From assembly GCF_000427685.1 (NCBI RefSeq), contig NZ_KE386573.1, positions 372,001-436,000 of the forward strand: a stretch of 64,000 nucleotides of DNA. Direction: 5' to 3'. The DNA comes from Haloplanus natans DSM 17983. GTDB taxonomy: Archaea > Halobacteriota > Halobacteria > Halobacteriales > Haloferacaceae. The position numbers and the translations under genes were made by a program. Below the pieces are notes generated by a model. That model worked only from the letters and a program-made list of their open reading frames with translations, did not search any database and had not been told where the DNA came from. The number at the start of each line of letters is the position of its first letter. Positions within the stretch are counted from its first letter, which is position 1. Of this stretch, positions 1 to 64,000 are shown in pieces.

Positions 1-1096
1 CGAGGCGACCGGCGATGTTGGCCGCCGCGTTGATGTCCGCTTGGTACTCCGTCACCCAACACTCCGCGTTCGTGCATCGGAACGCCGCCTGCGACGACCG
101 CGACCCGATGTGGCCGCAAGCGTGGCACGTCTGACTCGTGTACGCCGGATTTACCGTCCGCACCGGGATACCCGCTTCGAGGGCTTTGTCCTCGATGCGG
201 CCGGTAAGACGTGCAAACGCCCAGTTGTGGAGGCGGCGGTTCATCCACGCGCCGTAATCCAGATGCTCACGGATGTACGACAGGTCTTCGAGGACGATAA
301 CCGGATTCTCGAACTGTTGGGCGTACTCGACGGCTTGTCGAGACGCCTTCTCCACGATGTCCGTGAGGGCGTTTTGGTAGTAGTCGAACCGTTCGTCTAC
401 GCGCCACTGGGCGGCCTCACGCTCTTGGAGGCGCTTCAGCGTGGTGTGCATCTCCTTTCGGAGGTGTCGGGCACGCCCCCCGTCGAACAGCATAGGGTCG
501 CTCGGAGTACCGTCCTGACAGGCACAGCCCGTCAGGAGTTTGGATTCACCGATGTCGAAGCCGACCGGCGTCGGGTCGTCCGGCTCCTCTGGTTCCGCAA
601 CCTCGTACTCAATGGTGACGTGAAGCACCCATGTCGTCCGGTGTTCTTGCAGTCGGAACTCGCCGACCGACACGTCACCGTCGAGCAGGTCATCCCACGA
701 CTCCCGCTGAGCGGGGTTGATGCGGAGTGGAATCCAGAAGGCGTTGCCACGTCCGGCCTGCGGAACGCGCCAGCAGAACTCGTGCGTTCTGTCCTCGGAG
801 TGGTCAAGTGTCCATCCCCGGTTCGTGAATCGGACGGGATGGTCGTCCTCCAACTCCGAAGCGTTGTACGTGTCGCGGAGTTGCGGGACGTAGTTCTTGA
901 GCGCGTCCTTCGCGTAGGACGTGAGAGTGTAGCCAGTAACGACATCGTTGACCGCCGTTTGCGTGTCCGCGCTACTCTCGAACGCATCGTCAAGAGCGCG
1001 GCGGTACGTCGCCACGGTGCGCTGAAGCCGACGCTCTTTGTGCGCCGTCGGCGGCGCGAGCGTGGCTTCGAGCGTTTTCGTGGCGGTGGCGGTCAT
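1..1096 (-). CDS. tnpB: IS200/IS605-family TnpB RNA-guided nuclease (3' end beyond window)
   Basis: Reading leftward from an ATG at 1096, about 365 codons stay open to the window edge, so the C-terminus is cut by the window. The RuvC-like acidic residues lie in FDIGESKLL, VLEDLSYI and ADINAAANIAG. A zinc ribbon (CHACG, then CTNAEC) sits between the last two. TnpB proteins of this family are RNA-guided nucleases carried by IS200/IS605 elements and are not themselves the transposase. No TnpA (Y1 transposase) is visible, so this is probably an IS1341-type element mobilised in trans, if at all. The guide-RNA region would lie past the left edge. Confidence 0.93.
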   Translation of the reverse strand, partial: MTATATKTLEATLAPPTAHKERRLQRTVATYRRALDDAFESSADTQTAVNDVVTGYTLTSYAKDALKNYVPQLRDTYNASELEDDHPVRFTNRGWTLDHSEDRTHEFCWRVPQAGRGNAFWIPLRINPAQRESWDDLLDGDVSVGEFRLQEHRTTWVLHVTIEYEVAEPEEPDDPTPVGFDIGESKLLTGCACQDGTPSDPMLFDGGRARHLRKEMHTTLKRLQEREAAQWRVDERFDYYQNALTDIVEKASRQAVEYAQQFENPVIVLEDLSYIREHLDYGAWMNRRLHNWAFARLTGRIEDKALEAGIPVRTVNPAYTSQTCHACGHIGSRSSQAAFRCTNAECWVTEYQADINAAANIAGRL

Positions 1097-1154
1097 CCGA
1101 CAGTACCACTTACAACCCGAAGGTACATAAGAATATGGAATAAGATACTCATGT

Positions 1155-1292
1155 ATGCCAAAGAGCATTCACATCAAGGTAAACGAGGAGCAGTACGAGG
1201 AACTAAGCGAGTTCAAAGAGCGGCGCGGGTACACGTGGAAAGGCCTTCTTCTCGAAGGCTATCGCGCGCTCGACACCGACAGAACGCAGTAG
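1155..1292 (+). CDS. 45-aa TnpB-associated small protein, ribbon-helix-helix-like
   Basis: The ORF runs from ATG at 1155 to TAG at 1290-1292 and encodes 45 residues beginning MPKSIHIKVNEEQYEEL. A short basic beta segment (SIHIKV) is followed by two predicted helices (EEQYEELSEFKER, TWKGLLLEGYRAL), the layout of Arc/CopG-type ribbon-helix-helix proteins. It is divergent from tnpB with 58 nt between the two start codons, so the two share a promoter region. A regulatory role for tnpB is an inference from position and fold. The RHH assignment is tentative because of the short length. Confidence 0.6.
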   Translation: MPKSIHIKVNEEQYEELSEFKERRGYTWKGLLLEGYRALDTDRTQ

Positions 1293-1321
1293 TTGGACAG
1301 ACGGCTAAGTGTCGCATTCCT

Positions 1322-1342
1322 CCCCGCCCTCAAGGGGCGGGG
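1322..1342. repeat. IS end hairpin (perfect 8-bp stem)
   Basis: CCCCGCCC (1322-1329), loop TCAAG and GGGCGGGG (1335-1342) form a perfect stem downstream of the 45-aa ORF. Imperfect subterminal hairpins mark the ends of IS200/IS605-type elements, so this is taken as the end of the tnpB element distal to tnpB. The following gene starts only 18 nt later. Confidence 0.5.
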
Positions 1343-1359
1343 TTTCCTGCTTGAAAAAG

Positions 1360-1683
1360 ATGAGCGATCCGTCACTCCTGTTGGCACCGTTTCTCGACGA
1401 CGACGAAGACGTGCGTCTCGTCCAGCGGTACGCGAGCGCGGGCGCCCGAACCGGCGCGAAGATGGGGGCGGCTGCGGGCCCGGTCGGCGCCGGCGTCGGC
1501 GCCGGATTCGGCGGCGCCGCCGGTTTTTTCATCGGCTACGGCGTCACCGGCGTCGACCCCTCGGACCGTCGCGTCGGCGGGGGCGATGACAGTCATGGGG
1601 CGTCCGACGGCCACGACGCCGACGACGGACCGGTGACCATCGCGGTGACCGAGGCGTCACCCGACCACGACGCCGACGGCTGA
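1360..1683 (+). CDS. glycine-rich small hypothetical protein
   Basis: This 107-aa protein starts at ATG 1360 (MSDPSLLLAPFLDDDED). An acidic N-terminus is followed by a Gly/Ala-rich stretch (GAAAGPVGAGVGAGFGGAAG, near residues 35-54) running into FFIGYG, compatible with a glycine-zipper membrane-inserting segment. An Asp/His-rich tail ends the protein. The upstream in-frame extension would read through the IS hairpin and is rejected. It is convergent with the SDR gene, whose stop begins at the next base. No family is recognised. Confidence 0.5.
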   Translation: MSDPSLLLAPFLDDDEDVRLVQRYASAGARTGAKMGAAAGPVGAGVGAGFGGAAGFFIGYGVTGVDPSDRRVGGGDDSHGASDGHDADDGPVTIAVTEASPDHDADG

Positions 1684-2421
1684 TCACTCCTCTGCCAGTC
1701 GTCCGCCGTCGACGGCGACGTTCTGCCCGCTGACGTAGGCCGCGCTCTCGTCGAGGAAAAAGAGGAGCGGCGCGGCCACGTCGTCGAACGACGCCGGCCG
1801 CCCGCGCGGGAACGACGACACGTCCGAGACGGTGTTCTCGACGGCAAAGGGCGACACCGCATTGACCGTGATCCCATCGTCCTGCGTATCGGCCGCGAGC
1901 ATCCGCGTGAACATCAACACGCCTGTCTTCGCGACGAAGTAGGGGAAGTTGACCGGGTGAGCAACCCCGCGGTCGCTGTCGGCGAAGCCGACGTTGACGA
2001 TCCGACCCCACCCCGACTCGCGCATCCCGGGCAGCGCCCGCCGCGAACACAGGACGGTCCCGTAGAACGTGCTCTCGACCACGTCGCGCCACGCCGCCCA
2101 CTCGATGTCCGCCCAGTGGCGCGCGTCGAAGTTGCCGACGTTGTTGACGAGGACGTCGACGGGCCCGAGTTCCGACTCGACGGCGTCGAACATCGTGTCG
2201 ACCTCGTCGGGGTCGGTCACGTCGCCGTGGACGGTCGTCGCCGCGACGCCGTGGTCGCGTGCCTCCTCGGCTGTCGCCGTCGCCGCCGCGTCGCTCTCTC
2301 GGTAGTGGACGGCCACGTCCGCGCCACACGCCGCGATGCGCAGGAGGAGTTCGCGGCCGAGTCGCGTCGCGCTCCCCGTCACCAGTGCCGTTCGCCCGCT
2401 CAGGTCGGGTGTTTCCGACAT
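1684..2421 (-). CDS. SDR-family oxidoreductase
   Basis: This 245-aa short-chain dehydrogenase starts at ATG 2421; a longer in-frame start at 2469 adds a non-conserved basic leader. The cofactor motif is TGSATRLG (residues 15-22), followed by the NNVG motif at 93-96, a catalytic pair Y161 and K165 (YFVAK), and a nearby Ser149. Arg20 in the cofactor loop is typical of NADP(H)-preferring members. The C-terminal VSGQNVAVDGG is the usual SDR dimer strand. The substrate cannot be inferred. It stands alone, convergent with the gene to its left. Confidence 0.88.
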   Translation of the reverse strand: MSETPDLSGRTALVTGSATRLGRELLLRIAACGADVAVHYRESDAAATATAEEARDHGVAATTVHGDVTDPDEVDTMFDAVESELGPVDVLVNNVGNFDARHWADIEWAAWRDVVESTFYGTVLCSRRALPGMRESGWGRIVNVGFADSDRGVAHPVNFPYFVAKTGVLMFTRMLAADTQDDGITVNAVSPFAVENTVSDVSSFPRGRPASFDDVAAPLLFFLDESAAYVSGQNVAVDGGRLAEE

Positions 2422-2497
2422 GCGTTCCGAACGGTCCGGACGGTGTTGAATCCCTCGCGGCTCCCGCAACCGTCCACGGGGACTGCCGACACGCCCT

Positions 2498-2559
2498 CGT
2501 ACGGTTTATGATAAGTCAGTACCGGGGGTTCGCCAACCCACCACGATACTCCGTCTCAG
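2498..2559 (-). repeat. Stop-codon-linked palindromic element, copy A (degenerate)
   Basis: This is one of four related elements in the window (others at 21375-21460, 29682-29767 and 40718-40801). Read on the minus strand it begins with the TGA stop of the ABC permease (2556-2558), continues TGAGACGG, and ends CTTATCATAAACCGTACG. This copy has lost much of one palindrome arm, keeping only GGCGAACCCCCGGTACTGA. It may act as a 3'-end or terminator structure, or be a miniature mobile element. Confidence 0.6.
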
Positions 2560-3374
2560 TAGTCGCCGAGGACGCCGAGTCGCCGCGCCCGCCCCGTCGT
2601 GTATCGGAACACGACGTAGCCGAGACCGAGGTACGCGACGGCGACGCCGATCAGGAGGGCGATATCGGCGGCCGGGAACTCCCAGAGTCGCGTGCCCTCG
2701 ACCATCGCCCGCTGGAGGAGCGCGCTGCCGTGGGCCAGGGGCAACAGCCGCAGCCACCACAGGTCGAACGCCGGCGCCGACACCAGCAGGACGAACCCGA
2801 ACTGCAGGAGGTTCAGCCAGTTGCCGATTCGCTTGTACAGGACGGCGATCCCGCCCGCCGCGAACCCGACGCCGAGCACCGACGTGACCGCGAGCGCCGC
2901 TACGACGACGACCGTGAGGGCGTCGAGCTGGAGCGTCGTCCCCGTGACCACGAGCATGACGGCGAGGACGACACCCGACGTGAGGAAGGTCCGAACGAGT
3001 TTCGCCACTCCCTTCAGGAGGATCACTGGCGCGAACCCGAAAGGCGTCGTGACGTGTCGTTCGAGCGTCCCCCACTGGACCTCGCTTCCGATGTCGTTCG
3101 AGATGGCCGCGTATGCGCCCACGGCCAGCGTCCAGAGGAAGTAGCCGACGACTAGTCCCTCGATGGAGTCGGCCAGCGCCCGTCCGGCGAGCATCCGCCC
3201 GCCGTAAAACAACACGCCGAAAAAGAAGAGCGCGACGACGATCCCGCCGACGGCGTTCGCGGGATACCGCACGAACACCAGATACTCCCGGTAGAGGACG
3301 GCCCGTGCGAGGTGGGTGTAGCCGGCCCGCTCGGCCCCATCGCGCCTGTCCTCGGTGTCGGCGTCTACACCCAT
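2556..3374 (-). CDS. ABC-2 type transporter permease
   Basis: This 272-aa polytopic membrane protein has about six hydrophobic segments, for example AVGGIVVALFFFGVLFY, FLTSGVVLAVMLVV and IALLIGVAVAYLGLGYVVF. Its start ATG at 3374 overlaps the TGA of the ATPase gene by one base (TGATG), indicating translational coupling. A longer ORF start at 3542 lies wholly inside the ATPase gene and is rejected. With the upstream ATPase it forms a two-gene ABC-2 exporter. The substrate (drug, lipid or polysaccharide) is not evident. Its stop codon is embedded in a palindromic element. Confidence 0.88.
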   Translation of the reverse strand: MGVDADTEDRRDGAERAGYTHLARAVLYREYLVFVRYPANAVGGIVVALFFFGVLFYGGRMLAGRALADSIEGLVVGYFLWTLAVGAYAAISNDIGSEVQWGTLERHVTTPFGFAPVILLKGVAKLVRTFLTSGVVLAVMLVVTGTTLQLDALTVVVVAALAVTSVLGVGFAAGGIAVLYKRIGNWLNLLQFGFVLLVSAPAFDLWWLRLLPLAHGSALLQRAMVEGTRLWEFPAADIALLIGVAVAYLGLGYVVFRYTTGRARRLGVLGDY

Positions 3375-4420
3375 CACTCCTCTCCCGCACCCGTCGTGAG
3401 GTCGACGAGTACGTCCGAGAGACCGCGCTCGACCGTCCGCATCCGCGAGAGGGGGACGTCGTGTTCGCGGAGGTGGGTCATCAGCGCGTACAACCCGTCG
3501 GTGTCCGTCGTCACCTCGATCCGTGCGCCGCGGGTCAGCCACTCGATGTCGGTGACGGCGACCTGCTCGCGCAGGGCGGCCAGCCGCTCGCGGTCGAAGG
3601 CGGGGCTCGTCAGGCGGACGATGTGGGCCCCGTCGGGGCCGAGCAGGGCGTCGACGGCCTCGTCGGCCACGACCCGCCCGTCCGAGACGACGATCACGCG
3701 ATCACAGACCGTCTCGACGACGCCCATGTCGTGACTGCTGAGGATCACCGTCAGCCCCGTCTCCGCCGCCAGTCGTCGGATCTCCGCCTGGAACGTCCGC
3801 GCGCTCTCCACGTCGAGACCGAGGGTCGGTTCGTCGAGAAAGACCACGTCCCCCCCGCCGCCGAGCACGCTCGCGAGCGACACCTTCCCTTTCATCCCTC
3901 GGGAGAGGTTGCGCACCGGCTCGTCGGCCTTGTCGGCGATGTTCAGCCGCTCCAGCAGTCGTTCGTGCCGATCCGCGACCGACGACGGGTCCACGCCGCT
4001 GATCGTCGCGAAATACCGGAGGTTCTCCCGGACCGTCAACCGCCAGTAGTCGTTTCGTGCCCCTTCGAGCATCGCGTCGACGTGAGCGTAGGCCTCGCGT
4101 GGCGATTCGCGGGCGTCGATGCCCACGATCCGAACCGACCCCGCGTCCGGACGCACCGTCCCCAGAATCGACTTGATGAGCGTCGTCTTGCCGGCCCCGT
4201 TCGGCCCGAGGAGGCCGACGACCGAGCCGCGTTCGACCGCGAAGGAGACGCCGTCGACGGCCGTCACCGCGTCGGCACCCGAGCCGAACTGCTTCCGGAG
4301 ATCGTCGACGGCGATGGCGGGCGTGGCCGCCCCTCGCGGCCCCGCCGCTCCGTCCCGCTCCCGTCGGGCGCCGTTCGACGACCGATCCCCGGCGTCCTGT
4401 CCGCGGCGTCGCGTGGTCAT
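3374..4420 (-). CDS. ABC-2 type transporter ATP-binding protein
   Basis: This is a 348-aa ABC ATPase. The Walker A GPNGAGKTT lies near residues 72-80, the signature is LSRGM (172-176, variant of LSGGQ), Walker B is FLDEPT (194-199) and the switch histidine lies in SSHDMG. A C-terminal extension of about 90 residues follows, as in ABC-2 exporter ATPases. ATG at 4420 is preferred over GTG at 4423; GGGGAGTG lies just upstream. A polar low-complexity N-terminus of about 35 residues precedes the ABC fold. It is the first gene of the exporter operon. Confidence 0.92.
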   Translation of the reverse strand: MTTRRRGQDAGDRSSNGARRERDGAAGPRGAATPAIAVDDLRKQFGSGADAVTAVDGVSFAVERGSVVGLLGPNGAGKTTLIKSILGTVRPDAGSVRIVGIDARESPREAYAHVDAMLEGARNDYWRLTVRENLRYFATISGVDPSSVADRHERLLERLNIADKADEPVRNLSRGMKGKVSLASVLGGGGDVVFLDEPTLGLDVESARTFQAEIRRLAAETGLTVILSSHDMGVVETVCDRVIVVSDGRVVADEAVDALLGPDGAHIVRLTSPAFDRERLAALREQVAVTDIEWLTRGARIEVTTDTDGLYALMTHLREHDVPLSRMRTVERGLSDVLVDLTTGAGEE

Positions 4421-4443
4421 CACTCCCCCTTGGTGTGTAGGAA

Positions 4444-4863
4444 CTAAACGTCGGCGGGGGTCGAGCCACAGGCGAGCGTCACGTCGAGGCTGTAGTCGGT
4501 CGTGCTCGTGCGCTCCGCGCTGTCGGTCGTCGCCGTGACGGCGACGCTCGCCCCCGGGGCGAGCGTTCCCACGATGCGGTCACGGCCGGACGGCTCCCGC
4601 AACCCGGTCGACGTGGCCTGTTCGAACTCCACGCGGAGGTCGTACTCGACTGTCACGTCGCCGTCGTTGTGCAGCCGGACGGTTACCTCGGGCACCGCGC
4701 CCCGCTCGATCCGCTCCTCGCGGTCGACGATCCGGAAGCCGTCGGCACACGGCGGGCGGTCGGGGGCGACCGTCGAGCGCGTGCCGGGAGCCGCGCCCGA
4801 TCCACAGCCGGCGAGTCCAGTCAGCGCCGCCGACAGGCCCGCGAGGAGCGCTCGTCTCTCCAT
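4444..4863 (-). CDS. twin-arginine-type lipoprotein, unknown function
   Basis: This 139-aa protein starts at ATG 4863. It begins MERRALLAGLSAALTGLAGC: an Arg pair, a hydrophobic stretch and a lipobox ending in Cys20, as in haloarchaeal Tat-exported lipoproteins. The mature part has beta-rich segments (VTVRLHNDGDVTVEYDLRVE) suggesting an immunoglobulin-like fold. It ends 23 nt before the ABC ATPase start, so it could be in the same transcript, perhaps as an extracellular partner. That link is inference only. Confidence 0.7.
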   Translation of the reverse strand: MERRALLAGLSAALTGLAGCGSGAAPGTRSTVAPDRPPCADGFRIVDREERIERGAVPEVTVRLHNDGDVTVEYDLRVEFEQATSTGLREPSGRDRIVGTLAPGASVAVTATTDSAERTSTTDYSLDVTLACGSTPADV

Positions 4864-4964
4864 ACCGTCCGTTGGACTCGGGCCGCAAAAGCCCGCGATC
4901 CGCGGGCGCCCATCCGCCCATCGGCTCGGCGGCCGCCGGCCACGCGTGGACGCGGCCGCCGCCG

Positions 4965-6245
4965 CTACCCCTGCCAGATCCGGACGCGACCGGCCGTCCC
5001 GGCACCGACGGCGAGACGGCCGTCGTCGAGGGCGACCCCGGCCACGTTCGTCACGAGTTCGCCGCCGAGCGGGAGCGCCCACGCTCGCTCGGCGCCCCGC
5101 TCGGTCCGCCGGACCGCCGCCAGCGTCCGCCGCCGACTCGCGGGGAGCAACAGTTCCCACCGCCCGTCGCCGTCCAGGTCGGCGGCCAGCCCCCCGTCCA
5201 CGTTCCGCGAACCGTACGTGTGGCTGGCGTAGCCGTCGTGGGTCGCCGTCACGGTCAGGTCGCCGTCGTCGAGCCGGTAGAACTCCAGCGTCCGGTCGAC
5301 GTGTGGCTTCCTGACGACCGCCAGTTCCCGCCGCCCGTCCGGCCCGAACGGCGCGACACAGAGTTGGTGTCGCCAGCCGGGGCCGTAGACGGGGCCGGTC
5401 GCCAGTTCGGTGCCGTGGGCGGCGTACGCCCGGATGCGTGCGCCGTCGACCGCGTCGGCGACGGTCGTCACCACCTCGCGGTCGCCGTCGCCGTCGAAGT
5501 CGGCGGCCAGCGGTGACAGCCCCTCGAAGACCGTCGGCGCGTCGAGGGGTACGTCGGCGTCGATCCGCCCCCGCGCGGCGTCGACGACGAGGAGCCGGCT
5601 CCCTTCGACGGTGTCGCCGAGCGCAGCGTGGCGGTAGCGGGTCGTCCGTCCCCCGTAGAGGGCGTATCGGTCGTCGTCGATCCGTACGGGACGGCAGTCC
5701 GCCGGCGCCGCCGCGTCCAGCCGGGTCGACGTCCCGTCGCGTCGGACGACCACGTCGCCGTTCGTGGCCACGTACAGCAGGCCGCCGTCGACCACCACCG
5801 GATGCGTGTGTTCGGCACAGTCGGCCGGCGCGTCGACGACGCCGAACGCCCCGCCGGCCGCGTACGCCAGCGGCGGCGTCGACACGCGGCCGTGGCTCGC
5901 AACCGTCTCGCTCGTCCCGTCGCCGACCCGGTGGGTCGTCGCCCGTCCGTCCGCGCGGACGACCGTCCAGTAACTCGTCGCGCCGCGTCCGGGGAACGCG
6001 AGCAGCCACGCCGGACGGCCGTCGACGGCGATGTCCACCGGCCGGGCATCGTCGACGGTGCCGGCGCCGTCGACGATGCGGTTGCCGTCGGCCCGGAGAT
6101 GCGTGAACGCGTAGTCCGCCCCCACGGGTGGGGGTATCGGCGTTGCCGTCGATCCCTCGAACGTCGTCGGTGACGGCGACCCGGCGCACCCGCCGAGTCC
6201 GGCCGCCGCCGCGGCCACGGTCAGCAGCGTCCGCCGGTGCCACAT
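4965..6245 (-). CDS. Tat lipoprotein with FG-GAP-like repeats
   Basis: This 426-aa protein starts at ATG 6245 (MWHRRTLLTVAAAAAGLGGC), giving an Arg pair, hydrophobic region and lipobox Cys20. The mature protein contains calcium-binding-type loops of FG-GAP/VCBS repeats (DFDGDGDREVV, DLDGDGRWELLL) and several other beta-propeller-like blades such as RYALYGGRTTRY. The predicted form is a surface-anchored seven-bladed propeller, probably adhesive or ligand-binding. It lies 101 nt upstream of the next lipoprotein in the same orientation. Confidence 0.75.
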   Translation of the reverse strand: MWHRRTLLTVAAAAAGLGGCAGSPSPTTFEGSTATPIPPPVGADYAFTHLRADGNRIVDGAGTVDDARPVDIAVDGRPAWLLAFPGRGATSYWTVVRADGRATTHRVGDGTSETVASHGRVSTPPLAYAAGGAFGVVDAPADCAEHTHPVVVDGGLLYVATNGDVVVRRDGTSTRLDAAAPADCRPVRIDDDRYALYGGRTTRYRHAALGDTVEGSRLLVVDAARGRIDADVPLDAPTVFEGLSPLAADFDGDGDREVVTTVADAVDGARIRAYAAHGTELATGPVYGPGWRHQLCVAPFGPDGRRELAVVRKPHVDRTLEFYRLDDGDLTVTATHDGYASHTYGSRNVDGGLAADLDGDGRWELLLPASRRRTLAAVRRTERGAERAWALPLGGELVTNVAGVALDDGRLAVGAGTAGRVRIWQG

Positions 6246-6316
6246 CGACCGCCCTCTCGCGCCGATGGGCAAAAACGCCGTGGCCGGATGTGGCCGGTGC
6301 AGTGCAACGACCCGCC

Positions 6317-6847
6317 TCAGCCCTCATCGACCGGCGTGCCACCGTCGGCCCCGACCGGGGCGTCGTCACCGGCCGTCCGCCCGAGTCGGCCTCCCGCCGT
6401 CTCGGCGTGGCCGGACGCGGGTACCGTCTCGCCGACTTCGCCGAGCCCCGTCGGCGGCATGTTGTTGTAGACGGCCTCGTACTCCCCCTCCCTGACGAGA
6501 TACGTCTCGTGCCAGATGCCCACGTCGCCGCCCTCGCCGATCCGGTGGTTGAACGCCTTCCACGCCGGCAGATGCTCGCCCTCGGCGTCGCGGGCGTACG
6601 CCTCCAACTTCTCGAACGACTCCCAGTACTGGACGAGGACCGGACTGCGGAGGCCGAACCAGGCCCGCGATTCGAGCAGGCCGCTCTCGGGGTCGGCTTC
6701 GAGTTCGCGGAGCATTCGGGGCATGGCGAGAAAGACGGGGAGCCACCTGTGGACCTTCCACAGCGCGTTGATACGCATGCCGATGAGAAAGACGACGAAG
6801 TCGCCGTCTACCTGTGCAGTCACTCGTTCGGGGATGATTCTCGACAT
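6317..6847 (-). CDS. DUF4188 domain-containing protein
   Basis: This 176-aa protein starts with ATG at 6847. The N-terminal 125 residues match the DUF4188 pattern as I know it: [33 protein letters not shown] and [16 protein letters not shown], a ferredoxin-like fold related to heme- or ABM-type monooxygenases. The last 35 residues are low-complexity Gly/Ala. The function is unproven. It is divergent from the next gene with an 83-nt shared upstream region. Confidence 0.8.
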
Positions 6848-6930
6848 CTCGGACGCTCCTACACTGCCGATCCGGATAGGCGTTGGTGGGCGGGCGACGC
6901 GCTTGTGTCGGTGCAGTCCTCACGCCACCC

Positions 6931-7701
6931 ATGACGACGACCGACGACCGCGTCGCCGCGGGTGTCACCGCGCTGGCGGAGCGAGCCGAGGAGCGAGCGG
7001 GCGACGAGTTCACGCGGGCGGCGTGGTTGTCCCTCGCCGAGCCGCGGCCGGCCGAGGAACTGAGCCCGTTCGACCCCGACGACCGGGGCTGGGTTGGCGA
7101 GGGGCTCCGGTGGCTGGTCGCCGCGGCCGCCGCCTACCGCGTCGCCGGCCGCGACGCCCGTGCGTCCCGACGGGGCGTCGAAGGCATCGCCGTCGCGCGC
7201 GACCTGCAGTCCTCGCTCGACGGCCCCGCCCAGTCGGCCTGTCTCGACGAGTTCGTCGCCGACTTCCGGGTCGCCGCCGGGATGAACGACGCCGAAGCGG
7301 CCTACCGCGACGCCGCGGACGCCTACCGCGACGCCGGGGCTGCCGTCGACGACACACACCGGGTGGCGACGAGCCCGCTCTTCCGTGCCGCCGCCGAACC
7401 GATCGAGCAGGTGGCCCGGGGCACCGCGAACGGCGAACTCGCCGTGAACTGGGAGGACCTCCACGGGACCGACCCGTCCGACCCCGGCGCCTTCCTCGCG
7501 CACCGGGCCACGTACAAGCGCCAGCGGTTCCCGTCACTGCTCGCCCGCGCTGTCGACGCGGGACGTCTGGCCGCCCCCCGCGGTACGACCGAGTACGGCA
7601 ACGACACCTACCGGTGTCCGGACTGTGCGTCGACGGACGTGAACTGGACCGCCGGGCGGACGCTCTGTCTGCGGTGTTCGGCGCCGATGGAGCGGCGTTA
7701 G
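6931..7701 (+). CDS. conserved haloarchaeal-type protein with C-terminal zinc ribbon
   Basis: This 256-aa protein starts at ATG 6931 (MTTTDDRVAAGVTALAER). Most of it is alpha-helical and Ala/Glu-rich. The last 35 residues hold a zinc ribbon, CPDC then CLRC 19 residues later, preceded by YGNDTYR. The C-terminal ribbon suggests nucleic-acid or protein binding, but no family is recognised. It is the last gene before an abrupt drop in GC content. Confidence 0.65.
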   Translation: MTTTDDRVAAGVTALAERAEERAGDEFTRAAWLSLAEPRPAEELSPFDPDDRGWVGEGLRWLVAAAAAYRVAGRDARASRRGVEGIAVARDLQSSLDGPAQSACLDEFVADFRVAAGMNDAEAAYRDAADAYRDAGAAVDDTHRVATSPLFRAAAEPIEQVARGTANGELAVNWEDLHGTDPSDPGAFLAHRATYKRQRFPSLLARAVDAGRLAAPRGTTEYGNDTYRCPDCASTDVNWTAGRTLCLRCSAPMERR

Positions 7702-7855
7702 CTGGCGGTTGGTGAAATCGTCGTCATGGTACCTCAACCGTATCATCATCAAGTTCCTTCGTGACGTGATGCACCGGCTGATGTTAATTTTCGCCGACCG
7801 ATTACCACCGGAAAATCAGCCATATCCGTTCCATGTCTGACGAATTCGGGGAAAG

Positions 7856-7863
7856 TTTATATA
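7856..7863 (+). promoter_or_regulatory. TATA box for the AT-rich winged-helix gene
   Basis: TTTATATA lies 26 nt upstream of ATG 7889, the spacing expected for a leaderless haloarchaeal transcript. It favours ATG 7889 over GTG 7865 and ATG 7877. Confidence 0.6.
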
Positions 7864-7888
7864 CGTGTCAGACGACATGAAAACCGTC

Positions 7889-8287
7889 ATGTCTGGGCTG
7901 GGGGAGTCTCCACTGGATGTAAAGCCGGACGCCGAAGGAATCAAACGACGACAAGCAGAATTCCTTGTTTTGTATTATCTTCGCCAACAGGAGGTCGCTT
8001 CTAAATCGGAATTGAAAACTACGGTGAAGTCTGCCGCCCGGAAGATCGCCCAAACTGATGAGGAGCCACCGATTTATTTCAATACTACCGCTGGACGGGC
8101 GACCCACCAAGGCAGAGAATTTAACGAGGTGCTTGATCGCTGTCTACATCGAAACTGGGTGGAGCGAACGATTGAGGGACAGTACGGCATAACGGACAAG
8201 GGGATTCAGCGGCTTGAAGAGATCGAACAATCCGGACAGTACGAAATCACGCAGGTACTGAATACCTTTTCTCGACACGCTGACTAA
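7889..8287 (+). CDS. winged-helix DNA-binding protein
   Basis: This 132-aa protein resembles PadR/MarR-like winged helices. KRRQAEFLVLYYLRQQEVASK forms the first helices, FNEVLDRCLHRNWVERT the recognition part and QYGITDKGIQRLEEI the wing. The start was chosen from the TATA spacing; ATG 7877 and GTG 7865 are alternatives. GC content is clearly below that of its neighbours. It is followed after 20 nt by the HD phosphohydrolase and is probably its regulator or partner. Confidence 0.75.
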   Translation: MSGLGESPLDVKPDAEGIKRRQAEFLVLYYLRQQEVASKSELKTTVKSAARKIAQTDEEPPIYFNTTAGRATHQGREFNEVLDRCLHRNWVERTIEGQYGITDKGIQRLEEIEQSGQYEITQVLNTFSRHAD

Positions 8288-8307
8288 TACTCCGTTCTGA
8301 TTGGCAA

Positions 8308-9690
8308 ATGAAGCGACTCAAAGACCCGGTACACGGGTACATACAGATCGAAGACAAATTTTTTGATCAGATAATCGACACCAGACCATTTCAACGACTC
8401 AGGGATCTTAAGCAGCTATCGGCGACGTTTATGGTGTATCCGTCTGCGAATCATACTCGATTTGAACACTCGCTGGGCGTCTTCTCCCTTGCTAAGCGCG
8501 CCTTCGACAATCTTCGCGAAAATCGTGAGTTCCGAAATGGAATCGATTGTGACGAAGTAGAAACGACGCTCCTCTGTGCAGCCTTGCTGCATGATATCGG
8601 ACACCCTCCGTTTTCGCACATCGCTGAGGAACTTCTGGATAAGTCCTTGCTGAAGTCCAAACTGGCCACTCTCGGACTCAAAAAGCGAATGGACGAGGCA
8701 GGGATCGGTAGCGTTCTGACCGATAACCATCCGCTTGACCAGAAAGCCGAACACGAACTACTGAGTTGTATCATAACGCTACGTTACTACACGTCTGCGA
8801 TTGAGGAGATGGGCGTCGACCCATACGAAGTGGCGGCGTACATCCTCGGCTATAGTATCAGGGCTGAACAAAACGAAGGGTGGCAACACAGGGTCACGTC
8901 ACATATACTTTCCTCAACGATGGATGTCGACCGTCTCGACTATGTACGCCGAGACAACTTCATGACCGGTGCAGACGTAGCAAATATCGACACTGAACGG
9001 CTCGTTTCCTCATATACCACTCACCAAAATTCGGATACCGGCGATTACGAACTGACCTTCTCCGATAACGCCCTCAGCACCGTGAGTAATTATCTTGAGG
9101 GCCGGCTTGCAGTTTATATGTGGGTCACCCAACACCACAAATCGGTGTACGCGAATGCTCTGCTACGCGAGCTCCTTACAGAATTGGATGAATATAACCG
9201 AGGGGACCTATTCACTCCGGAGAACGTTCTAGACAAGTACCTCTCCGATAGTGACGTTCGAACACGACTTCGCCGTGCTCGGGACGCAGATGAAAACGAA
9301 CGACTCTCCCGCCTGTACGACCGCTTCTTTGAACGCGATTTCCTGACTTCCTGCTGGAAACACAAACTAGGATATCAAAATAAAATTTCCATTGATGCAA
9401 GGGAGGCCTTTGAGGACAAGCTTGGAGACAACGAAACGCAGCTTGAAAAGCGAATCGCGGAAGCCATTTCGATTGATGATCGTTTCGTCTGGGTAGAGCA
9501 ATCGTACGTACCTAACTACAAGCCAGCCGATCTTCGTGACGTACAGGTGGCATACGAGGGTGAAGTACAGTCCGTCAGTGATATCGGGCTATATAAGGAA
9601 GACGACTACACTGGACCGACGCCGTATATTTTCGCCCCTAAGGGTCACAGTCACGAAATCGTGGATCTGTTGAATGACGCACTTGGCTGA
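8308..9690 (+). CDS. HD-domain phosphohydrolase (SAMHD1/dGTPase-like)
   Basis: This 460-aa HD-superfamily protein begins MKRLKDPVHGYIQI, the usual start of archaeal and bacterial SAMHD1-like proteins. Metal ligands are visible: H54 in RFEHSLG, H95-D96 in LLHDIGHPPFSH, and D206/D208 in MDVDRLDYVRRD. Family members hydrolyse dNTPs or other phosphoesters, and some deplete nucleotides in antiviral defence. Base composition and codon use (AAA, ATA, TTT) differ sharply from flanking genes, pointing to recent transfer together with the winged-helix gene. Actual substrate is unknown. Confidence 0.88.
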   Translation: MKRLKDPVHGYIQIEDKFFDQIIDTRPFQRLRDLKQLSATFMVYPSANHTRFEHSLGVFSLAKRAFDNLRENREFRNGIDCDEVETTLLCAALLHDIGHPPFSHIAEELLDKSLLKSKLATLGLKKRMDEAGIGSVLTDNHPLDQKAEHELLSCIITLRYYTSAIEEMGVDPYEVAAYILGYSIRAEQNEGWQHRVTSHILSSTMDVDRLDYVRRDNFMTGADVANIDTERLVSSYTTHQNSDTGDYELTFSDNALSTVSNYLEGRLAVYMWVTQHHKSVYANALLRELLTELDEYNRGDLFTPENVLDKYLSDSDVRTRLRRARDADENERLSRLYDRFFERDFLTSCWKHKLGYQNKISIDAREAFEDKLGDNETQLEKRIAEAISIDDRFVWVEQSYVPNYKPADLRDVQVAYEGEVQSVSDIGLYKEDDYTGPTPYIFAPKGHSHEIVDLLNDALG

Positions 9691-9707
9691 GTTACCCAGT
9701 ACATCCG

Positions 9708-10307
9708 TTACGAACGGTGGTTCGCAAACACGAACTCCGTGCTGCTTCCGAGCGGATCGGTCGCCGTCTCCGTCCGCAGGTCCACGAAGCCCGCCTCGCG
9801 GAGCTGGGCGAGCGTTCGGTCCCGCCCCGGCGCCGAGAAGAACATCCGCCCGCCCATCCACCCCTCGCGAACTGTCTCGAACCGGCTGCCGGGCAGGGTC
9901 ATCAGGAGTCGGCCGCCCGGCCGGAGGACGCGCTCGAACTCCCGGTACACGTCGGGCTGTGACTCGCGGGGGACGTGAAAGACGGCGTGGTAGGCGGTCA
10001 CGGCGTCGACGCTGTCGTCGGCGAGCGGCAGTGCGGCCATATCGCCCTGAACGAGACGTGCCTCTGGCCCCGTCTCCCGCGCGAGTTCCAGCCCCCGCCG
10101 CGACAGATCGAGGCCGACGCTCCCGGCCGGGAGGTTCGCGAGCGTCCGCGCACCATCGCCACAGCCGGCGTCGAGGACGGTCGCGTCGGGCGGGAGTTCG
10201 TCGAGCAGGTCACCGATGAGCGCGGCGTCCGAGCCCGTCGGGTCGCGCCGGCGGGCGTACGTCTCCGCGACTGCGTCCCACGCCCGCCGAATCTCGTCTC
10301 GGTCCAT
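9708..10307 (-). CDS. class I SAM-dependent methyltransferase
   Basis: This 199-aa UbiE/Methyltransf_11-type enzyme has motif I VLDAGCGDGA (residues 44-53), the acidic end of strand 2 in GLDLSRRG, the motif II region VQGDMAALPL, and the post-II VLRPGGRLLMTLPG. It begins with ATG at 10307 (MDRDEIRRAWDAVAETYARRRD), a start typical of the family. The substrate is unknown. It is convergent with the HD gene 17 nt away and divergent from the site-2 protease. Confidence 0.88.
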   Translation of the reverse strand: MDRDEIRRAWDAVAETYARRRDPTGSDAALIGDLLDELPPDATVLDAGCGDGARTLANLPAGSVGLDLSRRGLELARETGPEARLVQGDMAALPLADDSVDAVTAYHAVFHVPRESQPDVYREFERVLRPGGRLLMTLPGSRFETVREGWMGGRMFFSAPGRDRTLAQLREAGFVDLRTETATDPLGSSTEFVFANHRS

Positions 10308-10387
10308 ACGGAGTCGTGGGCTCGGAGCGGGGTAGGTCTCACGCCCTGTACGACCGACTTAAGTTTTAGCGGACTGACAACTGTAGT

Positions 10388-11527
10388 ATGCGGAGCTACC
10401 GACTCCTCTCGATCTGGGGGATCCCGATTCGGGTCAACACCTCGCTACTGATCTTTCTCCCCATCCTCGCGTGGCTGATCGGAAGTGGGGGACAGATCGA
10501 GACCTACGCCGGACTGATCGGGCGACTCACCGGCGTCGAGTTCGACCTCGCTCGCCTCCGCGCCGGATCGATGCCGTGGCTCGTCGGCGTCGTCGCGGCG
10601 GTCGGCCTGTTCGTGAGCGTCACCGTCCACGAACTCGGGCACTCGTGGGTCGCCATGCGGTACGGGATCGAAATCGAGTCGATCACGCTCTGGATCTTGG
10701 GGGGATTGGCGTCGTTGAAGACGTTCCCGAAGGAGTGGAACCGGGAGTTCTGGATCGCTATCGCCAGGCCCGTCTCCAGTCTCCTCGTCGCCGTCGTCTG
10801 TTACGTCGCCGTCCTCGTGATGCCGGAGTCGCTTCAGATTCCCCGGTTCGTCGCCGGGTGGCTCGCCATCGTGAACGTCACGCTGGCGGTTTTCAATCTT
10901 CTCCCGGCGTTCCCGATGGACGGGGGTCGCATCCTGCGTGCGCTCCTCGCTCGCTCGCGCCCGTACGGCACCGCGACCCGTCTCGCCGCCCGGGTCGGCG
11001 TCGGCTTCGCCTTCCTCTTTGCCATCGTGGCCGTCCTCAACTTCCAGATCATCCTCCTGCTGCTCGCCTTCTTCATCTACAGCGCGGCGACGACCGAGTC
11101 GAAGGCGGTCCTGCTGGATGAACTCCTCGAAGGGATCACCGTTGGCGACATCATGACGCACGATCCGGCGCGGGTCACGATGTCGACGACCCTCGACGAG
11201 TTCGGGGGGCAGATGCTCCGCGACCGGCAGACGACCTACCTCGTGACCGACACGGGCGGCACGCCGGTCGGCCTCGTCACCCTCGACGATCTGAAGAAGG
11301 CCCGCCGGGGGGACCGCGAGACGGCAACCGTCGGCGAGATCATGCGCGACGTACCGAGCGTCGACTCCGCGGCAGACGCCTTCGAGACGCTGGCGCGACT
11401 GCAGGGACCGGGTGGGATTTACGCCCTCGTCCAGCGCGACGGCGAACTCCTCGGCATCCTCTCCGAGGCCGACTACGCCCACGCCATGACGATCCAGCGG
11501 GGGTTCCGGAGCGGGATCGGCGGGTAG
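10388..11527 (+). CDS. site-2 protease family (M50) with CBS pair
   Basis: This 379-aa intramembrane zinc metalloprotease has the metal-binding HELGH at residues 81-85 within a membrane segment, and the third ligand in NLLPAFPMDGG (Asp178). About six membrane segments cover residues 1-235. From about residue 250 two CBS domains follow (TVGDIMTHDP..., TVGEIMRDVP...), a common fusion that may sense adenylate nucleotides. The family cleaves membrane-bound regulators by intramembrane proteolysis; the target here is unknown. The start MRSYRLLSIWGIPI is family-typical. Confidence 0.92.
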   Translation: MRSYRLLSIWGIPIRVNTSLLIFLPILAWLIGSGGQIETYAGLIGRLTGVEFDLARLRAGSMPWLVGVVAAVGLFVSVTVHELGHSWVAMRYGIEIESITLWILGGLASLKTFPKEWNREFWIAIARPVSSLLVAVVCYVAVLVMPESLQIPRFVAGWLAIVNVTLAVFNLLPAFPMDGGRILRALLARSRPYGTATRLAARVGVGFAFLFAIVAVLNFQIILLLLAFFIYSAATTESKAVLLDELLEGITVGDIMTHDPARVTMSTTLDEFGGQMLRDRQTTYLVTDTGGTPVGLVTLDDLKKARRGDRETATVGEIMRDVPSVDSAADAFETLARLQGPGGIYALVQRDGELLGILSEADYAHAMTIQRGFRSGIGG

Positions 11528-11580
11528 GCGCGTGCCCGGCCCCGTGACAGTTATGCCCGCACACGACAACTGTCGAGCGT

Positions 11581-12885
11581 ATGTCCCAACAGATTCAGCA
11601 GGAACTCGACGTGGATCGGTTCACGCTCGGCCTCGTCGGCCCGGATCAGGAGTGGGCGGGCACGGTCGCCGACGGCGGCACGGTCCGCACGCACACGCCC
11701 CCGGCCTGCTGGGGGCCGATGATCACCCCCGAATTCCGCGGGGGTCACGAGGTGACACGCCCGATCCGGGTGGAGAACGCCGAACCCGGCGACGCCTTGG
11801 TCGTCCGCATCAAGGACGTGGAGGTGACGAGCGTCGCGACGAGTACGGGGAGCATGGCCGAACGCGAGGGTGCCTTCGGCGACGACCCCTTCGTCGACCA
11901 CCGCTGCCCCGAATGCGGCACCGAGTGGCCCGAGAGCGTCGTCGAGGGAATCGGCGAGGACGCGATCAAATGCGCGGAGTGTGGCGCCAACGCCTCCTCT
12001 TTTGGCTTCGAGTTCGGCTACACCGTCGCCTTCGACGACGACCGTTCCGTCGGGCTGACGGTCGGCGAAGAGGGCGCGACGGCCCTCGCCGAACGCGCCG
12101 ACGAGGCGATGGCGCTCCCCGAGCACTCCCGCCAGCATCCCATCCTGCTCTACAAGCCCGACGAGATTCCGGGGACGCTCGGCCACCTCCGGCCCTTCAT
12201 CGGCAACATCGGGACGACACCGCCCCGGGAGTTCCCCGACTCCCACAATGCCGGCGACTTCGGACAGTTCCTCGTCGGCGCCGGTCACGACTGGGGCCTG
12301 CCCGACGAGGACGCCCTCGCGGACCGCACCGACGGCCACATGGACTCGAACGACGTACGGCCGGGCGCGACGCTCGTCTGCCCGGTGAAAATCGAGGGCG
12401 CCGGCCTCTACGTCGGCGACCTGCACGCCAACCAGGGCGACGGCGAACTCTCCCTGCACACGACGGACGTGAGCGGGCGGACGGAACTCGAGGTCGAAGT
12501 GATCAAGGGACTGGACATCGACGGGCCACTTCTCCTCCCGAACGAGGCGGATCTGCCGCCCATCGCCAAGCCCTACACCGACGCCGAACGCGAAACGGGC
12601 GCCGAACTCGCCGCCGAGTACGACGTGGACGAGGTGGGAGACGCCGCGCCGATCCAGGTGATCGGCTCGGGCGCGACCATCAACGACGCCACCGACAACG
12701 CCTTCGACCGCGCGGGTACGCTCCTCGGGATGACCGAAGGGGAAGTCCGGGCCCGGTGTACGTTCTCCGGCGGCGTCGAAATCGCGCGCCTGCCCGGTGT
12801 CGTCCAGTTGTCGATGCTGGCGCCGATGGATCGGTTGGCGGACGTGGGACTGGCCGACGCCGTGCGGGCGCAGTACGATCTGTAG
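11581..12885 (+). CDS. acetamidase/formamidase family protein
   Basis: This 434-aa protein of the FmdA/AmdA family, hydrolases releasing ammonia from formamide or acetamide, shows the family segments GDALVVRIKDV, HPHGGN-type replaced by IGNIGTTP, HDWGLPDEDALADRTDGHMDSNDV, and LHANQGDGE. Residues near 100-140 contain an inserted zinc ribbon (CPECG and CAECG). It starts at ATG 11581 after CAACTGTCGAGCGT. It is monocistronic and 54 nt downstream of the protease gene. Confidence 0.88.
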   Translation: MSQQIQQELDVDRFTLGLVGPDQEWAGTVADGGTVRTHTPPACWGPMITPEFRGGHEVTRPIRVENAEPGDALVVRIKDVEVTSVATSTGSMAEREGAFGDDPFVDHRCPECGTEWPESVVEGIGEDAIKCAECGANASSFGFEFGYTVAFDDDRSVGLTVGEEGATALAERADEAMALPEHSRQHPILLYKPDEIPGTLGHLRPFIGNIGTTPPREFPDSHNAGDFGQFLVGAGHDWGLPDEDALADRTDGHMDSNDVRPGATLVCPVKIEGAGLYVGDLHANQGDGELSLHTTDVSGRTELEVEVIKGLDIDGPLLLPNEADLPPIAKPYTDAERETGAELAAEYDVDEVGDAAPIQVIGSGATINDATDNAFDRAGTLLGMTEGEVRARCTFSGGVEIARLPGVVQLSMLAPMDRLADVGLADAVRAQYDL

Positions 12886-12888
12886 CCG

Positions 12889-13152
12889 CTACGAGCCCCC
12901 GCGCATCGCCGGAAACAGCGCCACGTCGGCGCCGGCCGGGCAGTCGTCGTCGAGACTCGCCCGCTCGCCGTCGACCGTGACACGGACGCTCGGACGGAGC
13001 GTGCCGTCGCAGTCGACGAGGTGGGACTCGGCGCGGGGGTAGGCCGCGACGAACGCTTCGACCACCGCGCGGACCGTCCCTCCTTCGGGGTCGACCGACA
13101 CCCGCTTCTCGCCGGTCGCGGAGCGGAGCGGGCCGTAGACGGTCAGTTCCAC
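12889..13152 (-). CDS. MoaD/ThiS-family ubiquitin-like protein (SAMP-like)
   Basis: This 87-aa beta-grasp protein, MELTVYGPLRSATGEKRV..., ends CPAGADVALFPAMRGGS. Members supply sulfur for molybdopterin or tRNA thiolation, or are ligated to proteins as SAMPs through a C-terminal Gly-Gly. Here a serine follows the Gly-Gly, so activation would need trimming or a tolerant E1-like enzyme. It ends 4 nt from the convergent formamidase stop and is separated by 7 nt from the DUF1508 gene upstream, so they are probably cotranscribed. Confidence 0.85.
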   Translation of the reverse strand: MELTVYGPLRSATGEKRVSVDPEGGTVRAVVEAFVAAYPRAESHLVDCDGTLRPSVRVTVDGERASLDDDCPAGADVALFPAMRGGS

Positions 13153-13159
13153 GGCGCCG

Positions 13160-13345
13160 TTATCCCTCCGTCACCTCGGCGTCGGGGGCGATCCGTTTGA
13201 CACACTGGATGCCGCGTTTCGCCCCCTGTTTCGACACGTACCCCTCCGCGCTGTCCGCGACGATGTTGCCGTTCGACGCGACGAGCCGCCACCGCCACTC
13301 CTCGCCCCTGTCCTCGTACACCTCGAAGACCGGTTGGGCCGCCAT
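13160..13345 (-). CDS. DUF1508/UPF0339 (HVO_2922-type) protein
   Basis: This 61-aa protein carries one copy of the family repeat: FEVYEDRGEEWRWRLVASNG, then NIVADSAEGYVSKQGAKRGI. It starts at ATG 13345; longer in-frame starts are not conserved. The family is a small homodimeric beta-alpha-beta fold of unknown function, common in haloarchaea. It is the likely first gene of a two-gene unit with the SAMP-like protein. Confidence 0.9.
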   Translation of the reverse strand: MAAQPVFEVYEDRGEEWRWRLVASNGNIVADSAEGYVSKQGAKRGIQCVKRIAPDAEVTEG

Positions 13346-13431
13346 AGTCGCCGTTCGCCCGAGCGCGGTATACGTGTTCCGTCGCCGAGACGGGCGACAT
13401 CTTTACGTATCGGGTCACGATACCACGTCAC

Positions 13432-13578
13432 ATGGGAATGACGGCCGACTGTCAACGGTGTAGCGAATCGTTCGACTACCGACACGACGCCTGCCCGAAC
13501 TGCGGGTGGCGACCCGAGACGTGGCGTCAGAGTGGTCGGTACGGACTCGGCCGCCCCGGCCTCGGGGAGCGGGACTGA
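13432..13578 (+). CDS. small double-CxxC zinc-finger protein
   Basis: This 48-aa ORF from ATG 13432 to TGA 13576-13578 has CQRC and CPNCG pairs 11 residues apart, followed by W-rich segments and RYGLGRPG. It is a haloarchaeal micro zinc-finger (CPxCG-related) protein. Its stop overlaps the start of the next gene (TGATG), so the two are translationally coupled. The next gene is a paralogue, indicating a tandem duplication. Confidence 0.75.
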   Translation: MGMTADCQRCSESFDYRHDACPNCGWRPETWRQSGRYGLGRPGLGERD

Positions 13579-13790
13579 TGGGCGCGGAAAACGAGTGTCT
13601 CGGCTGCGGCGTCGACTTCGACTACGACGAGGGCGCCTGTCCCGAGTGTGGCTGGGACCCGCGGGACTTCTCGGCGCGCGGTCGCTACGGGCTGGCGAAA
13701 CCGGGACACGGCGAACCCGACGACGAGAGCGACGGCGAACGCGACGGCGGGCCGAGCGGGCCACCGCCGGGACCCAAGGGGCTGTTCTAG
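13578..13790 (+). CDS. small double-CxxC zinc-finger protein, tandem paralogue
   Basis: This 70-aa protein starts MGAENECLGCGVDFDYDEG. CLGC and CPECG match the preceding ORF in position, as do the aromatic GWDPRDFSARGRYGLAKPG tail and the flanking FDY. The last 25 residues are an acidic, proline-rich tail missing from the upstream paralogue. Its TAG overlaps the convergent MIP18 gene by 4 nt. Confidence 0.78.
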   Translation: MGAENECLGCGVDFDYDEGACPECGWDPRDFSARGRYGLAKPGHGEPDDESDGERDGGPSGPPPGPKGLF

Positions 13791-14569
13791 TCCGACCGCA
13801 TCGACAGCGGCGGCCGGTCCTCGGCGCGTCGCGACTCGTGGAGCGCGTCACAGACCGACCCCTGCCCGCTCATGTTGACGCCGGCCAGCCGGGTCCGGTG
13901 GCGCACCGTCTCGAACTGCGCGGGGTCGATGGGGTCGCCCTCCGGCGTCCGGAACAGTTCGGGGTGGTCGTCGTCGAGGCGGCCGGTCGCCCGCGCCTTC
14001 TCCAGATATCGCTCCAGCGGGTCGGCCTCGACGACGACGGCGAGGCCGCCCGCTCGACACCAGACGTGGGCGCGGCCGTCCTCGACCGTCACGTCCTCGC
14101 GGGTCAGGGTGACGATCTGGTCGCCGTCGAGGCCGGCGTCGAGGAGCGCCCCAGTTGCGTCGTGTTGGCGGGCGATCCGCGCCTTCTCGTCGAGTTCGGC
14201 GCGAACGGGGTCGACGCTCCCGTCGGCGTCGGGAAACGCCTCCCCGAACGAGAGGCGCTCGTTGACGCCACGAGTGATCTCCGCCTCGTGCATGTGCTCG
14301 CGGAGTTCGATCCGCGCGCGTTCGACGCCCGGCAACGACTCCACCTCGTCACGGGCGTCGGTCGTCATCATCCACGCGAAGGCGGGCGAACACCACGCCG
14401 TCGGGAGCGTCATCGCCACCCGCACCTCGCCCCCGTCGATCCGAACCGCATCGATGTACTCCAGTTCGACGATGGAGGTGTCGAGTTCGGGGTCGGTGAC
14501 CCGGTCGAGGCGTTCGCGGACCTGCGTCTCGGTCACGCCCTCGTCGGGGTCGAACGAGTCGGTCGACAT
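13787..14569 (-). CDS. MIP18/DUF59-family metal-sulfur cluster assembly protein
   Basis: In this 260-aa protein, residues 10-100 form the DUF59 domain (RVTDPELDTSIVELEYID..., LPTAWCSPAFAWMM with the conserved Cys). The family helps load Fe-S or other metal centres. The C-terminal 150 residues are not recognised, except a cysteine-containing NMSGQGSVCDALHESR end. The start ATG overlaps the stop of the amidohydrolase gene (TGATG), so the two are translated together. An enlarged DUF59 protein beside an amidohydrolase and an ADH is reminiscent of bacterial propane and methylketone monooxygenase gene clusters. Confidence 0.82.
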   Translation of the reverse strand: MSTDSFDPDEGVTETQVRERLDRVTDPELDTSIVELEYIDAVRIDGGEVRVAMTLPTAWCSPAFAWMMTTDARDEVESLPGVERARIELREHMHEAEITRGVNERLSFGEAFPDADGSVDPVRAELDEKARIARQHDATGALLDAGLDGDQIVTLTREDVTVEDGRAHVWCRAGGLAVVVEADPLERYLEKARATGRLDDDHPELFRTPEGDPIDPAQFETVRHRTRLAGVNMSGQGSVCDALHESRRAEDRPPLSMRSD

Positions 14570-15633
14570 CAGTCGTCCGCCGGCGCCGCGCTCGACCCGG
14601 CGTAGTGGTCGGCGAGGCCGAACTCCTCGGTCACGTCGTCGGATTTGAACTGTTCTTTTTTGGCCTCGATGTCGATGTCGTAGAGTTCGGCGGCGTTCTC
14701 GCCCATGATCTTCTTTTTCGTCTCCAGATCGAGTTCGACGCCGTACTCGTCGCGTTGCTCCTCGGTCAACTCGGCGTTCATCACCACGTCGACCAGCCAG
14801 TCGGGGTTCCAGAGCGCGTAGTCGGAGCCAAAGAGCAGGCGGTCCTCGCCCAGCCAGAAGAGGAGTTCGCCCATGATCTCGCCGAACTTCCGGGGGCGGT
14901 GGACGGCCATCGGCGCCGCGACGGCGAGGCCGCCGTAGACGTTCGGCTCCTGGGCGGCGATCCAGCAGAAGTCGTCGAGGCGGGGCAGGCCGACGTGTTC
15001 GACGACGAAGTTGAGTTCGGGGAAGGAGGTGGCGGCGTCGTCGACGTCCGCCACGTCGAAGGCGTCGCGGTTGAGCGGCCGGATCGTCGGTCCCTTGTGC
15101 GGGTGGATGTTCCGGATGCCGAGTTCCGCGCACTTCTCGAGGAACCTGAACGACTCCTCGCTGTCGAGACGCCAGCCTTTCGACTCCCCGCGCCACTCCG
15201 CCGTGTAGAGTTTCACCCCCTGCAGGTCGTACTTGTCGTTCAGCTCCTCCAGATACGCCAGCCCTTCCTCGCCATCACGCGGGTCGAACGTGCCGTTGAG
15301 GACGAACCGCTCGGGATACTCCTCGGCGAGTTCGGCGTTGTCCTCGGTCGTGTTGAACCCCTCGTCGTAGAAGTCGGTGAGATACGTGGGCTGGAAGATG
15401 CCCATATCCACCGCGGCCGACCCGAACAGGTCCTCTTTCATCCGATCGGCGCCGTACTTCCGGTACTCCTCCAGCGACCACTGCTTCTCTTCCGGCGTAA
15501 ACGCGGTGTGGTAGTCGTAGAAACACTGGATGAACTGCTCGCCGCCCTCGTGGACGATGTTCTCCTCGGTCGCATCCCACAGGTGGAGATGCGAGTCGAT
15601 GACGAACACGTCCTCGCCCTCGTACTCGTACAT
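14569..15633 (-). CDS. amidohydrolase family protein (COG2159-like)
   Basis: This 354-aa TIM-barrel metal-dependent hydrolase begins MYEYEGEDVFVIDSHLHLWD with the HxH metal motif. Further ligands are probably in NIHPHKGP, VVEHVGLPR and LLFGSDYALWNP (late Asp). ATG 15633 is preferred over an upstream ORF start that overlaps the divergent promoter. It heads a two-gene unit with the DUF59 gene and is divergent from the ADH gene (100 nt between starts). The substrate is unknown. Confidence 0.87.
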   Translation of the reverse strand: MYEYEGEDVFVIDSHLHLWDATEENIVHEGGEQFIQCFYDYHTAFTPEEKQWSLEEYRKYGADRMKEDLFGSAAVDMGIFQPTYLTDFYDEGFNTTEDNAELAEEYPERFVLNGTFDPRDGEEGLAYLEELNDKYDLQGVKLYTAEWRGESKGWRLDSEESFRFLEKCAELGIRNIHPHKGPTIRPLNRDAFDVADVDDAATSFPELNFVVEHVGLPRLDDFCWIAAQEPNVYGGLAVAAPMAVHRPRKFGEIMGELLFWLGEDRLLFGSDYALWNPDWLVDVVMNAELTEEQRDEYGVELDLETKKKIMGENAAELYDIDIEAKKEQFKSDDVTEEFGLADHYAGSSAAPADD

Positions 15634-15733
15634 GGTACGACCGTCCGTGAGGAATGTGCACAAATAACTATTATGGTCGTTCGTGTTTGTCGCCGGAGCA
15701 ACGCTTTTGTCGGCCGGGATGGACGGCTCACAC

Positions 15734-16777
15734 ATGCTCGCGGCACGACTGCACGCGTACACGGAGGAGATGGGCGACGCACTCTCCATCGACGAGGTGG
15801 ACCGACCGGCCGCCGACGGTCCCGACGACGTGATCGTCGAGGTCGAGGGCGCCGGCTGGTGTCAGACCGACAACCACATAATCGAGGGGATGTGGGAGGA
15901 GTACGCCCCCCAACCGCTCCCGATGACGCTCGGCCACGAAAACGCGGGGACCGTCGTCGAGGTGGGCGAGAACGTCGACATCGTCGACGCTGGCGACCGG
16001 GTGATCTGTCACCCGCACATGACCTGTGGTACCTGTCGGCCCTGTCGGCTGGGCGAGGATATGTACTGCGAGAACGCCCAGTTCCCGGGGCTGACCACCG
16101 ACGGCGGGTTCGCGGAGTATCTCCACACGAACGAGCGGGCGGTGATTCCTCTTCCCGGCGGCGTCGACCCCGCGGACATCGCGCCCCACGCCGACGCGGG
16201 GATCACGGCGTACCACGCGGTCAAGAAGGCCGTGGACGAACTCGACCCCGGCGACCACGCCGTCGTCATCGGCGTCGGCGGTCTCGGCCACATCGGCCTC
16301 CAGTGTCTCGACGCCATGAGCGCCGCCGAGATCACCGCCCTCGACATCAAACCGGCGGCCCGGGACCTCGCGACCGACCTCGGCGCTCATCACACCGTCG
16401 ACCCGTCGAGCGTCGACGTGGCCGACGAAATCGCGTCGATCACCGACGGCGTCGGCGCCCAGCAGATCATCGACTTCGTCGGCGCCGACGTGACGACTGG
16501 CTACGCGCCGTCGATTACGGCCGCCGGCGGCGACCACCACATCGTCGGCTACGGCGGCCACATCCACGAACCGTCGCAGGCGCTCGTCAACGGCGAGTTC
16601 GCCTACCGCGGTACGCTCGTCGGCCGCTACACCGAACTGCAGGAACTCGTTGCGCTGGTCGACCGTGGCGACGTGGAACTCCGGACCTCCCGCTACGACT
16701 TAGACGACATCAACACCGTCGCCGAACGCCTCGAACACGGCGACATCGAGGGGCGAGCGGTCATCGTGCCGTCGTAA
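15734..16777 (+). CDS. zinc-dependent alcohol dehydrogenase (NAD(P))
   Basis: This 347-aa medium-chain dehydrogenase has catalytic zinc ligands Cys43 (GWCQTD), His68-Glu69 (GHENAG) and structural zinc Cys98, 101, 104 and 112. The Rossmann motif is VIGVGGLGHIG, with D-I-K after it suggesting NAD preference. ATG 15734 (MLAARLHAYTEEM) gives the standard family start; ATG 15719 is an alternative. It is divergent from the amidohydrolase and DUF59 pair, and an alcohol-oxidising role in a shared pathway is inferred. Confidence 0.9.
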   Translation: MLAARLHAYTEEMGDALSIDEVDRPAADGPDDVIVEVEGAGWCQTDNHIIEGMWEEYAPQPLPMTLGHENAGTVVEVGENVDIVDAGDRVICHPHMTCGTCRPCRLGEDMYCENAQFPGLTTDGGFAEYLHTNERAVIPLPGGVDPADIAPHADAGITAYHAVKKAVDELDPGDHAVVIGVGGLGHIGLQCLDAMSAAEITALDIKPAARDLATDLGAHHTVDPSSVDVADEIASITDGVGAQQIIDFVGADVTTGYAPSITAAGGDHHIVGYGGHIHEPSQALVNGEFAYRGTLVGRYTELQELVALVDRGDVELRTSRYDLDDINTVAERLEHGDIEGRAVIVPS

Positions 16778-16800
16778 CGCTTCCACGGCTCGAGAGGTCG

Positions 16801-17256
16801 CTACTCGGTCCGATACTCCTTCTCGAACCCGCGGAACTCGGTGCGGTGGGCCTCCTCGTCCGCGAGGATGGTCACTGCGAGGTCCTCGGTCACCGGGTCG
16901 TTCGCCGCCTCCGCCGCGTCGATGAGCGCGCGGTACGTCTCGATGGCGCCTTCCTCCGCGTCGAGGACGCCCCGGATGACCGAGAGCACGTCCGTCGAGT
17001 CCGCGGGCGGCTGCAGGGAGTCCTGCCGGGCGACGAAGTCGGCCGACCCCGGCGGGCGCGCGTCCAGTTGTTTGAGACGTTGCCCCAGCTGTTCGGCGTG
17101 AGTCAGTTCCTCCTGGATGTCTTGCTGGAGGCTCTCTTTGATCTCCTCGGCCCGCACCCCGTCGAGGACGATGGCGTTCGTCTGGTAGTTCATCACCGTC
17201 TCAATCTCGTCGCCGTACGCTTTCCGGAGAAGCTCGACGACACGGTCTGCTGTCAT
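16801..17256 (-). CDS. ferritin-like protein
   Basis: This 151-aa four-helix-bundle protein has the diiron ligand pattern: Glu in DEIETVMNY, ExxH in EELTHAEQL, Glu in DAEEGAIETYRAL and ExxH in DEEAHRTEF. It resembles haloarchaeal bacterioferritin- or Dps-like ferritins. It could store iron or detoxify peroxide. It is convergent with the ADH gene and monocistronic. Confidence 0.82.
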   Translation of the reverse strand: MTADRVVELLRKAYGDEIETVMNYQTNAIVLDGVRAEEIKESLQQDIQEELTHAEQLGQRLKQLDARPPGSADFVARQDSLQPPADSTDVLSVIRGVLDAEEGAIETYRALIDAAEAANDPVTEDLAVTILADEEAHRTEFRGFEKEYRTE

Positions 17257-17365
17257 ATCGACCCGAGCTACGCACCGCCGACGGTAAACCGTTGTCCCGG
17301 CAATCGGGCACAGTCGTCTCCCGTGTGCCGGCAGTCACCGATCGGGCGGCACTGCCGACGCCGGA

Positions 17366-18990
17366 TCAGGCCGTCCCGTACGTCGCCCCGGCGTCGGCCG
17401 TCGTGAACTCGAAGCGGGCGCCACCCGTCGTTCCCTCGACCACGGCGACGCGCCAGCCGTGTGCCGCCGCGATGGTTCGGACGATGTCGAGGCCGAATCC
17501 CGTGCCGTCGGCTGCCGTGGTGTACCCCGGCTCGAACACGTCCTCGCGTATCGACTCGGGGATGCCGGGGCCGTCGTCGGCGACGTAGAACCCCGATTCG
17601 GTGCCGCCGACGGTGATCGTCACGGCGCCGGCCTCGGCCCCCGGCCGGCTGTCAGTGGAGCCATGTTCCACACAGTTCCGAAACAGGTTCTCGAACACCT
17701 GTGTGAGCCGGCTCTCGTCGGCCCGGACGGTTCCCGGATCGCCGTCGAACACCAGTCGCGCGCCCTCGGTGTCGGTCGTCGCCCACGCGCGTTCGGCGAC
17801 CGAGCGGAGGTCGACTGGCCGCACGTCGTCCACCGTCCGGCCGGAGCGAGCCAACGTGAGGAGGTCCTCGATCAGTTCGTGCATCCGATCGAGGGCGTCC
17901 GCCACCCGATCCAAGTGCTCGTCCTCGACGGCCATCCGCGCGAGTTCGAGGTTCCCCTCCGCGACGTTCAGCGGGTTGCGCAGGTCGTGGGAGACGACGC
18001 TCGCGAACTCGTCGAGGCGCCCGTTCTGTCTGGCGAGTTCGCGGTCGCGATGGGCGAGTCGGTCGCGGGCCGCCATCGAGTCGAGGGCGTGGCCGATGCT
18101 CTCGCCGAGTTCGGAGAGCGCCTCGCACTCCCGCGTCCCGAACACGTTCGCGCGGTTGGCGTAGACGCTGAGGAAGCCGTAGACGCGATCCGGCCCGACG
18201 AGCGGGACCACCGCCAGCGACTCGACGCCTTTCTGGGACAGCATCCCGTACCACGGTGCCAGCGTCGGCTCCGCGAACACGTCCTGGATCGGCTGGATCT
18301 CGCCCGTCCGGATCGCCTCGCTTCCCGGCCCGCCGCCGTTCGGATCGTCCGGGTCGACGTCTATCTCCAGCGGGGCGAAGTATTCGTCGTCGTGGCCCGC
18401 CCACGCCGCCGGGGTGACGGCCTCGTCGCCCGGTTCGTACCGGCCGATCCACGCCCCGTCGTAGATGTCGGAGTCGGTCAGTCGTCGACAGACCACCGCT
18501 TCCAGTTCGGCCCGTTCGGTCGCGTTCACGATCTCCCGGGTCGCGATGCGGAGCGTGTCGTTGATGCGGGTCAACTGCTCCGCGCGCTCCCGCTGGCTCC
18601 GGGCGCGGGCGTCGTAAACGCCGACCACGAGGCCGACGAGCGCCCCCAGCGTGGCGGCGTTGAGCACCGTCCGCATCGGGACGGGGACGCTCCAGCCCCG
18701 GACGCCGGCGTCGACGAACAGCCACCCGACCGCGACGCTCAGCGACAGCGTCCCGACGACCGCCCAGCCGAGCACCCTGTCGGCCGACTCCGGGGGGCGA
18801 GCCGATCCTCTCGGAGGGCGCCCCCGACACCCGCCACGGCCAGCGCGAGCACCAGGGGAACGACCGCCTCGATCAACACCAACCTCGGCGACGACCGCAA
18901 ACGGACGGCCGACTGGAGGTGGACCGCCGCGAGTGCGAGTCCGGTGACGGCGATGATCGTTCTACTCGTCGATGCCGACAATCGCTCCAT
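17366..18990 (-). pseudogene. sensor histidine kinase (membrane-GAF-HisKA-HATPase), one frameshift
   Basis: Domains in order are an N-terminal membrane region, a GAF domain (DIYDGAWIGRYEPGDE..., LAVVPLVGPDRVYGFLSVYA), HisKA with phosphoacceptor VVSHDLRNPLN, and HATPase with N box ENLFRNCVEH, G1 DDGPGIP and G2 GFGLDI. An uninterrupted ORF covers only 17366-18775 and lacks the first membrane helices. Those are encoded upstream from ATG 18990 (MERLSAS, then LVLIEAVVPLVLALAVAGVG) in another frame. Adding one C to the run of six at 18792-18797 restores a 541-residue kinase. This is either a true frameshift or a homopolymer sequencing error. Confidence 0.8.
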
Positions 18991-19180
18991 CGCTCCGGAG
19001 ACGTTCGGCGTCGGCCTGTATAGCCCCCTCGTTATCGACTTCGACGCGGACACTGCCGTCGACCGGGCGGTAGAGCTAACAGCTTCCGGCTCCACTGCCG
19101 GATATGTCGCCGCCGACCCCGACGCGGCTCGACGACGCCGAGAGTCGCCGCTCGACCGCTCCCGCCATCGCACCGCCGCT

Positions 19181-19435
19181 ATGACCGACCTCGCCTCGAA
19201 GATTCGCCGCGACGGCTCGTCGATGGCGTTCGCAGTCGTCGGCGTCCTGGTGGTCGTCGCGGTCGGATTCGGGATCATCGTCGGCTCCATCCGCCTCCTC
19301 CTGCCGGCGGCGTACCCCGTGCTTCCCGGGACCGATCCGACGATGCTCGCCGCGGCCGTCGGATTCGGCCCCGCCCTCGTCTACGGTGTCGTCGTCGCCG
19401 TCGCCATCCGGCGATACGTCGTCAAAAGAGGGTAA
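19181..19435 (+). CDS. small membrane protein, two transmembrane segments
   Basis: This 84-aa protein starts at ATG 19181 (MTDLASKIRRDGSSMAF). Segments VVGVLVVVAVGFGIIVGSI and AAAVGFGPALVYGVVVAVAI are predicted membrane helices joined by a short Pro-rich loop, ending in a basic RRYVVKRG tail. No family is recognised. The upstream 190 nt contain no other gene. Confidence 0.65.
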   Translation: MTDLASKIRRDGSSMAFAVVGVLVVVAVGFGIIVGSIRLLLPAAYPVLPGTDPTMLAAAVGFGPALVYGVVVAVAIRRYVVKRG

Positions 19436-19550
19436 CGCTCCGACCCGCCGATTCCCCGATTCGTCACGAAATCGGTCCCCGAACCGGACGCCCGACCACC
19501 GCCAGCGGCGGCGTCGCGGGGGCTATGGCGCCCTCTCCCCTACATGATGT

Positions 19551-21359
19551 ATGACCAGTTCCTCCCGACCGACGAACGACGAGTCACGTTCGGTCGACTA
19601 CGAGACGATCCCCGTCCGCGTACTGATCGTCGGCGCCGGCGCGGCCGGCGCCCGGACGGCTATCCAACTGGTCGAGCAGGGTCTCGACCCGGAGGATATC
19701 CTCGTCGTGGGCAAGCGGAGCCACGGCGACGCCCACACGACGTGGGCGCGCGGCGGGATCAACGGCGCCCTCGGCACCCACGACCCCGAGGACGACTGGA
19801 CGATCCACGCCGCCGACACGCTCAACGAGGGCCACCACCTCAACGACCCCGCGAAAGTCGAAGCGGTGACCCGGCGGATGCCCGCCCTCCTCCGCGAACT
19901 CGACGACTGGGGGATGGCCTTTAGCCGGACCGACGAGGGCGACATCGACCAGCGGTACTTCGGCGCGCAGTCGTTCCGCCGCACCGCCTTCGCCGGCGAC
20001 CACACCGGCGAGTCCCTGCTCGATACGCTCGTCGAGCGGGCGCAATCCCTGTCGATTCCCTACCGCGAGAACGTCTTCGTCTCGAAACTGCTCACGGACG
20101 ACGGCGGGGACCGGGTCCTCGGCGCCGCCGCCACCGACCTCGACACCGGCGACTTCCTGCTGTTCGACGCCGACGCCGTCGTTCTCGCCGCGGGCGGGTA
20201 CACCAGCCTCTACCGCCGCCACTCCTCGCGCGACGACGAGAACACGGGCGACGGCCCCGCCCTCGCCTACGACGCCGGCGCTCGTCTGATGGATATGGAG
20301 TTCGTCCAGTTCCACCCGACGGGCATGGTCGGCGCCCGCTACGGCGAGGAGTGGGACGGCCGCCTCGTCACCGAGGCCGTCCGCGGCGAGGGCGGGCACC
20401 TCTACAACGCACAGGGCGAGCGGTTCATGGAGCGGTACTCGCCCGACCAGATGGAACTGGACGCCCGCGACGTGGTGGCCCGCGCCATCGACGAGGAGAT
20501 CGCGGCCGGCCGCGGCACGGAACACGGCGGCGTCCTCCTCGACATCTCGCATCGCGACCCCGAGTTCATCCGCGAGCGCCTCCCCCGGATGTACGAGCGG
20601 TTCGCCGACCTCGGCGTCGACATGGCGACGGAGCCGGTGGAAGTCGCGCCCACTGCCCACTACGGGATGGGCGGAGTCGTCGTCGACGACGCGGGCGAGA
20701 CGACCGTCGACGGCCTCTACGCCATCGGCGAGACGATGGCGGGCGTCCACGGCGCGAACCGCCTCGGCGGCAACTCGCTCGCGGAGACCATCGCGTACGG
20801 GCAGGTGACCGGCGACGCCATCGCGGCGCGGCTGGCCGATTGGTCCGCCGGCAGCGGCGCAGATCCGTCGGCGCTTCACGACGCCGCCGGTCGTCACTTC
20901 GCCGACCTTGCGTCCCTCGCCGGGAGTACGGGATCGATCCGCCCCGACGCCCTGCTCGACGACCTCCGGGCGACCCTCTGGGACCACGCCGGCATCCACC
21001 GGGACGAAGCGGGCCTGACTGCCGGCCTCGACGCCCTCGCCACGCTTCGCGAGCGGGCGACGGGCCTCGACGTGGCCGACTGCACGGACCGCTCGTTCGA
21101 GTTCGCGCTCAACCTCCAGTTCGGGCTGACGGTCGCCGAGGCGATCCTCCGAAGCGCGGCCGAACGGCCGGAATCGAGGGGCGCCCACCACCGCCCGGAC
21201 CACCCCGAGACCGATCCCGACTGGCGGCGGAACGTCGTCGTCGAACGCGGGACGTTCGGCACGATGGCGCTCTCGACGGCGCCCGTCGACGAGCCGAGCC
21301 CGGCGGTTCGCGACGCCCTCGACGCGGGGTACGAACTCGACTACCACCAGCTGGAGTGA
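19551..21359 (+). CDS. FAD-dependent SdhA/FrdA/L-aspartate oxidase family flavoprotein
   Basis: This 602-aa protein carries the dinucleotide fold VLIVGAGAAGARTA (residues about 24-37), the substrate motifs EFVQFHPTGM and TEAVRGEGGHLYN (catalytic Arg), the FAD motif HGANRLGGNSLAE, and APTAHYGMGG. A helical C-terminal domain follows. The family includes succinate dehydrogenase/fumarate reductase flavoproteins and NadB. No iron-sulfur or membrane-anchor subunit and no nadA/nadC neighbour is present, so it may act as a soluble enzyme. The initial AUG follows ACATGATGT, with ATG 19551 preferred. Confidence 0.85.
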   Translation: MTSSSRPTNDESRSVDYETIPVRVLIVGAGAAGARTAIQLVEQGLDPEDILVVGKRSHGDAHTTWARGGINGALGTHDPEDDWTIHAADTLNEGHHLNDPAKVEAVTRRMPALLRELDDWGMAFSRTDEGDIDQRYFGAQSFRRTAFAGDHTGESLLDTLVERAQSLSIPYRENVFVSKLLTDDGGDRVLGAAATDLDTGDFLLFDADAVVLAAGGYTSLYRRHSSRDDENTGDGPALAYDAGARLMDMEFVQFHPTGMVGARYGEEWDGRLVTEAVRGEGGHLYNAQGERFMERYSPDQMELDARDVVARAIDEEIAAGRGTEHGGVLLDISHRDPEFIRERLPRMYERFADLGVDMATEPVEVAPTAHYGMGGVVVDDAGETTVDGLYAIGETMAGVHGANRLGGNSLAETIAYGQVTGDAIAARLADWSAGSGADPSALHDAAGRHFADLASLAGSTGSIRPDALLDDLRATLWDHAGIHRDEAGLTAGLDALATLRERATGLDVADCTDRSFEFALNLQFGLTVAEAILRSAAERPESRGAHHRPDHPETDPDWRRNVVVERGTFGTMALSTAPVDEPSPAVRDALDAGYELDYHQLE

Positions 21360-21374
21360 GCCGCGAGGCGCCGT

Positions 21375-21460
21375 CGTACGGATTCGTGTAACTGTCTACC
21401 GGTGACTCTCCGGGACGGTCCGGCGAACCGCCGGTACTGACTTACAATAACCCGTCTCAG
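21375..21460 (-). repeat. Stop-codon-linked palindromic element, copy B
   Basis: This 86-nt element runs between the FAD gene and the minus-strand DUF7556-like gene. On the minus strand it reads CTGAGACGGGTTATTGTAA, then ACCGGCGGTTCGCCGGAC, then an imperfect return arm. Its TGA at 21457-21459 is the stop codon of the minus-strand gene. It has the same length as copy C. Confidence 0.65.
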
Positions 21461-21632
21461 CGACGGACACGAACCGGCGACTCCGCGAGAATGAACGGTT
21501 CGTCGTCGCCGTCGGCGGCGAAGGCGATACCGCCGCCGTCGTCGCGATGAACTCGCCACCTCGGAGTTCCGGAATCCCATACGCCGCCGGATCACAGGTG
21601 GTGCCGACGATTGCCCACTCGCGTGCCCGCAT
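21457..21632 (-). pseudogene. small haloarchaeal protein (DUF7556-like), frameshifted
   Basis: The ORF from ATG 21632 reads MRAREWAIVGTTCDPAAYG...GGEFIAT and then continues in the wrong frame. One base inserted near 21545 would join it to DDGGGIAFAADGDDEPFIL and AESPVRVRR, ending at TGA 21457-21459. That combined sequence is what I expect of a small conserved haloarchaeal family (about 58 aa). It starts one base after the stop of the preceding gene, so they form one unit under iron-box control. The family name is from memory and less certain than the frameshift itself. Confidence 0.6.
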
Positions 21633-21633
21633 C

Positions 21634-21832
21634 CTATCGTCCCCCCACGACGGTGGTCACGGCCCGTTCCCGGTCGAACCGCGGTTCGTCGCCAACCGGT
21701 GTCATCGTGACCGTGTCCGACTGCGTCCCCCCCCCGTCCAGCCGGCGGTCGGTCCGCTACCGACGACTGCGCCGCCATTGGCCACGTCCTCCCGACGTGT
21801 CGGTGCTCGCTCCCGTCCGTTTCGTCACTCAT
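21634..21832 (-). pseudogene. small hypothetical protein, frameshift in a G9 run
   Basis: The ORF from ATG 21832 reads MSDETDGSEHRHVGRTWPMA... to a run of nine G (complement of C9 at 21727-21735). With eight G the frame continues TQSDTVTMTPVGDEPRFDRE and ends VVGGR at TAG 21634-21636, giving about 65 residues. Otherwise the frame runs on through the next gene out of phase. The promoter overlaps an iron-box-like palindrome. A homopolymer length error or slippage is likely. Function unknown. Confidence 0.5.
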
Positions 21833-21836
21833 AGAA

Positions 21837-21852
21837 TTTAGGCCAGCCTAAA
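21837..21852 (-). promoter_or_regulatory. DtxR/SirR-type iron box overlapping promoter
   Basis: TTTAGGC-CA-GCCTAAA is a perfect palindrome with 7-bp arms, ending 5 nt upstream of ATG 21832 and overlapping the TATA-like TATTTA. This matches the TTAGG/CCTAA core bound by DtxR-family metal-dependent repressors. It is expected to repress the two small genes under iron sufficiency. Confidence 0.6.
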
Positions 21853-21873
21853 TACACGAAGCCCTTTCGAAAA

Positions 21874-21887
21874 TTAGGCGCCCCTAA
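21874..21887. promoter_or_regulatory. second iron-box-like palindrome
   Basis: TTAGG-CGCC-CCTAA lies 37 nt centre to centre from the first box, overlapping the 3' end of the neighbouring zinc-finger gene. The spacing of roughly 3.5 helical turns would allow cooperative binding of repressor dimers. Inference from sequence pattern only. Confidence 0.45.
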
Positions 21888-22066
21888 AACGAGCGCTCCG
21901 GGTGCCGTCGCCAGTAGTCTGCCACCCCGTAGACACGTCCGTGGGTCGTCAGCGAGGGTCCGCAGTCCGGACAGTGACGGTCGCTGTCCGGGGACGTGAT
22001 GGCCGCCGTGGCCGCTTCGTCGGTCGATCGGTGGTTCGGGGTCGGGGTGGCTCCGATCCGATACAT
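21884..22066 (-). CDS. small zinc-finger-type protein
   Basis: This 60-aa ORF starts at ATG 22066 (MYRIGATPTPNHRSTDEA). The C-terminal half is HCPDCG followed by LTTHGRVYGVADYWRRHPE, a pattern I associate with short haloarchaeal zinc-binding proteins. Only one CxxC is present, so a dimer or His ligands (HC, RRH) may complete the site. Its 3' end overlaps the second iron box. Confidence 0.55.
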   Translation of the reverse strand: MYRIGATPTPNHRSTDEAATAAITSPDSDRHCPDCGPSLTTHGRVYGVADYWRRHPERSF

Positions 22067-22143
22067 AAACGCTTCGATGCTTCACGCGCCAGCACGGCCC
22101 GTCACGGGGAGTAATACCCAAGGCGTGTGTACGGCTCGACGCG

Positions 22144-23463
22144 ATGGTCCCCAACACCCCCGCTGACGACGCGTCCCCCACACGCCGCGCCTTCCTCCGG
22201 CGCGGCGTCGGCGCCCTCGCGACGGGCGTCGCGGCCGCGACTACCGGTTGCGCTTCGGCCCTCCCCCCGCTCGGCGCCGCCCAGCGGTTCGGACGCATCG
22301 ACGTGCCCGACGCGGACCCCCCGCGGTATCGACGCTGGCTCCCCGCCCCGGCCGCCGTCGACGGCGTCGACGCCGAGCAGTACGCCTACCTGTTCCGCCG
22401 TCCCGGCGCCCTCGACTACCCCGCGCCCGTCCGATTCACGACGCCGCGCAAGCGACTCCTGGCTTCCCTCGATCACTTCGGCGTCGGCTACGCGAACTAC
22501 GACGCCCTCCTCCACACTCCGTTCGGGACGGTGCTCGGCGGGTCGTTCGACGCCGCGGCCGTCGCCACGACGCTCACCCAAAGCGGCTACGCCGCGACTG
22601 GATCACGCGGCGACTACGACCTGTTCGAACGCGACGACGTGTCGAGACGGGTCGCCGTCCGCGACGGGACCATCGTCCGGTCGAGCGAGCGCGTCCACGA
22701 CACCCCGGCTGTCGCGGCCCTGATCGATGCCTGGGCCGGTCGCATCGAGCGCTACCACGCGGCCGACGCCGGCGTTGCCCGTCTCATCGACACCGTCGGC
22801 GAGAGCCGGATGGTCGAGTACATCCCGCCCACCGACGACCGCTACTGGCAGAAATGCGAGGGGTTCCGGTTCGACGGCTCGACGGCCTATCACGTCATGA
22901 CGTTTCTCTATCCCGACGGGCGCACGCCACCGGAAGCCGAACTCCGGGACCGCGCGGTCGACGGCACCGTGTTGACCCGGGAAGTCGAGAACTCCGACTT
23001 CCGCATCGACGGCCGTCTCGTGGTCGTCGAGGGACGAATCCCGCCCGGTGAGGGCGTCGACCCCGCCGACATCACCCCGCCCTACCCGCCGCAGGTGACG
23101 TGGGGGTACGACCGCGACGCGGCCGCGGGAACCGTGACGCTTCGCCACGAGGCGGGCGATCACGTCCCGACTGCCGCTCTCGGCTACCAGTTCGACGCCG
23201 ACACTCCGGACGACTGGCTCGTCTTCCCGGAGCCACGCCCGCTTCCGACGGACGCCGAGACGCTCGCGCCCGAGGATCGGGTGCCCGTCACCCTCCCCGA
23301 GACGCCGACGGTCGAGGCCATCCCGTTCGACGCCATCGACCGCGACGCCGAGGACCCGTTCGCGGCCACGGAGTCCCGTCCGGCGACTCGCCTCGACCTG
23401 CTCTACGGTCCCGGATCGAGTGACCGACCCGTCTTCGCGGTGCCCCTGGAGGGGTCGTCGTGA
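22144..23463 (+). CDS. Tat-exported lipoprotein-like hypothetical protein
   Basis: This 439-aa protein has a twin-arginine signal TRRAFLRRGVGALATGVAAA, then a lipobox-like TTGC at about residue 37. The mature region is acidic with several FDGSTAYHVMTFLYPDGRTP-type beta segments and no recognised catalytic motif. It is probably anchored on the outside of the cell. Start ATG 22144 fits the Tat n-region. The C-terminus overlaps a possible longer start of the next gene; the favoured start there is 23538. Confidence 0.7.
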   Translation: MVPNTPADDASPTRRAFLRRGVGALATGVAAATTGCASALPPLGAAQRFGRIDVPDADPPRYRRWLPAPAAVDGVDAEQYAYLFRRPGALDYPAPVRFTTPRKRLLASLDHFGVGYANYDALLHTPFGTVLGGSFDAAAVATTLTQSGYAATGSRGDYDLFERDDVSRRVAVRDGTIVRSSERVHDTPAVAALIDAWAGRIERYHAADAGVARLIDTVGESRMVEYIPPTDDRYWQKCEGFRFDGSTAYHVMTFLYPDGRTPPEAELRDRAVDGTVLTREVENSDFRIDGRLVVVEGRIPPGEGVDPADITPPYPPQVTWGYDRDAAAGTVTLRHEAGDHVPTAALGYQFDADTPDDWLVFPEPRPLPTDAETLAPEDRVPVTLPETPTVEAIPFDAIDRDAEDPFAATESRPATRLDLLYGPGSSDRPVFAVPLEGSS

Positions 23464-23537
23464 CCGTCCGCACCGCCCGCCAGTCGGCGACGCCGCCCGC
23501 CCCGTCGAGGTGGGCGGGCGATTTATTTCTCGGTCGC

Positions 23538-23897
23538 ATGACTGATGACTCGGTGGCCGACGACCCTGACCTCGCGACGCTCGTCGACCTCCTCGACGAC
23601 GAACACGTCCGGACGATCCTCGCGGCGACGAGCGCGGAGCCGCTGTCGGCGGCGGCGCTGAGCGACCGCTGTGGGGTCTCCACCTCCGCCGTCTACCGCC
23701 GGGTCGACCGCCTCGTCGACGCCGACCTGCTCGACGAGCGGACGCGCCCCCGGAGCGACGGCCACCACGACACCGTCTACGTGGCGACGCTGGAACGCTT
23801 CGAACTCCGCGTCGTCGACGGCGCGGTCGACTGGACCGTCGACCGGGCGAACAGGGACGTGGCCGACGAACTCACGCGCCTCTGGGGGAAGTTCTGA
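23538..23897 (+). CDS. ArsR-like winged-helix transcriptional regulator
   Basis: This 119-aa protein starts at ATG 23538. An ArsR-type winged helix lies in LVDLLDDEHVRTILAATS, with the recognition region LSDRCGVSTSAVYRRVDRLV. The wing is followed by an acidic dimerisation helix. GATTTATTT at 23520-23528 is a possible promoter element. The next gene starts 1 nt after its stop, encoding a membrane protein; the pair recurs in haloarchaea as far as I recall (DUF7521 partner). Confidence 0.78.
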   Translation: MTDDSVADDPDLATLVDLLDDEHVRTILAATSAEPLSAAALSDRCGVSTSAVYRRVDRLVDADLLDERTRPRSDGHHDTVYVATLERFELRVVDGAVDWTVDRANRDVADELTRLWGKF

Positions 23898-23898
23898 G

Positions 23899-24231
23899 AT
23901 GGTCGCTCTCGGCTCCGCCGTCGACGCCCTCGCCGGCGCCGTGGCGACCGGCTCCGCCCTCGTCGGCCTCTACATCGGCTATCAGGCCTACCGCGGCCTC
24001 CGCCGCAACGACGAACCCGCGATGCGGTATCTCGCCGTCGGCATGATCATCCTCTTCGGCGTGACGTACCTGCTCGCGGTCGTCGGGCAGGGGCTCATCG
24101 CCTTCCACGTCGTCACGCTCCGGTTCCAAGGCGTGTTTCGCCTGTTCGTCCGCGCCCTCCAACTGCTCGGTCTCTCGCTGATCGCGTACTCGCTTCACCT
24201 CGCGGCCGGCAGTCGCGTCCCGGGCAGCTAG
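23899..24231 (+). CDS. DUF7521-like membrane protein
   Basis: This 110-aa protein has three hydrophobic segments: LAGAVATGSALVGLYIGYQAY, LAVGMIILFGVTYLLAVVG and LFVRALQLLGLSLIAYSLHL. ATG 23899 directly follows the TGA of the winged-helix gene. The pairing of a soluble wHTH and a small membrane protein suggests sequestration or sensing at the membrane. The function is unknown and the family name is given with moderate certainty. Confidence 0.72.
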   Translation: MVALGSAVDALAGAVATGSALVGLYIGYQAYRGLRRNDEPAMRYLAVGMIILFGVTYLLAVVGQGLIAFHVVTLRFQGVFRLFVRALQLLGLSLIAYSLHLAAGSRVPGS

Positions 24232-25623
24232 CGAAAGAGGACGGTCGGCCGTCGCGCGACGGCCTCGACCGGCGTTTCGGCGTCGATGCCGGGGAGCCTG
24301 ATCGCCGCGACCGAACCCGCGGCGTCCTCGCGTGGACGAATCGCGAACGAGCCGCCGTACCGCGTCACGATCCAGTTGACCAGCCACAGCCCCAGCCCGG
24401 AGCAGTGGACCAGCGCCGTCTCCGTCCCCGCGTCGATGGCCGCGGCCTCCATCTCGTCGATGCCCGGTCCGTCGTCCCTGACGACGAGTTCGACCCACTC
24501 GCCGTCGTCGCTCGCATCGAGTTCCACCCGCGGCTCGTCGTCGGGGTTGTGCGCCACCGCGTTCCCCACGAGTTCCGCCAGCGCCCGTTCGAGTTCGGGG
24601 CCGGCACAGATCCCCCGCTCGGTCCGAACGTCGGCGTCGACGGTCGCGCCCGCCGGGAGGTCCGCCGTCGCGGCGTCGAACAGGGCGGCCGGGTCGAGCC
24701 GTCGCGGCTCGCGGTCCGTTCCAGTTCCCGGGCCCGTTCGCTCGTCTCCAGCAGTCGGTTCGCGGTCCGCTCGATCCGCTCGCCAAGTTCGCTCACGTCC
24801 CCCGTCACCGATCCGGACTGGAGGTGGGTTCCCACCCCGAGCAGGACGTTCAGGTCGTTGCGGAGGTTGTGCCGGAGGACGCGGTTGAGCAGCCGGACGA
24901 GCTGTTCGCTCCGCTTGCGCTCGGTCACGTCGGTCTGAAAGTCCAGATAGTGGGTGAGGTCGCCGTCGTCGTCCTCGACGGGGTCGAGCCGCACCTGGTT
25001 TCAGAACGGCGATCCGTCGGCGCGGTAGTTGAGCAGTTCGGCCGCCGCGGACTCCCCGGCGTCGATGCGATCCCGCAACCGGTCGACGGTCTCGGGGTCG
25101 GTCGCCTCCCCCTGGAGGAACCGGCAGTTCCGGCCCAGCATCTCCTCGGCGTCGTAGCCGGTGATTCGTTCGAACCCCTTGTTGACGTAGACGAGCGGCA
25201 GGTCGCCGTCCGCGTCGGCCATCGAGATGCCGACCTGCGCCTCGTCCATCGCGCGAGTCTTCCGGCGGAGTTCGCGTTCGCGCTCCTTCCGATCGGTCAC
25301 GTCGCGACCGACACCCTGCACCCCGACCACCCGGTCGCCGTCCCGGATCGGCGTGGCGTTGACCGCGATGACGACTCGGTCACCAGCCGCGTCGGTGAAG
25401 TCCAGTTCGAGGTTCTCGACCGTCTCCCCGTCCATCGTCTGTCGGTAGGCTGCGAGGGCGTCGGCGACCGCCGACGACGCGGCGGCGTCCTGCACTGCGA
25501 GCGTTCCCTCCATCTCGATCGTCCGCCGACAGTACGACTTGTCGAGCGGGCAGTGATATCGACGTCCGCGTCGGTGCCGGCGAAGATGTCGTAGATCTCC
25601 TCCCGGTAGGCACTGGCCTCCAT
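24228..25623 (-). pseudogene. decayed LOV/PAS sensor histidine kinase
   Basis: Coding similarity runs from ATG 25623 (MEASAYREEIYDIFAGTDAD) to 24228 but is broken three times. A frameshift lies near 25555, before PLDKSYCRRTIEMEG. An in-frame TGA replaces the TGG expected in GSPFWNQV (near 25007). A second frameshift lies near 24710 in the HisKA-HATPase linker. Domains recognisable in order: PAS (FTDAAGDRVVIAVNATPI), a LOV-like PAS with GRNCRFLQG, HisKA-like RHNLRNDLNVL, and HATPase with GNAVAHNP and DDGPGI. Three lesions make real decay more likely than error. Confidence 0.8.
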
Positions 25624-25726
25624 TCGGCCGTCGTACGGACACGGCTCTCTTATACACGTTGGCCGAATTTTCAGCGCTGATTCCGGCCGCCGTGACGCCT
25701 TTGTCCGCTCGGCGCCTGCGACGCGT

Positions 25727-26095
25727 ATGGCCGACGTTCGTCGAGACGGACTCCTCGCGCTCGCCACCCTCGTCGGCCTCGTCGGCGTCGGGACGCGCGT
25801 CGGCGTCGCGCCGTTCGTCCGACCGCTCGCCGTCGTGACCGGCGTCGTCGGCGCCCTCGGGATCGAGTGGGCGTTTCTCGCCTCGCCGACGCTCGCGGCC
25901 GGGTGGGAGCGCCGCGGCGTCCCCGTCGCCGGCGCGGTGGGCGTCCTCGTCGCCGCCGCCGTGGTCGTCCCGCGGGCCCCGTGGCTCCTCGGCGCGGCCG
26001 CGTGGGGGCTGGTCACCTACGGCTGTCTGCTCGGCTGCGTGCTCGCCGGGTGGGGGAACCCGGTGGCACGGCTCCCGACGGGACGCGGACGCTGA
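25727..26095 (+). CDS. small polytopic membrane protein
   Basis: This 122-aa protein starts at ATG 25727 (MADVRRDGLLALATLVGLVG). Four hydrophobic segments are visible: LLALATLVGLVGVG, PLAVVTGVVGALGIEWAFLA, VAGAVGVLVAAAVVV and LLGAAAWGLVTYGCLLGCVLAG. No family is recognised. It is convergent with the TrmB gene. Confidence 0.65.
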   Translation: MADVRRDGLLALATLVGLVGVGTRVGVAPFVRPLAVVTGVVGALGIEWAFLASPTLAAGWERRGVPVAGAVGVLVAAAVVVPRAPWLLGAAAWGLVTYGCLLGCVLAGWGNPVARLPTGRGR

Positions 26096-26113
26096 GCCGT
26101 CTGGCGTGTTCGG

Positions 26114-27160
26114 TCACCCCGGCGGCTCGTCGTCGACGACGATTTCGGCCGCCTCGACGTCCTCGAACGCGGCGGCCTGGCCGCCGATATCGACCTCACC
26201 GTCCTCGGTCCGCAGCGTGAGCGAGGCGGTCACCCGATCGACGCCGACGGCCACGTCGACGAGTTCGCCCTCGACGGTCCGGGGCTCGCCGGTCTCGACG
26301 TCGCGGCCACGGACGGTCACGTACAGCGCCCCGTCGCTGTCGTCGAGTTCCTGCACACAGCGGCGGATGGAGGCGTAGCGCCGCGGATACGGGCGGGTGT
26401 CGGGCCGCTCGACGAGCGTCGTCGCCGACGCCCAGACGACCGTGTTCAGAAACCCCGAGACGAGAAAGCCCAGTTCGGAGCGGTTGAACGTGACGCCGTA
26501 CCGTTCCGCCCCGTCGGTCACGGCCTCACGCGCGGCGTAGATGGAGTACTCGCCGTCGGCGACGGCGGCCACGGGCGTCGTGCGCCCACGTCGGGAGCGG
26601 ACGGCCGACGCCACCGTCGTGTAGTCGTACTCGTCGGCGTCGGGTATCTCCGCCGCCGGCGCGAGCAGGAGGTCGATACTCACACCCTCGGCGTGCCGGT
26701 CGGCCAGGTCGTCCTCGAACCGGGCGAGCAGATCCGGCGTCAGCGACAGCAGCAGTTCGTACTCGGCGCTCGTGATGACGTCCTCGAGATAGCGGAGGAT
26801 CGTCCGCCGGGATTTGATGAGCGAGACGGCCTCCGCCCCCCTACTCGGGGCGGTGTACCGCCGTTCGAGGGCCGTGACCAGATCGTCGAGTGTGGTCCGT
26901 ACCTCGCCGAACGCCTCCTCCGGATCGATCGCCACCACCTGCATCGGCCGGGATTCGTGAATCTCGACGACCCCGTGTTCGGCGAGGCTCCGGACCGTGT
27001 CGTAGACGCGTGGCTGCGGGATGTCGGTCTCGTCCGCGATCGCCGACGCCGTGAGCCGCCCGTGTTCGAGCACCGTCACGTACGCCTCGATTTCGTACTC
27101 GCCGAAGTCGAACCGGGACCCCACCGCAGCGAGCGTCCGTTGGAGGTCGTCGTCGGTCAT
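26114..27160 (-). CDS. trmB: TrmB-family sugar-responsive transcriptional regulator
   Basis: This 348-aa protein has an N-terminal winged helix (residues 15-75: FGEYEIEAYVTVLEHGRLTA, IPQPRVYDTVRSL), a coiled-coil linker and a C-terminal effector domain ending with an acidic beta region. ATG 27160 is chosen from the family start MTDDDLQRTLAAVGSRFDFG. It lies beside a glucose dehydrogenase gene whose promoter bears a TrmB-type operator. In Halobacterium, TrmB coordinates gluconeogenesis and sugar catabolism, and the same role is inferred. Confidence 0.9.
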   Translation of the reverse strand: MTDDDLQRTLAAVGSRFDFGEYEIEAYVTVLEHGRLTASAIADETDIPQPRVYDTVRSLAEHGVVEIHESRPMQVVAIDPEEAFGEVRTTLDDLVTALERRYTAPSRGAEAVSLIKSRRTILRYLEDVITSAEYELLLSLTPDLLARFEDDLADRHAEGVSIDLLLAPAAEIPDADEYDYTTVASAVRSRRGRTTPVAAVADGEYSIYAAREAVTDGAERYGVTFNRSELGFLVSGFLNTVVWASATTLVERPDTRPYPRRYASIRRCVQELDDSDGALYVTVRGRDVETGEPRTVEGELVDVAVGVDRVTASLTLRTEDGEVDIGGQAAAFEDVEAAEIVVDDEPPG

Positions 27161-27240
27161 ATCTCCACCCACAGCCCTAACGCGTAAAGAGCCTCGGCAA
27201 CGGTGGGGTCGAGCGTGCTCACACAGAAGCAAGGAGGACG

Positions 27241-27260
27241 CCCACGGCTTTAGCCGTGGG
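27241..27260. repeat. IS200/IS605-type end hairpin (perfect 9-bp arms)
   Basis: CCCACGGCT-TT-AGCCGTGGG is a perfect palindrome. The same geometry, CCCACGACT-TC-AGTCGTGGG, occurs at 45961-45980. Such hairpins are typical ends of IS200/IS605-type elements. No tnpB is beside either copy, so they look like remnants. This copy supplies the last codons and stop of the glucose dehydrogenase gene. Confidence 0.5.
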
Positions 27261-28323
27261 TCACTGACTGCGTCCCGAACTCCACCGCGGTCTTCATCGT
27301 CGCGTCGGGGTCGAACGCCGCCTCGAACGACTCGACCGGCGCCACCTCGGTCACGTAGTCGTCGAAAAACCACTCGGGCAGCGAGGCGAGGCGGTCGACG
27401 GCCGCGTGGAAGTGGCTCGGGCCGGCGTTGACGCTGCCCACCAGCGCCTTGTTCGTCATGACCAGTTCCCGGTGGAACTGCCCGCCATCGATGCTGAACT
27501 CCCAGGACTGCGGCACCCCGAGCAGCGCCGCGACGCCGTTGGGAGCGAGGGCGTCGACACAGTCGACGGCGTGTTTCGCGTAGCCGGTGGCCTCGTAGAC
27601 GAGATCCATCGGCTCGTGGACGCTCGCCACCGCGTCGACCGGCGTCTCGCGGCCGTCGACGTACGTCGCACCGAGATTCTCGACCAGATCGACGCTCGGA
27701 TCGGGGCGGTCGCGCCGTCCCAGACAGTAGACGTCGAGATCCGGGACGAGCATCGCCACGGTCACCAGTCCGAGCGGCCCGTTTCCGAGGACCAGCGCCG
27801 TCTCCGGCGTCCAGGTGAACGACGACCGGGACACACTGGCCAGGTCGAGTGCCTTCTCCGAGACGCTGATGGGTTCGACCAGAAACCCCCACTCCGCGTG
27901 CGTCTCGGGGACGGGGATCAGGTACGGCGCCGGGCTGGTGAAGTATTCGCTCATGAACCCGTGGGCGCCGTCGATGCCGCACTCGACGCATTCGTCCGGC
28001 GGCGCCATGTCCGGTTCGGCGCGCTCGAAATACTCGTTCGTCCCGTCGGGCGGCGGTCGCCGGACCATCGGCGCCACGACATCGCCGGCCTCGAAGTCCG
28101 TCGTGGTGGGGTCGACGACGACGCCGACCGCCTCGTGGCCGAGGACGAGGTGTTCCGCATCCGGGGGCGGCCCGCCGTGTGCGCCGGCGACCACCTCGTG
28201 GTCGGTCCCGTCGACACCGACCCGGAGCGTCCGGACCAGCACCTCGCCCGGCTTCGGCTCGGGCCGCGGTACGTCCAACAGCCGCGGCCCGCCACCGTCG
28301 GCCCCGATACCGATTGCCCTCAT
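27250..28323 (-). CDS. gdh: glucose 1-dehydrogenase (zinc MDR family)
   Basis: This 357-aa protein has the length of haloarchaeal glucose dehydrogenase. Zinc ligands known for the Haloferax enzyme are in place: Asp38 (GVDGTDHEV), His63 and Glu64 (GHEAVG), and a later Glu in VEPISVSEKAL. The nucleotide-binding strand is ALVLGNGPLGLVTV. It oxidises glucose to gluconolactone, the first step of the semi-phosphorylative Entner-Doudoroff pathway. The final residues SVTHG and the TAA are encoded by an IS-type hairpin, so the native C-terminus may have been replaced. A leaderless TATA and a TrmB operator precede the ATG. Confidence 0.9.
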   Translation of the reverse strand: MRAIGIGADGGGPRLLDVPRPEPKPGEVLVRTLRVGVDGTDHEVVAGAHGGPPPDAEHLVLGHEAVGVVVDPTTTDFEAGDVVAPMVRRPPPDGTNEYFERAEPDMAPPDECVECGIDGAHGFMSEYFTSPAPYLIPVPETHAEWGFLVEPISVSEKALDLASVSRSSFTWTPETALVLGNGPLGLVTVAMLVPDLDVYCLGRRDRPDPSVDLVENLGATYVDGRETPVDAVASVHEPMDLVYEATGYAKHAVDCVDALAPNGVAALLGVPQSWEFSIDGGQFHRELVMTNKALVGSVNAGPSHFHAAVDRLASLPEWFFDDYVTEVAPVESFEAAFDPDATMKTAVEFGTQSVTHG

Positions 28324-28350
28324 ACACTGCCGTTCGCGCCCTGTCGAAAA

Positions 28351-28376
28351 ATATTTACTGATTTCTAAGTAAATAT
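28351..28376 (-). promoter_or_regulatory. TrmB operator (TACT-N8-AGTA) at the gdh promoter
   Basis: ATATTTACT-GATTTCTA-AGTAAATAT is a perfect palindrome with 9-bp arms. Its core TACT-N8-AGTA matches the cis element reported for TrmB in Halobacterium. It sits directly upstream of the gdh TATA region (28345-28352), 28 nt from the start codon, where binding would affect initiation. The divergent HAD gene starts 56 nt to the right and may share it. Confidence 0.72.
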
Positions 28377-28431
28377 ACGCTCCGAACGGCTTAGGACGCT
28401 GACCGCGCTATATCGCCCCCACCGGAGACAA

Positions 28432-29676
28432 ATGGAACGCTACGACCTGCTGTACCGGCTGTACGAGGAGTTCGACACCGAGCAACTGCGGACGTATCAG
28501 GAGTTCGTCGACCTGTTCCCGCCGGTCGACTCGCCGGTCGCCCTCGAACACTGGCAAACCGCCAGCGAAGAACTCGACGCGCTGAAAGCGGAGATTCGGT
28601 CCGCGTTCCCCCGGACGGGTGACGCGTTCGCCACGCTGGCGAGCCTCGCGACCCGCGATCAGGCCTTTACCGGCCTCGACCTCTACTCGACGTACGGCCG
28701 CCGGGTCAACGTGCTCGTTCTCGACGTCGACGAGACGCTCCGCTCGGCCGGTCGGACCGACAACGAGATTCCGCGCGATACGCTCCACCTCCTCACCCGG
28801 TTTCACGAGGCGGGCGTTCCCATCGTCATCTGTACCGGCCAGACCTTGGAGAACGTCAAGGGCTTTCTCATCCAGGGGCTCGGCAACGAACTCGTCCACT
28901 CGGGGACGGTGAGTGTCGTCTACGAGGCCGGCACGGGCGTGTTCACCCCCGGCCACGGCGCCGAGACCAAACAGCTCCTCTACGAGGATCTGGACCCGGA
29001 CATCGGGACGACGTTCCGGACCCTTCGGTCCCGAGTGCTCTCGGAGGCCCCCGACTCCCTGCGCCGGGGCTGTCACCTCCAGGGCAACGAGTTCAACGTC
29101 ACGCTCAAGCCGAACTTCGAGACGGGAAGCGACGAGGCCCACGCCGTCGTCGAGGAGGCACTCGTCTATCTGCTCGACCTGCTCGACGACGTGGTCGGGG
29201 GCGTCGCCGGCGTCGACCCCGACGCGAGCGGCCGGGCGAGGGCGTACTACGCCGCCGAGGACCCCGAAATACGCGGGGTGCTCGCCGCCCGCGACGCGGA
29301 CCCGGCCGTGGACGCCGCGGCCGTTCCGCCGGCGATCACGGCGCTGTTCGAGCGCATCGACGTGGCCTACTACGAGGCCGACGCGGCCGAGGTCGGCAGT
29401 CGCGAACTCAACAAGGTGCTGGGCGTCGAAGCCGCGCTGGCCGTCCTCGGCGTCGACGACCCGTTCGCGCTCGTGATGGGCGACAGCAAGAGCGACCTCC
29501 GGGTGATGGAGTGGGCCACGGACAACGACGCCGGCATCGCCGCCGCGCCGGCGCACGCCTCCCCGGACGTACTCGACCACGTACGGGCGACCGACGACCT
29601 CGTCTTCGCCCGCGGCGACTCGGGCGAGATGCTCCGCACTATCTACGCGCTCAACCGACTGGCCGACGCGGACTGA
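28432..29676 (+). CDS. HAD-superfamily hydrolase
   Basis: In this 414-aa protein, motif I is VLVLDVDETL (near residues 93-102, DxDxT type), motif II IVICTGQT, and motif IV GDSKSDLRVMEW. The N-terminal 85 residues are helical and not part of the HAD core. A large cap region lies between motifs II and III, as in Cof-like HADs acting on sugar phosphates. Its location opposite gdh suggests carbohydrate metabolism, but the substrate is unknown. Confidence 0.82.
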   Translation: MERYDLLYRLYEEFDTEQLRTYQEFVDLFPPVDSPVALEHWQTASEELDALKAEIRSAFPRTGDAFATLASLATRDQAFTGLDLYSTYGRRVNVLVLDVDETLRSAGRTDNEIPRDTLHLLTRFHEAGVPIVICTGQTLENVKGFLIQGLGNELVHSGTVSVVYEAGTGVFTPGHGAETKQLLYEDLDPDIGTTFRTLRSRVLSEAPDSLRRGCHLQGNEFNVTLKPNFETGSDEAHAVVEEALVYLLDLLDDVVGGVAGVDPDASGRARAYYAAEDPEIRGVLAARDADPAVDAAAVPPAITALFERIDVAYYEADAAEVGSRELNKVLGVEAALAVLGVDDPFALVMGDSKSDLRVMEWATDNDAGIAAAPAHASPDVLDHVRATDDLVFARGDSGEMLRTIYALNRLADAD

Positions 29677-29681
29677 CCTCC

Positions 29682-29767
29682 CGTACGGTTTATTATAAGT
29701 CATTACCGGCGGTTCGCCGAGATAGTCCGGCGAACCGCCGGTAAACAGTTACAATAATTCGTATCAG
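29682..29767 (-). repeat. Stop-codon-linked palindromic element, copy C (most regular)
   Basis: This 86-nt palindrome lies between convergent HAD and UspA genes. The minus strand reads CTGATACGAATTATTGTAAC, then TGTTTACCGGCGGTTCGCC, a short loop, then GGCGAACCGCCGGTAATGAC and TTATAATAAACCGTACG. The inner arms (ACCGGCGGTTCGCCG) pair perfectly. The UspA stop TGA is 29764-29766, inside the element. Confidence 0.7.
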
Positions 29768-30213
29768 TCGACCCGCCGCACGATGTGCACGTCGTATTTC
29801 GCGTCCGTCGAGAGCGGGCCGCCCACGCTCGTCACGGGCATCGAGACGCGGCCGGCGTTCTCGCTCCCGACGAAGATGATGGAGACATCGAGTTCCGCGG
29901 CGACCTGCCGGATCGTCTGGGTCACGTTGTCGATGGTCGTGGCCGTCGGATGCTCGCTCGGCGGCGGATGCTCACACCGGAAGCGCACGTCGTCGTCGAT
30001 CTCCGCGACCCGTAGTTCGAACTCCGTGCAGACCTCGTCGGGATCGTACGGCTCGCCGGGCTCGATCCAGCCGCGCTCCTCGGCGAACGACTCGTCCTCG
30101 GGGACGACGGTCAGCGCGACGACCCCCTCGTCCCGGTAGCTGGCGAACTCCCGGGCACGCCGCAGGGCCGCCTCCGCGAGCGCCGACCCGTCGAATGGAA
30201 CCAGTAGCGTCAC
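29764..30213 (-). CDS. universal stress protein family (UspA)
   Basis: This 149-aa protein starts at GTG 30213 with a TATA-like ATAATATAAG centred about 27 nt upstream, fitting a leaderless transcript. MTLLVPFDGSALAEAALRRA is the standard UspA N-terminus. The ATP-binding G-2x-G-9x-G-S/T motif is only partly kept (GSENAGRVSMPVTSVGGPLS), so nucleotide binding is uncertain. The stop codon lies in a palindromic element. Confidence 0.85.
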   Translation of the reverse strand: MTLLVPFDGSALAEAALRRAREFASYRDEGVVALTVVPEDESFAEERGWIEPGEPYDPDEVCTEFELRVAEIDDDVRFRCEHPPPSEHPTATTIDNVTQTIRQVAAELDVSIIFVGSENAGRVSMPVTSVGGPLSTDAKYDVHIVRRVD

Positions 30214-30443
30214 GGCTCGCCATTCAATCGGCTCGGTCTTATATTATCGGCCCGTCGCCGGTGGTTTTCACACCTGATATTTTGTTAGACAGGGTTATAC
30301 GGCGTTGCGCCAAGAGTCGACACAGTATGTGCGCTCCCCCGAAGCCGAAGCTTGCAGCCGATTCGCGGCCCCTCGCACCTCGCGCTGCATCCGATCCGTC
30401 GCCGATGCGCCGTGCCCGGTGACGGGTCGCCCACCGCAAACAT

Positions 30444-31856
30444 ATGTCGGACGCACTCACTACTCGAACGCTCGAATCGCTGTCCACTGGCGTCGCCGTC
30501 ATCGACGAACACCGGACCCCCGTCGCGTCCAACACCGCCTGGGATCGCTTTCTCGACGACGCCGGTGTCGACGCGACGGTCGACAGGACGGCGATCAACT
30601 ACCTCCGGACGCTCGCCGACACCTACGACGGGCCGCCGCCGACGGACCCCACCACGACCGAGACGCTCGCCATCACGCTGACGCTTCCGTATCACGCGAG
30701 CGACGACGACCGGACACACCGGCTCCGGATCGAACCCTTCGTCTACGACGAAACGTGGTACGCGAGCCTGAGCGTGGCGGACTGGACGCCGTCGAACTGG
30801 GCCCAGACACAACTCAAGGAACGCGCCATGGACGAGGCGCCGGTCGGCATCACCATCTCCGATTACACCGTCCCGGACAACCCCCTCATCTACGCGAACG
30901 CGGCGTTCGAGCGGATCACCGGCTACGACGTGATGGCAGTTCTCGGGCGCAACTGCCGATTCCTGCAGAGCGAGGCAACCGATCCCGCCGCCATCTCCCA
31001 GTTCGGAGTGGCACTCGACAACAACGACGCGACGACCGTCGAACTCCGCAACGAGCGCAAGGGCGGCGAGGAGTTCTGGAACGCGGTGACCATCGCACCC
31101 CTTCGCAACGCTCGTGGGACCGTCACGAACTGGGTCGGGTTCCAGCAGGACATCACCGACCGCAAGGAGACGGAGGCGGCACTCGGCGACGAGCGCGATC
31201 AGTACGCCCTCCTGAATCAGATCGTTCGCCACGACATCCGCAACGACGCGACGGTCATTCGCGGGTGGGGCTCGTACCTCCGCGACGACCTCTCGGCCGA
31301 GCATACGGAGGCGCTCAATCGCATCATGGCTGCGGCGACTCACACGCTCGAACTCACCGAGGCAGTCCGCGACCTCGCGACGATCGTCAGCACCGACGAT
31401 CCGACGCTCGAACCCGTCGACCTCCACGACGTCCTCACGACGGAACTCCAGCGCGTCCGGTCGAACTTCGAGTACCGGTCCGACGCGCTCGACGTTCGGA
31501 TCGACGACTCGATCCCCGAGGTCGACGTGCTGGCCACCTCGCTGCTCTCCTCGGTGTTCACCAACCTGTTCGACAACGCCGTCTTCCACAACGACGCCGA
31601 CGAGATACGTATCGCCGTCTCCGTCGATGTCGGTCCGGACCGGGTGTGCGTCCACATCGCCGACAACGGCCCCGGCATCTCCGATGCGCGAAAGGACGCC
31701 GTGTTCGATCAGGGAGAACAGGGACTGGAGAGTTCGGGCAGCGGCCTCGGCCTGTATCTCGTCGACCAACTGGTCGAACGGTTCGGCGGTGAGGTCCGCC
31801 TCGCCGACAACGATCCGCAGGGTACGGTCGTCACCGTCGAACTCCAGCGTGCCTAA
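30444..31856 (+). CDS. LOV-domain sensor histidine kinase (putative blue-light receptor)
   Basis: This 470-aa protein has domains in order: an N-terminal PAS-like region (residues 10-115), a LOV-type PAS (125-240) with the flavin-binding motif GRNCRFLQS (Cys171 expected to form the FMN adduct), FWNAVTIAPL and the GFQQD strand, then HisKA with IVRHDIRND (His263), then HATPase with FDNAVFHND, DNGPGI and GSGLGLYLV. No membrane segment is present, so it is a soluble light or redox sensor. No response regulator is adjacent. Confidence 0.87.
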   Translation: MSDALTTRTLESLSTGVAVIDEHRTPVASNTAWDRFLDDAGVDATVDRTAINYLRTLADTYDGPPPTDPTTTETLAITLTLPYHASDDDRTHRLRIEPFVYDETWYASLSVADWTPSNWAQTQLKERAMDEAPVGITISDYTVPDNPLIYANAAFERITGYDVMAVLGRNCRFLQSEATDPAAISQFGVALDNNDATTVELRNERKGGEEFWNAVTIAPLRNARGTVTNWVGFQQDITDRKETEAALGDERDQYALLNQIVRHDIRNDATVIRGWGSYLRDDLSAEHTEALNRIMAAATHTLELTEAVRDLATIVSTDDPTLEPVDLHDVLTTELQRVRSNFEYRSDALDVRIDDSIPEVDVLATSLLSSVFTNLFDNAVFHNDADEIRIAVSVDVGPDRVCVHIADNGPGISDARKDAVFDQGEQGLESSGSGLGLYLVDQLVERFGGEVRLADNDPQGTVVTVELQRA

Positions 31857-31916
31857 TATGCTCCGGGAACACGCACCCATCACGGCCACGGACGCGATGT
31901 CCTCCGGGAGGGACGC

Positions 31917-32714
31917 GTGTCGCTGAAGCGGTTCTTCGACCGCGTCGACGCGTCCTCGCGGTCGCTGATCGTCGCCAATCGATCGGGACTCGACCCCGTC
32001 CAGACCGTCCTCGAAGACACCTTCGACGACCAGCCGGTTCGGGTCGCGGAGCGTGACCTCCCCGACGTCGAAAGCGACACCGTCCTCCTCGTCGAGGACG
32101 GAGAGGTGCTCGCGACTTCCCCGCTCTCGGCGCTCCAGGACGCCATCGTGATGGTCAACTCCGATCTGTACCGCACCGGCGCGCAGGGGCTCGACGACTT
32201 GGAACTCCCCGCAGTCATCAAACGGCTCCACGACGTGCGGTTCTCGCTCCGTGGCTACCCCAAATCCAACACGGAGAAGCTCATCTTGGTCATCATCTCC
32301 CGGTACATCGAGCAGGTCGCCGCCCGGGCCGGCCGCGGCCGACACCGCGCGTCCTTCCAGTCACTCTCCCGGATCAAGGACGAACGCGGCACGTTCCAGG
32401 TCTACGAGCACCTCGCCGACACGCCCGTCGACGTTCACGTCTACGGCACCCCCGACTGGGTCCCCTCGAAAGCCCTCGACGTGACGACCCACGCCGGTCA
32501 CTCCACCGACTTCCGGGACTCGTGGTTCGTCCTGTTCACGCCGGCGCCCCGCGGGTCGGCGACGGATCGCTCCCCAGCGGCGGCCGCCCCCTCCGACCGC
32601 GGCCCCGTGGCGCTGCTCGCAATCGAGGCGGAACCGAAGGTCTGGGAGGGATTCTGGACGTTCGACCCGTCGCTCGTCGCCGACCTGAACGCCTACATCG
32701 CGCGGGAACTGTGA
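31917..32714 (+). CDS. DICT sensory-domain protein
   Basis: This 265-aa protein starts at GTG 31917, with GGGAGG 7-12 nt upstream. MSLKRFFDRVDASSRSLIVAN is the expected start of haloarchaeal DICT-domain proteins. The remainder (YGTPDWVP, WFVLFTP, LLAIEAEPKVWEGFWTFDP) matches the domain, a sensor often linked to light or second-messenger signalling. It lies 60 nt after the LOV kinase in the same direction, which suggests joint signalling. Confidence 0.8.
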   Translation: MSLKRFFDRVDASSRSLIVANRSGLDPVQTVLEDTFDDQPVRVAERDLPDVESDTVLLVEDGEVLATSPLSALQDAIVMVNSDLYRTGAQGLDDLELPAVIKRLHDVRFSLRGYPKSNTEKLILVIISRYIEQVAARAGRGRHRASFQSLSRIKDERGTFQVYEHLADTPVDVHVYGTPDWVPSKALDVTTHAGHSTDFRDSWFVLFTPAPRGSATDRSPAAAAPSDRGPVALLAIEAEPKVWEGFWTFDPSLVADLNAYIAREL

Positions 32715-33137
32715 GCGATCGGTCCGGCGCCCAGTCCGGGGCACGTCCCGCGCAGCATGATGTCCCAGTGGTCCAGCCCCCGGTATGACTTCGGACCGCT
32801 CGGAACGGGCGATCTGAGCGGTCGTCTCCCCGACGCTTACCGTTGCTGGCTGTTAGCACCCGAGACGATTGCTGACCGAAGCGGTTCTGTACTCGGTGCC
32901 ACTATGTGTCCGTTCGCCGTCAACCACTCTCCCACGTCACCACCGCGGAGGCGGACGTGCAGCACGACGCTGGGTAATCGCGTCTGTCGCTGTGGCTGTG
33001 AACAACGACACTGGCGGGTGGGGAGCTGTCACTCTACGGCCAGCGAGGACGAAACACTCGGTGCGACTGACGATCGAGAGCGGTCGCGTGGATGGAACGG
33101 CCGGGCGTTCGCCGTGGCACACTATGGATTTGTGGGT
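32715..33137. other. gene-free junction between core region and conjugative element
   Basis: These 423 bases contain short unconserved ORFs only. A stretch near 32760-32795 (AGTGGTCCAG, GGTATGACTTC) resembles the 5' part of a tRNA, but no anticodon or T-arm follows. The left border of the conjugative element should fall here. I could not identify direct repeats or an integrase. Confidence 0.4.
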
Positions 33138-35186
33138 CTACATGTCCGCTCCCGGATCCCTGTCGATTACCTGCTGCTCGAACTCACTCGCCCGGATCCG
33201 CAGTGGGAACCACCCCTCTTCATCCACACCGAGTAAGGCCTCCGAGTACCCATCGTCCTCGTTGCCGGCCTTCGCAGTGCGCACCCAGTCCCGCTCGCGG
33301 GCGTTCAGGCCAAACCAGTCCGCGAGCGTCTCCATTTCCTCGCGAACCCGGTGGATCAGCGTCAACGAGCACAAATTGGCGATCGTCCGTGCTTCCGGGG
33401 TGAGCGTGAACTCTCCCCCAGTTTGTGTGATGAACTGTAGTGAGAGATCGTAATGCCGACTATGACGCACGGCCGTTTCGAGAAATTCGAGGGAACTCGT
33501 CTCGTTCAGGAGATAATGAGCCTCGTCGATGACAAACACGACACGCTTGTCGGTCTGTTTCGCGCGTTCGTACACCGACTTGAACAGCACCTGCATCATC
33601 AGACTCGTTCGAGAACGGCCGCGCGTCCCCTCTTCTTGCTGGAGATCGAGATATAGGCAGTTTGAATCGAAATCCAACGTCGTTGGCTCGGCGAGATTGG
33701 CGAGATCGCCATCGGGACGGAACGATGGCCGGAGATCGGTGAGCAACGACTGCGCGTCGGCTTGGACGCGGTCCTGCTCACCGGGTGTCGCATAGCCGAA
33801 CGTCGCCGGCTCCGCGAGGAGGTCTTCGAGGACGGCGATGACATCGCGAATCGTCGGCGACGGATTATCGTGTGTCGACGGGTCACGGTCGATGCCCTGC
33901 CGTGTATAGGCCTCCTGGATGGCCCGTCTGAGTGTCTGTTTGCGCTTGCCGAGCGGGTTCGCAGCGACGTGGTCGAAGAATGTCTCGAAGAAGCTGAGCG
34001 CCCATGTAATCTGCTCGGCCCACGGATCGAGATCCGATTGCTCACGCCGGATTGCCTCGGGAACGGCCCGCAATTCGAGTGGGTTGAGGCCTCGCGTACC
34101 GCCGACCGTAATTCGGTCGCCACCGAGCACGTCGTGGAGGCCAGCAAAGCCGCCCAACGGGTCGAGTAAGACCGTCATCGTGTCGGCATCGTACATCGCC
34201 CGTCGCACGAGATGGAGTTTCGTCGAGAACGATTTCCCGGCTCCGAGCTTGCCGATCACCATCATACAGTAGCCGGTCTCTCGAGCGAAGCGATCCAGAA
34301 TGAGCGGGCTCTCGTTGAGCGCGTACGTGCCGTATTCGATTCCCGGTTCCGCGACCGTCCCCGCGACGAAGGGGAACATCGCGCTGATGGCCCCCGCGAG
34401 CATCGGCGTCGTCGTTTCGAACTCCGTGTCCAATCGATTCACGCCGATCGGGCTCACGGAGACGAGGGCGTCCAACTGTGCCCACCGCGGCGTGATGGGG
34501 GTCAGGTTCGCCGGCGATTGTCGTGCCGCCCGCCGAACCGGCCCGGCGTCGATCCGGTCGGCCTCATTGTGCCGCGTCGTTAATAGCATCGCCACGTCGA
34601 ACGCCTGGACCGGTGTGTTCCGCAACACGTCGTACAGGTCGCGATGGTCGTTCAGATCCTTCTTGACGCCGCGTGCGCCTGCTCGCCGTCGGTCGGCCAA
34701 ATACTCGAAATCAGCTTCGAGATCCTCGATTCGGTTTTCGAGGCCGTCGAGTGTCGCCTGTGTCTCTCGTGGTTCGATGTGGAGACTGATGTCTGTCCGC
34801 CGCGTCTCCGGTGTCGCGTACAGCGTCTCGAAGAGCCCATCTCTCGGCATATCCGGGAATTCGCCGATCCAAAGTGTCTGTGTCCAGTCTGTCCCCGCCC
34901 GTACCGCACCGGGGCGACACGTCAGTGTCGATGGGCCAACGACACGTCGCTGGCGTGTCTGCCCGTCACTCGGTGGCCTGTCGGTCGGATCGTAGCTCAC
35001 TGATGCCGTTGTCGCCGTCGATTCTGCGCCAGTCGCCGCTTCCTGTCCCCTGTCCGAATGGTCCGCTCGCTCGGGGGTGGCTCCCCTCTCTCTACCGTCC
35101 GCACTGGCGCTCAGAGCTGTCTCCGCACCCGCCTCCGTGTCCGTGGTGTCTCCCCCACGCATCCAGCGACGGAGCCAATCGATCAT
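33138..35186 (-). CDS. virB4: VirB4-like conjugative transfer ATPase
   Basis: This 682-aa protein has Walker A GKLGAGKS at residues 312-319, Walker B VVFVIDEAH at 549-557, and a downstream QFITQTGGEF sensor motif. The C-terminal EVRIRASEFE-type end (PLRIRASEFEQQV) is typical of VirB4/TraC. The N-terminal 90 residues are polar and low-complexity. It powers pilus assembly and substrate transfer from the cytoplasmic face of a type IV secretion channel. The start overlaps the stop of the upstream gene by 4 nt (ATGA). Confidence 0.9.
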   Translation of the reverse strand: MIDWLRRWMRGGDTTDTEAGAETALSASADGRERGATPERADHSDRGQEAATGAESTATTASVSYDPTDRPPSDGQTRQRRVVGPSTLTCRPGAVRAGTDWTQTLWIGEFPDMPRDGLFETLYATPETRRTDISLHIEPRETQATLDGLENRIEDLEADFEYLADRRRAGARGVKKDLNDHRDLYDVLRNTPVQAFDVAMLLTTRHNEADRIDAGPVRRAARQSPANLTPITPRWAQLDALVSVSPIGVNRLDTEFETTTPMLAGAISAMFPFVAGTVAEPGIEYGTYALNESPLILDRFARETGYCMMVIGKLGAGKSFSTKLHLVRRAMYDADTMTVLLDPLGGFAGLHDVLGGDRITVGGTRGLNPLELRAVPEAIRREQSDLDPWAEQITWALSFFETFFDHVAANPLGKRKQTLRRAIQEAYTRQGIDRDPSTHDNPSPTIRDVIAVLEDLLAEPATFGYATPGEQDRVQADAQSLLTDLRPSFRPDGDLANLAEPTTLDFDSNCLYLDLQQEEGTRGRSRTSLMMQVLFKSVYERAKQTDKRVVFVIDEAHYLLNETSSLEFLETAVRHSRHYDLSLQFITQTGGEFTLTPEARTIANLCSLTLIHRVREEMETLADWFGLNARERDWVRTAKAGNEDDGYSEALLGVDEEGWFPLRIRASEFEQQVIDRDPGADM

Positions 35187-36208
35187 CGCGATCCTCCCAC
35201 GACCGGTCGCGTCGTGATCACACGGTCGGCATCCTCGTACTCGACGTGCTCACCGCGCCAGAACGTGGCAAGCACTTCAGCCGCCTCCGACGCCGAAATA
35301 CGCTCGACGTCACACCCGTCGATACCACGCAATCCAGTCCGAAGCTGCCGGACGCGGTCGTCAACGGCCTCGAACATCGCCGCCCGCTCCTCGTCTTGTC
35401 GTGGCGCACAGACTGCCTCGATGAACACTCCGAGTACGGGAAGCCGCGTGAGTTGTTGGGTCAGACTCTGCTGCTCGAAGCGAACCTCAGCCGGACTGAC
35501 CGGCACGATGACGTAGTGATCGCGGATCGTCATCCGCCGCTGTTCGAGCTCCGTTCGGTACCACGAGATGTACTCGTCGATGAGTGTGGCCAACTGGGGA
35601 TTGTTGCGCACGTCTGCATCGGTTCGCCGCGCCTCGTAGTGGGCGAGATACTCGTCGACCGGGAACGGCCGGGTGGTTGAGTACAGCTGGATCGGAAACT
35701 CGACCGATGTGTTCAGAAACTCTTGGAAGGCATCAGCCTTCGCGGCCCACTCGCTGTCGGTTGCCAGCGCCATCGGTGGCGGTGTCACCTGAATCACCCC
35801 GACGAAAGCCCCGTCGGTCCGCTCGATCACGTCGTGATCGGGATGCATCGCCGTGACGTGCGTGTGTGCGAGCGTGTCCGGATGGGGAATGTGACTGGGA
35901 CGCCACTGGAAGCCTAGGATCATTCCAAGCCATTGGGCGGTCGTGAGATACGCCGGCGTCAAGTAGACCACGATCCCGCCCAGTGCGATGGCCACTGCGG
36001 TCGCCGGGAGCGTGAACGTCGCGAGTCGATAGCCAGCCACGGTCGTCGCCGGTGGAATGAGTACTTGGAGCACGAGTGCAACGACCACCCCCGGGAAGGC
36101 GCCGACCGCCAAATCAGTCAGGGTGTAGCGTCCGAATACGTTCGCGTCCGTCTCGATCGATTTGGGGATGCGCTTACTTGCCGTCCGCGTGGTTTTGTCG
36201 TTCGACAT
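35183..36208 (-). CDS. PrgI/VirB4-N-like conjugation membrane protein
   Basis: This 341-aa protein has two adjacent hydrophobic segments near residues 30-90 (LAVGAFPGVVVALVLQVLI, LPATAVAIALGGIVVYLTPA). A soluble region of about 250 residues resembles the N-terminal half of VirB4 (GAFVGVIQVTPPPMAL, DEYISWYRTELEQRR). This matches a PrgI-type membrane anchor plus an ATPase-lacking VirB4 partner. It is coupled to virB4 by a 4-nt overlap. Confidence 0.8.
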   Translation of the reverse strand: MSNDKTTRTASKRIPKSIETDANVFGRYTLTDLAVGAFPGVVVALVLQVLIPPATTVAGYRLATFTLPATAVAIALGGIVVYLTPAYLTTAQWLGMILGFQWRPSHIPHPDTLAHTHVTAMHPDHDVIERTDGAFVGVIQVTPPPMALATDSEWAAKADAFQEFLNTSVEFPIQLYSTTRPFPVDEYLAHYEARRTDADVRNNPQLATLIDEYISWYRTELEQRRMTIRDHYVIVPVSPAEVRFEQQSLTQQLTRLPVLGVFIEAVCAPRQDEERAAMFEAVDDRVRQLRTGLRGIDGCDVERISASEAAEVLATFWRGEHVEYEDADRVITTRPVVGGSR

Positions 36209-36228
36209 ACGTTCGGTGTGGTTCTCAG

Positions 36229-37650
36229 TTATTCGTCAGTGCGATCACTGGACTGGGTAGAGCGGTTATCAGTCGGCCCCGACTCCTGCTCGAACAGGAT
36301 CGGTTCGTTTTCGGTGCGGTCGAAGTCAGTCGGCTCGAAGCGATCCTGATCGAACTGAACGGGGGACTGGTCTTGACGGCCATCGGAGTGGGCGGGAGAG
36401 CCGCCGAGACGGCGCGTGGCACGCCGGAGTCGCCCACCCAAGCGATGGCTGCGAGACCGTGTCACACCGGAGCGGAGTTCGGTCTGCCCGTCGCGGCCGA
36501 TGGCTCGCTGCCCGCGGATGCCACGGAGCGCGTTTCGCCCCTCGTTGGCGAGTGCGACCCCCTGCTCGCGGCCATGTTCGAGTCGTGTCTGGAGACGCCG
36601 TCGGGATACCTGCCGACCCAAGCGATCACCGATGAACAACACGGCCCCGGCTTGCCAGAACAAGACAAACGGGACGACCAGTGCGACGAAGGGAATGACC
36701 ATCGCCGTGAGCCAGGCACCGATCCCGCCCATCGAGAGCTCCGCTGCATCGCCCAATAGTGCGGCCAGCCGCAGGAGCAGGGCCGTCGGTAGTGGCATGA
36801 CCAGAAACGGCACGTAGAAGCCGGCGAGCCGCTTCGCAACCCGCGAGAGGAGTCGGAACGGGCCAACACCAGGAATCCACGCGACGATGAGCAGTGGCAT
36901 CCCGAGTACGAATCCATAGAGCGCGAGCCGGCGCGTCAGATACACAAGCGCTAACAGCACAAACACGCCGAGATCGACGCTCAGGGAGACGAGGACGCCA
37001 AGCAGCCCGATCCCACCGAACGACGCCGTCTGGAACAGCGTGAGCGTGCTGAGATCAGGCAGCAGCAGCATCGCGAGGTGGTCCGCGAGCTGGAGAGACG
37101 CCGCGGCGAGCCACCACCACGAGAGCACGCCGAACAGCCCACTGATCGAGCGCCGCTTGAGATTCGCGCGGTGGTAGCTGCTGAACAACGTGCTGGTCGT
37201 CTCTAGCAGGATCACGATCCCGATCGCTAGCCCAAACAGCAGGAGCGCCAGTGGAATCATTGTCGTCCAGTAGAACCGATGGAGGGTTGGCCACGGGAGC
37301 GTCGTTGGCGTCTGGAATACTCGAGTCGGTGCGGGTGTCTCGACGATCAGCCGTAACAGACTGTCCCCATGTGTTTCGATGAGGTCCGTCACCGGCGCGA
37401 ACAGCGTCCGGAGAAACGTCTCAAGCGCACTGATCAAGGCATTCACGAGTGCGCCGATACTGATACCGCCATTACCGCTGCTACCCCCGTCGCCGCTTGT
37501 CTGTGCTGTTCCTTCGCCGACCAACCAGACGAGACTGATACCGACTCCACCGAGTAGGTGGCACAGTCGACTCCACCAGAGGCTGCGCCCCCATCCCTTA
37601 CTGGTGAGCGTCGGTCGTCTCTGCCGCGGTTTCGATTGTGACCCAGTCAT
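36229..37650 (-). CDS. VirB6/TrbL-like polytopic conjugation protein
   Basis: This 473-aa protein has about eight membrane segments between residues 25 and 340 (for example ALLLFGLAIGIVILLETTST, LLGVLVSLSVDLGVFVLLAL, AMVIPFVALVVPFVLFWQAG). An Arg-rich and then acidic cytoplasmic tail of about 130 residues follows. Size and topology fit VirB6/TrbL, the inner-membrane channel of type IV secretion. It lies 20 nt upstream of the PrgI-like gene in one operon. Confidence 0.75.
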   Translation of the reverse strand: MTGSQSKPRQRRPTLTSKGWGRSLWWSRLCHLLGGVGISLVWLVGEGTAQTSGDGGSSGNGGISIGALVNALISALETFLRTLFAPVTDLIETHGDSLLRLIVETPAPTRVFQTPTTLPWPTLHRFYWTTMIPLALLLFGLAIGIVILLETTSTLFSSYHRANLKRRSISGLFGVLSWWWLAAASLQLADHLAMLLLPDLSTLTLFQTASFGGIGLLGVLVSLSVDLGVFVLLALVYLTRRLALYGFVLGMPLLIVAWIPGVGPFRLLSRVAKRLAGFYVPFLVMPLPTALLLRLAALLGDAAELSMGGIGAWLTAMVIPFVALVVPFVLFWQAGAVLFIGDRLGRQVSRRRLQTRLEHGREQGVALANEGRNALRGIRGQRAIGRDGQTELRSGVTRSRSHRLGGRLRRATRRLGGSPAHSDGRQDQSPVQFDQDRFEPTDFDRTENEPILFEQESGPTDNRSTQSSDRTDE

Positions 37651-37677
37651 CGTGTGTCCCCTCCGCGCCGGAATCGT

Positions 37678-38097
37678 TCAGAACGTACAATTCGCCCCAC
37701 CAGCGACGACATTGTTCAGGATGAACTGGATGATCGTTGTGCCGAGGGGCGCCACGATAACTCCCCAGACGATCCCCTGATTACGGAGTTCCTTGATCTC
37801 GCGCTTGAGATCTGAGCGACGAATCGTCGGTAACGCAACGGTCGCACCGAGCGCGATGACTCCGCCGACCAGTGGGCCGCCAAACTGGATCAACTGGAAG
37901 AGGTTGAAGATCGTCTGTGCGAGCGCTGATTGACAGAAGGACTCCCCCACTGACTGAGCCGCGACCGGATGCGTACAGACCACTACTACTAGAACGAGTG
38001 TGGTCCAACGGCGGTGCCACCGCCGATGCCCAACCCAGCGGGCTGTGTGTCTTGACAGCCGACGCCACATCGTTCGGATCTGAGTACTTCCCTGCAT
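37678..38097 (-). CDS. VirB2-like pilin
   Basis: This 139-aa protein has a basic N-region and a hydrophobic signal (TTLVLVVVVCTHPVAAQSVG) with likely cleavage after AAQ. Two membrane segments follow (FGGPLVGGVIALGATVALP, GIVWGVIVAPLGTTIIQFIL) separated by a short basic loop, the VirB2/TrbC pilin design. It lies 27 nt upstream of the VirB6-like gene and is probably the first gene of the transfer operon. A start at Met10 is possible. Confidence 0.75.
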   Translation of the reverse strand: MQGSTQIRTMWRRLSRHTARWVGHRRWHRRWTTLVLVVVVCTHPVAAQSVGESFCQSALAQTIFNLFQLIQFGGPLVGGVIALGATVALPTIRRSDLKREIKELRNQGIVWGVIVAPLGTTIIQFILNNVVAGGANCTF

Positions 38098-38239
38098 AGC
38101 GACTGGCGCACCATCGGTGCCACGATTCCCCGGCGCCGATAGCGGCTACCGGCAGCTCACACCTGTCAGAAATAAAAACTCGGATAAAAATATCAGTACT
38201 GATATCGCAGTGCCGCTTACTGTTCGAGCCGTGGGAAAA

Positions 38240-39442
38240 TCATTCTGTAGACATATCAAATCGCTCACGAAGCCGCGCTTCTCGCGCTTCGAACTGGCTC
38301 ACCTGGTCGCGTAACTCGTCAGTGACTCGTTCGAGTTGTGCGAGCGCTGCTTGGCTCTCGATGCCGGTCTGCCCGTCGGCGTCAGTCTCGGCGGCCGCGC
38401 GGTCCGCGTACGTTCGTTGCACCTGCTCCAGCGTCGCTTCGGGGTTGAACAGGATGTCGTTGGCCGTCCGCACGTACCGATCGAGCGCTGTGCCTTCCTT
38501 CCCGGTGAAGGCGTGGGTGAGGGCGTACGTCGCCCCCGAGTGGAGCGTCCACATATCCGGCGCGAACGGATCGCCCGCGTTTGCCCGCGCATCGGTCGCT
38601 GCCTGTGTGGCGAGGTAGTCCGGGAATTCGAGCAGGCTGTAGAACTCCTCGAGATCGAACGGCACGCTCGTCAGATCGAGCGTCACGTCCTGTGCGTCCT
38701 CGATGAACGCCGCGAGATCGCTGCGAAGCAGCCCGACCTGTTCGAGGAGCTGTTCCCACCACACGTCGAAATCGGCCACGTCACCGACGTGTCTGACTGT
38801 CTCTCGATCCGTCAACGATCGAATTGAATTCGCACACGCCGTATCGCGGGCGAAGCCTTCGACGTACACCGCATGATTCCCGAAGAAATCGTAGCCAGAG
38901 GTGAGCCCCATCGTGATCGGCTCGCTCCGCTCCGGGAGCGTCACGCTGAGCCCGTCGAACATGATGTCCATGTGCACCTCGCCGCCACCCCGGTACTGCC
39001 GCATCTCGCCGAAGACGAGGTCACCGAGCGGTTGCCCCTCGTACGCCGTCTCGCGGAGGACGGCTTCGAGTGGGCTGTAGACATCAACCGGATTGATGAT
39101 CGCGTACGACGATGTTGGGATGTGAAAGAGGGGATCGTCAGCGGCTTCACCGCCCCGCCCCGCAGCCGTGCCACCGTCCGTCGACGGCTGACGATGGTCG
39201 GCCTGTCGCTCCAGTCGACTCGGCTCCACGACGGCGCTGAACCGCTCCGTCGATACCCACTCGTCCGTGTAGGGATTCTTGTACGCCACCGTTGTCTCCG
39301 TCGCCCGCGGCAGTCGTCGCACCGCTTCTGCGAACGACACTGGGTCTGCGTCTGGCCGCGTTCGCTCGTACCACGCTGGCAGGCCTGCGTCTGTTCGGTT
39401 GTCGACACCACTGAATACCAGTCGCTCGTCTGGGTCGTTCAT
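38240..39442 (-). CDS. DUF932-like plasmid/mobile-element protein
   Basis: This 400-aa protein starts at ATG 39442 (MNDPDERLVFSGVDNRTDAG). The middle region, YDFFGNHAVYVEGFARDTACANSIRSL followed by RHVGD, resembles the core of DUF932 proteins carried by plasmids and phages. A coiled-coil C-terminus (AALAQLERVTDELRDQVSQF) follows. The function is unknown. A 5' hairpin of the family described at 39472-39496 lies 29 nt upstream of the start. It is separated by 142 nt from the pilin operon. Confidence 0.6.
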   Translation of the reverse strand: MNDPDERLVFSGVDNRTDAGLPAWYERTRPDADPVSFAEAVRRLPRATETTVAYKNPYTDEWVSTERFSAVVEPSRLERQADHRQPSTDGGTAAGRGGEAADDPLFHIPTSSYAIINPVDVYSPLEAVLRETAYEGQPLGDLVFGEMRQYRGGGEVHMDIMFDGLSVTLPERSEPITMGLTSGYDFFGNHAVYVEGFARDTACANSIRSLTDRETVRHVGDVADFDVWWEQLLEQVGLLRSDLAAFIEDAQDVTLDLTSVPFDLEEFYSLLEFPDYLATQAATDARANAGDPFAPDMWTLHSGATYALTHAFTGKEGTALDRYVRTANDILFNPEATLEQVQRTYADRAAAETDADGQTGIESQAALAQLERVTDELRDQVSQFEAREARLRERFDMSTE

Positions 39443-39471
39443 TCTCGAAGTCCTGCAGGCCCCCGATTGCA

Positions 39472-39496
39472 GGCGCCTGCGCCCGTCGCAGGCGCC
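39472..39496 (-). promoter_or_regulatory. 5' hairpin family, H1 (upstream of the DUF932-like gene)
   Basis: GGCGCCTGCG-CCCGT-CGCAGGCGCC is a perfect 10-bp stem with a 5-nt loop (ACGGG on the coding strand). It lies 29 nt upstream of the minus-strand start at 39442 and is preceded on that strand by TGGTTTTGT. Related hairpins with other stem sequences precede the starts at 42263, 43269, 43835, 53919 and 59580. Confidence 0.65.
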
Positions 39497-39574
39497 ACAA
39501 AACCAGACCGTGTTGGCTCGGCGGACGGGGTTCGCTGTCTTGCAGCGCGCTCTGATCAGGCAGAACGCCCGCAT

Positions 39575-39715
39575 TCACTCCGTTTCGACGGCTATCCCGC
39601 GGATTTCGAAATGAGTCATCGTCGCTGTCAGGACCGACTTGTTGTGGACCGCAGCCACCGCTACGTTGGATGCACTGGAGACGCCAGCATTGGCGTCACT
39701 CCCTGCGTCGTCCAT
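39575..39715 (-). CDS. possible 46-aa ORF downstream of the broken toxin
   Basis: This ORF begins MDDAGSDANAGVSSASNVA and ends with a plausible beta-strand segment (VLTATMTHFEIRGIAVETE). The open frame extends upstream without a start codon, which suggests a remnant of a longer gene. It has no recognisable family and may not be translated. Confidence 0.3.
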   Translation of the reverse strand: MDDAGSDANAGVSSASNVAVAAVHNKSVLTATMTHFEIRGIAVETE

Positions 39716-39827
39716 GGAAGCAAGCGATTCGTCCACTGTCCGTGCACTCGCTTCATCGATCTCGTTCCGGGGAATCCTCGCCGCTGGATGCGTCGAGAAC
39801 GGAATCGGCTCCCTGTACGTTCCGTCG

Positions 39828-40336
39828 TCACTCGTACTCCTCGATCTTCTGAAGCAGTCTCGCGTAGAGATTCGGCGCACAGTACCAGCCGGCATCCACC
39901 ATCGCATCGATCGTCGTCCGGGATTCCGCAGCCGTAAGCCGACCCTGTTGCAACAGACGTGGCACGAGATACGCTGTCCCCTTGGTTTCGAACCCTTCGG
40001 CTGCAGCGACAGCACGACCGTACTGCTCGTCCATCACCGCCGTCGCATTCGATTCGACAGCAATTGTGAGCACCGCCGCGTCGGCATCGCTGAGGCGATC
40101 GTTCTCTTGCAATCGGGCGAATCGCGTCTCATCCGCAACCGATCGCCGGTCGAGCAGGCCACCCACAACCGCTTTGTCGATCCGCCTCGCATCTGTGTGT
40201 CCACGCTCGACGCCGACGGTAACCACTTCGTCGTACACGCGGTTGGGCACGACACACGCTGTCGTAAGCCCGTCGAGAAATGCCAACCGCTCCACGGTTG
40301 CGAGATAAATGAGCGGCGTCGCGTGAAGACGTACAT
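39828..40336 (-). pseudogene. DUF3368/PIN-type toxin, frameshifted at its first codons
   Basis: From ATG 40336 the sequence reads MYVF and then loses frame. Adding one G after TTC (near 40324) gives MYVFDATPLIYLATVERLAF, the classic start of DUF3368 PIN-like toxins, continuing in frame to TGA at 39828. The missing base removes the first catalytic Asp. Later acidic residues (LSDADAAVLTIAVE, AVMDEQYGRA) remain. The gene lies 3 nt after its antitoxin gene. Either the toxin is dead or the base is a sequencing error. Confidence 0.75.
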
Positions 40337-40339
40337 CGC

Positions 40340-40720
40340 TCAGAGCGACTCGATATCTTCAGCTAATTGATCACCTCCGACCCAGGTAATCTCGTGTTCT
40401 CTAGCAAGCTGTGCGAAATCCCAGACCGACATCTCCGCCAGTTCGGCCGCCCGACTGAACGTCACGTCCCCGGATTCCAACTTCTTCAGGGCACGCTCAC
40501 GTCGCCACTGATCGGGTCCGTTCATGAGCAGCTTGCGGACGGCAGTACTTCGGTCGAGGTCCTCTGCTTCGAGATACGCCTCCAGGTCGGCCTCCAGATC
40601 GTCCGGGACGCGGGCGGATATCGTTCCAATAGTGTTTAGAATGTGTACAATAAATACAAAGCTTCCGCCGGTCGAGTCGTCGTCACCGGCCAGCGCGCGT
40701 CGCGCTAGCCCGATGTTCAT
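40340..40720 (-). CDS. UPF0175-family antitoxin
   Basis: This is a 126-aa ORF from ATG 40720. The conserved part starts at GTISARVPDDLEADLEAYLE, an RHH-like region, then RRERALKKLESGDVTFSRA and AAELAEMSVWDFAQLA. UPF0175 proteins pair with DUF3368 toxins as here. The first 30 residues are not conserved and include the edge of palindromic element copy D. The natural start may be the ATT codon at 40628-40630, where family members start with ATG. Confidence 0.8.
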   Translation of the reverse strand: MNIGLARRALAGDDDSTGGSFVFIVHILNTIGTISARVPDDLEADLEAYLEAEDLDRSTAVRKLLMNGPDQWRRERALKKLESGDVTFSRAAELAEMSVWDFAQLAREHEITWVGGDQLAEDIESL

Positions 40721-40801
40721 ACTGCCGGCTGTAAGTCAATCAAGATATTCGCCATCCCGGGATGGCGAATGTCTTGAAACAGTTACAGCCGACAGTATCA
40801 G
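40718..40801 (-). repeat. Stop-codon-linked palindromic element, copy D
   Basis: This element lies between the antitoxin and the gene ending at 40798. The minus strand reads CTGATACTGTCGGCTGTAAC, then TGTTTCAAGACATTCGCCATC and the paired return arm, ending GACTTACAGCCGGCAGTATG. It shares the outer TGTAACTGTTT and TGACTTA blocks with copies B and C while the stem sequence differs. The TGA at 40798-40800 is the stop codon of the minus-strand gene. Confidence 0.6.
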
Positions 40802-41286
40802 TACCGCACCTCCGCGGGCACGATCCACACTGGGCCGTCCTGTTCCAACACCGCATCGAGGCGCTCGCGGTGCCGAATCCCCAGTCCGTACTGATCGTAG
40901 ACGTAGATGGTCGGTCCCTCCGCAGCACCCAACTCGCTACACAGTCGCCGTATCCCATCGGCATCGCTCATGAGATCGAGCGACGAGTGAGCACGGAGCG
41001 CTTCGCATACCTGTTCCAATCGATCGAGAAACGCCGTCAGCGTCTCCGCCCATTGGCGTTCGAGGAGCGACGCGCCCGGTTCCGTTCGAACCGTCGTCGC
41101 ACGTGGCCACGTCCCCCAGCGATCAGTGAGGGCCGGCGTGGGCTCTGCAAACGTTGTGTACGATTCGAACACGGGCTCACGCGCCCCCGCACCGACGAGT
41201 CGGTCGAACGTACAGCGACTGACGGAGAATGCCTCATCCCCGTCCGCGGCCGGCACGAGCGCCGTGACGAGCATCCGTTGGACCAT
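40798..41286 (-). CDS. hypothetical protein cotranscribed with TFB
   Basis: This 162-aa protein starts at ATG 41286, with GTG 41292 as an alternative that overlaps the TFB stop. Recognisable features are only a central helical segment (WAETLTAFLDRLEQVCEALR) and the C-terminal TIYVYDQYGLGIRHRERLDA, which recalls a short nuclease or NTPase strand. No family is assigned. It is almost certainly translated with the TFB gene. Confidence 0.6.
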   Translation of the reverse strand: MVQRMLVTALVPAADGDEAFSVSRCTFDRLVGAGAREPVFESYTTFAEPTPALTDRWGTWPRATTVRTEPGASLLERQWAETLTAFLDRLEQVCEALRAHSSLDLMSDADGIRRLCSELGAAEGPTIYVYDQYGLGIRHRERLDAVLEQDGPVWIVPAEVRY

Positions 41287-41288
41287 CG

Positions 41289-42263
41289 TCACCGCCCCTC
41301 CGTCGTCGCCGTGCGTGACGACTCCACGTCGTGGAGTACCTCACACAGATCCTGCCAACCCTCTCGGAGCGTCACTGGCGTCACGTCCGCCACCGCTGCC
41401 AGCTCTTGTTGCGTCCAGTCCTGACCCTGCTCTCGTGTCGCGTGATAGAGACACGCCGCGGCGATCCCCGAGGGCTTTCGCCCGTTCGCCACGCCCGTCT
41501 CGACAGCGAACTCGGCGAGTTCGAGCGCCCGTTTTCGGAGTCGAGCCGCGACGCCCAGCGCAGAGGCGAACTTCGGAACGAAGTCACGCGGTGTCTGTGG
41601 CACTGCTGGCAGTCCGAGTTCGTCGTTGAGGACACTGTAGGCGTTGCGAACACGCTCCGTCGTGACTCGTGCGACGGCGCCGACCTCGTCGACCGATCGC
41701 GGCAACCCGGTACATCGACACGCTGCATGGACGCTCGCTGCCGCCACCCCTTCGATCGATCGTCCACGGAGGAGATCCGCACGCTGCGCCCGTCGAAACA
41801 CCATAGCTGCTTGCTCGTCAAGGGAGTCCGTGAGATCAAGCACGCCGACGATCCGCGAGATTTCTTGGAGGCCGAATTCGAGATTCCGTTCCCGCTTCGA
41901 GCCGTGTCGTGCCCGGCGATGCTGGGTTCGCAATCGCCGCAGCCGACGCTGCCGCGCCCCATCGAGTTGGTCGCCCGTTCCGTCTCGGAACCGCCCGATT
42001 TGCGTCGTGAGGCCGCCGTCGTGCATCGTCGCCGTCCGTGGGGCGCCGATGTGTCGCGGATCCTTGTTCGACTCCGGTGCCGACCACGCTGTCGCCCCGT
42101 GGTCAATGTGATAGTCGTCGACGATCAGCCCACAGCCAGTACAGTGTCGTTCGCCACCGTCCGCGACCACGTTGCCATCGCACTCGGGACACGCCGCATC
42201 CGCGTCGATTGATCGGTCGGTCGATTCGTCGAATCCTGTCTCGTAGACATCGCCTGGATGCAT
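41289..42263 (-). CDS. tfb: transcription initiation factor IIB (TFB)
   Basis: This 324-aa TFB starts at ATG 42263. Zinc ribbon: CPECDGNVVADGGERHCTGCG (residues about 25-45). The B-reader/linker region is followed by two cyclin repeats, the first with SIEGVAAASVHAACR and the second with KPSGIAAACLYHATREQGQD. TFB recruits RNA polymerase to TATA/TBP promoters, and haloarchaea use many paralogues. A plasmid-borne copy may redirect host transcription. The 5' region carries hairpin H2 and has been duplicated at 43231-43343. Confidence 0.93.
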   Translation of the reverse strand: MHPGDVYETGFDESTDRSIDADAACPECDGNVVADGGERHCTGCGLIVDDYHIDHGATAWSAPESNKDPRHIGAPRTATMHDGGLTTQIGRFRDGTGDQLDGARQRRLRRLRTQHRRARHGSKRERNLEFGLQEISRIVGVLDLTDSLDEQAAMVFRRAQRADLLRGRSIEGVAAASVHAACRCTGLPRSVDEVGAVARVTTERVRNAYSVLNDELGLPAVPQTPRDFVPKFASALGVAARLRKRALELAEFAVETGVANGRKPSGIAAACLYHATREQGQDWTQQELAAVADVTPVTLREGWQDLCEVLHDVESSRTATTEGR

Positions 42264-42337
42264 CGATATTCCTGCGAGGCACGAATTCTTGCGCCCCGCA
42301 CCCGTGGGGGGCGCGCATAACCACACCGGGCGATAGC
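42225..42337. repeat. 113-bp direct repeat, TFB 5' region, copy 1
   Basis: This colinear 113-bp copy of 43231-43343 differs at about five positions. It covers the first 13 codons of tfb, the 5' untranslated region and hairpin H2. It is a recent duplication of a promoter plus start region. Confidence 0.8.
42291..42314 (-). promoter_or_regulatory. 5' hairpin family, H2 (upstream of tfb)
   Basis: GCGCCCC (42291-42297) pairs with GGGGCGC (42308-42314) around a loop with ACGGG on the coding strand. It is 27 nt from the tfb start and preceded by GTGTGGTTATGC. Confidence 0.6.
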
Positions 42338-42497
42338 CCGTTTTCTGTCCGTCGCGTCGTCCTATCGCCATCCGGCGTGGATGCGGATCGCAGGAGCGAT
42401 GTCGCTGGCACGGCTCTCCCACAACACGACATGCCGCAACTCAGGTGACGGTCACCGACGGCTGCGCACCGTTGCGAACCGTTCTCATCGTGGCGAG

Positions 42498-42878
42498 CTA
42501 CTCGGATGGTTGCTCCTCAATCGAGATCCGATCACCAGTCACCTCGTCAAAGGCCGAATCCGACGAAATAATTGGATCGGTATCGGCGTAGGCGACATGG
42601 TATGCGTCGAACGCGGTGAGGCCATACTGGTCCATATAGTCTGCCGCTTGGAAGAGCACCGTCTCGTCCTCCGGAACGGACGCAATCTCAAGCGTGTAGC
42701 TAAGTGCTTCCATTCGATCAAACTCGAATCGGTCGGAGATCATCAGTAACTCAAGTAGCGTTGCTCGCGACGTGTAGATCTCGCCCTCGTGCTCCGTCGC
42801 GATCGTCGCTGCTCGTTGCTGGAGCCAGTCGTCGTCCTTCACAAGTGCGATGAAAAAATCCGTGTCGGCGTAGATCAT
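42498..42878 (-). CDS. VapC-type PIN-domain toxin
   Basis: This 126-aa PIN protein has acidic residues in MIYADTDFFIALV, the Glu in ATLLELLMI, DAYHVAYA and SSDSAFDEV. PIN toxins are Mg-dependent endoribonucleases acting on tRNA or mRNA. Its ATG overlaps the stop of the AbrB antitoxin by 4 nt, the usual antitoxin-first arrangement. Moderate AT content suggests a separate origin from neighbours. Confidence 0.9.
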   Translation of the reverse strand: MIYADTDFFIALVKDDDWLQQRAATIATEHEGEIYTSRATLLELLMISDRFEFDRMEALSYTLEIASVPEDETVLFQAADYMDQYGLTAFDAYHVAYADTDPIISSDSAFDEVTGDRISIEEQPSE

Positions 42879-43138
42879 CCGCGCTCTGACTCCGTGACAT
42901 CCTTGAGCGTGTCCTCGCGAGCCGCGTCACGAGCGTCTTGTTTTATTTCGGCGATCGATTTCCCTTCGAACGCATCGCCAACAGCCTCTCGAAGTCCCGC
43001 AACCGGGTCCTCTTGCAGCGGGATCAATTCAACTCGATCGCTGAGCTCAACGATCCGATATCGGTCCCCGTGCTTTTTCCGGATCTCGGATGGAATGACA
43101 ATCCGCCCCCGATCGTCGGCCTCGGTTGTCTTACTCAT
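42875..43138 (-). CDS. AbrB-family antitoxin
   Basis: This 87-aa swapped-hairpin AbrB protein starts at ATG 43138: MSKTTEADDRGRIVIPSEIR, RYRIVELSDRVELIP, followed by an acidic C-terminal toxin-binding tail. It binds VapC and autoregulates the operon. An upstream in-frame start at 43180 lies in the promoter and is rejected. Confidence 0.88.
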   Translation of the reverse strand: MSKTTEADDRGRIVIPSEIRKKHGDRYRIVELSDRVELIPLQEDPVAGLREAVGDAFEGKSIAEIKQDARDAAREDTLKDVTESERG

Positions 43139-43149
43139 GTTAGTCCCCT

Positions 43150-43269
43150 CTACCCGGAGAAGACACAAAAATACTCCCACAATTCATACGAAGTTCCCCG
43201 TGACGGCGTAGATGATTCCCTTCCGGCCGATTCGTCGACTCCTGTCTCGTAGACATCGCCTGGCTGCAT
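43150..43269 (-). pseudogene. duplicated N-terminal stub of TFB
   Basis: ATG 43269 opens MQPGDVYETGVDESAG, matching the first 16 residues of tfb, and then runs into unrelated sequence ending EYFCVFSG at TGA 43150. The upstream promoter and hairpin H3 are also duplicated. Any transcript from this promoter would read into the AbrB-VapC operon 12 nt away, so the duplication may have captured a promoter for the toxin-antitoxin genes. Confidence 0.7.
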
Positions 43270-43343
43270 CGATACTCCTGCGAGGCACGAATTCTTGCGC
43301 CCCGCACCCATCGGGGGCGCGCATAACCACACCGGGCGATAGC
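43231..43343. repeat. 113-bp direct repeat, TFB 5' region, copy 2
   Basis: Direct partner of 42225-42337. Together they flank the AbrB-VapC pair, suggesting that the module arrived or was duplicated between the two copies. Confidence 0.8.
43297..43320 (-). promoter_or_regulatory. 5' hairpin family, H3 (duplicated copy)
   Basis: GCGCCCC (43297-43303) and GGGGCGC (43314-43320) form the stem; the loop reads GATGGG on the coding strand. It lies 27 nt from ATG 43269. Confidence 0.55.
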
Positions 43344-43367
43344 GTGCGTCGGTGCGCTCGCAGCTCG

Positions 43368-43835
43368 TCAGGCCTCGTCGTCGCCGGCGTCGACTGGAAG
43401 CGACTTCCGACCGGCGTCGACACATGGCCAGCAGGGAAGGCGATCGCCCGGGTGACACGCACAGTCTGCTGGCGCTGACTCCGTCTCACCGCCGTCGTCG
43501 GTGCCGGCGCCACTATCGACGTGATTGTTGGCCGTCCCGCCATCGGCTGCGACGGCCGCCTCGATCGCCATGTCGAGCACTTTCGATCGGATGGCGAGGC
43601 CGACACGGTGTTTGCACGCTCGCGCATACTCCACATCTGCGGGACACGTACAGTTGATCGGGAGCCCATCCGCAATCCCGATACGGTAGCTGTGGTTTTC
43701 GGGGTCCGGATAACTGTAATTTCGCACTTCGACGTACGGTGGCCGGATGAAGAAGGCGAGCGCTTCGTACTGTGCGCGTTTCAGGACGCGTGGCGAAACA
43801 TCTAATCGGTCGAGTGGGTGTTGCTCACTGGCCAT
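43368..43835 (-). CDS. SWIM zinc-finger protein
   Basis: This 155-aa protein starts at ATG 43835 (MASEQHPLDRLDVSPRVLKR). The SWIM motif CxCx(n)CxH is CTCPADVEYARACKHRVGLAI. A second cysteine cluster near the C-terminus (CACHPGDRLPCWPC) may bind another zinc. SWIM proteins bind DNA or proteins in recombination and are common on haloarchaeal plasmids. Hairpin H4 lies 23 nt upstream. Confidence 0.82.
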   Translation of the reverse strand: MASEQHPLDRLDVSPRVLKRAQYEALAFFIRPPYVEVRNYSYPDPENHSYRIGIADGLPINCTCPADVEYARACKHRVGLAIRSKVLDMAIEAAVAADGGTANNHVDSGAGTDDGGETESAPADCACHPGDRLPCWPCVDAGRKSLPVDAGDDEA

Positions 43836-43858
43836 TGGAACACGCGGGGCCGGGGGAA

Positions 43859-43883
43859 GCGCCCCGCGCCCGTCGCGGGGCGC
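43859..43883 (-). promoter_or_regulatory. 5' hairpin family, H4 (upstream of the SWIM gene)
   Basis: GCGCCCCGCG-CCCGT-CGCGGGGCGC is a perfect 10-bp stem. Loop and geometry are identical to H1 although the stem differs. It is preceded on the coding strand by CCGGTTTGGTTGTGC. Confidence 0.65.
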
Positions 43884-43944
43884 GCACAACCAAACCGGGC
43901 CGCGACGACAGCCCCCACACACCGCCTAGCGATCGGTCGTCCCC

Positions 43945-44048
43945 GTTTCCGGAAGTACTACACCCCGATCGGCACACCGCGCCAAATCGATCGCCAATCG
44001 CCCATCTACGCTCGGTTTACCGAGCCGAGTGCGCTCCTTTCCGGAAAC
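43945..44048. other. candidate origin-like inverted pair beside orc1/cdc6
   Basis: GTTTCCGGAA (43945-43954) and its exact reverse complement TTCCGGAAAC (44039-44048) flank about 84 nt immediately upstream of the Orc1/Cdc6 start at 44099. A small hairpin (CTCGG-TTTA-CCGAG) lies between them. Haloarchaeal origins have inverted ORB repeats next to orc genes; these repeats are shorter than usual, so the call is tentative. Confidence 0.35.
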
Positions 44049-44098
44049 GACGCGAGCACGTTTTATGAGCTGACGCGAAAACAGCGAGCTACGAGCAG

Positions 44099-44656
44099 AT
44101 GATCCGCGATGCACGTGTCCTTCGGGCTGGCTTCGTTCCGCGGGAAGTCGAGCATCGCGACGCCGAAATCAACCACCTCTCTAGCGTCCTCGAACCGATC
44201 ACGAATGGCGACCCCGCCGACACCGCCCTCGTCACCGGTCCCAGTGGCGTGGGCAAGACCTGTATCTCGAAATTCGTCACCGAGCGACTCCGTGAGGAGG
44301 TCCTCGACATCGAAGCCACCTACGTTAACTGCTGGCGCAACTACACCCGGTTCCGGACGCTCTACCATATTCTCGACGACATCGGGGCGACGATCGACAT
44401 CCATCGTCAGTCGACGCCACACGACGAACTCATCAATCGACTCCAGCAGTACGATGGCTCCCGAACCGTGGTGATCCTCGACGAGGCCGATCAACTCGAG
44501 GATCCGAGCGTCATCTACGACCTCCACAGCCTCCCGCAGTTCGCGATTATTTGCATCGCGAACACGGAAGCGGAGCTATTCAGCCGCGTCGATGACCGGT
44601 TGGTAAGTCGGCTCCGCTCCAGCGAGCACGTCCGGATGGACAAGTACCACGGCTGA
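44099..44656 (+). pseudogene. Orc1/Cdc6 initiator, truncated after the AAA+ domain
   Basis: The 185 residues from ATG 44099 cover the N-terminus and the AAA+ core: Walker A GPSGVGKT, Walker B VVILDEADQL, sensor-1 IICIANTE and RLVSRLRSSEHVRMDKYH. Normal haloarchaeal Orc1/Cdc6 proteins are about 400 residues with lid and winged-helix domains. Here a TGA follows KYHG, and downstream only faint lid similarity (SDVFTRRYEDI) persists to about 44740. Without the winged helix it probably cannot act as an initiator. Confidence 0.8.
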
Positions 44657-44857
44657 AGGGACAAGCCGGGATCGGACGTATTCACTCGCCGATACGAGGA
44701 CATCAACTTGACCCGCGCAAGCACCGCCATCTCTCGCTAGATTGCCCACTCGCGAGCGAAGCACGTCGGAGTCAGCAGCCGCTCTGACCGGTGACTACAG
44801 GGCACCGCTGATCGAGCCGCCAGTCGCGACCGTACGGGTGAGCTGACGACCTCGCTC

Positions 44858-45022
44858 TCACGGTTCACTATCGGAGTCGTCGCGTCGCGAAACGACGATG
44901 CCCGCGACGAACGACACCACCCCTAATCCGATGAGACCGATGGTAAGCCCTCTGCCGGATAACAGCAGTCCCGCGCCAACAAGTACCGCAGCAGTTGCGT
45001 GGAGTATCGCCGTCGGGTTCAT
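44858..45022 (-). CDS. small two-TM membrane protein
   Basis: This 54-aa protein starts at ATG 45022 (MNPTAILHATAAVLVGAGLL). The hydrophobic segments ATAAVLVGAGLLLSG and TIGLIGLGVVSFVAGIVVS are separated by Gly-Arg, with an acidic tail after RR. No family is recognised. The 200 nt between it and the orc remnant hold no other gene. Confidence 0.5.
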   Translation of the reverse strand: MNPTAILHATAAVLVGAGLLLSGRGLTIGLIGLGVVSFVAGIVVSRRDDSDSEP

Positions 45023-45238
45023 ACCGATACGCAGGAACCGACGAATAAAAACGAGTCGGGGATGCTGCGGAACGGACTGATACACGCCCGATCCCGCTGA
45101 CTCCAGCCTCCGGGGCTGCACTACCATCCGGACTCTGTCCGAACCGGGTGGTTCTTCGGTCTCCTGGGAGCGCTACTCTGATCCCAGTGCGACGCTCGGT
45201 GCATGCCGGTCGACGTGCTTCGCGCAGCCTGTTTCAGC

Positions 45239-45853
45239 TCAATGAGCCGTCTCTGACCGCCCGACGACGGCGTAAAATGGATCACCCACACCGTCGTCGG
45301 CGATCCGATCCGTCACGGTCAGGCCACCGGCGCGTAGATACGACGCGACCAACTCCGCTCGCTCGGCCATCGACGCTGTCCGCCACGCTCTGATGGCTTT
45401 CGTCGGAAACATCCGGTTCGTGAAGCTCACGACGACCGCCCCGTCACCGTCGAGCACGCGGCCGAATTCCCTGAACACTGCTTCGGGGTACTGCAAGTAC
45501 TGTACGGAGAGGGCACAACAGACCGCGTCGACGGCGCCATCATCGAGCGGCAGTGACTGCTCCGCGTTGAAATCTTGGACGAACCACTCGTCATAGCGGT
45601 CGTTCGCAGCGAGTTCGTCCGCGTTGAGGCCATGACCGACGACGTGACCGAGGTCCGTCTTCGGGAAGTGTGCCACCCAACTGCCCATCGCATCGAAGAC
45701 GCGATCGCCGGGGTCCAGTATCTCGCCGTACAGCGCCGTCAACCGCTGGCAGAACGCATCGTCAGCATGCGTCACGTACCGAGGCCTGTCGTAGAAGCCG
45801 CCGTCGTCGGTGTCGTCTCGCTTCCGACGCCCCGCTGCCGAGAGTACGTCCAT
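45239..45853 (-). CDS. class I SAM-dependent methyltransferase
   Basis: This 204-aa protein starts at ATG 45853 (TTG 45856 is an alternative). Motif I is altered: RVFDAMGSWVAHFP in place of a Gly-rich loop. This fits the DUF-type methyltransferases with VGHGLNADELAAN and LPLDDGAVDAVCCALSVQYL. The post-II region is FREFGRVLDGDGAVVVSFTN. The substrate is unknown. It is not linked to the transfer genes. Confidence 0.75.
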   Translation of the reverse strand: MDVLSAAGRRKRDDTDDGGFYDRPRYVTHADDAFCQRLTALYGEILDPGDRVFDAMGSWVAHFPKTDLGHVVGHGLNADELAANDRYDEWFVQDFNAEQSLPLDDGAVDAVCCALSVQYLQYPEAVFREFGRVLDGDGAVVVSFTNRMFPTKAIRAWRTASMAERAELVASYLRAGGLTVTDRIADDGVGDPFYAVVGRSETAH

Positions 45854-45960
45854 CAATTCAGAAGACGGGCTGCATCCACATCAAAACCGTGCGCGTGGGC
45901 TGTTGCTTCGACTATGGCGCCACTCACGGCCGAGTCGGCTACAGAGAATGCAGGAGAGAG

Positions 45961-45980
45961 CCCACGACTTCAGTCGTGGG
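45961..45980. repeat. IS200/IS605-type end hairpin, second copy
   Basis: CCCACGACT-TC-AGTCGTGGG is a perfect palindrome with the geometry of 27241-27260. No transposase lies adjacent, so it is an element remnant. Confidence 0.5.
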
Positions 45981-45998
45981 GGGAAGTCAAGATGGCGC

Positions 45999-46403
45999 TC
46001 ACACGACGAGGACGCGATCGGTCAGCCAGCAGCCGTCCAGCGGCCCGCCCGATTGCTTCGAGACACCGAACCGGTAGGTGACCGTCCGGCCGTCGGGTCC
46101 GGTGAGCGTTACGTGCTGGTCCGCACGCGACCCCTGCCGTTCGAGTGGCCCGCTGACAGCGTCCTTGTGGTCGATCAGTGGCGCGTATTGGGGACTTTCG
46201 ACCATCCGGACGAACCGATCAAGTGGCCCTGTCTGCCGGCGATTCGCGGGTGACGCGAAATTGTACGCCGTTTTGATGCCCGCGTTGGGGATCGGATCAT
46301 CGTTGTGCGCGAGCGCTTCGAGCTGGATGCCCACGACACGCTCGGGACCGTACGACGGGTCCGGCGTCGGGACTCCCTCAATGGGATACGCCGAGTCCTC
46401 CAT
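45999..46403 (-). CDS. DUF4864-like protein
   Basis: This 134-aa protein starts at ATG 46403 (MEDSAYPIEGVPTPDPSYGP). It shows the DUF4864 pattern as I know it: VVGIQLEALAHNDDPIPNAG, TAYNFASPANRRQTGPLDRF and GGPLDGCWLTDRVLVV, a cystatin/NTF2-like fold of unknown function. The start was chosen where similarity begins; the ORF extends upstream to 46514 without conservation. Confidence 0.75.
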   Translation of the reverse strand: MEDSAYPIEGVPTPDPSYGPERVVGIQLEALAHNDDPIPNAGIKTAYNFASPANRRQTGPLDRFVRMVESPQYAPLIDHKDAVSGPLERQGSRADQHVTLTGPDGRTVTYRFGVSKQSGGPLDGCWLTDRVLVV

Positions 46404-46622
46404 AGCCACGACAGGGACCGGTAGGGCATGCCCTTGTTGCCCGACCGCTGGGCAGCAGCCCGAACGGGGTCCAACCCACAACATCTCACTTCCCGGCACT
46501 CCCCTCGGAAGCACCTCTTTCAGGCGTCAAAATCGATGACTGCGTACCGATCGGCCACGCCGCCCACCTATTCCCTGGAATGCAGAAACGACACGCCGTC
46601 GCTTATTGGCTTCGGCGACTAG

Positions 46623-46871
46623 GGCCTCACCGTTCATCCGGGCCAGGACATTCCGTACGTCGTCGTTGACGACGACACAGCCTCGCGAGAGCGCGTCGCC
46701 TTGCCCCACGAGGAATCGACACGTACGACGCCTGCCGACTACGAGACGCCGGTGATCTGCGCCGTTGAGAGCAACCTCTCGCCACTTGGTTGGGATCAGG
46801 AAGATATCCGGACGACCCTCCCTGCAACGAGTGAGATGAAGCTTGCGGCCTTTGGATTGCCGGTAGAGTGA
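46623..46871 (+). pseudogene. C-terminal remnant of family B DNA polymerase
   Basis: No start codon is present. The frame from 46623 to TGA 46869-46871 reads LTVHPGQDIPYVVVDDD, SRERVALPHEE, then AVESNLSPLGWDQEDIRTTL, matching my memory of the extreme C-terminus of archaeal PolB (HPGxDIPYVVVDD; ESVLSPLGWD). The upstream 200 nt hold no more of the polymerase. It indicates that an element-borne or captured polB was deleted, leaving about 82 codons. Confidence 0.65.
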
Positions 46872-46939
46872 GTACCGAGGGATCGATCGGTCGAGGGACA
46901 GTGTGAGACAGCGCCCACCGTTCCAAGCCGTGCAGCAAG

Positions 46940-47293
46940 TCACAGATAGTCGACGAGTGTCTCGACGGCCCGGTCAAGCGGTCCGTCACGGATTCGGCAC
47001 ACGTAGTCGGTCATCAACACCGGTTTGAGCGATGCCACGGCGTGCGGAACAATTGCACTCCCTCGCGGTGCCGTCCGATGGCGATAGTCGTCGGTGTCGA
47101 GGGGGATCCGCTCGTCGTACCACGTCCGGGTCGTCAATCCCATCACGACGTACTGTTTCTTGTCAAACGGATGTGATTCGGTGTTGATGACGACCCACGG
47201 CCGCGTCGCGTCGGCGTCTGATTTGAACGGATCCGGTGCGAGGACGACGTGGCCGCGCTTGAGATCGTCAAATGTCGGCGCTGGATCGCTCAC
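46940..47293 (-). CDS. PemK/MazF-family toxin
   Basis: This 117-aa protein contains KRGHVVLAPDPFKSDADATR, PWVVINTESHPFDKKQYVVM and SAIVPHAVASLKPVLM, the MazF-like barrel seen in archaeal type II toxins, which are sequence-specific mRNA interferases. Its ATG overlaps the stop of the upstream wHTH antitoxin by 4 nt. Confidence 0.85.
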   Translation of the reverse strand: MSDPAPTFDDLKRGHVVLAPDPFKSDADATRPWVVINTESHPFDKKQYVVMGLTTRTWYDERIPLDTDDYRHRTAPRGSAIVPHAVASLKPVLMTDYVCRIRDGPLDRAVETLVDYL

Positions 47294-47646
47294 GATTTCG
47301 TTTCATCCGCATCCGCATCCGCAGCGGCCCGCAACCACTCCTCCCGACTCTCCGCCCCGAGTGTCTCGTTGAGGAATTCGACGGTGGAACTGAACATCAT
47401 GGCGTCCTGCACCGCTTCGATGTCACCGATCGCCCAGTAGGGTTCCTTGTGTCGCACGAGTCCCCGCTCCTTGAGCCGATTCAATACTGGATGGATCGAG
47501 TTCTCGTTTACCTCGGTCGCGTCAGCGATTTCGACGGCCTTGTAGGCCTTCTCACGATTCTGGGCGAGGAATCGCACGACACGCTCCGCGTTGGTGTTCC
47601 GGGCGTCCGCGTCGTGTGATTCGAATTCGTCGATGCTGATCGGCAT
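47290..47646 (-). CDS. winged-helix (MarR-like) antitoxin/regulator
   Basis: This 118-aa protein has a winged helix at residues 20-75: RVVRFLAQNREKAYKAVEIA, NENSIHPVLNRLKERGLVRH and YWAIGD. A C-terminal tail binds the toxin in such systems. It pairs with the MazF-like gene. A palindrome GACATA-AAAATG-TATGTC at 47667-47684, just before its start, is a plausible autoregulatory operator. Confidence 0.8.
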   Translation of the reverse strand: MPISIDEFESHDADARNTNAERVVRFLAQNREKAYKAVEIADATEVNENSIHPVLNRLKERGLVRHKEPYWAIGDIEAVQDAMMFSSTVEFLNETLGAESREEWLRAAADADADETKS

Positions 47647-47666
47647 AGTAGCAATTTTGCTTTATT

Positions 47667-47684
47667 GACATAAAAATGTATGTC
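47667..47684 (-). promoter_or_regulatory. palindromic operator of the MazF/wHTH module
   Basis: GACATA-AAAATG-TATGTC lies 21 nt upstream of the antitoxin ATG and overlaps the TATA-like TTTTTATG. This position is expected for autoregulation by the winged-helix antitoxin. Confidence 0.5.
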
Positions 47685-47823
47685 TATATGTGTGTACGCG
47701 ATGGTCGCACCGGCAACTACCAGCGCCGCTGATAGCTGCGGACGGTGCTCGACTGCAGGACACGTCCGCCGCTGCGTCGAGGAGTGTAAGCAGAAACCCG
47801 TTCTCGTCACCACCGTAGCGCCC

Positions 47824-49035
47824 TCAGAAGTAGTCGGTGCCATCGAGTACGTGGTCGCGGGCTACGTCCTCATCGAGTTCGATGCCGAGACCGGGGTCGT
47901 CCGGGACGGTGATAGACCCGTCCTTGATCAGTGGGTCGCCGGTGTGGAGGTCGTCCCACCAGTCAACCTCAAGGGCGTGGTACTCCAGTACGTCGAAGTT
48001 CGGGATCACGGCCCCGAGGTGGACGCAGGCCATCGTCCCGATAGGGCTACAGACGTTGTGCGGCGAGACGGGCATGTAGTTTTCCTGTGCGCGATCGGCG
48101 ATTCGCATCGTCTCGGCGAGCCCGCCCACCGTGGTCGGATCGGGCGTGATGATGTCGACGCCGTGGTTGTAGATGAGTTCGGAGAGTTCGTGGACTCGAA
48201 AGCGATTCTCGCCCGTTGCCACGGGAGTCCGCGTGTCTTTCGTTACCTCGATCTGAGCGTCCATGTTCTCCGGCGGGATCAGATCTTCCAGCCACATGAG
48301 ATCGAAGTCCTCGAGTTCGTGTGCGAGGCGCTTGGCGCTCTCGACCGAGTAATCCCAGTGGCAGTCGAATGCGAGGTCGATCCCGTACCCGATCTCCTCG
48401 CGGACGGCGGCGACGATCTCCCGCTTGTTCTGGATCACCTCGTTGGTGAGGCGACCGTTGGTTCGGTCGGGAACGTTGTCTTCCGGCAGGTCGAGATCGA
48501 ATTTCAGCGCCGAAAAGCCCATATCGACGACATCCGCGGCCGCCGCCGCGTAGGCGGCCGGCGAGTAGGCCGACTCGTCGGCGTACGCGGTTGCGCCGTC
48601 CTCGACGTGGTAGGCCTCGCCGGCGTGGGTATCACAGTAGATTCGCACCTCGTCTCTGTACTTCGAGCCGAGGAGTTCGTAGACCGGCAGGCCAAGGATT
48701 TTCCCGGCGACGTCCCAGCAGGCGACTTCGATACCCGAGGCGGCCGTGACGACCTTGCCCGTCGTGCCGCCGTGACCCGACATCTCTTGAACGATCTGCT
48801 GGACGATCCGTTCGGGATCGAGCGGATTCTCCCCGATGAGGAACCGGTTGGTGTACTCCATGAGTTCCGGCACCCCACCGCCACGGTACGATTCACCGAT
48901 GCCGGTCACGCCGGCGTCGGTTTCGATTTTGACGAGATTCCACTCGAAGTTCCCCTCAATGACGCAGGGCTTGATGTCGGTGATCGCTACATCGCGATCC
49001 GTGGGCCGGGTCGCGTGGTTGCTGTAGTCTCTCAT
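47824..49035 (-). CDS. mandelate racemase/muconate lactonizing enzyme family; sugar-acid dehydratase-like
   Basis: This 403-aa enolase-superfamily protein has a catalytic base in SALKFDLDLP, metal ligands in AFDCHWDY (Asp), MWLEDLIPPENM (Glu) and VATGENRF (Glu), and a late SPHNVCSPIG motif. The N-terminus MRDYSNHATRPTDRDVAITD and the glycine-rich SGHGGTTGKVVTAASG resemble Haloferax xylonate dehydratase, so dehydration of a sugar acid such as xylonate is the best guess. It is an isolated catabolic gene in the element, without a partner pathway. Confidence 0.82.
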   Translation of the reverse strand: MRDYSNHATRPTDRDVAITDIKPCVIEGNFEWNLVKIETDAGVTGIGESYRGGGVPELMEYTNRFLIGENPLDPERIVQQIVQEMSGHGGTTGKVVTAASGIEVACWDVAGKILGLPVYELLGSKYRDEVRIYCDTHAGEAYHVEDGATAYADESAYSPAAYAAAAADVVDMGFSALKFDLDLPEDNVPDRTNGRLTNEVIQNKREIVAAVREEIGYGIDLAFDCHWDYSVESAKRLAHELEDFDLMWLEDLIPPENMDAQIEVTKDTRTPVATGENRFRVHELSELIYNHGVDIITPDPTTVGGLAETMRIADRAQENYMPVSPHNVCSPIGTMACVHLGAVIPNFDVLEYHALEVDWWDDLHTGDPLIKDGSITVPDDPGLGIELDEDVARDHVLDGTDYF

Positions 49036-49380
49036 GATCAGTTCTTCTCGTCGTTGTCGTGGGAGCGCCCGCGCTATTACTCCTTCTGACTAACTGACTC
49101 CACCGAGAGGGCTAGAGTGGACCGAGACTGCCGAGTCGACAATTCCGTGGGCTACAGGCCTCACAGGAGGGGCACATGGGTCGTCTGCGAGACGGGTTCC
49201 GACAGTCCGCAGCGCCAAGTGTCGGACCGGCGAGTTGATCCCGCTGTAGTCTGCCAATTCTCTCTACTGACGGTCGTGGCTGCGCGCGCAGCGACCACAG
49301 GGAGCGAGCACGGAGCGGAGGGTGGGGAGGTGGGGTCTGGGTCGGTTCGGCGTCCAATAAAAAAGAGGGGGAGCGTTGAC
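49036..49380. other. intergenic region with duplicated 3' flank
   Basis: These 345 bases hold no gene. From 49272 they duplicate the region downstream of the RPA-like gene (50697 onward), including a GGTCG...CGACC hairpin and an AATAAAAAAG run (49356-49365) that is a T-rich terminator on the minus strand. Confidence 0.6.
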
Positions 49381-49497
49381 CTACGCGTCCCACCACCGCC
49401 CACGATCCGGGAACACCAGCTGGCTCGTCGACGTGAGCGTCACGGACCACCGCCCGCGATACCAGCTCACCTTCGCCGCGCGGAACCGCACCCGTTC
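49381..49497 (-). pseudogene. duplicated C-terminal fragment of the RPA-like OB protein
   Basis: The minus-strand frame ERVRFRAAKVSWYRGRWSVT... ending RWWDA at TAG 49381 repeats the last 38 residues of the gene at 50809-51648 (ending RWWE). The duplicated block covers 49272-49497 and 50697-50930. It stops abruptly at 49497, so it is a fragment. Confidence 0.8.
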
Positions 49498-49553
49498 AGT
49501 ACGTCCCTCCGGAAACAATCCGGACGCGAATATTGCCCGCCGCTCTCTGCGAA

Positions 49554-49958
49554 TCAGACGCCGTCGTCGCGGAACCGCCGTACGTCCACGTCGATCCCAT
49601 TAAAATCGTCGTCCGCGCCACAATACGCGACGGCATCCTTCTCCATCGCCGTTGCAATGGTGAACACGTCACCGAGTGCGATTCGGTGGGCCTGCTTACA
49701 CGCGGCTGCCCGCTCCCACACGGTCTCGGCGGTGACGACGTCGAACCAATTTCGAATTCGGCTGACGTACTGCCGGGCGGTCTCAGGATCGTCACGGCCA
49801 CACACGTAGCGAACCTCCGTACACGTGACCGTGTTGATCCACCCCTGGACGTGCCCACGCTCGACAGCGTCGATGACTCCCTCGACGGCGTCGGCGCCGG
49901 GCTCGTCCCAGTAATACGCGATGAGGGGTTCGGCGTCGATGGCGATGGCCTCGTCCAT
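49554..49958 (-). CDS. VapC-type PIN-domain toxin
   Basis: This 134-aa protein has PIN acidic residues in IAIDAEPLIAYYWDEPGAD, TVTCTEVRYVCG, LGDVFTIATAM and YCGADDDFNGID. It begins with ATG at 49958, sharing one base with the TGA of the AbrB antitoxin (TGATG). It is a probable RNase toxin. Confidence 0.87.
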   Translation of the reverse strand: MDEAIAIDAEPLIAYYWDEPGADAVEGVIDAVERGHVQGWINTVTCTEVRYVCGRDDPETARQYVSRIRNWFDVVTAETVWERAAACKQAHRIALGDVFTIATAMEKDAVAYCGADDDFNGIDVDVRRFRDDGV

Positions 49959-50239
49959 CAGTCGCGCTCCAGCCGACGGGCTCGCTCGGCGTCACGCGCA
50001 CGCTCTTTTTCGAGGATCTTAGTGCCGCTCGCGTCGGTGGCCGCTGCCCCGCGGAACTCCCGCAGCGTCGGTACTGGTTCGACCACGATCTCTCCCGCAT
50101 CGTTTTCCCTGATCCGGACTTTCCCACCGGGTTCGATACCGTGCTTCTCACGCAGTTCCTTCGGGATGGTCGCCTGCCCCTTGCGACTCAGGGAGACGAT
50201 CTGTCCCGTTTCGTCGTCGGGATCGTTAGTTGTACTCAT
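49958..50239 (-). CDS. AbrB-family antitoxin
   Basis: This 93-aa protein has the AbrB core VSLSRKGQATIPKELREKHG and KVRIRENDAGEIVVEPVP, then an Arg/Glu-rich tail for toxin binding. A palindromic operator at 50247-50265 precedes the start. Confidence 0.88.
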   Translation of the reverse strand: MSTTNDPDDETGQIVSLSRKGQATIPKELREKHGIEPGGKVRIRENDAGEIVVEPVPTLREFRGAAATDASGTKILEKERARDAERARRLERD

Positions 50240-50246
50240 ATATGTT

Positions 50247-50265
50247 GTACTATCTCAAGTAGTAC
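50247..50265 (-). promoter_or_regulatory. palindromic operator of the AbrB-VapC module
   Basis: GTACTA-TCTCAAG-TAGTAC, perfect 6-bp arms, lies 8 nt upstream of the antitoxin ATG. Placement fits AbrB autoregulation. Confidence 0.5.
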
Positions 50266-50513
50266 GCAAAAACGTGTCGTCGGTCGGCTCGGGGTCCGAA
50301 TACTGTATCACTAATACCGCCTTACGGCGGGTTTGAGACGCGATTCAACTACTCGATATCGTCGTCTTCGTACGTTGCCCGCCACATCGCGTGGACAGCA
50401 CGCGTCACAAGTGAGACTTCGGTCATGTTGATACAGCACGGGTTGGCGGCTGCCGTGGCTGTATCGGGTAGGGTGTGGAAGTGGACCTCGACACTCTTGA
50501 CGACGACTAACGT

Positions 50514-50625
50514 GCTTCAATCTCGTCGTGGGTTGTCTCCCTACTGCAACGTCGCGGGATAGCATACAGGCTTTCACGTCCCACGGAGTTCCAATCCCGT
50601 CGTGGGTTTTTCTTCCTACCGCAAC
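50514..50625. CRISPR. two-repeat CRISPR array (degenerate), no cas genes
   Basis: Repeat 1 (50514-50550, 37 nt) begins GCTTCAATCTCGTCGTGGG and ends CTACTGCAAC. Repeat 2 (50588-50625, 38 nt) begins GTTCCAATCCCGTCGTGGG and ends CTACCGCAAC. The spacer is 37 nt (50551-50587). The repeat resembles haloarchaeal type I-B repeats, which have GTTTCAATCCCG and GCAAC ends. The two copies differ by several substitutions and one T insertion, consistent with a decayed or mini array. Confidence 0.6.
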
Positions 50626-50781
50626 GCTTGAGGCGGGTCGCAGAACGGAGAAAACCCGAAGCGGGATCGTATTTAACCGTCGAAAGCAGTCCAAAAGGTC
50701 GTGGCTGCGCGCGCAGCGACCAACGGGAGCGAGCACGGAGCGGTGGGTGGGGTGGTGGGGTCTGGGCCGGTCCGGCGTCGA

Positions 50782-50792
50782 ATAAAAAAGAG
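50782..50792 (-). terminator. T-rich terminator of the RPA-like gene
   Basis: On the minus strand CTCTTTTTTATT begins 17 nt after the RPA-like stop codon. Oligo-T runs are intrinsic termination signals in haloarchaea. The same sequence is duplicated at 49356-49365. Confidence 0.55.
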
Positions 50793-50808
50793 TGGGTGCG
50801 TCGACCGA

Positions 50809-51648
50809 CTATTCCCACCACCGCCCGCGATCCGGGAACACGATCCGGCTCGTCGACGTGAGGGTCACGGACCACCGCCCGCGATACCAGCTCACCTTCG
50901 CCGCGCGGAATCGCACCCGCTCGCCCTCTCGCACCGTGGGGAGTTGGGATTTTTTGAACACGGTGAACTTCGTCCGCGCCGTGTCGTCACCGATCAGTCC
51001 GGCCTGTTGCACCGAGCCGTTCGTTTCGAACAACGTCTGCACCTCCCCTTCGATGCTCACTTCGCCCCGATCCACCTCGGGCACCGCCTCGATCGGGATC
51101 ACCCGCCCCGGCGCCAACTGCTCGGTTTCGGCCACCTGAATGACCGCCTCGAACAGCTCCCGCCCGGCCAGGACGTGTTCGGCCAACTGCCGCCCGATCG
51201 TCGCCCGCGACAGCCGCCGACTCGACCCCAGGCGCTCGCACAACCGCTGCGCCTGCTGGTTCACCGCCGCCAACTCGTCCTGGGACAGGAACTCCCGTGC
51301 ATCGACCAACTGCGTCTGTGCATGCCGCGTCCGGGCCTGTTCGCGCACGACCTGCCGCGTCCGGGCCTCCCGATCCGAGTCCTGCCGATCGTCGATCCGG
51401 TGTCGTGTCCGTTCGATCTCCCGCTCGCGCGCCTTCAGCTTCTCCTCGTCCGCGAGCGTCTGCCCGAACAGCCGGTCGTCGACCCACTCGTCGTCCGCGT
51501 GGTCGACCTTCGCTTGGGTGTCTTGCTCGACACTTGGCCGGAGCTCCGGGGTGTCGTCCCGCTCCGTGGCCGCCTCGCGCCGCTCGCGTGTTCGTTCGAT
51601 CTGTTCGTCGACCCAAACCTCTTCAGCGATAGCGTCCTTATCTGACAT
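50809..51648 (-). CDS. RPA-like OB-fold ssDNA-binding protein
   Basis: This 279-aa protein has about 110 N-terminal residues that are charged and helical (EKLKAREREIERTRHRIDDRQ). The middle part holds helix segments (LSRATIGRQLAEHVLAGREL), and the C-terminal 110 residues form an OB-fold: RVIPIEAVPEVDRGEVSIEG, DDTARTKFTVFKKSQLPT and GERVRFRAAKVSWYRGRWSV. It probably binds single-stranded DNA during transfer or replication. Its tail is duplicated at 49381-49497. Confidence 0.75.
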   Translation of the reverse strand: MSDKDAIAEEVWVDEQIERTRERREAATERDDTPELRPSVEQDTQAKVDHADDEWVDDRLFGQTLADEEKLKAREREIERTRHRIDDRQDSDREARTRQVVREQARTRHAQTQLVDAREFLSQDELAAVNQQAQRLCERLGSSRRLSRATIGRQLAEHVLAGRELFEAVIQVAETEQLAPGRVIPIEAVPEVDRGEVSIEGEVQTLFETNGSVQQAGLIGDDTARTKFTVFKKSQLPTVREGERVRFRAAKVSWYRGRWSVTLTSTSRIVFPDRGRWWE

Positions 51649-51739
51649 TGGTCATCCCTGACCACGGCGCTGCACGGCGCCCACCCACCGCGCCCTAACG
51701 CGGTGGTTTCTGACGGACCTGCCCGCCAGACATGACTGC

Positions 51740-51789
51740 GCGCGCCGCTCGCGCCGTAGTGAGCGCCCGTATGGGCGCGAGCGGCGCGC
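51740..51789. repeat. perfect 16-bp inverted repeat
   Basis: Arms 51740-51755 and 51774-51789 are fully complementary around an 18-nt loop. It is the longest perfect stem seen in the window. Confidence 0.75.
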
Positions 51790-52305
51790 GCCGACGGGCT
51801 GGCCGAGCAACCAGCCGCGCGCGCCGACCCGCCCAGAGCGAGCGGCCAGCGGAGTCCCCGTTTCGCCCGCGACGCAACCACGTCCGTCGCGGGGCGAAGC
51901 GTCCCGGAAGCCTCCGGAAGTCCGGGACCGAAAGGGGAGACCCGCTGGCGCGAAACCAGACGCGAAGCGACGTGAGAGCGCGAGCCCATTCGGCGAGCGC
52001 GTGGGTCGTGAGCACGGCGGGCCGCCCGGTGGCCCGCCGCGCGCAACGGCCCCGAACGAGCGGCGCAGGCCCGGACCGACGCGCGAGCGCATCGAGCGAG
52101 CGCGTCGCAGCCCGGAATGGTCGGTCGCGAGCGAAGCGAGGCGCGACGGTAGGAGCGCCTCGATGTGAACGGCGACCGGAGGGAGCCGTGAGCAAGCGGA
52201 GGGCCCGCGAACAGCGTGAGCGGGCCGTGTCGGTGAGCTTGCTCACCGACCGGTGGCAGCGGCGCGCGCGGCGTGCCGGGTTGATGCCCGCCTACACAGC
52301 CACCG

Positions 52306-52411
52306 TCGGGTGGGACTGAACGGGGCCGTGCGCTCGCCAGCCGAGACGACGCAAGCACCACCGGCAGGCGGCGCGCAGCGAGTCGCAGGCGGCGAGCGCA
52401 CGGGGGCGTTC
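52306..52411. repeat. Candidate structured RNA element, copy R1
   Basis: GTGGGACTGAACGGGGCC is followed by an 11-bp stem arm GTGCGCTCGCC (52327-52337). A 52-nt interior contains GACGCAAGCACC and GCGCAGCGAG, then the exact partner GGCGAGCGCAC (52390-52400) and GGGGGCGTTC. Copies R2 (53987-54094) and R3 (57880-58040) share the flanks and interior but have other, still paired, stems. Confidence 0.55.
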
Positions 52412-52443
52412 ACATCACCGCCAGAACACTGCCACCACGCCAC

Positions 52444-53496
52444 TCACGTATCTTTCGACCACTGCGCCCGGTCGCTCGCGAATGGGCTCTCCCTCCGATC
52501 CGGAGGCGTCCCGTTGCCCCCTCGGGAGATGTTGACCGCCCGGAACCCCTCGTTCGTCTCGATGACGTCGAACTCGAGGACCGTCTCCTCCTCGCAGTCC
52601 CCGCCTGGAACGTCGCTAACGTGGAAGAAGACGTCCGCGTCGTCAAGAGCCGGCGTCGATATGAAGCCGTACCCGTCGCTATCGTAGTGGACGACGGGGC
52701 CACTGGCGCCGCGAACAACGACTGTTCGTCCCGTCTCCGATCCCACACACGTGAACGCGTGGGCACGCAACGCGCTCCGGGAGTCGAACTGGGCACCACA
52801 GTCGGGACAGCGATGCGTGGAGGGTGACGGCGTCCCGTTCGGTGGCGCAGTGTTTGGGTCACTGCTGGCTCCCGATCCGAGGTTAGTGCTGGTGTCGCCG
52901 TCGGGACAGGCTTCGAGATGCTGCGTCAGCGCGTACTCGGCGATATAGGTCTGCTGACAGTGCGGGCACTCGAATCGCGCGTCACTGGGTCGGGCAGGAC
53001 AGTCGAGCCAGTGTGATCGCAACGAGTCTTCGCTTTCAAATCCCGTTTCGCAGAACTCGCAGGTAACCGCTGGCTCCGTATCGGTGGCCGCGTCGGCGTC
53101 CGTAGTGGCAGTCGCCGTGTGAGCGGTTGTTGTCCCCGACGGCTCGGCTGCCGAGTGCAATTCGGCTGCCGTGATTACCGTGCCAATCTGCTGTTTCCGT
53201 GCTGGTGCCAGCTCGTCCCCGATCTCGTGTAACAGCCACTGGAGCGACTTGACGGTTTGCGTGCTGACGGTTGCTGCAGGCGGGTCGTCTGCCGCTGCGA
53301 CGAGCGCCTGACTGCGCTGGGCCGCCGCTTCGGTTGTTGGACGGAGTTGCCCCGCCAGGATCCCTACGAGTACCAGGCCGTCTGGCACGGTCTCGTCGGG
53401 CAGTGTGCCGAGAACGCGTCGAAACAGCGGGCGTGCTCGAAAGGTACACTGTGCGCTGTCGGCGACAACCGTCGACTCTCTAACCCGAAACGACAT
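52444..53496 (-). CDS. three C2H2-like zinc fingers fused to a cold-shock domain
   Basis: In this 350-aa protein, residues 1-115 form an unrecognised helical domain. Then come three fingers of C-x2-C-x12-H-x3-C type at 146-166 (CEFCETGFESEDSLRSHWLDC), 177-197 and 230-250, and finally a cold-shock domain at about 265-324 with RNP1-like GYGFIS and RNP2-like VFFHVS. Both modules bind nucleic acid. The combination suggests an RNA- or DNA-binding regulator or chaperone of the element. I know of no named family with this architecture. Start ATG 53496 is family-unsupported but reasonable. Confidence 0.82.
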   Translation of the reverse strand: MSFRVRESTVVADSAQCTFRARPLFRRVLGTLPDETVPDGLVLVGILAGQLRPTTEAAAQRSQALVAAADDPPAATVSTQTVKSLQWLLHEIGDELAPARKQQIGTVITAAELHSAAEPSGTTTAHTATATTDADAATDTEPAVTCEFCETGFESEDSLRSHWLDCPARPSDARFECPHCQQTYIAEYALTQHLEACPDGDTSTNLGSGASSDPNTAPPNGTPSPSTHRCPDCGAQFDSRSALRAHAFTCVGSETGRTVVVRGASGPVVHYDSDGYGFISTPALDDADVFFHVSDVPGGDCEEETVLEFDVIETNEGFRAVNISRGGNGTPPDRRESPFASDRAQWSKDT

Positions 53497-53742
53497 GCGC
53501 TCAGTCGAGAGATAGCTACGCGACCACTAATAGAGGTTCACGTAGTGTGCCCGCCCTGACGACTGATCCGATCGGTGCCGACCGCCCTCATCTTCGGCGT
53601 CGCTGGGCGGGGATATCGCGTCCCGACGTGTACGTGGATCGGGAGCCGATTGTCGGCCGCAGCCATGGTGTCAGCGCAGCACGTCGGCTTCCTACTGTGG
53701 GGTGGCCGTGTTCGTCTCGATCGACGATCTATTCGCCCCGAT

Positions 53743-53919
53743 TCACTTGTCGCTGCTACTGTGCTGCTCGACTTCCTGCAGGAAACTCACGTCGGTGAGG
53801 AGCATCGCTGCCACCTGAATCCGATGGGTGTCTGCCGTGGACAACTCCCCGGTCTCGATGTTGCGAAGGGTACTGAGCGCGCGGTGCACGTGATAGCCGG
53901 GCGTGTCGCGTGGGTCCAT
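53743..53919 (-). CDS. 58-aa helical protein, paralogue of 59383-59580
   Basis: MDPRDTPGYHVHRALSTLRN begins this ORF at 53919. The block VHRALSTLRNIETGELSTAD and RIQVAAMLLTDVS repeats in the ORF at 59383-59580 (VHRALSTLRNIETDELPQAD). It is a short amphipathic helix protein with no known family. Hairpin H5 lies only 5 nt before the start codon, so the structure would shield ribosome access. Confidence 0.62.
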   Translation of the reverse strand: MDPRDTPGYHVHRALSTLRNIETGELSTADTHRIQVAAMLLTDVSFLQEVEQHSSSDK

Positions 53920-53924
53920 GTGAA

Positions 53925-53947
53925 GCGCCTCCGCCCGTCGCAGGCGC
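53925..53947 (-). promoter_or_regulatory. 5' hairpin family, H5
   Basis: GCGCCTCCG-CCCGT-CGCAGGCGC, 9-bp arms with one mismatch, has the conserved ACGGG loop on the coding strand. It is preceded there by CTCGGTTTTGC and ends 5 nt from ATG 53919. Confidence 0.6.
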
Positions 53948-53986
53948 GCAAAACCGAGCCAGTCGGGCCGGTCGACCACCCGATGC

Positions 53987-54094
53987 GGGTGGGACTGAAA
54001 GGGGCCGGCGTCTCGGCGAACCCGGACGACGTAAGCACCGCAACGCAGTGAGGAGCGCAGCGAGTCCCGGGAGCCGAGACGCCGGGGGCTTTCG
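53987..54094. repeat. Candidate structured RNA element, copy R2
   Basis: GTGGGACTGAAAGGGGCC leads into stem arm GGCGTCTCGGC (54007-54017) paired exactly with GCCGAGACGCC (54073-54083). The interior contains GACGTAAGCACCGCAACG and GAGCGCAGCGAG, and GGGGGCTTTC follows. It lies in the upstream region of the exonuclease VII operon. Confidence 0.6.
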
Positions 54095-54183
54095 AGGTGC
54101 TCCCAGTGTCACCCGCGTCTCCCACCGCTACCCGCCCCGCCCGTCCCAGTCGTTTAATAGCCCCACCGCCTTCCCACGATCGT

Positions 54184-55401
54184 ATGGGCTCGGAGTCGGC
54201 CCCTGACGAGCAGGCGGTCCCGCGCCGCGCGGTGCTCCAGGACCGCCTCGGCACCGAGGCCGTCACGTTCGTCGACACACTCGGGGCGGAGATCGCAACC
54301 GTCGTCGAGGACGCGCCCGCCCTCACGTTCGACTATGTCGTCGGCGAGGTGTCGGATCACGGCGTCTCGTCGAACGGCCACGTCCACTTCGACCTCACGC
54401 ACGGGGACGCGACGATCCACTGCGTCTGCTTCGCGTCTCGGCGCTCGACCGTCGACGCCGACCTCGACGATGGCCAGCAGGTCGCCGTCACGGGTGACCT
54501 CTCCTACTACGAGGCGAACGGGAGCCTCTCGGTGATCGTCGCCGACGTCGTCACGGTCGGGACGGGGCAGTATCAGCAAACGTACGAGCGAAACCGTGCG
54601 ATCCTCGCCGCGGATGGCCTCCTCGATCCCGAGACCAAGCGGGCACTCCCCACGTCTCCCGACCGGATCGGCCTCGTGACCAGCGCCGAGAGCGATGCAC
54701 GGACGGACGCGGTCACCAGCCTCCGCAATCGCCATCGCGGCGTCGACATCGTCGTTCACGACACGCCGGTCCAGGGCGACGACGCCATGGCCGCGCTCAT
54801 GGGCGCCGTGAGCGAACTGGACGATGCCGCTCGTGTCGACGTGATCGTCGTGACCCGCGGCGGTGGTGCGGATGTCGATCTCCGGGTGTTCAACGAGACG
54901 CCGCTGTGTCGGGTCCTCCACAACACGTCGACACCCGTCGTCGTCGCCGTCGGCCACGACGCGGATCGCACCCTCGCTGGTGCGGTGGCCGACGAGCGCG
55001 TGATGACGCCGACTGACGTGGGTCGCATCGTTCCCGACGTGACGGCCCTCGCCGAGGAGTGCGAGACGCTTCGACACCGCCTCGACACGGCGTATGCGGG
55101 TGTGGTTGAGGACCGCCTCGGGACGCTGGCCGGGCGGCTGGATCGGGCGTATCGCGACCACACTGCGACGCGACTGATGACGCTCCGGACCGACCTCGAT
55201 CACGCCTACGACACGCGGGTGACCCAGCATCTGACGGCGCTCGACGAACGCCTGGCGACGGCGTGGACGGGGTTCGAGCGGCAGCGCGCGCATCGCCAGC
55301 AAACTGACCGCTATCGCCGCCAGCGCCGCCGCCTCGTCGCGGCCCTCGTGGTACTGGGCCTCGTCGTCGTGATACTCGCGCTGGTCCTGATCCTCTCATG
55401 A
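54184..55401 (+). CDS. xseA: exodeoxyribonuclease VII large subunit, C-terminal transmembrane tail
   Basis: This 405-aa protein starts at ATG 54184, 37 nt after GTTTAATAG. The N-terminal OB-fold binds ssDNA (FDYVVGEVSDHGVSSNGHVH...). The catalytic core shows TSPDRIGLVTSAESDARTD, VVTRGGGADVDLRVFNE and VGHDADRTL. A coiled-coil follows, and the last about 20 residues (LVAALVVLGLVVVILALVLI) are a hydrophobic helix not normal for XseA. This would anchor the nuclease to the membrane. It overlaps xseB by 4 nt. Confidence 0.88.
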   Translation: MGSESAPDEQAVPRRAVLQDRLGTEAVTFVDTLGAEIATVVEDAPALTFDYVVGEVSDHGVSSNGHVHFDLTHGDATIHCVCFASRRSTVDADLDDGQQVAVTGDLSYYEANGSLSVIVADVVTVGTGQYQQTYERNRAILAADGLLDPETKRALPTSPDRIGLVTSAESDARTDAVTSLRNRHRGVDIVVHDTPVQGDDAMAALMGAVSELDDAARVDVIVVTRGGGADVDLRVFNETPLCRVLHNTSTPVVVAVGHDADRTLAGAVADERVMTPTDVGRIVPDVTALAEECETLRHRLDTAYAGVVEDRLGTLAGRLDRAYRDHTATRLMTLRTDLDHAYDTRVTQHLTALDERLATAWTGFERQRAHRQQTDRYRRQRRRLVAALVVLGLVVVILALVLILS

Positions 55402-55583
55402 CCGACGACATCGACGCCAAGATCGACCGCCTCGAAACGATCATCGAGCAACTGGAACAGGGGGAGGTCTCCCTCGACCGCGCCACCGCCCTGCACACCG
55501 AGGGCCGTGAGATCCTCGCCGAACTCGACGCGGAGGTAGCACTCGACGAGGACACGGTGGACGAGGTGACCGAGCAGTCCTGA
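55398..55583 (+). CDS. xseB: exodeoxyribonuclease VII small subunit
   Basis: This 61-aa helical protein reads MTDDIDAKIDRLETIIEQLE, QGEVSLDRATALHTEGREIL: the XseB coiled-coil pattern. ATG overlaps the xseA stop (ATGA). Together they form exonuclease VII, which degrades single-stranded DNA and could trim transfer intermediates. Confidence 0.87.
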   Translation: MTDDIDAKIDRLETIIEQLEQGEVSLDRATALHTEGREILAELDAEVALDEDTVDEVTEQS

Positions 55584-56088
55584 ACCGGGTGTGCCTTCCG
55601 CGCGCCGCGTTTCATCCTCGCCCGCTCCGTTCGTCGTCGTCACGCTGCCCCCGAGCCACGCTGCCGATCAGATGGATCCCTGGTCCCGCCTGCGGGTCAC
55701 CACTTCCGTCGATGCCCCGACGTGCCACCCGACTCGACGGCCGAGCCCCGAGTCTGACCGTCGTCCCGGCCGGACCCCCGTTTGCGCTGCCGGCAGCCGC
55801 CCAGTCCCGGGCGCGGCGTTCCTCGGCGTTCGGGCTGGACACGTCACATTCGAGCACTTGGCGACGCTGCCCGTGGCTTCCTAGCGACGATCGCTGCTGC
55901 GGATGAGGCGTGGCTTGCGGACAGTTGCCCCGAATATCCTGCCGGACAAACCGCGTGAGAACACCGTAGCGCACGTTTGCGTGGGGCTGATGACGTCGCT
56001 TCGAGTATGACTTCGAGACCGGTCATCCCCTACTGCAATAGGGTGAGACGAACATTCAGGCGTAAGGCGCGAGTATATTCTGTAAGGA
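55584..56088. other. gene-free stretch
   Basis: About 505 bases with only overlapping, uncorrelated ORFs. Apart from the AT-rich promoter before the next gene (GCGAGTATATTCTGT at 56067-56081) I see no structure here. Confidence 0.4.
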
Positions 56089-56358
56089 ATGCCGATCACT
56101 GAAGACGCGGCGATCACGAGTACGGGGCAGGTGACGATTCCGAAGCGGATTCGCGACCGACTCGGTCTCGACGCTGGGACGGGGATCGAGTTTATTCTCG
56201 ACGATAATGGAACTGTGCACGTCCGCCCAAAGGAACCGGCGAGGGAGCGCCTTCGAGCGATCAGGACGCAACTGGCGTCGCACGATGTCGACCTGGAGGC
56301 GACGCGCCGCGAGTCGAAGGCGGCGTGGGAGTCCCGGTACGACGGGGACGCCCCGTGA
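56089..56358 (+). CDS. AbrB-family antitoxin
   Basis: This 89-aa protein has ITSTGQVTIPKRIRDRLGLD, FILDDNGTVHVRPKEPAR and a basic/acidic helical tail. A promoter with GTATATTCTG precedes the ATG. Its partner VapC gene follows directly but is truncated. Confidence 0.88.
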   Translation: MPITEDAAITSTGQVTIPKRIRDRLGLDAGTGIEFILDDNGTVHVRPKEPARERLRAIRTQLASHDVDLEATRRESKAAWESRYDGDAP

Positions 56359-56482
56359 TCTTCCTCGATTCGTGGGTATGGCTCGAATATCTCTGCAGCG
56401 GCGCCACGGACGAGGCCGCCGAGGCGGCCATCGAACGTGCCAACACCGCCGATGAAGGCGGGCTCATCGCGCCGACAGGTTC
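56355..56482 (+). pseudogene. truncated VapC (PIN) toxin
   Basis: From GTG 56355 the frame gives MIFLDSWVWLEYLCSGATDE... to LIAPT, with the first catalytic Asp in FLDSW. After about 42 codons PIN similarity stops where an IS-end-like segment begins (56483 onward). The remaining acidic residues and core helices are lost, so the toxin is inactive while its antitoxin persists. Confidence 0.75.
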
Positions 56483-56590
56483 GAAGCCGCGTTTACGGAC
56501 AAGCCCCACCCTCAATGAGCGACCCCGATAGGGTGAGCGAAGTAGGGCGGGGTAGGTGACTCCGTGAGCGGAGTCACCACCCGTGCTGAA
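56483..56590. mobile_element. IS-end remnant with hairpins
   Basis: The segment CCCCACCCTCAATGAGCGAC ... TAGGGTGAGCG ... GTAGGGCGGGG has paired CACCCT/AGGGTG arms. A perfect hairpin GTGACTCCG-TGAG-CGGAGTCAC (56556-56577) follows. This resembles the 3' end region of IS200/IS605-type elements. It interrupts the VapC gene; no transposase gene remains. Confidence 0.45.
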
Positions 56591-56698
56591 TAGCGGGCAC
56601 GAGTCGGTCACGGGGAAGTTGCCTTCCGGGGTGGGTGCCCGGGTTCATCATGGAGTGCGCCGAACCCTTTTAAGATACGTCGCCCAACAACGAGCACG

Positions 56699-56968
56699 AT
56701 GGCCAGTTCGACCAGGGAGAGTGACGCTCACGACGGTGAGATTCGTCTCTGGCAGGAGGACGACTGGTGGATCGCAACGGACGTGGACACGGGAGTCACG
56801 ACGCAGGGCGAGTCCAGAACGGCCGCGCTGGAGAATCTGGACGACGCGGTGGCCTTGTACGACGGTGAGCGTGGCCGCCCGCCGACCGACGAGGAACTAC
56901 GCGCCGCGGGCATCGAGCCTGCCGAGAACACCACGGGCACACGCGACCCGCCGGACGTTCTCGACTGA
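56699..56968 (+). CDS. HicB-family antitoxin
   Basis: This 89-aa protein has the HicB core IRLWQEDDWWIATDVDTGVT and GESRTAALENLDDAVALYDG, then an extended tail. The start ATG 56699 follows TTTTAAGATACG. It precedes hicA by 3 nt, as in archaeal hicBA operons. Confidence 0.85.
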   Translation: MASSTRESDAHDGEIRLWQEDDWWIATDVDTGVTTQGESRTAALENLDDAVALYDGERGRPPTDEELRAAGIEPAENTTGTRDPPDVLD

Positions 56969-56971
56969 TTG

Positions 56972-57223
56972 ATGGGGCGGGCTACGTTCTCTGGGATGGA
57001 GGTGGTGAAAGTACTAGTAAACACGGGTGGATTCGAGTGGCGACGAACGACTGGAGACCACGCACAACTGTACTACGCACACCCGACGAACAAAGATGAC
57101 CGCCGACAGGTGACGGTCCCGCTGCACGACGAACCTCGTACCGGGACGCTCCGGGACATCGCCGAACGCGCCGGAGCGAACGATTTCAACGCGTTCTGTG
57201 AGTGGATCGACCGAAACGTCTGA
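56972..57223 (+). CDS. HicA-family mRNA interferase toxin
   Basis: This 83-aa protein starts at ATG 56972, with TTG 56969 as an alternative. FSGMEVVKVLVNTGGFEWRR, then GDHAQLYYAHP with the catalytic His, then RRQVTVPLHDEPRTGTLRDI: a double-stranded-RNA-binding-like HicA fold. It is the last intact toxin of the cluster. Confidence 0.85.
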   Translation: MGRATFSGMEVVKVLVNTGGFEWRRTTGDHAQLYYAHPTNKDDRRQVTVPLHDEPRTGTLRDIAERAGANDFNAFCEWIDRNV

Positions 57224-57500
57224 GACAGGTCGGACAGACCCGTGTCGGAATACTAGCGGATCCGCCCCGGCGTGATGGATGCATAGCGCGAGTCGATCAC
57301 TCTGGTCGGTGAGTGTAGTGATCACCGCCGTGGCGATCCGCACCCGGTGGTGTTTCGAATGCGATCGTGCCACGCCGTGTCGGCCGCCGTCGCTGTTGAC
57401 GCCCGTTCCAGTCCGTGCTCCGGACACAATAGTCCCCGTACCCGGCGTCCGACGGCCCCTCAATCCGACCCGGTTACCCCACTGGCGTGGGGAGTGACCC

Positions 57501-57845
57501 TCACGCTTCGGCGCCAGTGCCGGTGGTGACGCGGTCCTCGTCCTCGCTCCCGTCATCGTCATCGGTCACTGTCACCTCGAAATCCTCGATCGAGTAGTCC
57601 GTCCGGCTCAGTCGTTCAGCGATCAGACACTTCCGGGTGCGATCGAGTTGCTCCCAGTGGAGGTGTGCCGGTGGATCCGCAGCCAGCGCATCGAACCGCT
57701 CGATCACGACGGTATTGACGAACCGATCGAACTCGCCGCACACCGTGCAGGTTCGGGACAGATGTGAGACGTCGAACTCGCGCGTAATGGTCTCGTCCAT
57801 ACACCCGATACATCGGTACTTCGAGACTTGACTCACGTTCTCCAT
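57501..57845 (-). CDS. haloarchaeal zinc-binding protein with two CxxC motifs
   Basis: This 114-aa protein contains YRCIGCMDETITREFDVSHL, CTVCGEFDRFVN and LHWEQLDRTRKCLIAERLSR, a combination found in a conserved haloarchaeal small protein as I recall. The last 25 residues are acidic. It may bind nucleic acid through its zinc site. No hairpin of the 5' family precedes it. Confidence 0.7.
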   Translation of the reverse strand: MENVSQVSKYRCIGCMDETITREFDVSHLSRTCTVCGEFDRFVNTVVIERFDALAADPPAHLHWEQLDRTRKCLIAERLSRTDYSIEDFEVTVTDDDDGSEDEDRVTTGTGAEA

Positions 57846-57879
57846 TCGGGCGCAGCGGGTTTGTATTCAGGGCTCGGAC

Positions 57880-58040
57880 CGCGTGTGGCTGAACGGGGCC
57901 GATGGCTTAGGGCGCCCGGCCGTCCACGGTGACTTTACCGACGTGAGTTCAGGAGCGCGCCGCTCTTCGGGTGACGCAAGCACCGCAACGGAGTGAAGAG
58001 CGCAGCGAGGCCCGGGAGCCGTGCCGTCGGGGGTATTTGA
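57880..58040. repeat. Candidate structured RNA element, copy R3
   Basis: GTGTGGCTGAACGGGGCC opens the element. CCGATGGC (57899-57906) pairs with GCCGTCGG (58023-58030) with one G-U pair. The interior is about 55 nt longer than in R1 and R2 but retains GACGCAAGCACCGCAACG, GAGCGCAGCGAG and CCCGGGAGCC. It lies upstream of the minus-strand zinc-finger gene. Confidence 0.55.
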
Positions 58041-58141
58041 GACGGTCACAGATACCTCCCCCTTCGGTCCAGTAAGCCGAATCGCTCTGCTGGCGACATG
58101 GAAATCGAGAGATCTCCGATGGATCCCGCAGGGGAGGAGCG

Positions 58142-59230
58142 TTACTCCCCCCGTTTCGCTTTGAGTACGTACGGATCCCGTGAGACCGGTTCCGCAGTCT
58201 CGATGCTCGTTTGGTTGAATCTGATATGCCCATGCACTCCTGTCCAGAGTACCTCGATACCATGGTCTGCACACCGATCAAAGAGTGCTGGATCCGGGTG
58301 CCCATAATTACCGGACGTTCCACTGGAAATTATGAGGTGGGTCGGAGCAACCTGTCCGAGGAACCGCTCACTATTACCGACAGTCCGACCCGCGCTTCGA
58401 TCCGGATCCTCGGTTGCGCCGTGATGGCTCGCGTGGAGGATGTCGGCTTCCAATTTCAGCTCTGCACGCCGAGCGCGGGCACAGAGTTCCGCCTCGACGC
58501 GACCACTGATATCGCCGGTAAACAGATGCGTCTGGTTTGGAGTCGTCACCCGAAAGACACCACTGAGTTCATTGATCGTCCATGTGTCCGTGTTTGCGTC
58601 GGTAGTCAGTACATCGGTTGCTGGCCACAACACGTCAACGGTCACCGCATCGTCGTGGAAGCTGAAGCGATCCGTACCATCGATATCTCGTATCGTCAGT
58701 TCGTTCGGTGCTTCCAGAACCCTCTTTGCACGCTTAGAGTACTTTGTTGGGTCCAGCATATCCGGGAATTTTGACTCAATTGAGGACCGATCCTGCGCGA
58801 GTAACTCCATGAGGGCATAGTTTCTTGCCACATGTGTGTTATCAAGAATTGACCTATCCAGCGATGTGAGTTGGGGCTCGAGTGCTTCCGTAACAGACAG
58901 ATTCAGGTCGGAAATACCGGGGGTATCGTCAGCGGCTGTGCGTGCCACCTCGAACGGGTATGGCTGCGAGACGGTGCCCACGTTGGTTCGGGCGATCAAT
59001 TCCGCAAGCCCACTCACGTGATCTTCATCGAAATGCGTCAGAAAACAGTGCTGGACGCTGTCGGAGGGAATCGTTCTGCCAGTTTCTGACTGATCGTAGA
59101 AATCCTCAATATCCCCAATGTAGGCGGTGTCAATCACTACGGGGGGGTCGGTTGGCAAGTGTATCAGTGTGAGATCTGCATGTCCAACGTTGAATTTCTC
59201 GATACAAATTTCATCCCGCGAGTCGGTCAT
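58142..59230 (-). CDS. MBL-fold hydrolase, ComEC/Rec2-like
   Basis: This 362-aa metallo-beta-lactamase fold protein has the metal motif THFDEDHVSG (HxDxDH), then FTGDISGRVEAEL (Asp ligand), LHASHHGATED (His ligands) and TGVHGHIRFNQ. The layout resembles the soluble MBL domain of ComEC competence proteins and related lone hydrolases. There is no membrane segment. GC content is lower than in neighbours. Role: unknown, possibly nucleic-acid hydrolysis or defence. Confidence 0.82.
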   Translation of the reverse strand: MTDSRDEICIEKFNVGHADLTLIHLPTDPPVVIDTAYIGDIEDFYDQSETGRTIPSDSVQHCFLTHFDEDHVSGLAELIARTNVGTVSQPYPFEVARTAADDTPGISDLNLSVTEALEPQLTSLDRSILDNTHVARNYALMELLAQDRSSIESKFPDMLDPTKYSKRAKRVLEAPNELTIRDIDGTDRFSFHDDAVTVDVLWPATDVLTTDANTDTWTINELSGVFRVTTPNQTHLFTGDISGRVEAELCARARRAELKLEADILHASHHGATEDPDRSAGRTVGNSERFLGQVAPTHLIISSGTSGNYGHPDPALFDRCADHGIEVLWTGVHGHIRFNQTSIETAEPVSRDPYVLKAKRGE

Positions 59231-59382
59231 GTGACAATTGGCTGTACTGTCGGCGTATTATACTTTCTGCGTCACGTTGAGCATCGCTTGCGCACGTCCC
59301 TGGTAGCTAACTGGGAGCCACTCGGGTCTCCTAGACTCACACAGTTCGTCGTTCATGGCGCCGCCGTCGACGGGGAACGATC

Positions 59383-59580
59383 TCAGCGGTCGTCAGGATC
59401 GAGCCGTGTCGTCTCGACACCGCCTCTGCCGACTGCAGCGCGAATACTCACGGCCGCGAGGAGCACCGTTGCCACCGCGATACGACGGGTGTCCGCCTGT
59501 GGGAGTTCGTCGGTTTCGATGTTGCGGAGCGTACTGAGCGCACGATGTACCTGCTGTCCAGAACTGTCTTGTAGCGCCAT
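59383..59580 (-). CDS. 65-aa helical protein, paralogue of 53743-53919
   Basis: It starts at ATG 59580 (MALQDSSGQQVHRALSTLRN). It shares the 30-residue core VHRALSTLRNIETDELPQAD, RRIAVATVLLAAVS with the ORF at 53743-53919. Hairpin H6 ends 5 nt before the start, as H5 does there. Its function is unknown; two copies with the same 5' structure in one element suggest a maintained role. Confidence 0.62.
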   Translation of the reverse strand: MALQDSSGQQVHRALSTLRNIETDELPQADTRRIAVATVLLAAVSIRAAVGRGGVETTRLDPDDR

Positions 59581-59585
59581 TGTAA

Positions 59586-59610
59586 CGCGCCTCCACCCGG
59601 TGGAGGCGCG
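59586..59610 (-). promoter_or_regulatory. 5' hairpin family, H6
   Basis: CGCGCCTCCA-CCCGG-TGGAGGCGCG is a perfect 10-bp stem; the loop is CCGGG on the coding strand. It is preceded there by CCTGTTTTTTC and ends 5 nt from ATG 59580. Confidence 0.62.
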
Positions 59611-59930
59611 AAAAAACAGGCATGCAGACGGTCCCTACCGAACGTGCGGCGACACGAGCCCCAATTCAGTGGCCATCGCGGGTCGTGACCGCTTCGATGG
59701 TCCGAGCCGACCACCGATTGCGGTCGTGGGTTGGGTGTCGGGCCTGAATTCGACCGTAGGCTATCGAACCCCCCAGTTACAGCCTGCTGGTGACCCCCCT
59801 CGTCACTCTCTGGAAGCGTGGCAGTGTCTGGCAACCCCACCCGTTCTTGGCTGCGCAGTCGTTCCATTTGGGCCGGGGATTTAAGCTGATTCTCTGTAAT
59901 CGTCGGATAGACGCTGAGGCGACGCCGACG

Positions 59931-62900
59931 ATGGCACGCGATGAGTCAGCCGCCGACACGGCCGCTCGCTCGTTCCTCCGGATCACACCGGCGACTGAGC
60001 CACTCGATCCGGCGACCGTCCACACGCAGTGTCGCCGACTCCACGCCCTCGCCGACTTCCAGTCCGGTCTCCAGTCCCTCGTCGGCCGGTCTGCCCCACC
60101 CACAATCGAGCTCTGTCTCCACAGTGACGGGACACGGATCGAGTATCTCGTCGGCTGCACCGGCGACGATGCCGCACCGATCCTCGACACGCTTGATCGG
60201 CTCTGTCACACGCTCTTCCCGGACAGCTACGCCATCGAGCGTATTGAACGCCCCCCTGATGCGCTCGTCCCGACGACGGCTGCCGCCGAGACGGCGCCGA
60301 CCGCCCTCGTCTGCGAGGGCGTCCCCGACCGCCGCCGGGACTGGCAGACCCGCCTCACCCCCTTCGAGCAGTTCCAGACCGACGACCACGCCCGTATCCC
60401 GCTCGCCGCCGTCGCCGAGACGATGGCCGCCACGGATGTCCCCATGGTCTATCAGACCCTCATCCAGCCGTATCCGGACTGGACCGCCGCGGCCGACGAC
60501 CGTCGCGCTGCTATCGAAGCCGGCCAGGACACGCTCGGGGGGCAGCTGCTCACGTCGCTCACGGGGCTTGATGCGCCGACCGCCGATGCCGACCCGACGC
60601 GTGAGGGGACGGGCGCGGCCGATGCGCTCCCCGCCTCGGATCGCAGCCGATTGGAATCGATCGACGCCAAGGACGCCACGCGGTCGTTCGTGGTGAACAC
60701 GCGGGTCGTCGCCGCCACGAACGATGGTGACGGCTCGGCTGATCCACTCGCCGAACTCACCGCTGCCTTCAGCGAGTGTGCGGGGCCACATTATGAGCTC
60801 GCGATGCGCCGCCTCGACGGTGACGCCGCCGCTGCGGTGGCTACCGCGATCCGCGAGCGAACCGTCGACCCCCCGACCTACGAGTCCATGCGTGCCCGGC
60901 TCCCCGGCACGACCGTCCGCAGTCGCGGCCTCATCGTCGACGCCGCGGCGCTCGGGTGTTTCTGGCTCCTCGACGGCACCGCACTCCCCACGGCGAGTCG
61001 CCGGGCGCTCGACGTGATCCCCGAGGATCGCACCCCGCAGTCTCGCCCACCCGACCCGATCCTCGACACCTACGACGGCCCCGGGCTCACACTCGGTCGG
61101 CCGCGGACACAAGATGGGACAGCCAGTGACGATTCCATTGCTCTCCCGCCCTCCTTGCAACGCCTGCACACGGCGTGGTTCGGTCGGACTGGCTCAGGGA
61201 AATCCACCTCGCTCGTGCGGGCGATTCGGGACAATCACGCCGCGACCGATGGCGCCGACATCCTGCTTGATCCCAAGGGTGACGGCATGGCGACCGACTA
61301 CCTCCGCGCGCACTACGCCCAGTACGGGCACCTCGACAACGTCCTGTATTTCGACTGCAGCGAGGTCCTCCCCGCCATCTCGTTTTTCGACGTGCGGGCC
61401 GATGTTGCGGCTGGCGTGCCCCGCGCCACGGCCGTCGATGATGTCGTCGACCACTACATCGAAATTCTGACGGCGCTGATGGGCCGCGACCGCTTCGAAC
61501 AGGCCGTCCGTGCGCCCGATATCATCCGGTTTCTCGTCCGTGCGAAATTCGATCCCGTCCACGGCGACGATGCCTTCTCCCATCGCGACCTCCACGGGGC
61601 GGCCCGACGAATGCACGAACGGCAGTCGGCGCCCTCCGTCTCGAATCCGGATCTCGAACGCATGCTCGGCGGCGTCGTTGCCAACCGTGCCCGGACGTTC
61701 GACGAGGTGATGCAGGGTGTTGCGAACCGACTGGAGAAGGTGCCGACCGACCGTCGGCTCGCTCGCCTATTCAATCACGTTCCCGACGCGGTCACGAGCG
61801 ATACTGACGCGGTGGCGACGACGAGTGCGGCCGCCTCGGCGACGACAACCACCACCGAGCCAACCCTAGGCTTCGATGACGAGTCACCGACCGCCACCGA
61901 ACAGCAGACTGCGGACCCACGTGCGACGTCACCCACGCCTGGCACCGCGCACTTCGATCTCGGCCAGTATCTCGATGCGAATGTCGTGGTCATCCTCGAT
62001 CTGGGTGGCCTCCGCATCGAGACGCGCCGCGCGATCACGCTTGTTCTCCTGTCGAACCTCTGGACAGCCCTGCGACGGCGCCGCCAGCGCCGCGAGGCGG
62101 ATCGCCTCCCGCTCGTGAACTGTTACATCGAGGAGGCCGCCAGTATCGCGGCGACGGATCTCATGACCACCCTGCTTGCCCAGGCCCGCAGTTTCGACTG
62201 TGCGCTCACCCTCGCCATGCAGTTCCCCAACCAACTCGACCAACTCGATCCGACGGGGGCGGCGACGGACGAAGTCCTGAACAATATCGGGACGATCCTG
62301 ACTGGGCCGATCGGCGTCGATCAGGGGCTCGCCGAGCGTATGGCGACCGACGAGCTGCCGGCCCAGGACGTGGCGAATCGCCTTCGGGGTCTGCAGCGTG
62401 GCCAGTGGCTTGCGAGTCTTCCCGCGGCGTTCGATGCACCGGCGCCCGCTCCGTTCCAACTGCAGTCCGCGCGGCCGCCTGCGGGGCATCCGGCTGCCGA
62501 GGCGTCCGTCAAGCCGGCCGTCACCGACGTCATTGCCGACGTGGAACGCCGGACGCGTGAGCGGGCGGGCGTCACACTGGTTGACCCCGAACCCGCCGCC
62601 GACGCTGACGGTGACGCGGCGACCGATCCCGACCGCCGTGTCGACTCCGCCCTCCCCCACACGATGCGGCTCCCGTCGTGGGTGGAGTACGACGGCGACA
62701 TCCACGCCCTCCGCTGTGAGACCTGTGACAATCGCTACGATCCCACGAGCGAGGGGATGGCGCGAGCGATTGCCTGCTGTCACGATCCCGATGCCGTCAA
62801 CCGTGACGATATCCCTATCTGCGAGTTGAATCTGAAGCTCACGCCCGAGGAGCGCGCGGACAGCGAGTGGTCCGACGCGCAGCTCATGTTCCTGCAGGCG

Positions 62901-63596
62901 GTGTACAACGCGCAGCAGTTACGGTACGAGCCCCCAGGCTACGATCTGCTGCGTGACTCGATGCTTCGCTTGCAGGAGTACGTCGGTATCGATCGCGACG
63001 CAGTCGACGAACTCCTCGAGACGGACCTCCTGCGCCACGATACGGATCACCCGCACCGCCTCTATTCGGTCTCGCCCGCGGGCCGCGACGTCATCGGCGA
63101 GCACTACCGGCAGGGCGTCGATTACGGCCATGGGCAGGGCGATTTGGAGGAGTCGAGTCAGCACGTCTTCGCTGTCGAGGTGGGGCGGCGCTGGCTCGAA
63201 CAGGCGTACGTGGACGATCCCGAGTCACCCGTCGTCGAGGTGGTGCCGTACTACGATCTGGATGGGAATCACCGCCTCGATATTGCGGGGGTCGACGAGG
63301 CGGGCGAGATTCGGGTGGCTGTGGAGGCCGAGCGCGTGAATCACGATCTTCGGGAGGCGGTGCCGGCCGATTACGATAAGATCGCGGCCTGTGATGTGGA
63401 TGCGGCGATCTGGATCGTGATGACCCAGCGTGCGGGCCACGACGTGCTCCAGGCGCTCAACGACCCGCCGGATGGCGAGCCGCGTGTCGCGAAGACGTAC
63501 GCGGAGACGACGCCGCCCCAGCAGTTCCGCATCGACACGCCGGGGGTGACGGCGATGTATCCGGCTGAGTGGTTGCGGGAGCGACTCGGGGAGTGA
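59931..63596 (+). CDS. virD4: VirD4/TraG-like coupling ATPase, large form
   Basis: This 1221-aa protein starts at ATG 59931, with GATTTAAGC (59878-59886) as a possible promoter element. An N-terminal region of about 400 residues is followed by Walker A GRTGSGKST (418-426), the post-Walker DPKGDGMATDYL, Walker B VVVILDLGGLRIE, and a late YIEEAASIAATDLMTTLLAQ sensor-like motif. This is the ssDNA-transfer motor that brings DNA to the secretion channel. The C-terminal 250 residues include a winged-helix-like part (YSVSPAGRDVIGEHYR) and a segment with DIAG...VAVEAERVNHD resembling PD-(D/E)xK nucleases. Confidence 0.88.
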   Translation: MARDESAADTAARSFLRITPATEPLDPATVHTQCRRLHALADFQSGLQSLVGRSAPPTIELCLHSDGTRIEYLVGCTGDDAAPILDTLDRLCHTLFPDSYAIERIERPPDALVPTTAAAETAPTALVCEGVPDRRRDWQTRLTPFEQFQTDDHARIPLAAVAETMAATDVPMVYQTLIQPYPDWTAAADDRRAAIEAGQDTLGGQLLTSLTGLDAPTADADPTREGTGAADALPASDRSRLESIDAKDATRSFVVNTRVVAATNDGDGSADPLAELTAAFSECAGPHYELAMRRLDGDAAAAVATAIRERTVDPPTYESMRARLPGTTVRSRGLIVDAAALGCFWLLDGTALPTASRRALDVIPEDRTPQSRPPDPILDTYDGPGLTLGRPRTQDGTASDDSIALPPSLQRLHTAWFGRTGSGKSTSLVRAIRDNHAATDGADILLDPKGDGMATDYLRAHYAQYGHLDNVLYFDCSEVLPAISFFDVRADVAAGVPRATAVDDVVDHYIEILTALMGRDRFEQAVRAPDIIRFLVRAKFDPVHGDDAFSHRDLHGAARRMHERQSAPSVSNPDLERMLGGVVANRARTFDEVMQGVANRLEKVPTDRRLARLFNHVPDAVTSDTDAVATTSAAASATTTTTEPTLGFDDESPTATEQQTADPRATSPTPGTAHFDLGQYLDANVVVILDLGGLRIETRRAITLVLLSNLWTALRRRRQRREADRLPLVNCYIEEAASIAATDLMTTLLAQARSFDCALTLAMQFPNQLDQLDPTGAATDEVLNNIGTILTGPIGVDQGLAERMATDELPAQDVANRLRGLQRGQWLASLPAAFDAPAPAPFQLQSARPPAGHPAAEASVKPAVTDVIADVERRTRERAGVTLVDPEPAADADGDAATDPDRRVDSALPHTMRLPSWVEYDGDIHALRCETCDNRYDPTSEGMARAIACCHDPDAVNRDDIPICELNLKLTPEERADSEWSDAQLMFLQAVYNAQQLRYEPPGYDLLRDSMLRLQEYVGIDRDAVDELLETDLLRHDTDHPHRLYSVSPAGRDVIGEHYRQGVDYGHGQGDLEESSQHVFAVEVGRRWLEQAYVDDPESPVVEVVPYYDLDGNHRLDIAGVDEAGEIRVAVEAERVNHDLREAVPADYDKIAACDVDAAIWIVMTQRAGHDVLQALNDPPDGEPRVAKTYAETTPPQQFRIDTPGVTAMYPAEWLRERLGE

Positions 63597-64000
63597 TGTG
63601 CTGTGGGGTGGCGGCGCGCGAGGGGCGTGGTTCGCGGGGTCGTGGCACGGTCGCCGTGGAACTGGTTTGCGGTGGGGCCCGGTTCGGTATCGTGTTCATA
63701 ATCGGGGGGACTGGGTCAGCGGGGTGGAGACGGTCGTTCGGTGGGCCAGCGGTCGTCGCGGAATGGTCATAATTGGCCTGTACGCCCGCAAGAGATGGGT
63801 GTCCCTGGGCTCTCCGGCTGTCACGTTTGGAGGCCCCCGTTGGTGCGCCGATTTCCTCACTCCACGCTCCAACCGCGCTCTCAGTCGCGTTCGGCCGCGT
63901 CGTGATCGCTCGTAGGGCCAACTCCACGGGGACGTGCCCCTCATTCACCAGCTAACCGCCAGACGGCTTCCGATTATGACGATTCCAATAGCCCATCGAT
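63597..64000. other. gene-free right edge
   Basis: About 404 bases with no supported gene. A minus-strand frame near 63950 (VNEGHVPVELALRA) faintly resembles a TnpB tail but is too short to call. The right border of the conjugative element was not found and may lie beyond the window. Confidence 0.35.

Follow-up and report, generated by a model that had tools for sequence, protein, structure and literature searches.

SAMHD1 restricts viruses in animals through destruction of DNA precursors. To our knowledge, the antiphage dNTPases characterised in bacteria fall in a different branch of the HD superfamily. A solved dNTPase structure with nucleotides bound is available for Enterococcus faecalis EF1143 (2o6i, 3irh, 4lrl), for which we know of no winged-helix partner. 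Clover is a two-gene unit of the dGTPase CloA and the nucleotidyltransferase CloB. The dGTPase can be toxic alone and is held in check by the partner enzyme; CloA is similar to SpdGTPase and relies on an HE dyad (PMC12265719).

Here we describe a pair of genes in a 64-kb window (the whole stretch of DNA that was analysed), which is a piece of a haloarchaeal chromosome contig (G000:C7:372001-436000). The second gene encodes an HD protein. Like SAMHD1 from human and its orthologues, this protein has the fold over nearly its whole length, the HD metal ligands, counterparts of His210 and His215, and D24/Q29/R32 in the place of D137/Q142/R145 of the activator site AL1. Unlike SAMHD1, it has no SAM domain, shares about 20% identity and is encoded beside a predicted winged-helix partner, and its activity is predicted here. 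EF1143 is similar in size and fold (Z 32-33), but only about 25% identical. The locus shares with Clover the plan of an HD dNTPase and a putative regulator in a two-gene unit; the HD protein is of another branch than CloA, however, and the partner is a winged-helix protein instead of a nucleotidyltransferase. No nucleotidyltransferase match was found in this partner, the only other gene product of the insertion. Partner-less HD proteins from haloarchaea such as Halorubrum, Natronococcus and Halobacterium are 41-50% identical and have the same active-site residues, but their genes have host-like GC and stand in loci without the winged-helix gene. In the literature searched, which excludes most subscription papers, we found no archaeal dNTPase of SAMHD1 type paired with a winged-helix protein.

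The initial annotation had likened the pair to HD dNTPases of antiphage nucleotide depletion that are linked to a small regulator. An HD protein of dNTPase type and a small winged-helix partner that move together were indeed found, but the type is that of SAMHD1 and EF1143 and not that of the bacterial antiphage dGTPases. The SpdGTPase type would share with the HD protein the superfamily and nucleotide depletion, whereas the dGTPase model of PADLOC and the antiphage-dGTPase models of NCBIfam matched only the first ~115 residues; NF041026 scored 32 bits where its cut-off is 400, and TIGR01353 scored 49 where 152 is required. Judged by these scores, the HD protein is outside the bacterial antiphage dGTPase branch. 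No family-level match to any defence model was found for the pair.

An insertion between two resident genes

The features of the locus are listed in Table 1. Two ORFs were called on the plus strand at 7865-8287 and 8308-9690. The winged-helix gene has a GC of 0.51 and the HD gene one of 0.50, far under the 0.67-0.75 seen in the three nearest genes, and their GC3 (0.53 and 0.55, neighbours 0.87-0.89) gives the two lowest values among the 56 ORFs retained by selection in the window. The initial annotation had thus correctly noticed two lower-GC genes between high-GC genes. The span of 7856-9690 that it gave them contains both genes but falls short of the insertion on both sides, and its first eight bases are a TATA box.

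Table 1. Positions of the pair, its promoter element and its neighbours in the window.
Feature	Position	Strand	Description or basis
Left neighbour, resident gene	6883..7701	+	272-aa protein without family assignment
Whole insertion	7702..9721	n/a	~2,020 bp, GC 0.50; blastn against two congeners and junction alignment
TATA box TTTATATA of the operon	7856..7863	+	Identical octamer at equal distance in L056
Winged-helix gene	7889..8287	+	ORF, AlphaFold model, relative in L056
HD phosphohydrolase gene, SAMHD1/EF1143 type	8308..9690	+	460 aa; 20 bp downstream of the winged-helix gene
Right neighbour, resident gene	9708..10307	-	Class I methyltransferase

In blastn comparisons with the congeners G076 (L054) and G073 (L055), homology to the window ended at 7695/7702 and picked up again at 9722. 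In both congeners the left-neighbour and methyltransferase genes are adjacent and convergent, with overlapping stop codons. Because the flanks abut in these two genomes and homology breaks at the above positions, the insertion is placed inside the ancestral overlap. Alignment of the two empty sites indicated that ~4-6 bp of the overlap were replaced; the last codons and the stop of the methyltransferase gene were altered and a new end was gained. The flanking region was compared in seven of the 11 other genus members. A clean empty site was seen in two, and the other five were uninformative, the 272-aa gene being unmatched within the stretch compared. The pair was absent from all 11 congeners searched: the winged-helix gene was found in none of them, and the best HD matches were only at the level of the core paralogue (E 9.9e-22 to 1.8e-24 and alike). 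Synteny of the genes in all close relatives had been set beforehand as an argument against the initial reading; either gene was closely matched in one of 12 genus genomes, its own included, so that this reading was not refuted. The pair is a clean, horizontally acquired insertion, and close relatives show the empty site.

At its ends, neither terminal repeats nor a target-site duplication could be detected. No tRNA gene was detected in the window, and neither integrase nor transposase was found among the seven neighbouring proteins scanned. Entry through a recognisable mobile element is therefore unsupported.

Other parts of the window also attracted attention. A second AT-rich gene (58142-59230, minus strand, GC 0.54) encodes a metallo-beta-lactamase-fold protein that matches PADLOC LmuA (9.5e-11) and RTasMBL (2.9e-7), and is possibly a defence-related insertion. 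The stretch at about 33100-51000 has a lower GC of about 0.60-0.64, carries an AAA/TraG-like ATPase, a TrbL/VirB6-like protein and two PIN-domain genes, and looks like an integrated conjugative-type element. Part of a 1268-aa ORF at 59790-63596 (plus strand) matches PADLOC mad8 (1e-9).

Fold and active-site residues of the HD protein

Pfam domains HD (2e-9) and HD_assoc_2 (1e-5) were detected in the HD protein, and phmmer matched it to 2q14 at 8.8e-30 and to SAMHD1 at about 3e-19. An AlphaFold model from 23 sequences (pLDDT 80.7, pTM 0.84) has a SAMHD1-type fold, with confidence dropping in the C-terminal third. Foldseek returned EF1143, BT4208, Aquifex O67745 and SAMHD1 as top matches. VIA-align, applied to Foldseek's own matches, so that a family not listed there could still fit, gave Z of 30-33 over 360-406 residues overall. 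The individual values were Z 33.5, rmsd 3.4 and 360 aligned residues for 2hek, Z 32.9, rmsd 3.6 and 389 residues for EF1143 (4lrl), and Z 32.2, rmsd 3.6 and 395 residues for SAMHD1 (4bzc). By VIA-align and phmmer the fold is that of the SAMHD1 HD domain across the whole protein.

In an HMM alignment to SAMHD1, H54, H95, D96 and D208 fall on His167, His206, Asp207 and Asp311, and H99 falls on His210; these SAMHD1 residues bind metal or take part in catalysis (PMC7045340). D24, Q29 and R32 align with D137, Q142 and R145, the GTP-reading residues of AL1 (PMC7045340; PMC12042053). All of H54, H95, D96, H99, H104, H149, D208 and D24/Q29/R32 are invariant in the 23 aligned haloarchaeal sequences, H149 being the counterpart of SAMHD1 His233 by position only. 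We take H104 and R51 to be the counterparts of His215 and Arg164, and we assume the exact register of all SAMHD1 residue numbers on the alignment. T274 presumably lies near Tyr374, a possible difference in sugar recognition. Sequence and model together make a (d)GTP-activated dNTP triphosphohydrolase the very probable identity of the HD protein, and we consider it likely that it has enzymatic activity.

The winged-helix partner and relatives of the pair

A second copy of the pair was found in a metagenome-assembled haloarchaeon, G161 (L056/L079). The first base of the TATA box precedes the ATG by 33 nt in the window and in L056 alike (L056 box 6691-6698, ATG 6724). Since the box and its distance match those in this close relative, ATG 7889 is the probable start of the small gene, in place of 7856 or 7865; the protein has 132 aa from this ATG and would have 140 aa from GTG 7865. 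No conserved operator beyond the TATA box was found in the comparison of the two promoter regions, where four common 7-mers were observed and 4.3 expected. A GTCTGAC/GTCAGAC inverted repeat surrounds the TATA box in the window (7835-7874); no counterpart was found in G161, and the number of such repeats is within chance (reached by 29 of 300 shuffles).

The model of the small protein, built from two sequences (pLDDT 69.6), has winged-helix topology, with helices at 23-42, 47-64 and 79-95 and wing strands at 99-101 and 107-109. Its other matches were weak: MarR was the top Foldseek match (E 0.006), and PF24409 (E 0.006) and Mrr_N (E 0.024) were below the Pfam cut-off. The protein is 48-53% identical to its L056 relative. 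The recognition helix and wing are identical at 24 of 32 residues, compared with only three of 18 in helix 2, which points to a conserved binding surface. Between the window and the G161 copy, pN/pS is 0.46 for the winged-helix gene and 0.25 for the HD gene, with saturated synonymous sites (pS about 0.8). On these ratios both genes look maintained as proteins under purifying selection.

The winged-helix gene occurred in two of 170 family genomes, the window's own and G161. As in the window, the gene in G161 is directly upstream of the HD gene. The two HD proteins are nearest relatives (69% identity, next best 51%), and no other L056 protein in the comparison with the window gave a match besides the two of the pair, so the two sites are unrelated. 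Given that the single recurrence of the winged-helix gene in the genomes searched also immediately precedes the sister HD gene, and at an unrelated site, the two genes are read as travelling as a unit, an association and mobility seen in n = 2 copies of the pair, one of them in a metagenome assembly. Profile searches of 392 order-level and 392 phylum-level genomes matched only the window's copy of the winged helix; G161, absent from these matches, was either not drawn or missed. The winged-helix gene was not found in plasmid records, and viral contigs yielded no related gene. Weak winged-helix matches occurred in three further genomes (E 0.003-0.009). The translation of the G143 match resembles part of an integrase, the other two had no supporting neighbour gene, and all three were dropped as chance matches.

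The G161 pair is flanked by two repeat copies (L056 6402-6529 and 8647-8774, 94% over 128 nt). The repeat is a dispersed, MITE-like element of ~112 nt with terminal inverted repeats; it was found in none of seven other genomes searched, nor in the window's genome. A composite transposon was considered and rejected, because G161 contains at least 41 matches to the repeat (40 of 200 candidates were scored) and the flanking may be coincidence. No empty site for the G161 pair was definable in G159 or G160, where its two flanking genes are far apart.

HD relatives are far more widespread than the pair. HD matches at E below 1e-80 were present in 43 of 170 family genomes and some HD match in 168, mostly core paralogues; the window's genome has its own core paralogue at G000:C7:1814533. 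Among 49 HD-relative loci from public genomes, the winged helix was present in one, that of G161. An HD gene was extracted from 48 of the loci: the 47 partner-less genes have GC within -0.03 to +0.04 of their flanks, and the G161 gene is 0.07 below. The partner-less relatives are chromosomal, several in recurrent neighbourhoods. Such genes of host-like GC in many haloarchaea suggest an ordinary metabolic role for the wider HD family. In the trees, the two paired HD proteins form one clade (100/100 against the other labelled group). In one tree this clade branches as sister to the whole set of 45 partner-less relatives; it has no resolved place among them in a reduced tree, from which L114 and L076, both long-branch rows, and two of the four core rows were omitted. 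L116 and L120 (under 440 aa) and L121 (no ORF extracted) were outside both trees. A Klebsiella phage record (L153 2415-3947) holds a related HD gene one gene from the phage integrase, which suggests that HD relatives occur as prophage cargo.

Proposed role of the pair and competing explanations

The two genes were co-transferred in the insertion, and the second product has the SAMHD1-type fold with conserved catalytic and AL1 residues. As a mechanism, we propose a two-gene operon gained by horizontal transfer, whose second product would be a SAMHD1/EF1143-type dNTP triphosphohydrolase. Binding of (d)GTP at the AL1-like site would lead to assembly and switch-on, and the activated enzyme would convert dNTPs to deoxynucleoside and triphosphate. 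The winged-helix protein would restrain or trigger the HD enzyme, most likely via DNA binding, with either the promoter of its own operon as the target or foreign DNA as the signal. We find such control of the HD enzyme somewhat probable. The host's core HD paralogue would keep the housekeeping role, and the acquired pair would most likely cut dNTP pools during DNA-virus infection or plasmid entry. The antiviral role is a tentative proposal, with the balance slightly against it. A transferred, winged-helix-controlled, (d)GTP-activated dNTPase operon that lowers dNTPs against virus or plasmid is our best explanation as a whole, though at somewhat less than even probability. A horizontally moved dNTPase module under winged-helix control is the best reading, for which an antiviral function is plausible. 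The fullest version, a previously undescribed antiviral archaeal module that joins a SAMHD1-type (d)GTP-activated dNTPase and a winged-helix sensor or brake in a minimal 2-kb cassette, seems rather unlikely.

The pair may instead be accessory metabolic cargo that tunes dNTP pools in nucleotide salvage or in adaptation to slow growth; the winged helix would then be a conventional regulator of transcription, and there would be no antiviral role. The chromosomal position, host-like GC and recurrent neighbourhoods of the partner-less relatives favour this explanation, as do the HD matches, mostly core paralogues, in nearly all family genomes. The pair itself, however, has atypical GC, a patchy spread and unrelated sites, and looks more accessory than housekeeping; we regard metabolic cargo as possible but doubtful. 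Addiction of the toxin-antitoxin kind would make the HD protein toxic via dNTP depletion, checked by the winged helix through binding and operon repression. The small gene stands first, the 20-bp spacing and conserved order make a compact mobile unit, and Clover shows that a lone dNTPase can be toxic and may have to be restrained by a partner (PMC12265719). Against this, the 47 HD relatives in haloarchaeal loci have no partner, so the HD family in general needs no such antitoxin, and an addiction pair appears improbable. HD-fold enzymes are diverse, and the lower AlphaFold confidence in the C-terminal third leaves room for hydrolysis of something besides dNTPs, such as another nucleotide or a signalling molecule; the whole-length fold match to SAMHD1 and EF1143 and the retained catalytic and AL1 residues make this very improbable.

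If the proposed antiviral module is real, nucleotide starvation in the style of SAMHD1, antiviral in animals, would also exist in archaea, under a regulator of a new kind. A mobile, partnered archaeal enzyme of SAMHD1 type would test the antiviral age of the SAMHD1 branch, and the same case would show how prokaryotes restrain so dangerous an enzyme.

Follow-up and report, generated by a model that had tools for sequence, protein, structure and literature searches.

The window, a 64,000-nucleotide stretch of the genome of Haloplanus natans DSM 17983, contains at positions 52444-53496 an open reading frame of 350 aa. It lies on the minus strand; an earlier reading of this DNA from its sequence (the initial annotation) had given the coordinates exactly but had missed the strand. 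On the plus strand, this interval contains three stops, and the start Met of the ORF aligns with that of its relatives. The parts of the gene are the following.

52444-53496, minus strand: whole gene (350 aa), N-domain, three C2HC fingers, cold-shock domain and C-terminal tail
53152-53496, minus strand: N-terminal domain (aa 1-115), uncharacterised haloarchaeal family (profile searches)
52999-53061, minus strand: zinc finger 1 (aa 146-166), C-x2-C-x12-H-x3-C (Pfam zf-C2H2 families and ligands)
52906-52968, minus strand: zinc finger 2 (aa 177-197), C2HC here and C2H2 in relatives (Pfam and alignment)
52747-52809, minus strand: zinc finger 3 (aa 230-250), C2HC here and C2H2 in relatives (Pfam and alignment)
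52519-52701, minus strand: cold-shock domain (CSD; aa 266-326) with GYGFIS and VFFHVS (PF00313, 30.4 bits, cut-off 27)
52447-52491, minus strand: C-terminal tail (aa 336-350), ESPFASDRAQWSKDT; DPFASTRTRWGGN in relatives (alignment)

The other genes of the window that bear on its interpretation are listed below.

33138-35186, minus strand: VirB4/TraG-like conjugation ATPase
36229-37650, minus strand: TrbL/VirB6-like conjugation protein
50809-51648, minus strand: Ssb-like OB-fold gene (19.2 bits, below the cut-off of 24; 77% identity to its counterpart L090 in the G420 element)
54097-55401, plus strand: exonuclease VII large subunit (XseA), divergent from the finger-CSD gene
55398-55583, plus strand: small ORF overlapping the XseA gene by 4 bp, likely XseB from its position and size
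59790-63596, plus strand: HerA/TrwB-type coupling ATPase (weak Pfam matches; homologue 75% identical in the G420 element)

The proposed location on a conjugative element is supported by the VirB4/TraG-like ATPase and the TrbL/VirB6-like protein in the window and by the occurrence of a related element in one sister species (G420). The finger-CSD gene sits between the genes for the OB-fold protein and the coupling ATPase, both of which recur in the G420 element in the same relative orientation. Because the G420 element has no copy of the finger-CSD gene, and because no DNA match to it was found among the matches listed for the 11 remaining genomes of the genus, the gene is classed as cargo of the conjugative element.

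Several repeats were observed in this part of the window. Positions 53966-54112 hold a dispersed, MITE-like repeat of ~147 bp that contains an inverted repeat of 21 nt (53997-54017 and 54073-54093) and occurs at several other sites in the same genome and in sister species, sometimes as opposed pairs. Two small, similar ORFs at 53743-53979 and 59383-59580 (both minus strand) have in common HRALSTLRNIET-EL--ADT-RI--A--LL, and their flanking DNA is also repeated; the ORF at 53743-53979 had no Pfam match. The OB-fold gene (50809-51648, minus strand) has many partial DNA matches on other contigs of the genome and in sister species.

Pfam searches with the 350-aa protein yielded zf-C2H2 at 41 bits (cut-off 25.2) and zf-C2H2_4 at 37.6 bits in three stretches (cut-off 27), and the fingers conform to the pattern C-x2-C-x12-H-x3-5-(H/C) of PF00096/PF13894. 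The ligands are C146/C149/H162/C166 in finger 1, C177/C180/H193/C197 in finger 2 and C230/C233/H246/C250 in finger 3. The three C2H2-like fingers described previously are thus supported by scores above cut-off, but their nature had escaped notice: all three are of the C2HC type, C-x2-C-x12-H-x3-C. The ligands of finger 1 are invariant among the aligned finger-bearing relatives, whose fourth ligand in fingers 2 and 3 is His; the His/Cys swap at this position preserves the predicted zinc site. In the full-length AlphaFold model, the fingers adopt a beta-beta-alpha fold, with pLDDT values of ~72-85 for fingers 1 and 2 and ~50-70 for finger 3.

One alternative reading is an element-encoded regulator, acting at the transcriptional or post-transcriptional level, in which the fingers would read DNA and the CSD would have RNA or melted promoter DNA as its target, so as to control genes of the element or the host. 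Sequence-preferring DNA binding is known for archaeal C2H2/C2HC fingers, as in AFV1p06 (PMC3541406), and the cargo position between the OB-fold and coupling ATPase genes is compatible with such a role. The fingers are, however, separated by 10 and 32 residues and do not form a tandem TGEKP array, members of the same family lack either the fingers or the CSD (see below), and neither a conserved neighbour nor an operator site was found. We consider a regulator unlikely.

The CSD scored 30.4 bits against PF00313 (Pfam cut-off 27) over aa 271-324, and those of the relatives scored 36-46 bits, so that the profile search supports the domain first recognised from GYGFIS and VFFHVS. These RNP1-like and RNP2-like motifs correspond to aa 275-280 and 289-294. 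The conserved RNP1/RNP2 residues of PF00313 are present, and none of G277, F278, I279, F290, F291 and H292 varies among the eight aligned CSD-bearing proteins; in the alignments, the position of CspB Trp-8 is occupied by His or Asp in the fused CSDs. Five strands were predicted in this region of the full-length AlphaFold model, at very low confidence. Stand-alone haloarchaeal CspA-type proteins have CSDs with 44-54% identity and likewise carry GYGFI and DVFFH, but they consist of ~64 aa with no other domains. Because the fused CSDs group apart from the stand-alone Csps in a tree (98/96 support, from 64 columns only and with long branches), they do not look like recent captures. On the basis of these domains, the prediction that the 350-aa protein binds DNA or RNA is well supported.

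The N-terminal domain, which had been called unrecognised, indeed matched nothing in Pfam, NCBIfam, PHROGs or PADLOC. A profile search against PDB sequences returned nothing beyond weak matches to designed helical repeat proteins, which we took to reflect helical composition. AlphaFold predictions were made from single sequences and for the window protein only. The N-domain alone was modelled with a pLDDT of 76, a result that was not reproduced in the full-length run, whose model was poor overall (pLDDT 47). A fold search of PDB and BFVD with the one-sequence N-domain model, which is not a robust query, gave nothing significant.

Searches of 392 genomes of the order revealed three full-length relatives with 37-38% identity; among the other listed matches, those read out turned out to be 64-aa cold-shock proteins that stand alone, and many apparent finger-CSD matches proved to be such proteins read across stop codons. 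A profile built from the N-terminal 115 residues found more relatives and places the N-domain family sporadically in 11-12 of the 392 genomes. The complete architecture of N-domain, three fingers, CSD and PFAS tail is present in seven of 170 genomes of the GTDB family, confined to two genera (the window genome, G068, G120, G231, G439, G444 and G448). Other members are built differently. The protein of G391 (L052:5639-6514) joins the N-domain to a CSD of 36.2 bits and has no fingers, and those of G117 (L062) and G150 (L063) join it to two fingers and a different tail and have no CSD. In G269 (L067) and G023 (L064) only a tail or end region follows the N-domain, which stands alone in G091 (L065) and in G131, where it is split by an apparent insertion sequence; G459 (L053) holds a fragment with one finger. 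A match in G090 is a probable false positive from another reading frame of an Orc1/Cdc6-like gene, and a single Verrucomicrobia match in a scan of public genomes was unrelated. Plasmid and phage records contained no N-domain match, and no viral relative was confirmed in IMG/VR.

From this set of architectures, the N-domain is deduced to be the constant part, and the predicted nucleic-acid-binding part to be swapped among three fingers plus CSD, CSD alone, two fingers and none. This arrangement of a constant N-domain and tail with exchanged fingers and CSD had gone unseen in the initial annotation. By the same comparisons, the N-domain defines an undescribed haloarchaeal family. The ratio dN/dS between close relatives is 0.21-0.24, and the linker from the N-domain to the fingers is relaxed (dN 0.23 at dS 0.26, G068 versus G120). 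The protein is real and under purifying selection.

The C-terminal tail reads (D/E)PFASTRTRWGGN in the group with fingers and CSD (ESPFASDRAQWSKDT in the window protein) and GSERISGRNPFADPDKLKDTGVHQGGN in the group with N-domain and fingers; from their PFA core we read the two tails as probably homologous. The second tail motif recurs on an unrelated 174-aa protein of G115 (L096:8812-9336, plus strand; tail GDERITGKNPFADPERLKETGIHQGGN), whose gene follows a PDDEXK gene and is directly followed by a UvrD-helicase plus PDDEXK gene; the motif is also found in a few other genomes. That unrelated proteins have one tail in common suggests a docking peptide.

At seven of 15 loci, a tyrosine integrase is encoded no more than 6 kb from the gene, whereas integrase counts would lead one to expect ~0.5 such loci (p ~2e-7). 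When related islands were collapsed, an integrase was nearby in 5-6 against 0.4 expected (p ~3e-5 or lower). The genes of the N-domain family thus ride on mobile islands. Neighbours of the relatives include a PsyrT-type RecQ helicase (830 bits), a NERD-UvrD helicase, an HKD+Snf2-type helicase, an Mrr-type nuclease and a GIY-YIG protein; several loci hold restriction or defence-type genes, although PADLOC matches to single genes do not amount to systems. The finger-CSD gene follows a PD-(D/E)XK-like gene and a gene for a 182-aa protein in four islands that are closely related. Neither of these two preceding genes had a Pfam or PADLOC family at cut-off, the Pfam support for the nuclease being a sub-threshold AlwI match. 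No partner gene is conserved across the loci of the family. The PD-(D/E)XK-like gene overlaps the 182-aa gene by 4 bp at L037:8550-10171 and L038:9059-10572 (plus strand). A row of genes named by inspection as Mre11/Rad50/NurA/HerA-like (L051:276-8148, plus strand) immediately adjoins the G448 copy.

The integrases near seven of the 15 loci, the Mre11/Rad50/NurA/HerA-like row beside the G448 copy, and the ExoVII and OB-fold genes adjoining the window gene would all suit an accessory factor that coats or remodels single strands during integration, conjugation or repair of element DNA. Nearness to an integrase may, however, only mean that the cargo lies at an element end, the related G420 element does without the gene, and no integrase was found within the window; such a factor appears quite improbable to us. 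Residence on the element and nucleic-acid-binding domains would also fit an anti-restriction or anti-defence factor shielding incoming DNA, a role that we judge very unlikely: the protein resembles no known anti-restriction family, and its relatives lie in islands that have restriction and defence-type genes of their own, which suits a host-protective function at least as well.

The best reading, to which we give about an even chance, is that of a nucleic-acid-binding adaptor borne on mobile islands. The CSD would grip single-stranded RNA or ssDNA through the RNP1/RNP2 aromatics, the three fingers on their long flexible linkers would contact a second nucleic-acid segment or a protein, and the N-domain and short conserved tail might dock the protein to, or oligomerise it with, partner machinery. 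As for the role, we favour one in which the protein would sense or handle nucleic acid of foreign or element origin, in a setting of defence or element protection. This reading is favoured because the CSD and C2H2 matches exceed their cut-offs, the zinc ligands and most of the RNP1/RNP2 core are invariant in the CSD-bearing relatives, dN/dS is low and modules are swapped around a constant N-domain at mobile locations, and because integrases, helicases and a nuclease are near and the tail also occurs beside a UvrD plus PDDEXK gene. It is weakened by the absence of a partner gene conserved across loci and by the N-domain model not being reproduced; moreover, defence genes gather in islands anyway. 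We rank a defence or element-protection adaptor first, followed by a regulator, a DNA-processing accessory and an anti-restriction factor. A more novel scheme, which we regard as rather unlikely, is that the constant N-domain and docking peptide carry exchangeable nucleic-acid-recognition modules and that the protein, as a sensor or a specificity subunit, directs nucleases and helicases of the host or the island to RNA or DNA of foreign origin. Domain evidence and synteny agree with the initial annotation in making this a nucleic-acid-binding protein of the element; the roles that it offered, as a regulator, an anti-restriction factor or an RNA chaperone, are candidates.

The combination of fingers, CSD and an unclassified N-domain was not found in a non-exhaustive search of the open-access literature, and no described homologue of known function emerged. 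The fusion of three fingers to a CSD is unusual. More important than the fusion is the N-domain family, with its constant scaffold, swapped binding modules and common tail: given its absence from Pfam, NCBIfam, PHROGs and PADLOC and its location in mobile, defence-rich islands, it offers a candidate, open to experimental test, for a new haloarchaeal component of nucleic-acid sensing or element maintenance.

The closest known systems each differ from the window protein. In Lin28, CCHC knuckles lie C-terminal to the CSD, whereas in the window protein three C2H2/C2HC fingers precede it, following an unrelated N-domain. Lin28 is eukaryotic and combines a CSD and zinc-binding modules in one RNA-binding protein (PMC3759924), and we draw an analogy, not a claim of homology. 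The retron Se72-type effector is a CSD protein whose annotation links it to a defence system; the window protein reached 21 bits against the cut-off of 82 of this equivalog (NCBIfam NF038236), and no reverse transcriptase was present among the scanned neighbours. Classical-type zinc fingers are scarce in archaea, where one or two fingers are the norm (PMC3541406). The archaeal-virus protein AFV1p06 has, like the window protein, a classical-type finger with Cys as the fourth ligand, but it belongs to a viral family of short, single-finger proteins (PMC3541406) with a family-specific extension, as opposed to three fingers in a 350-aa multidomain protein. Proteins with a CSD and zinc-binding modules and C2HC fingers of archaeal viruses are thus already known, and more interest attaches to the undescribed N-domain family.
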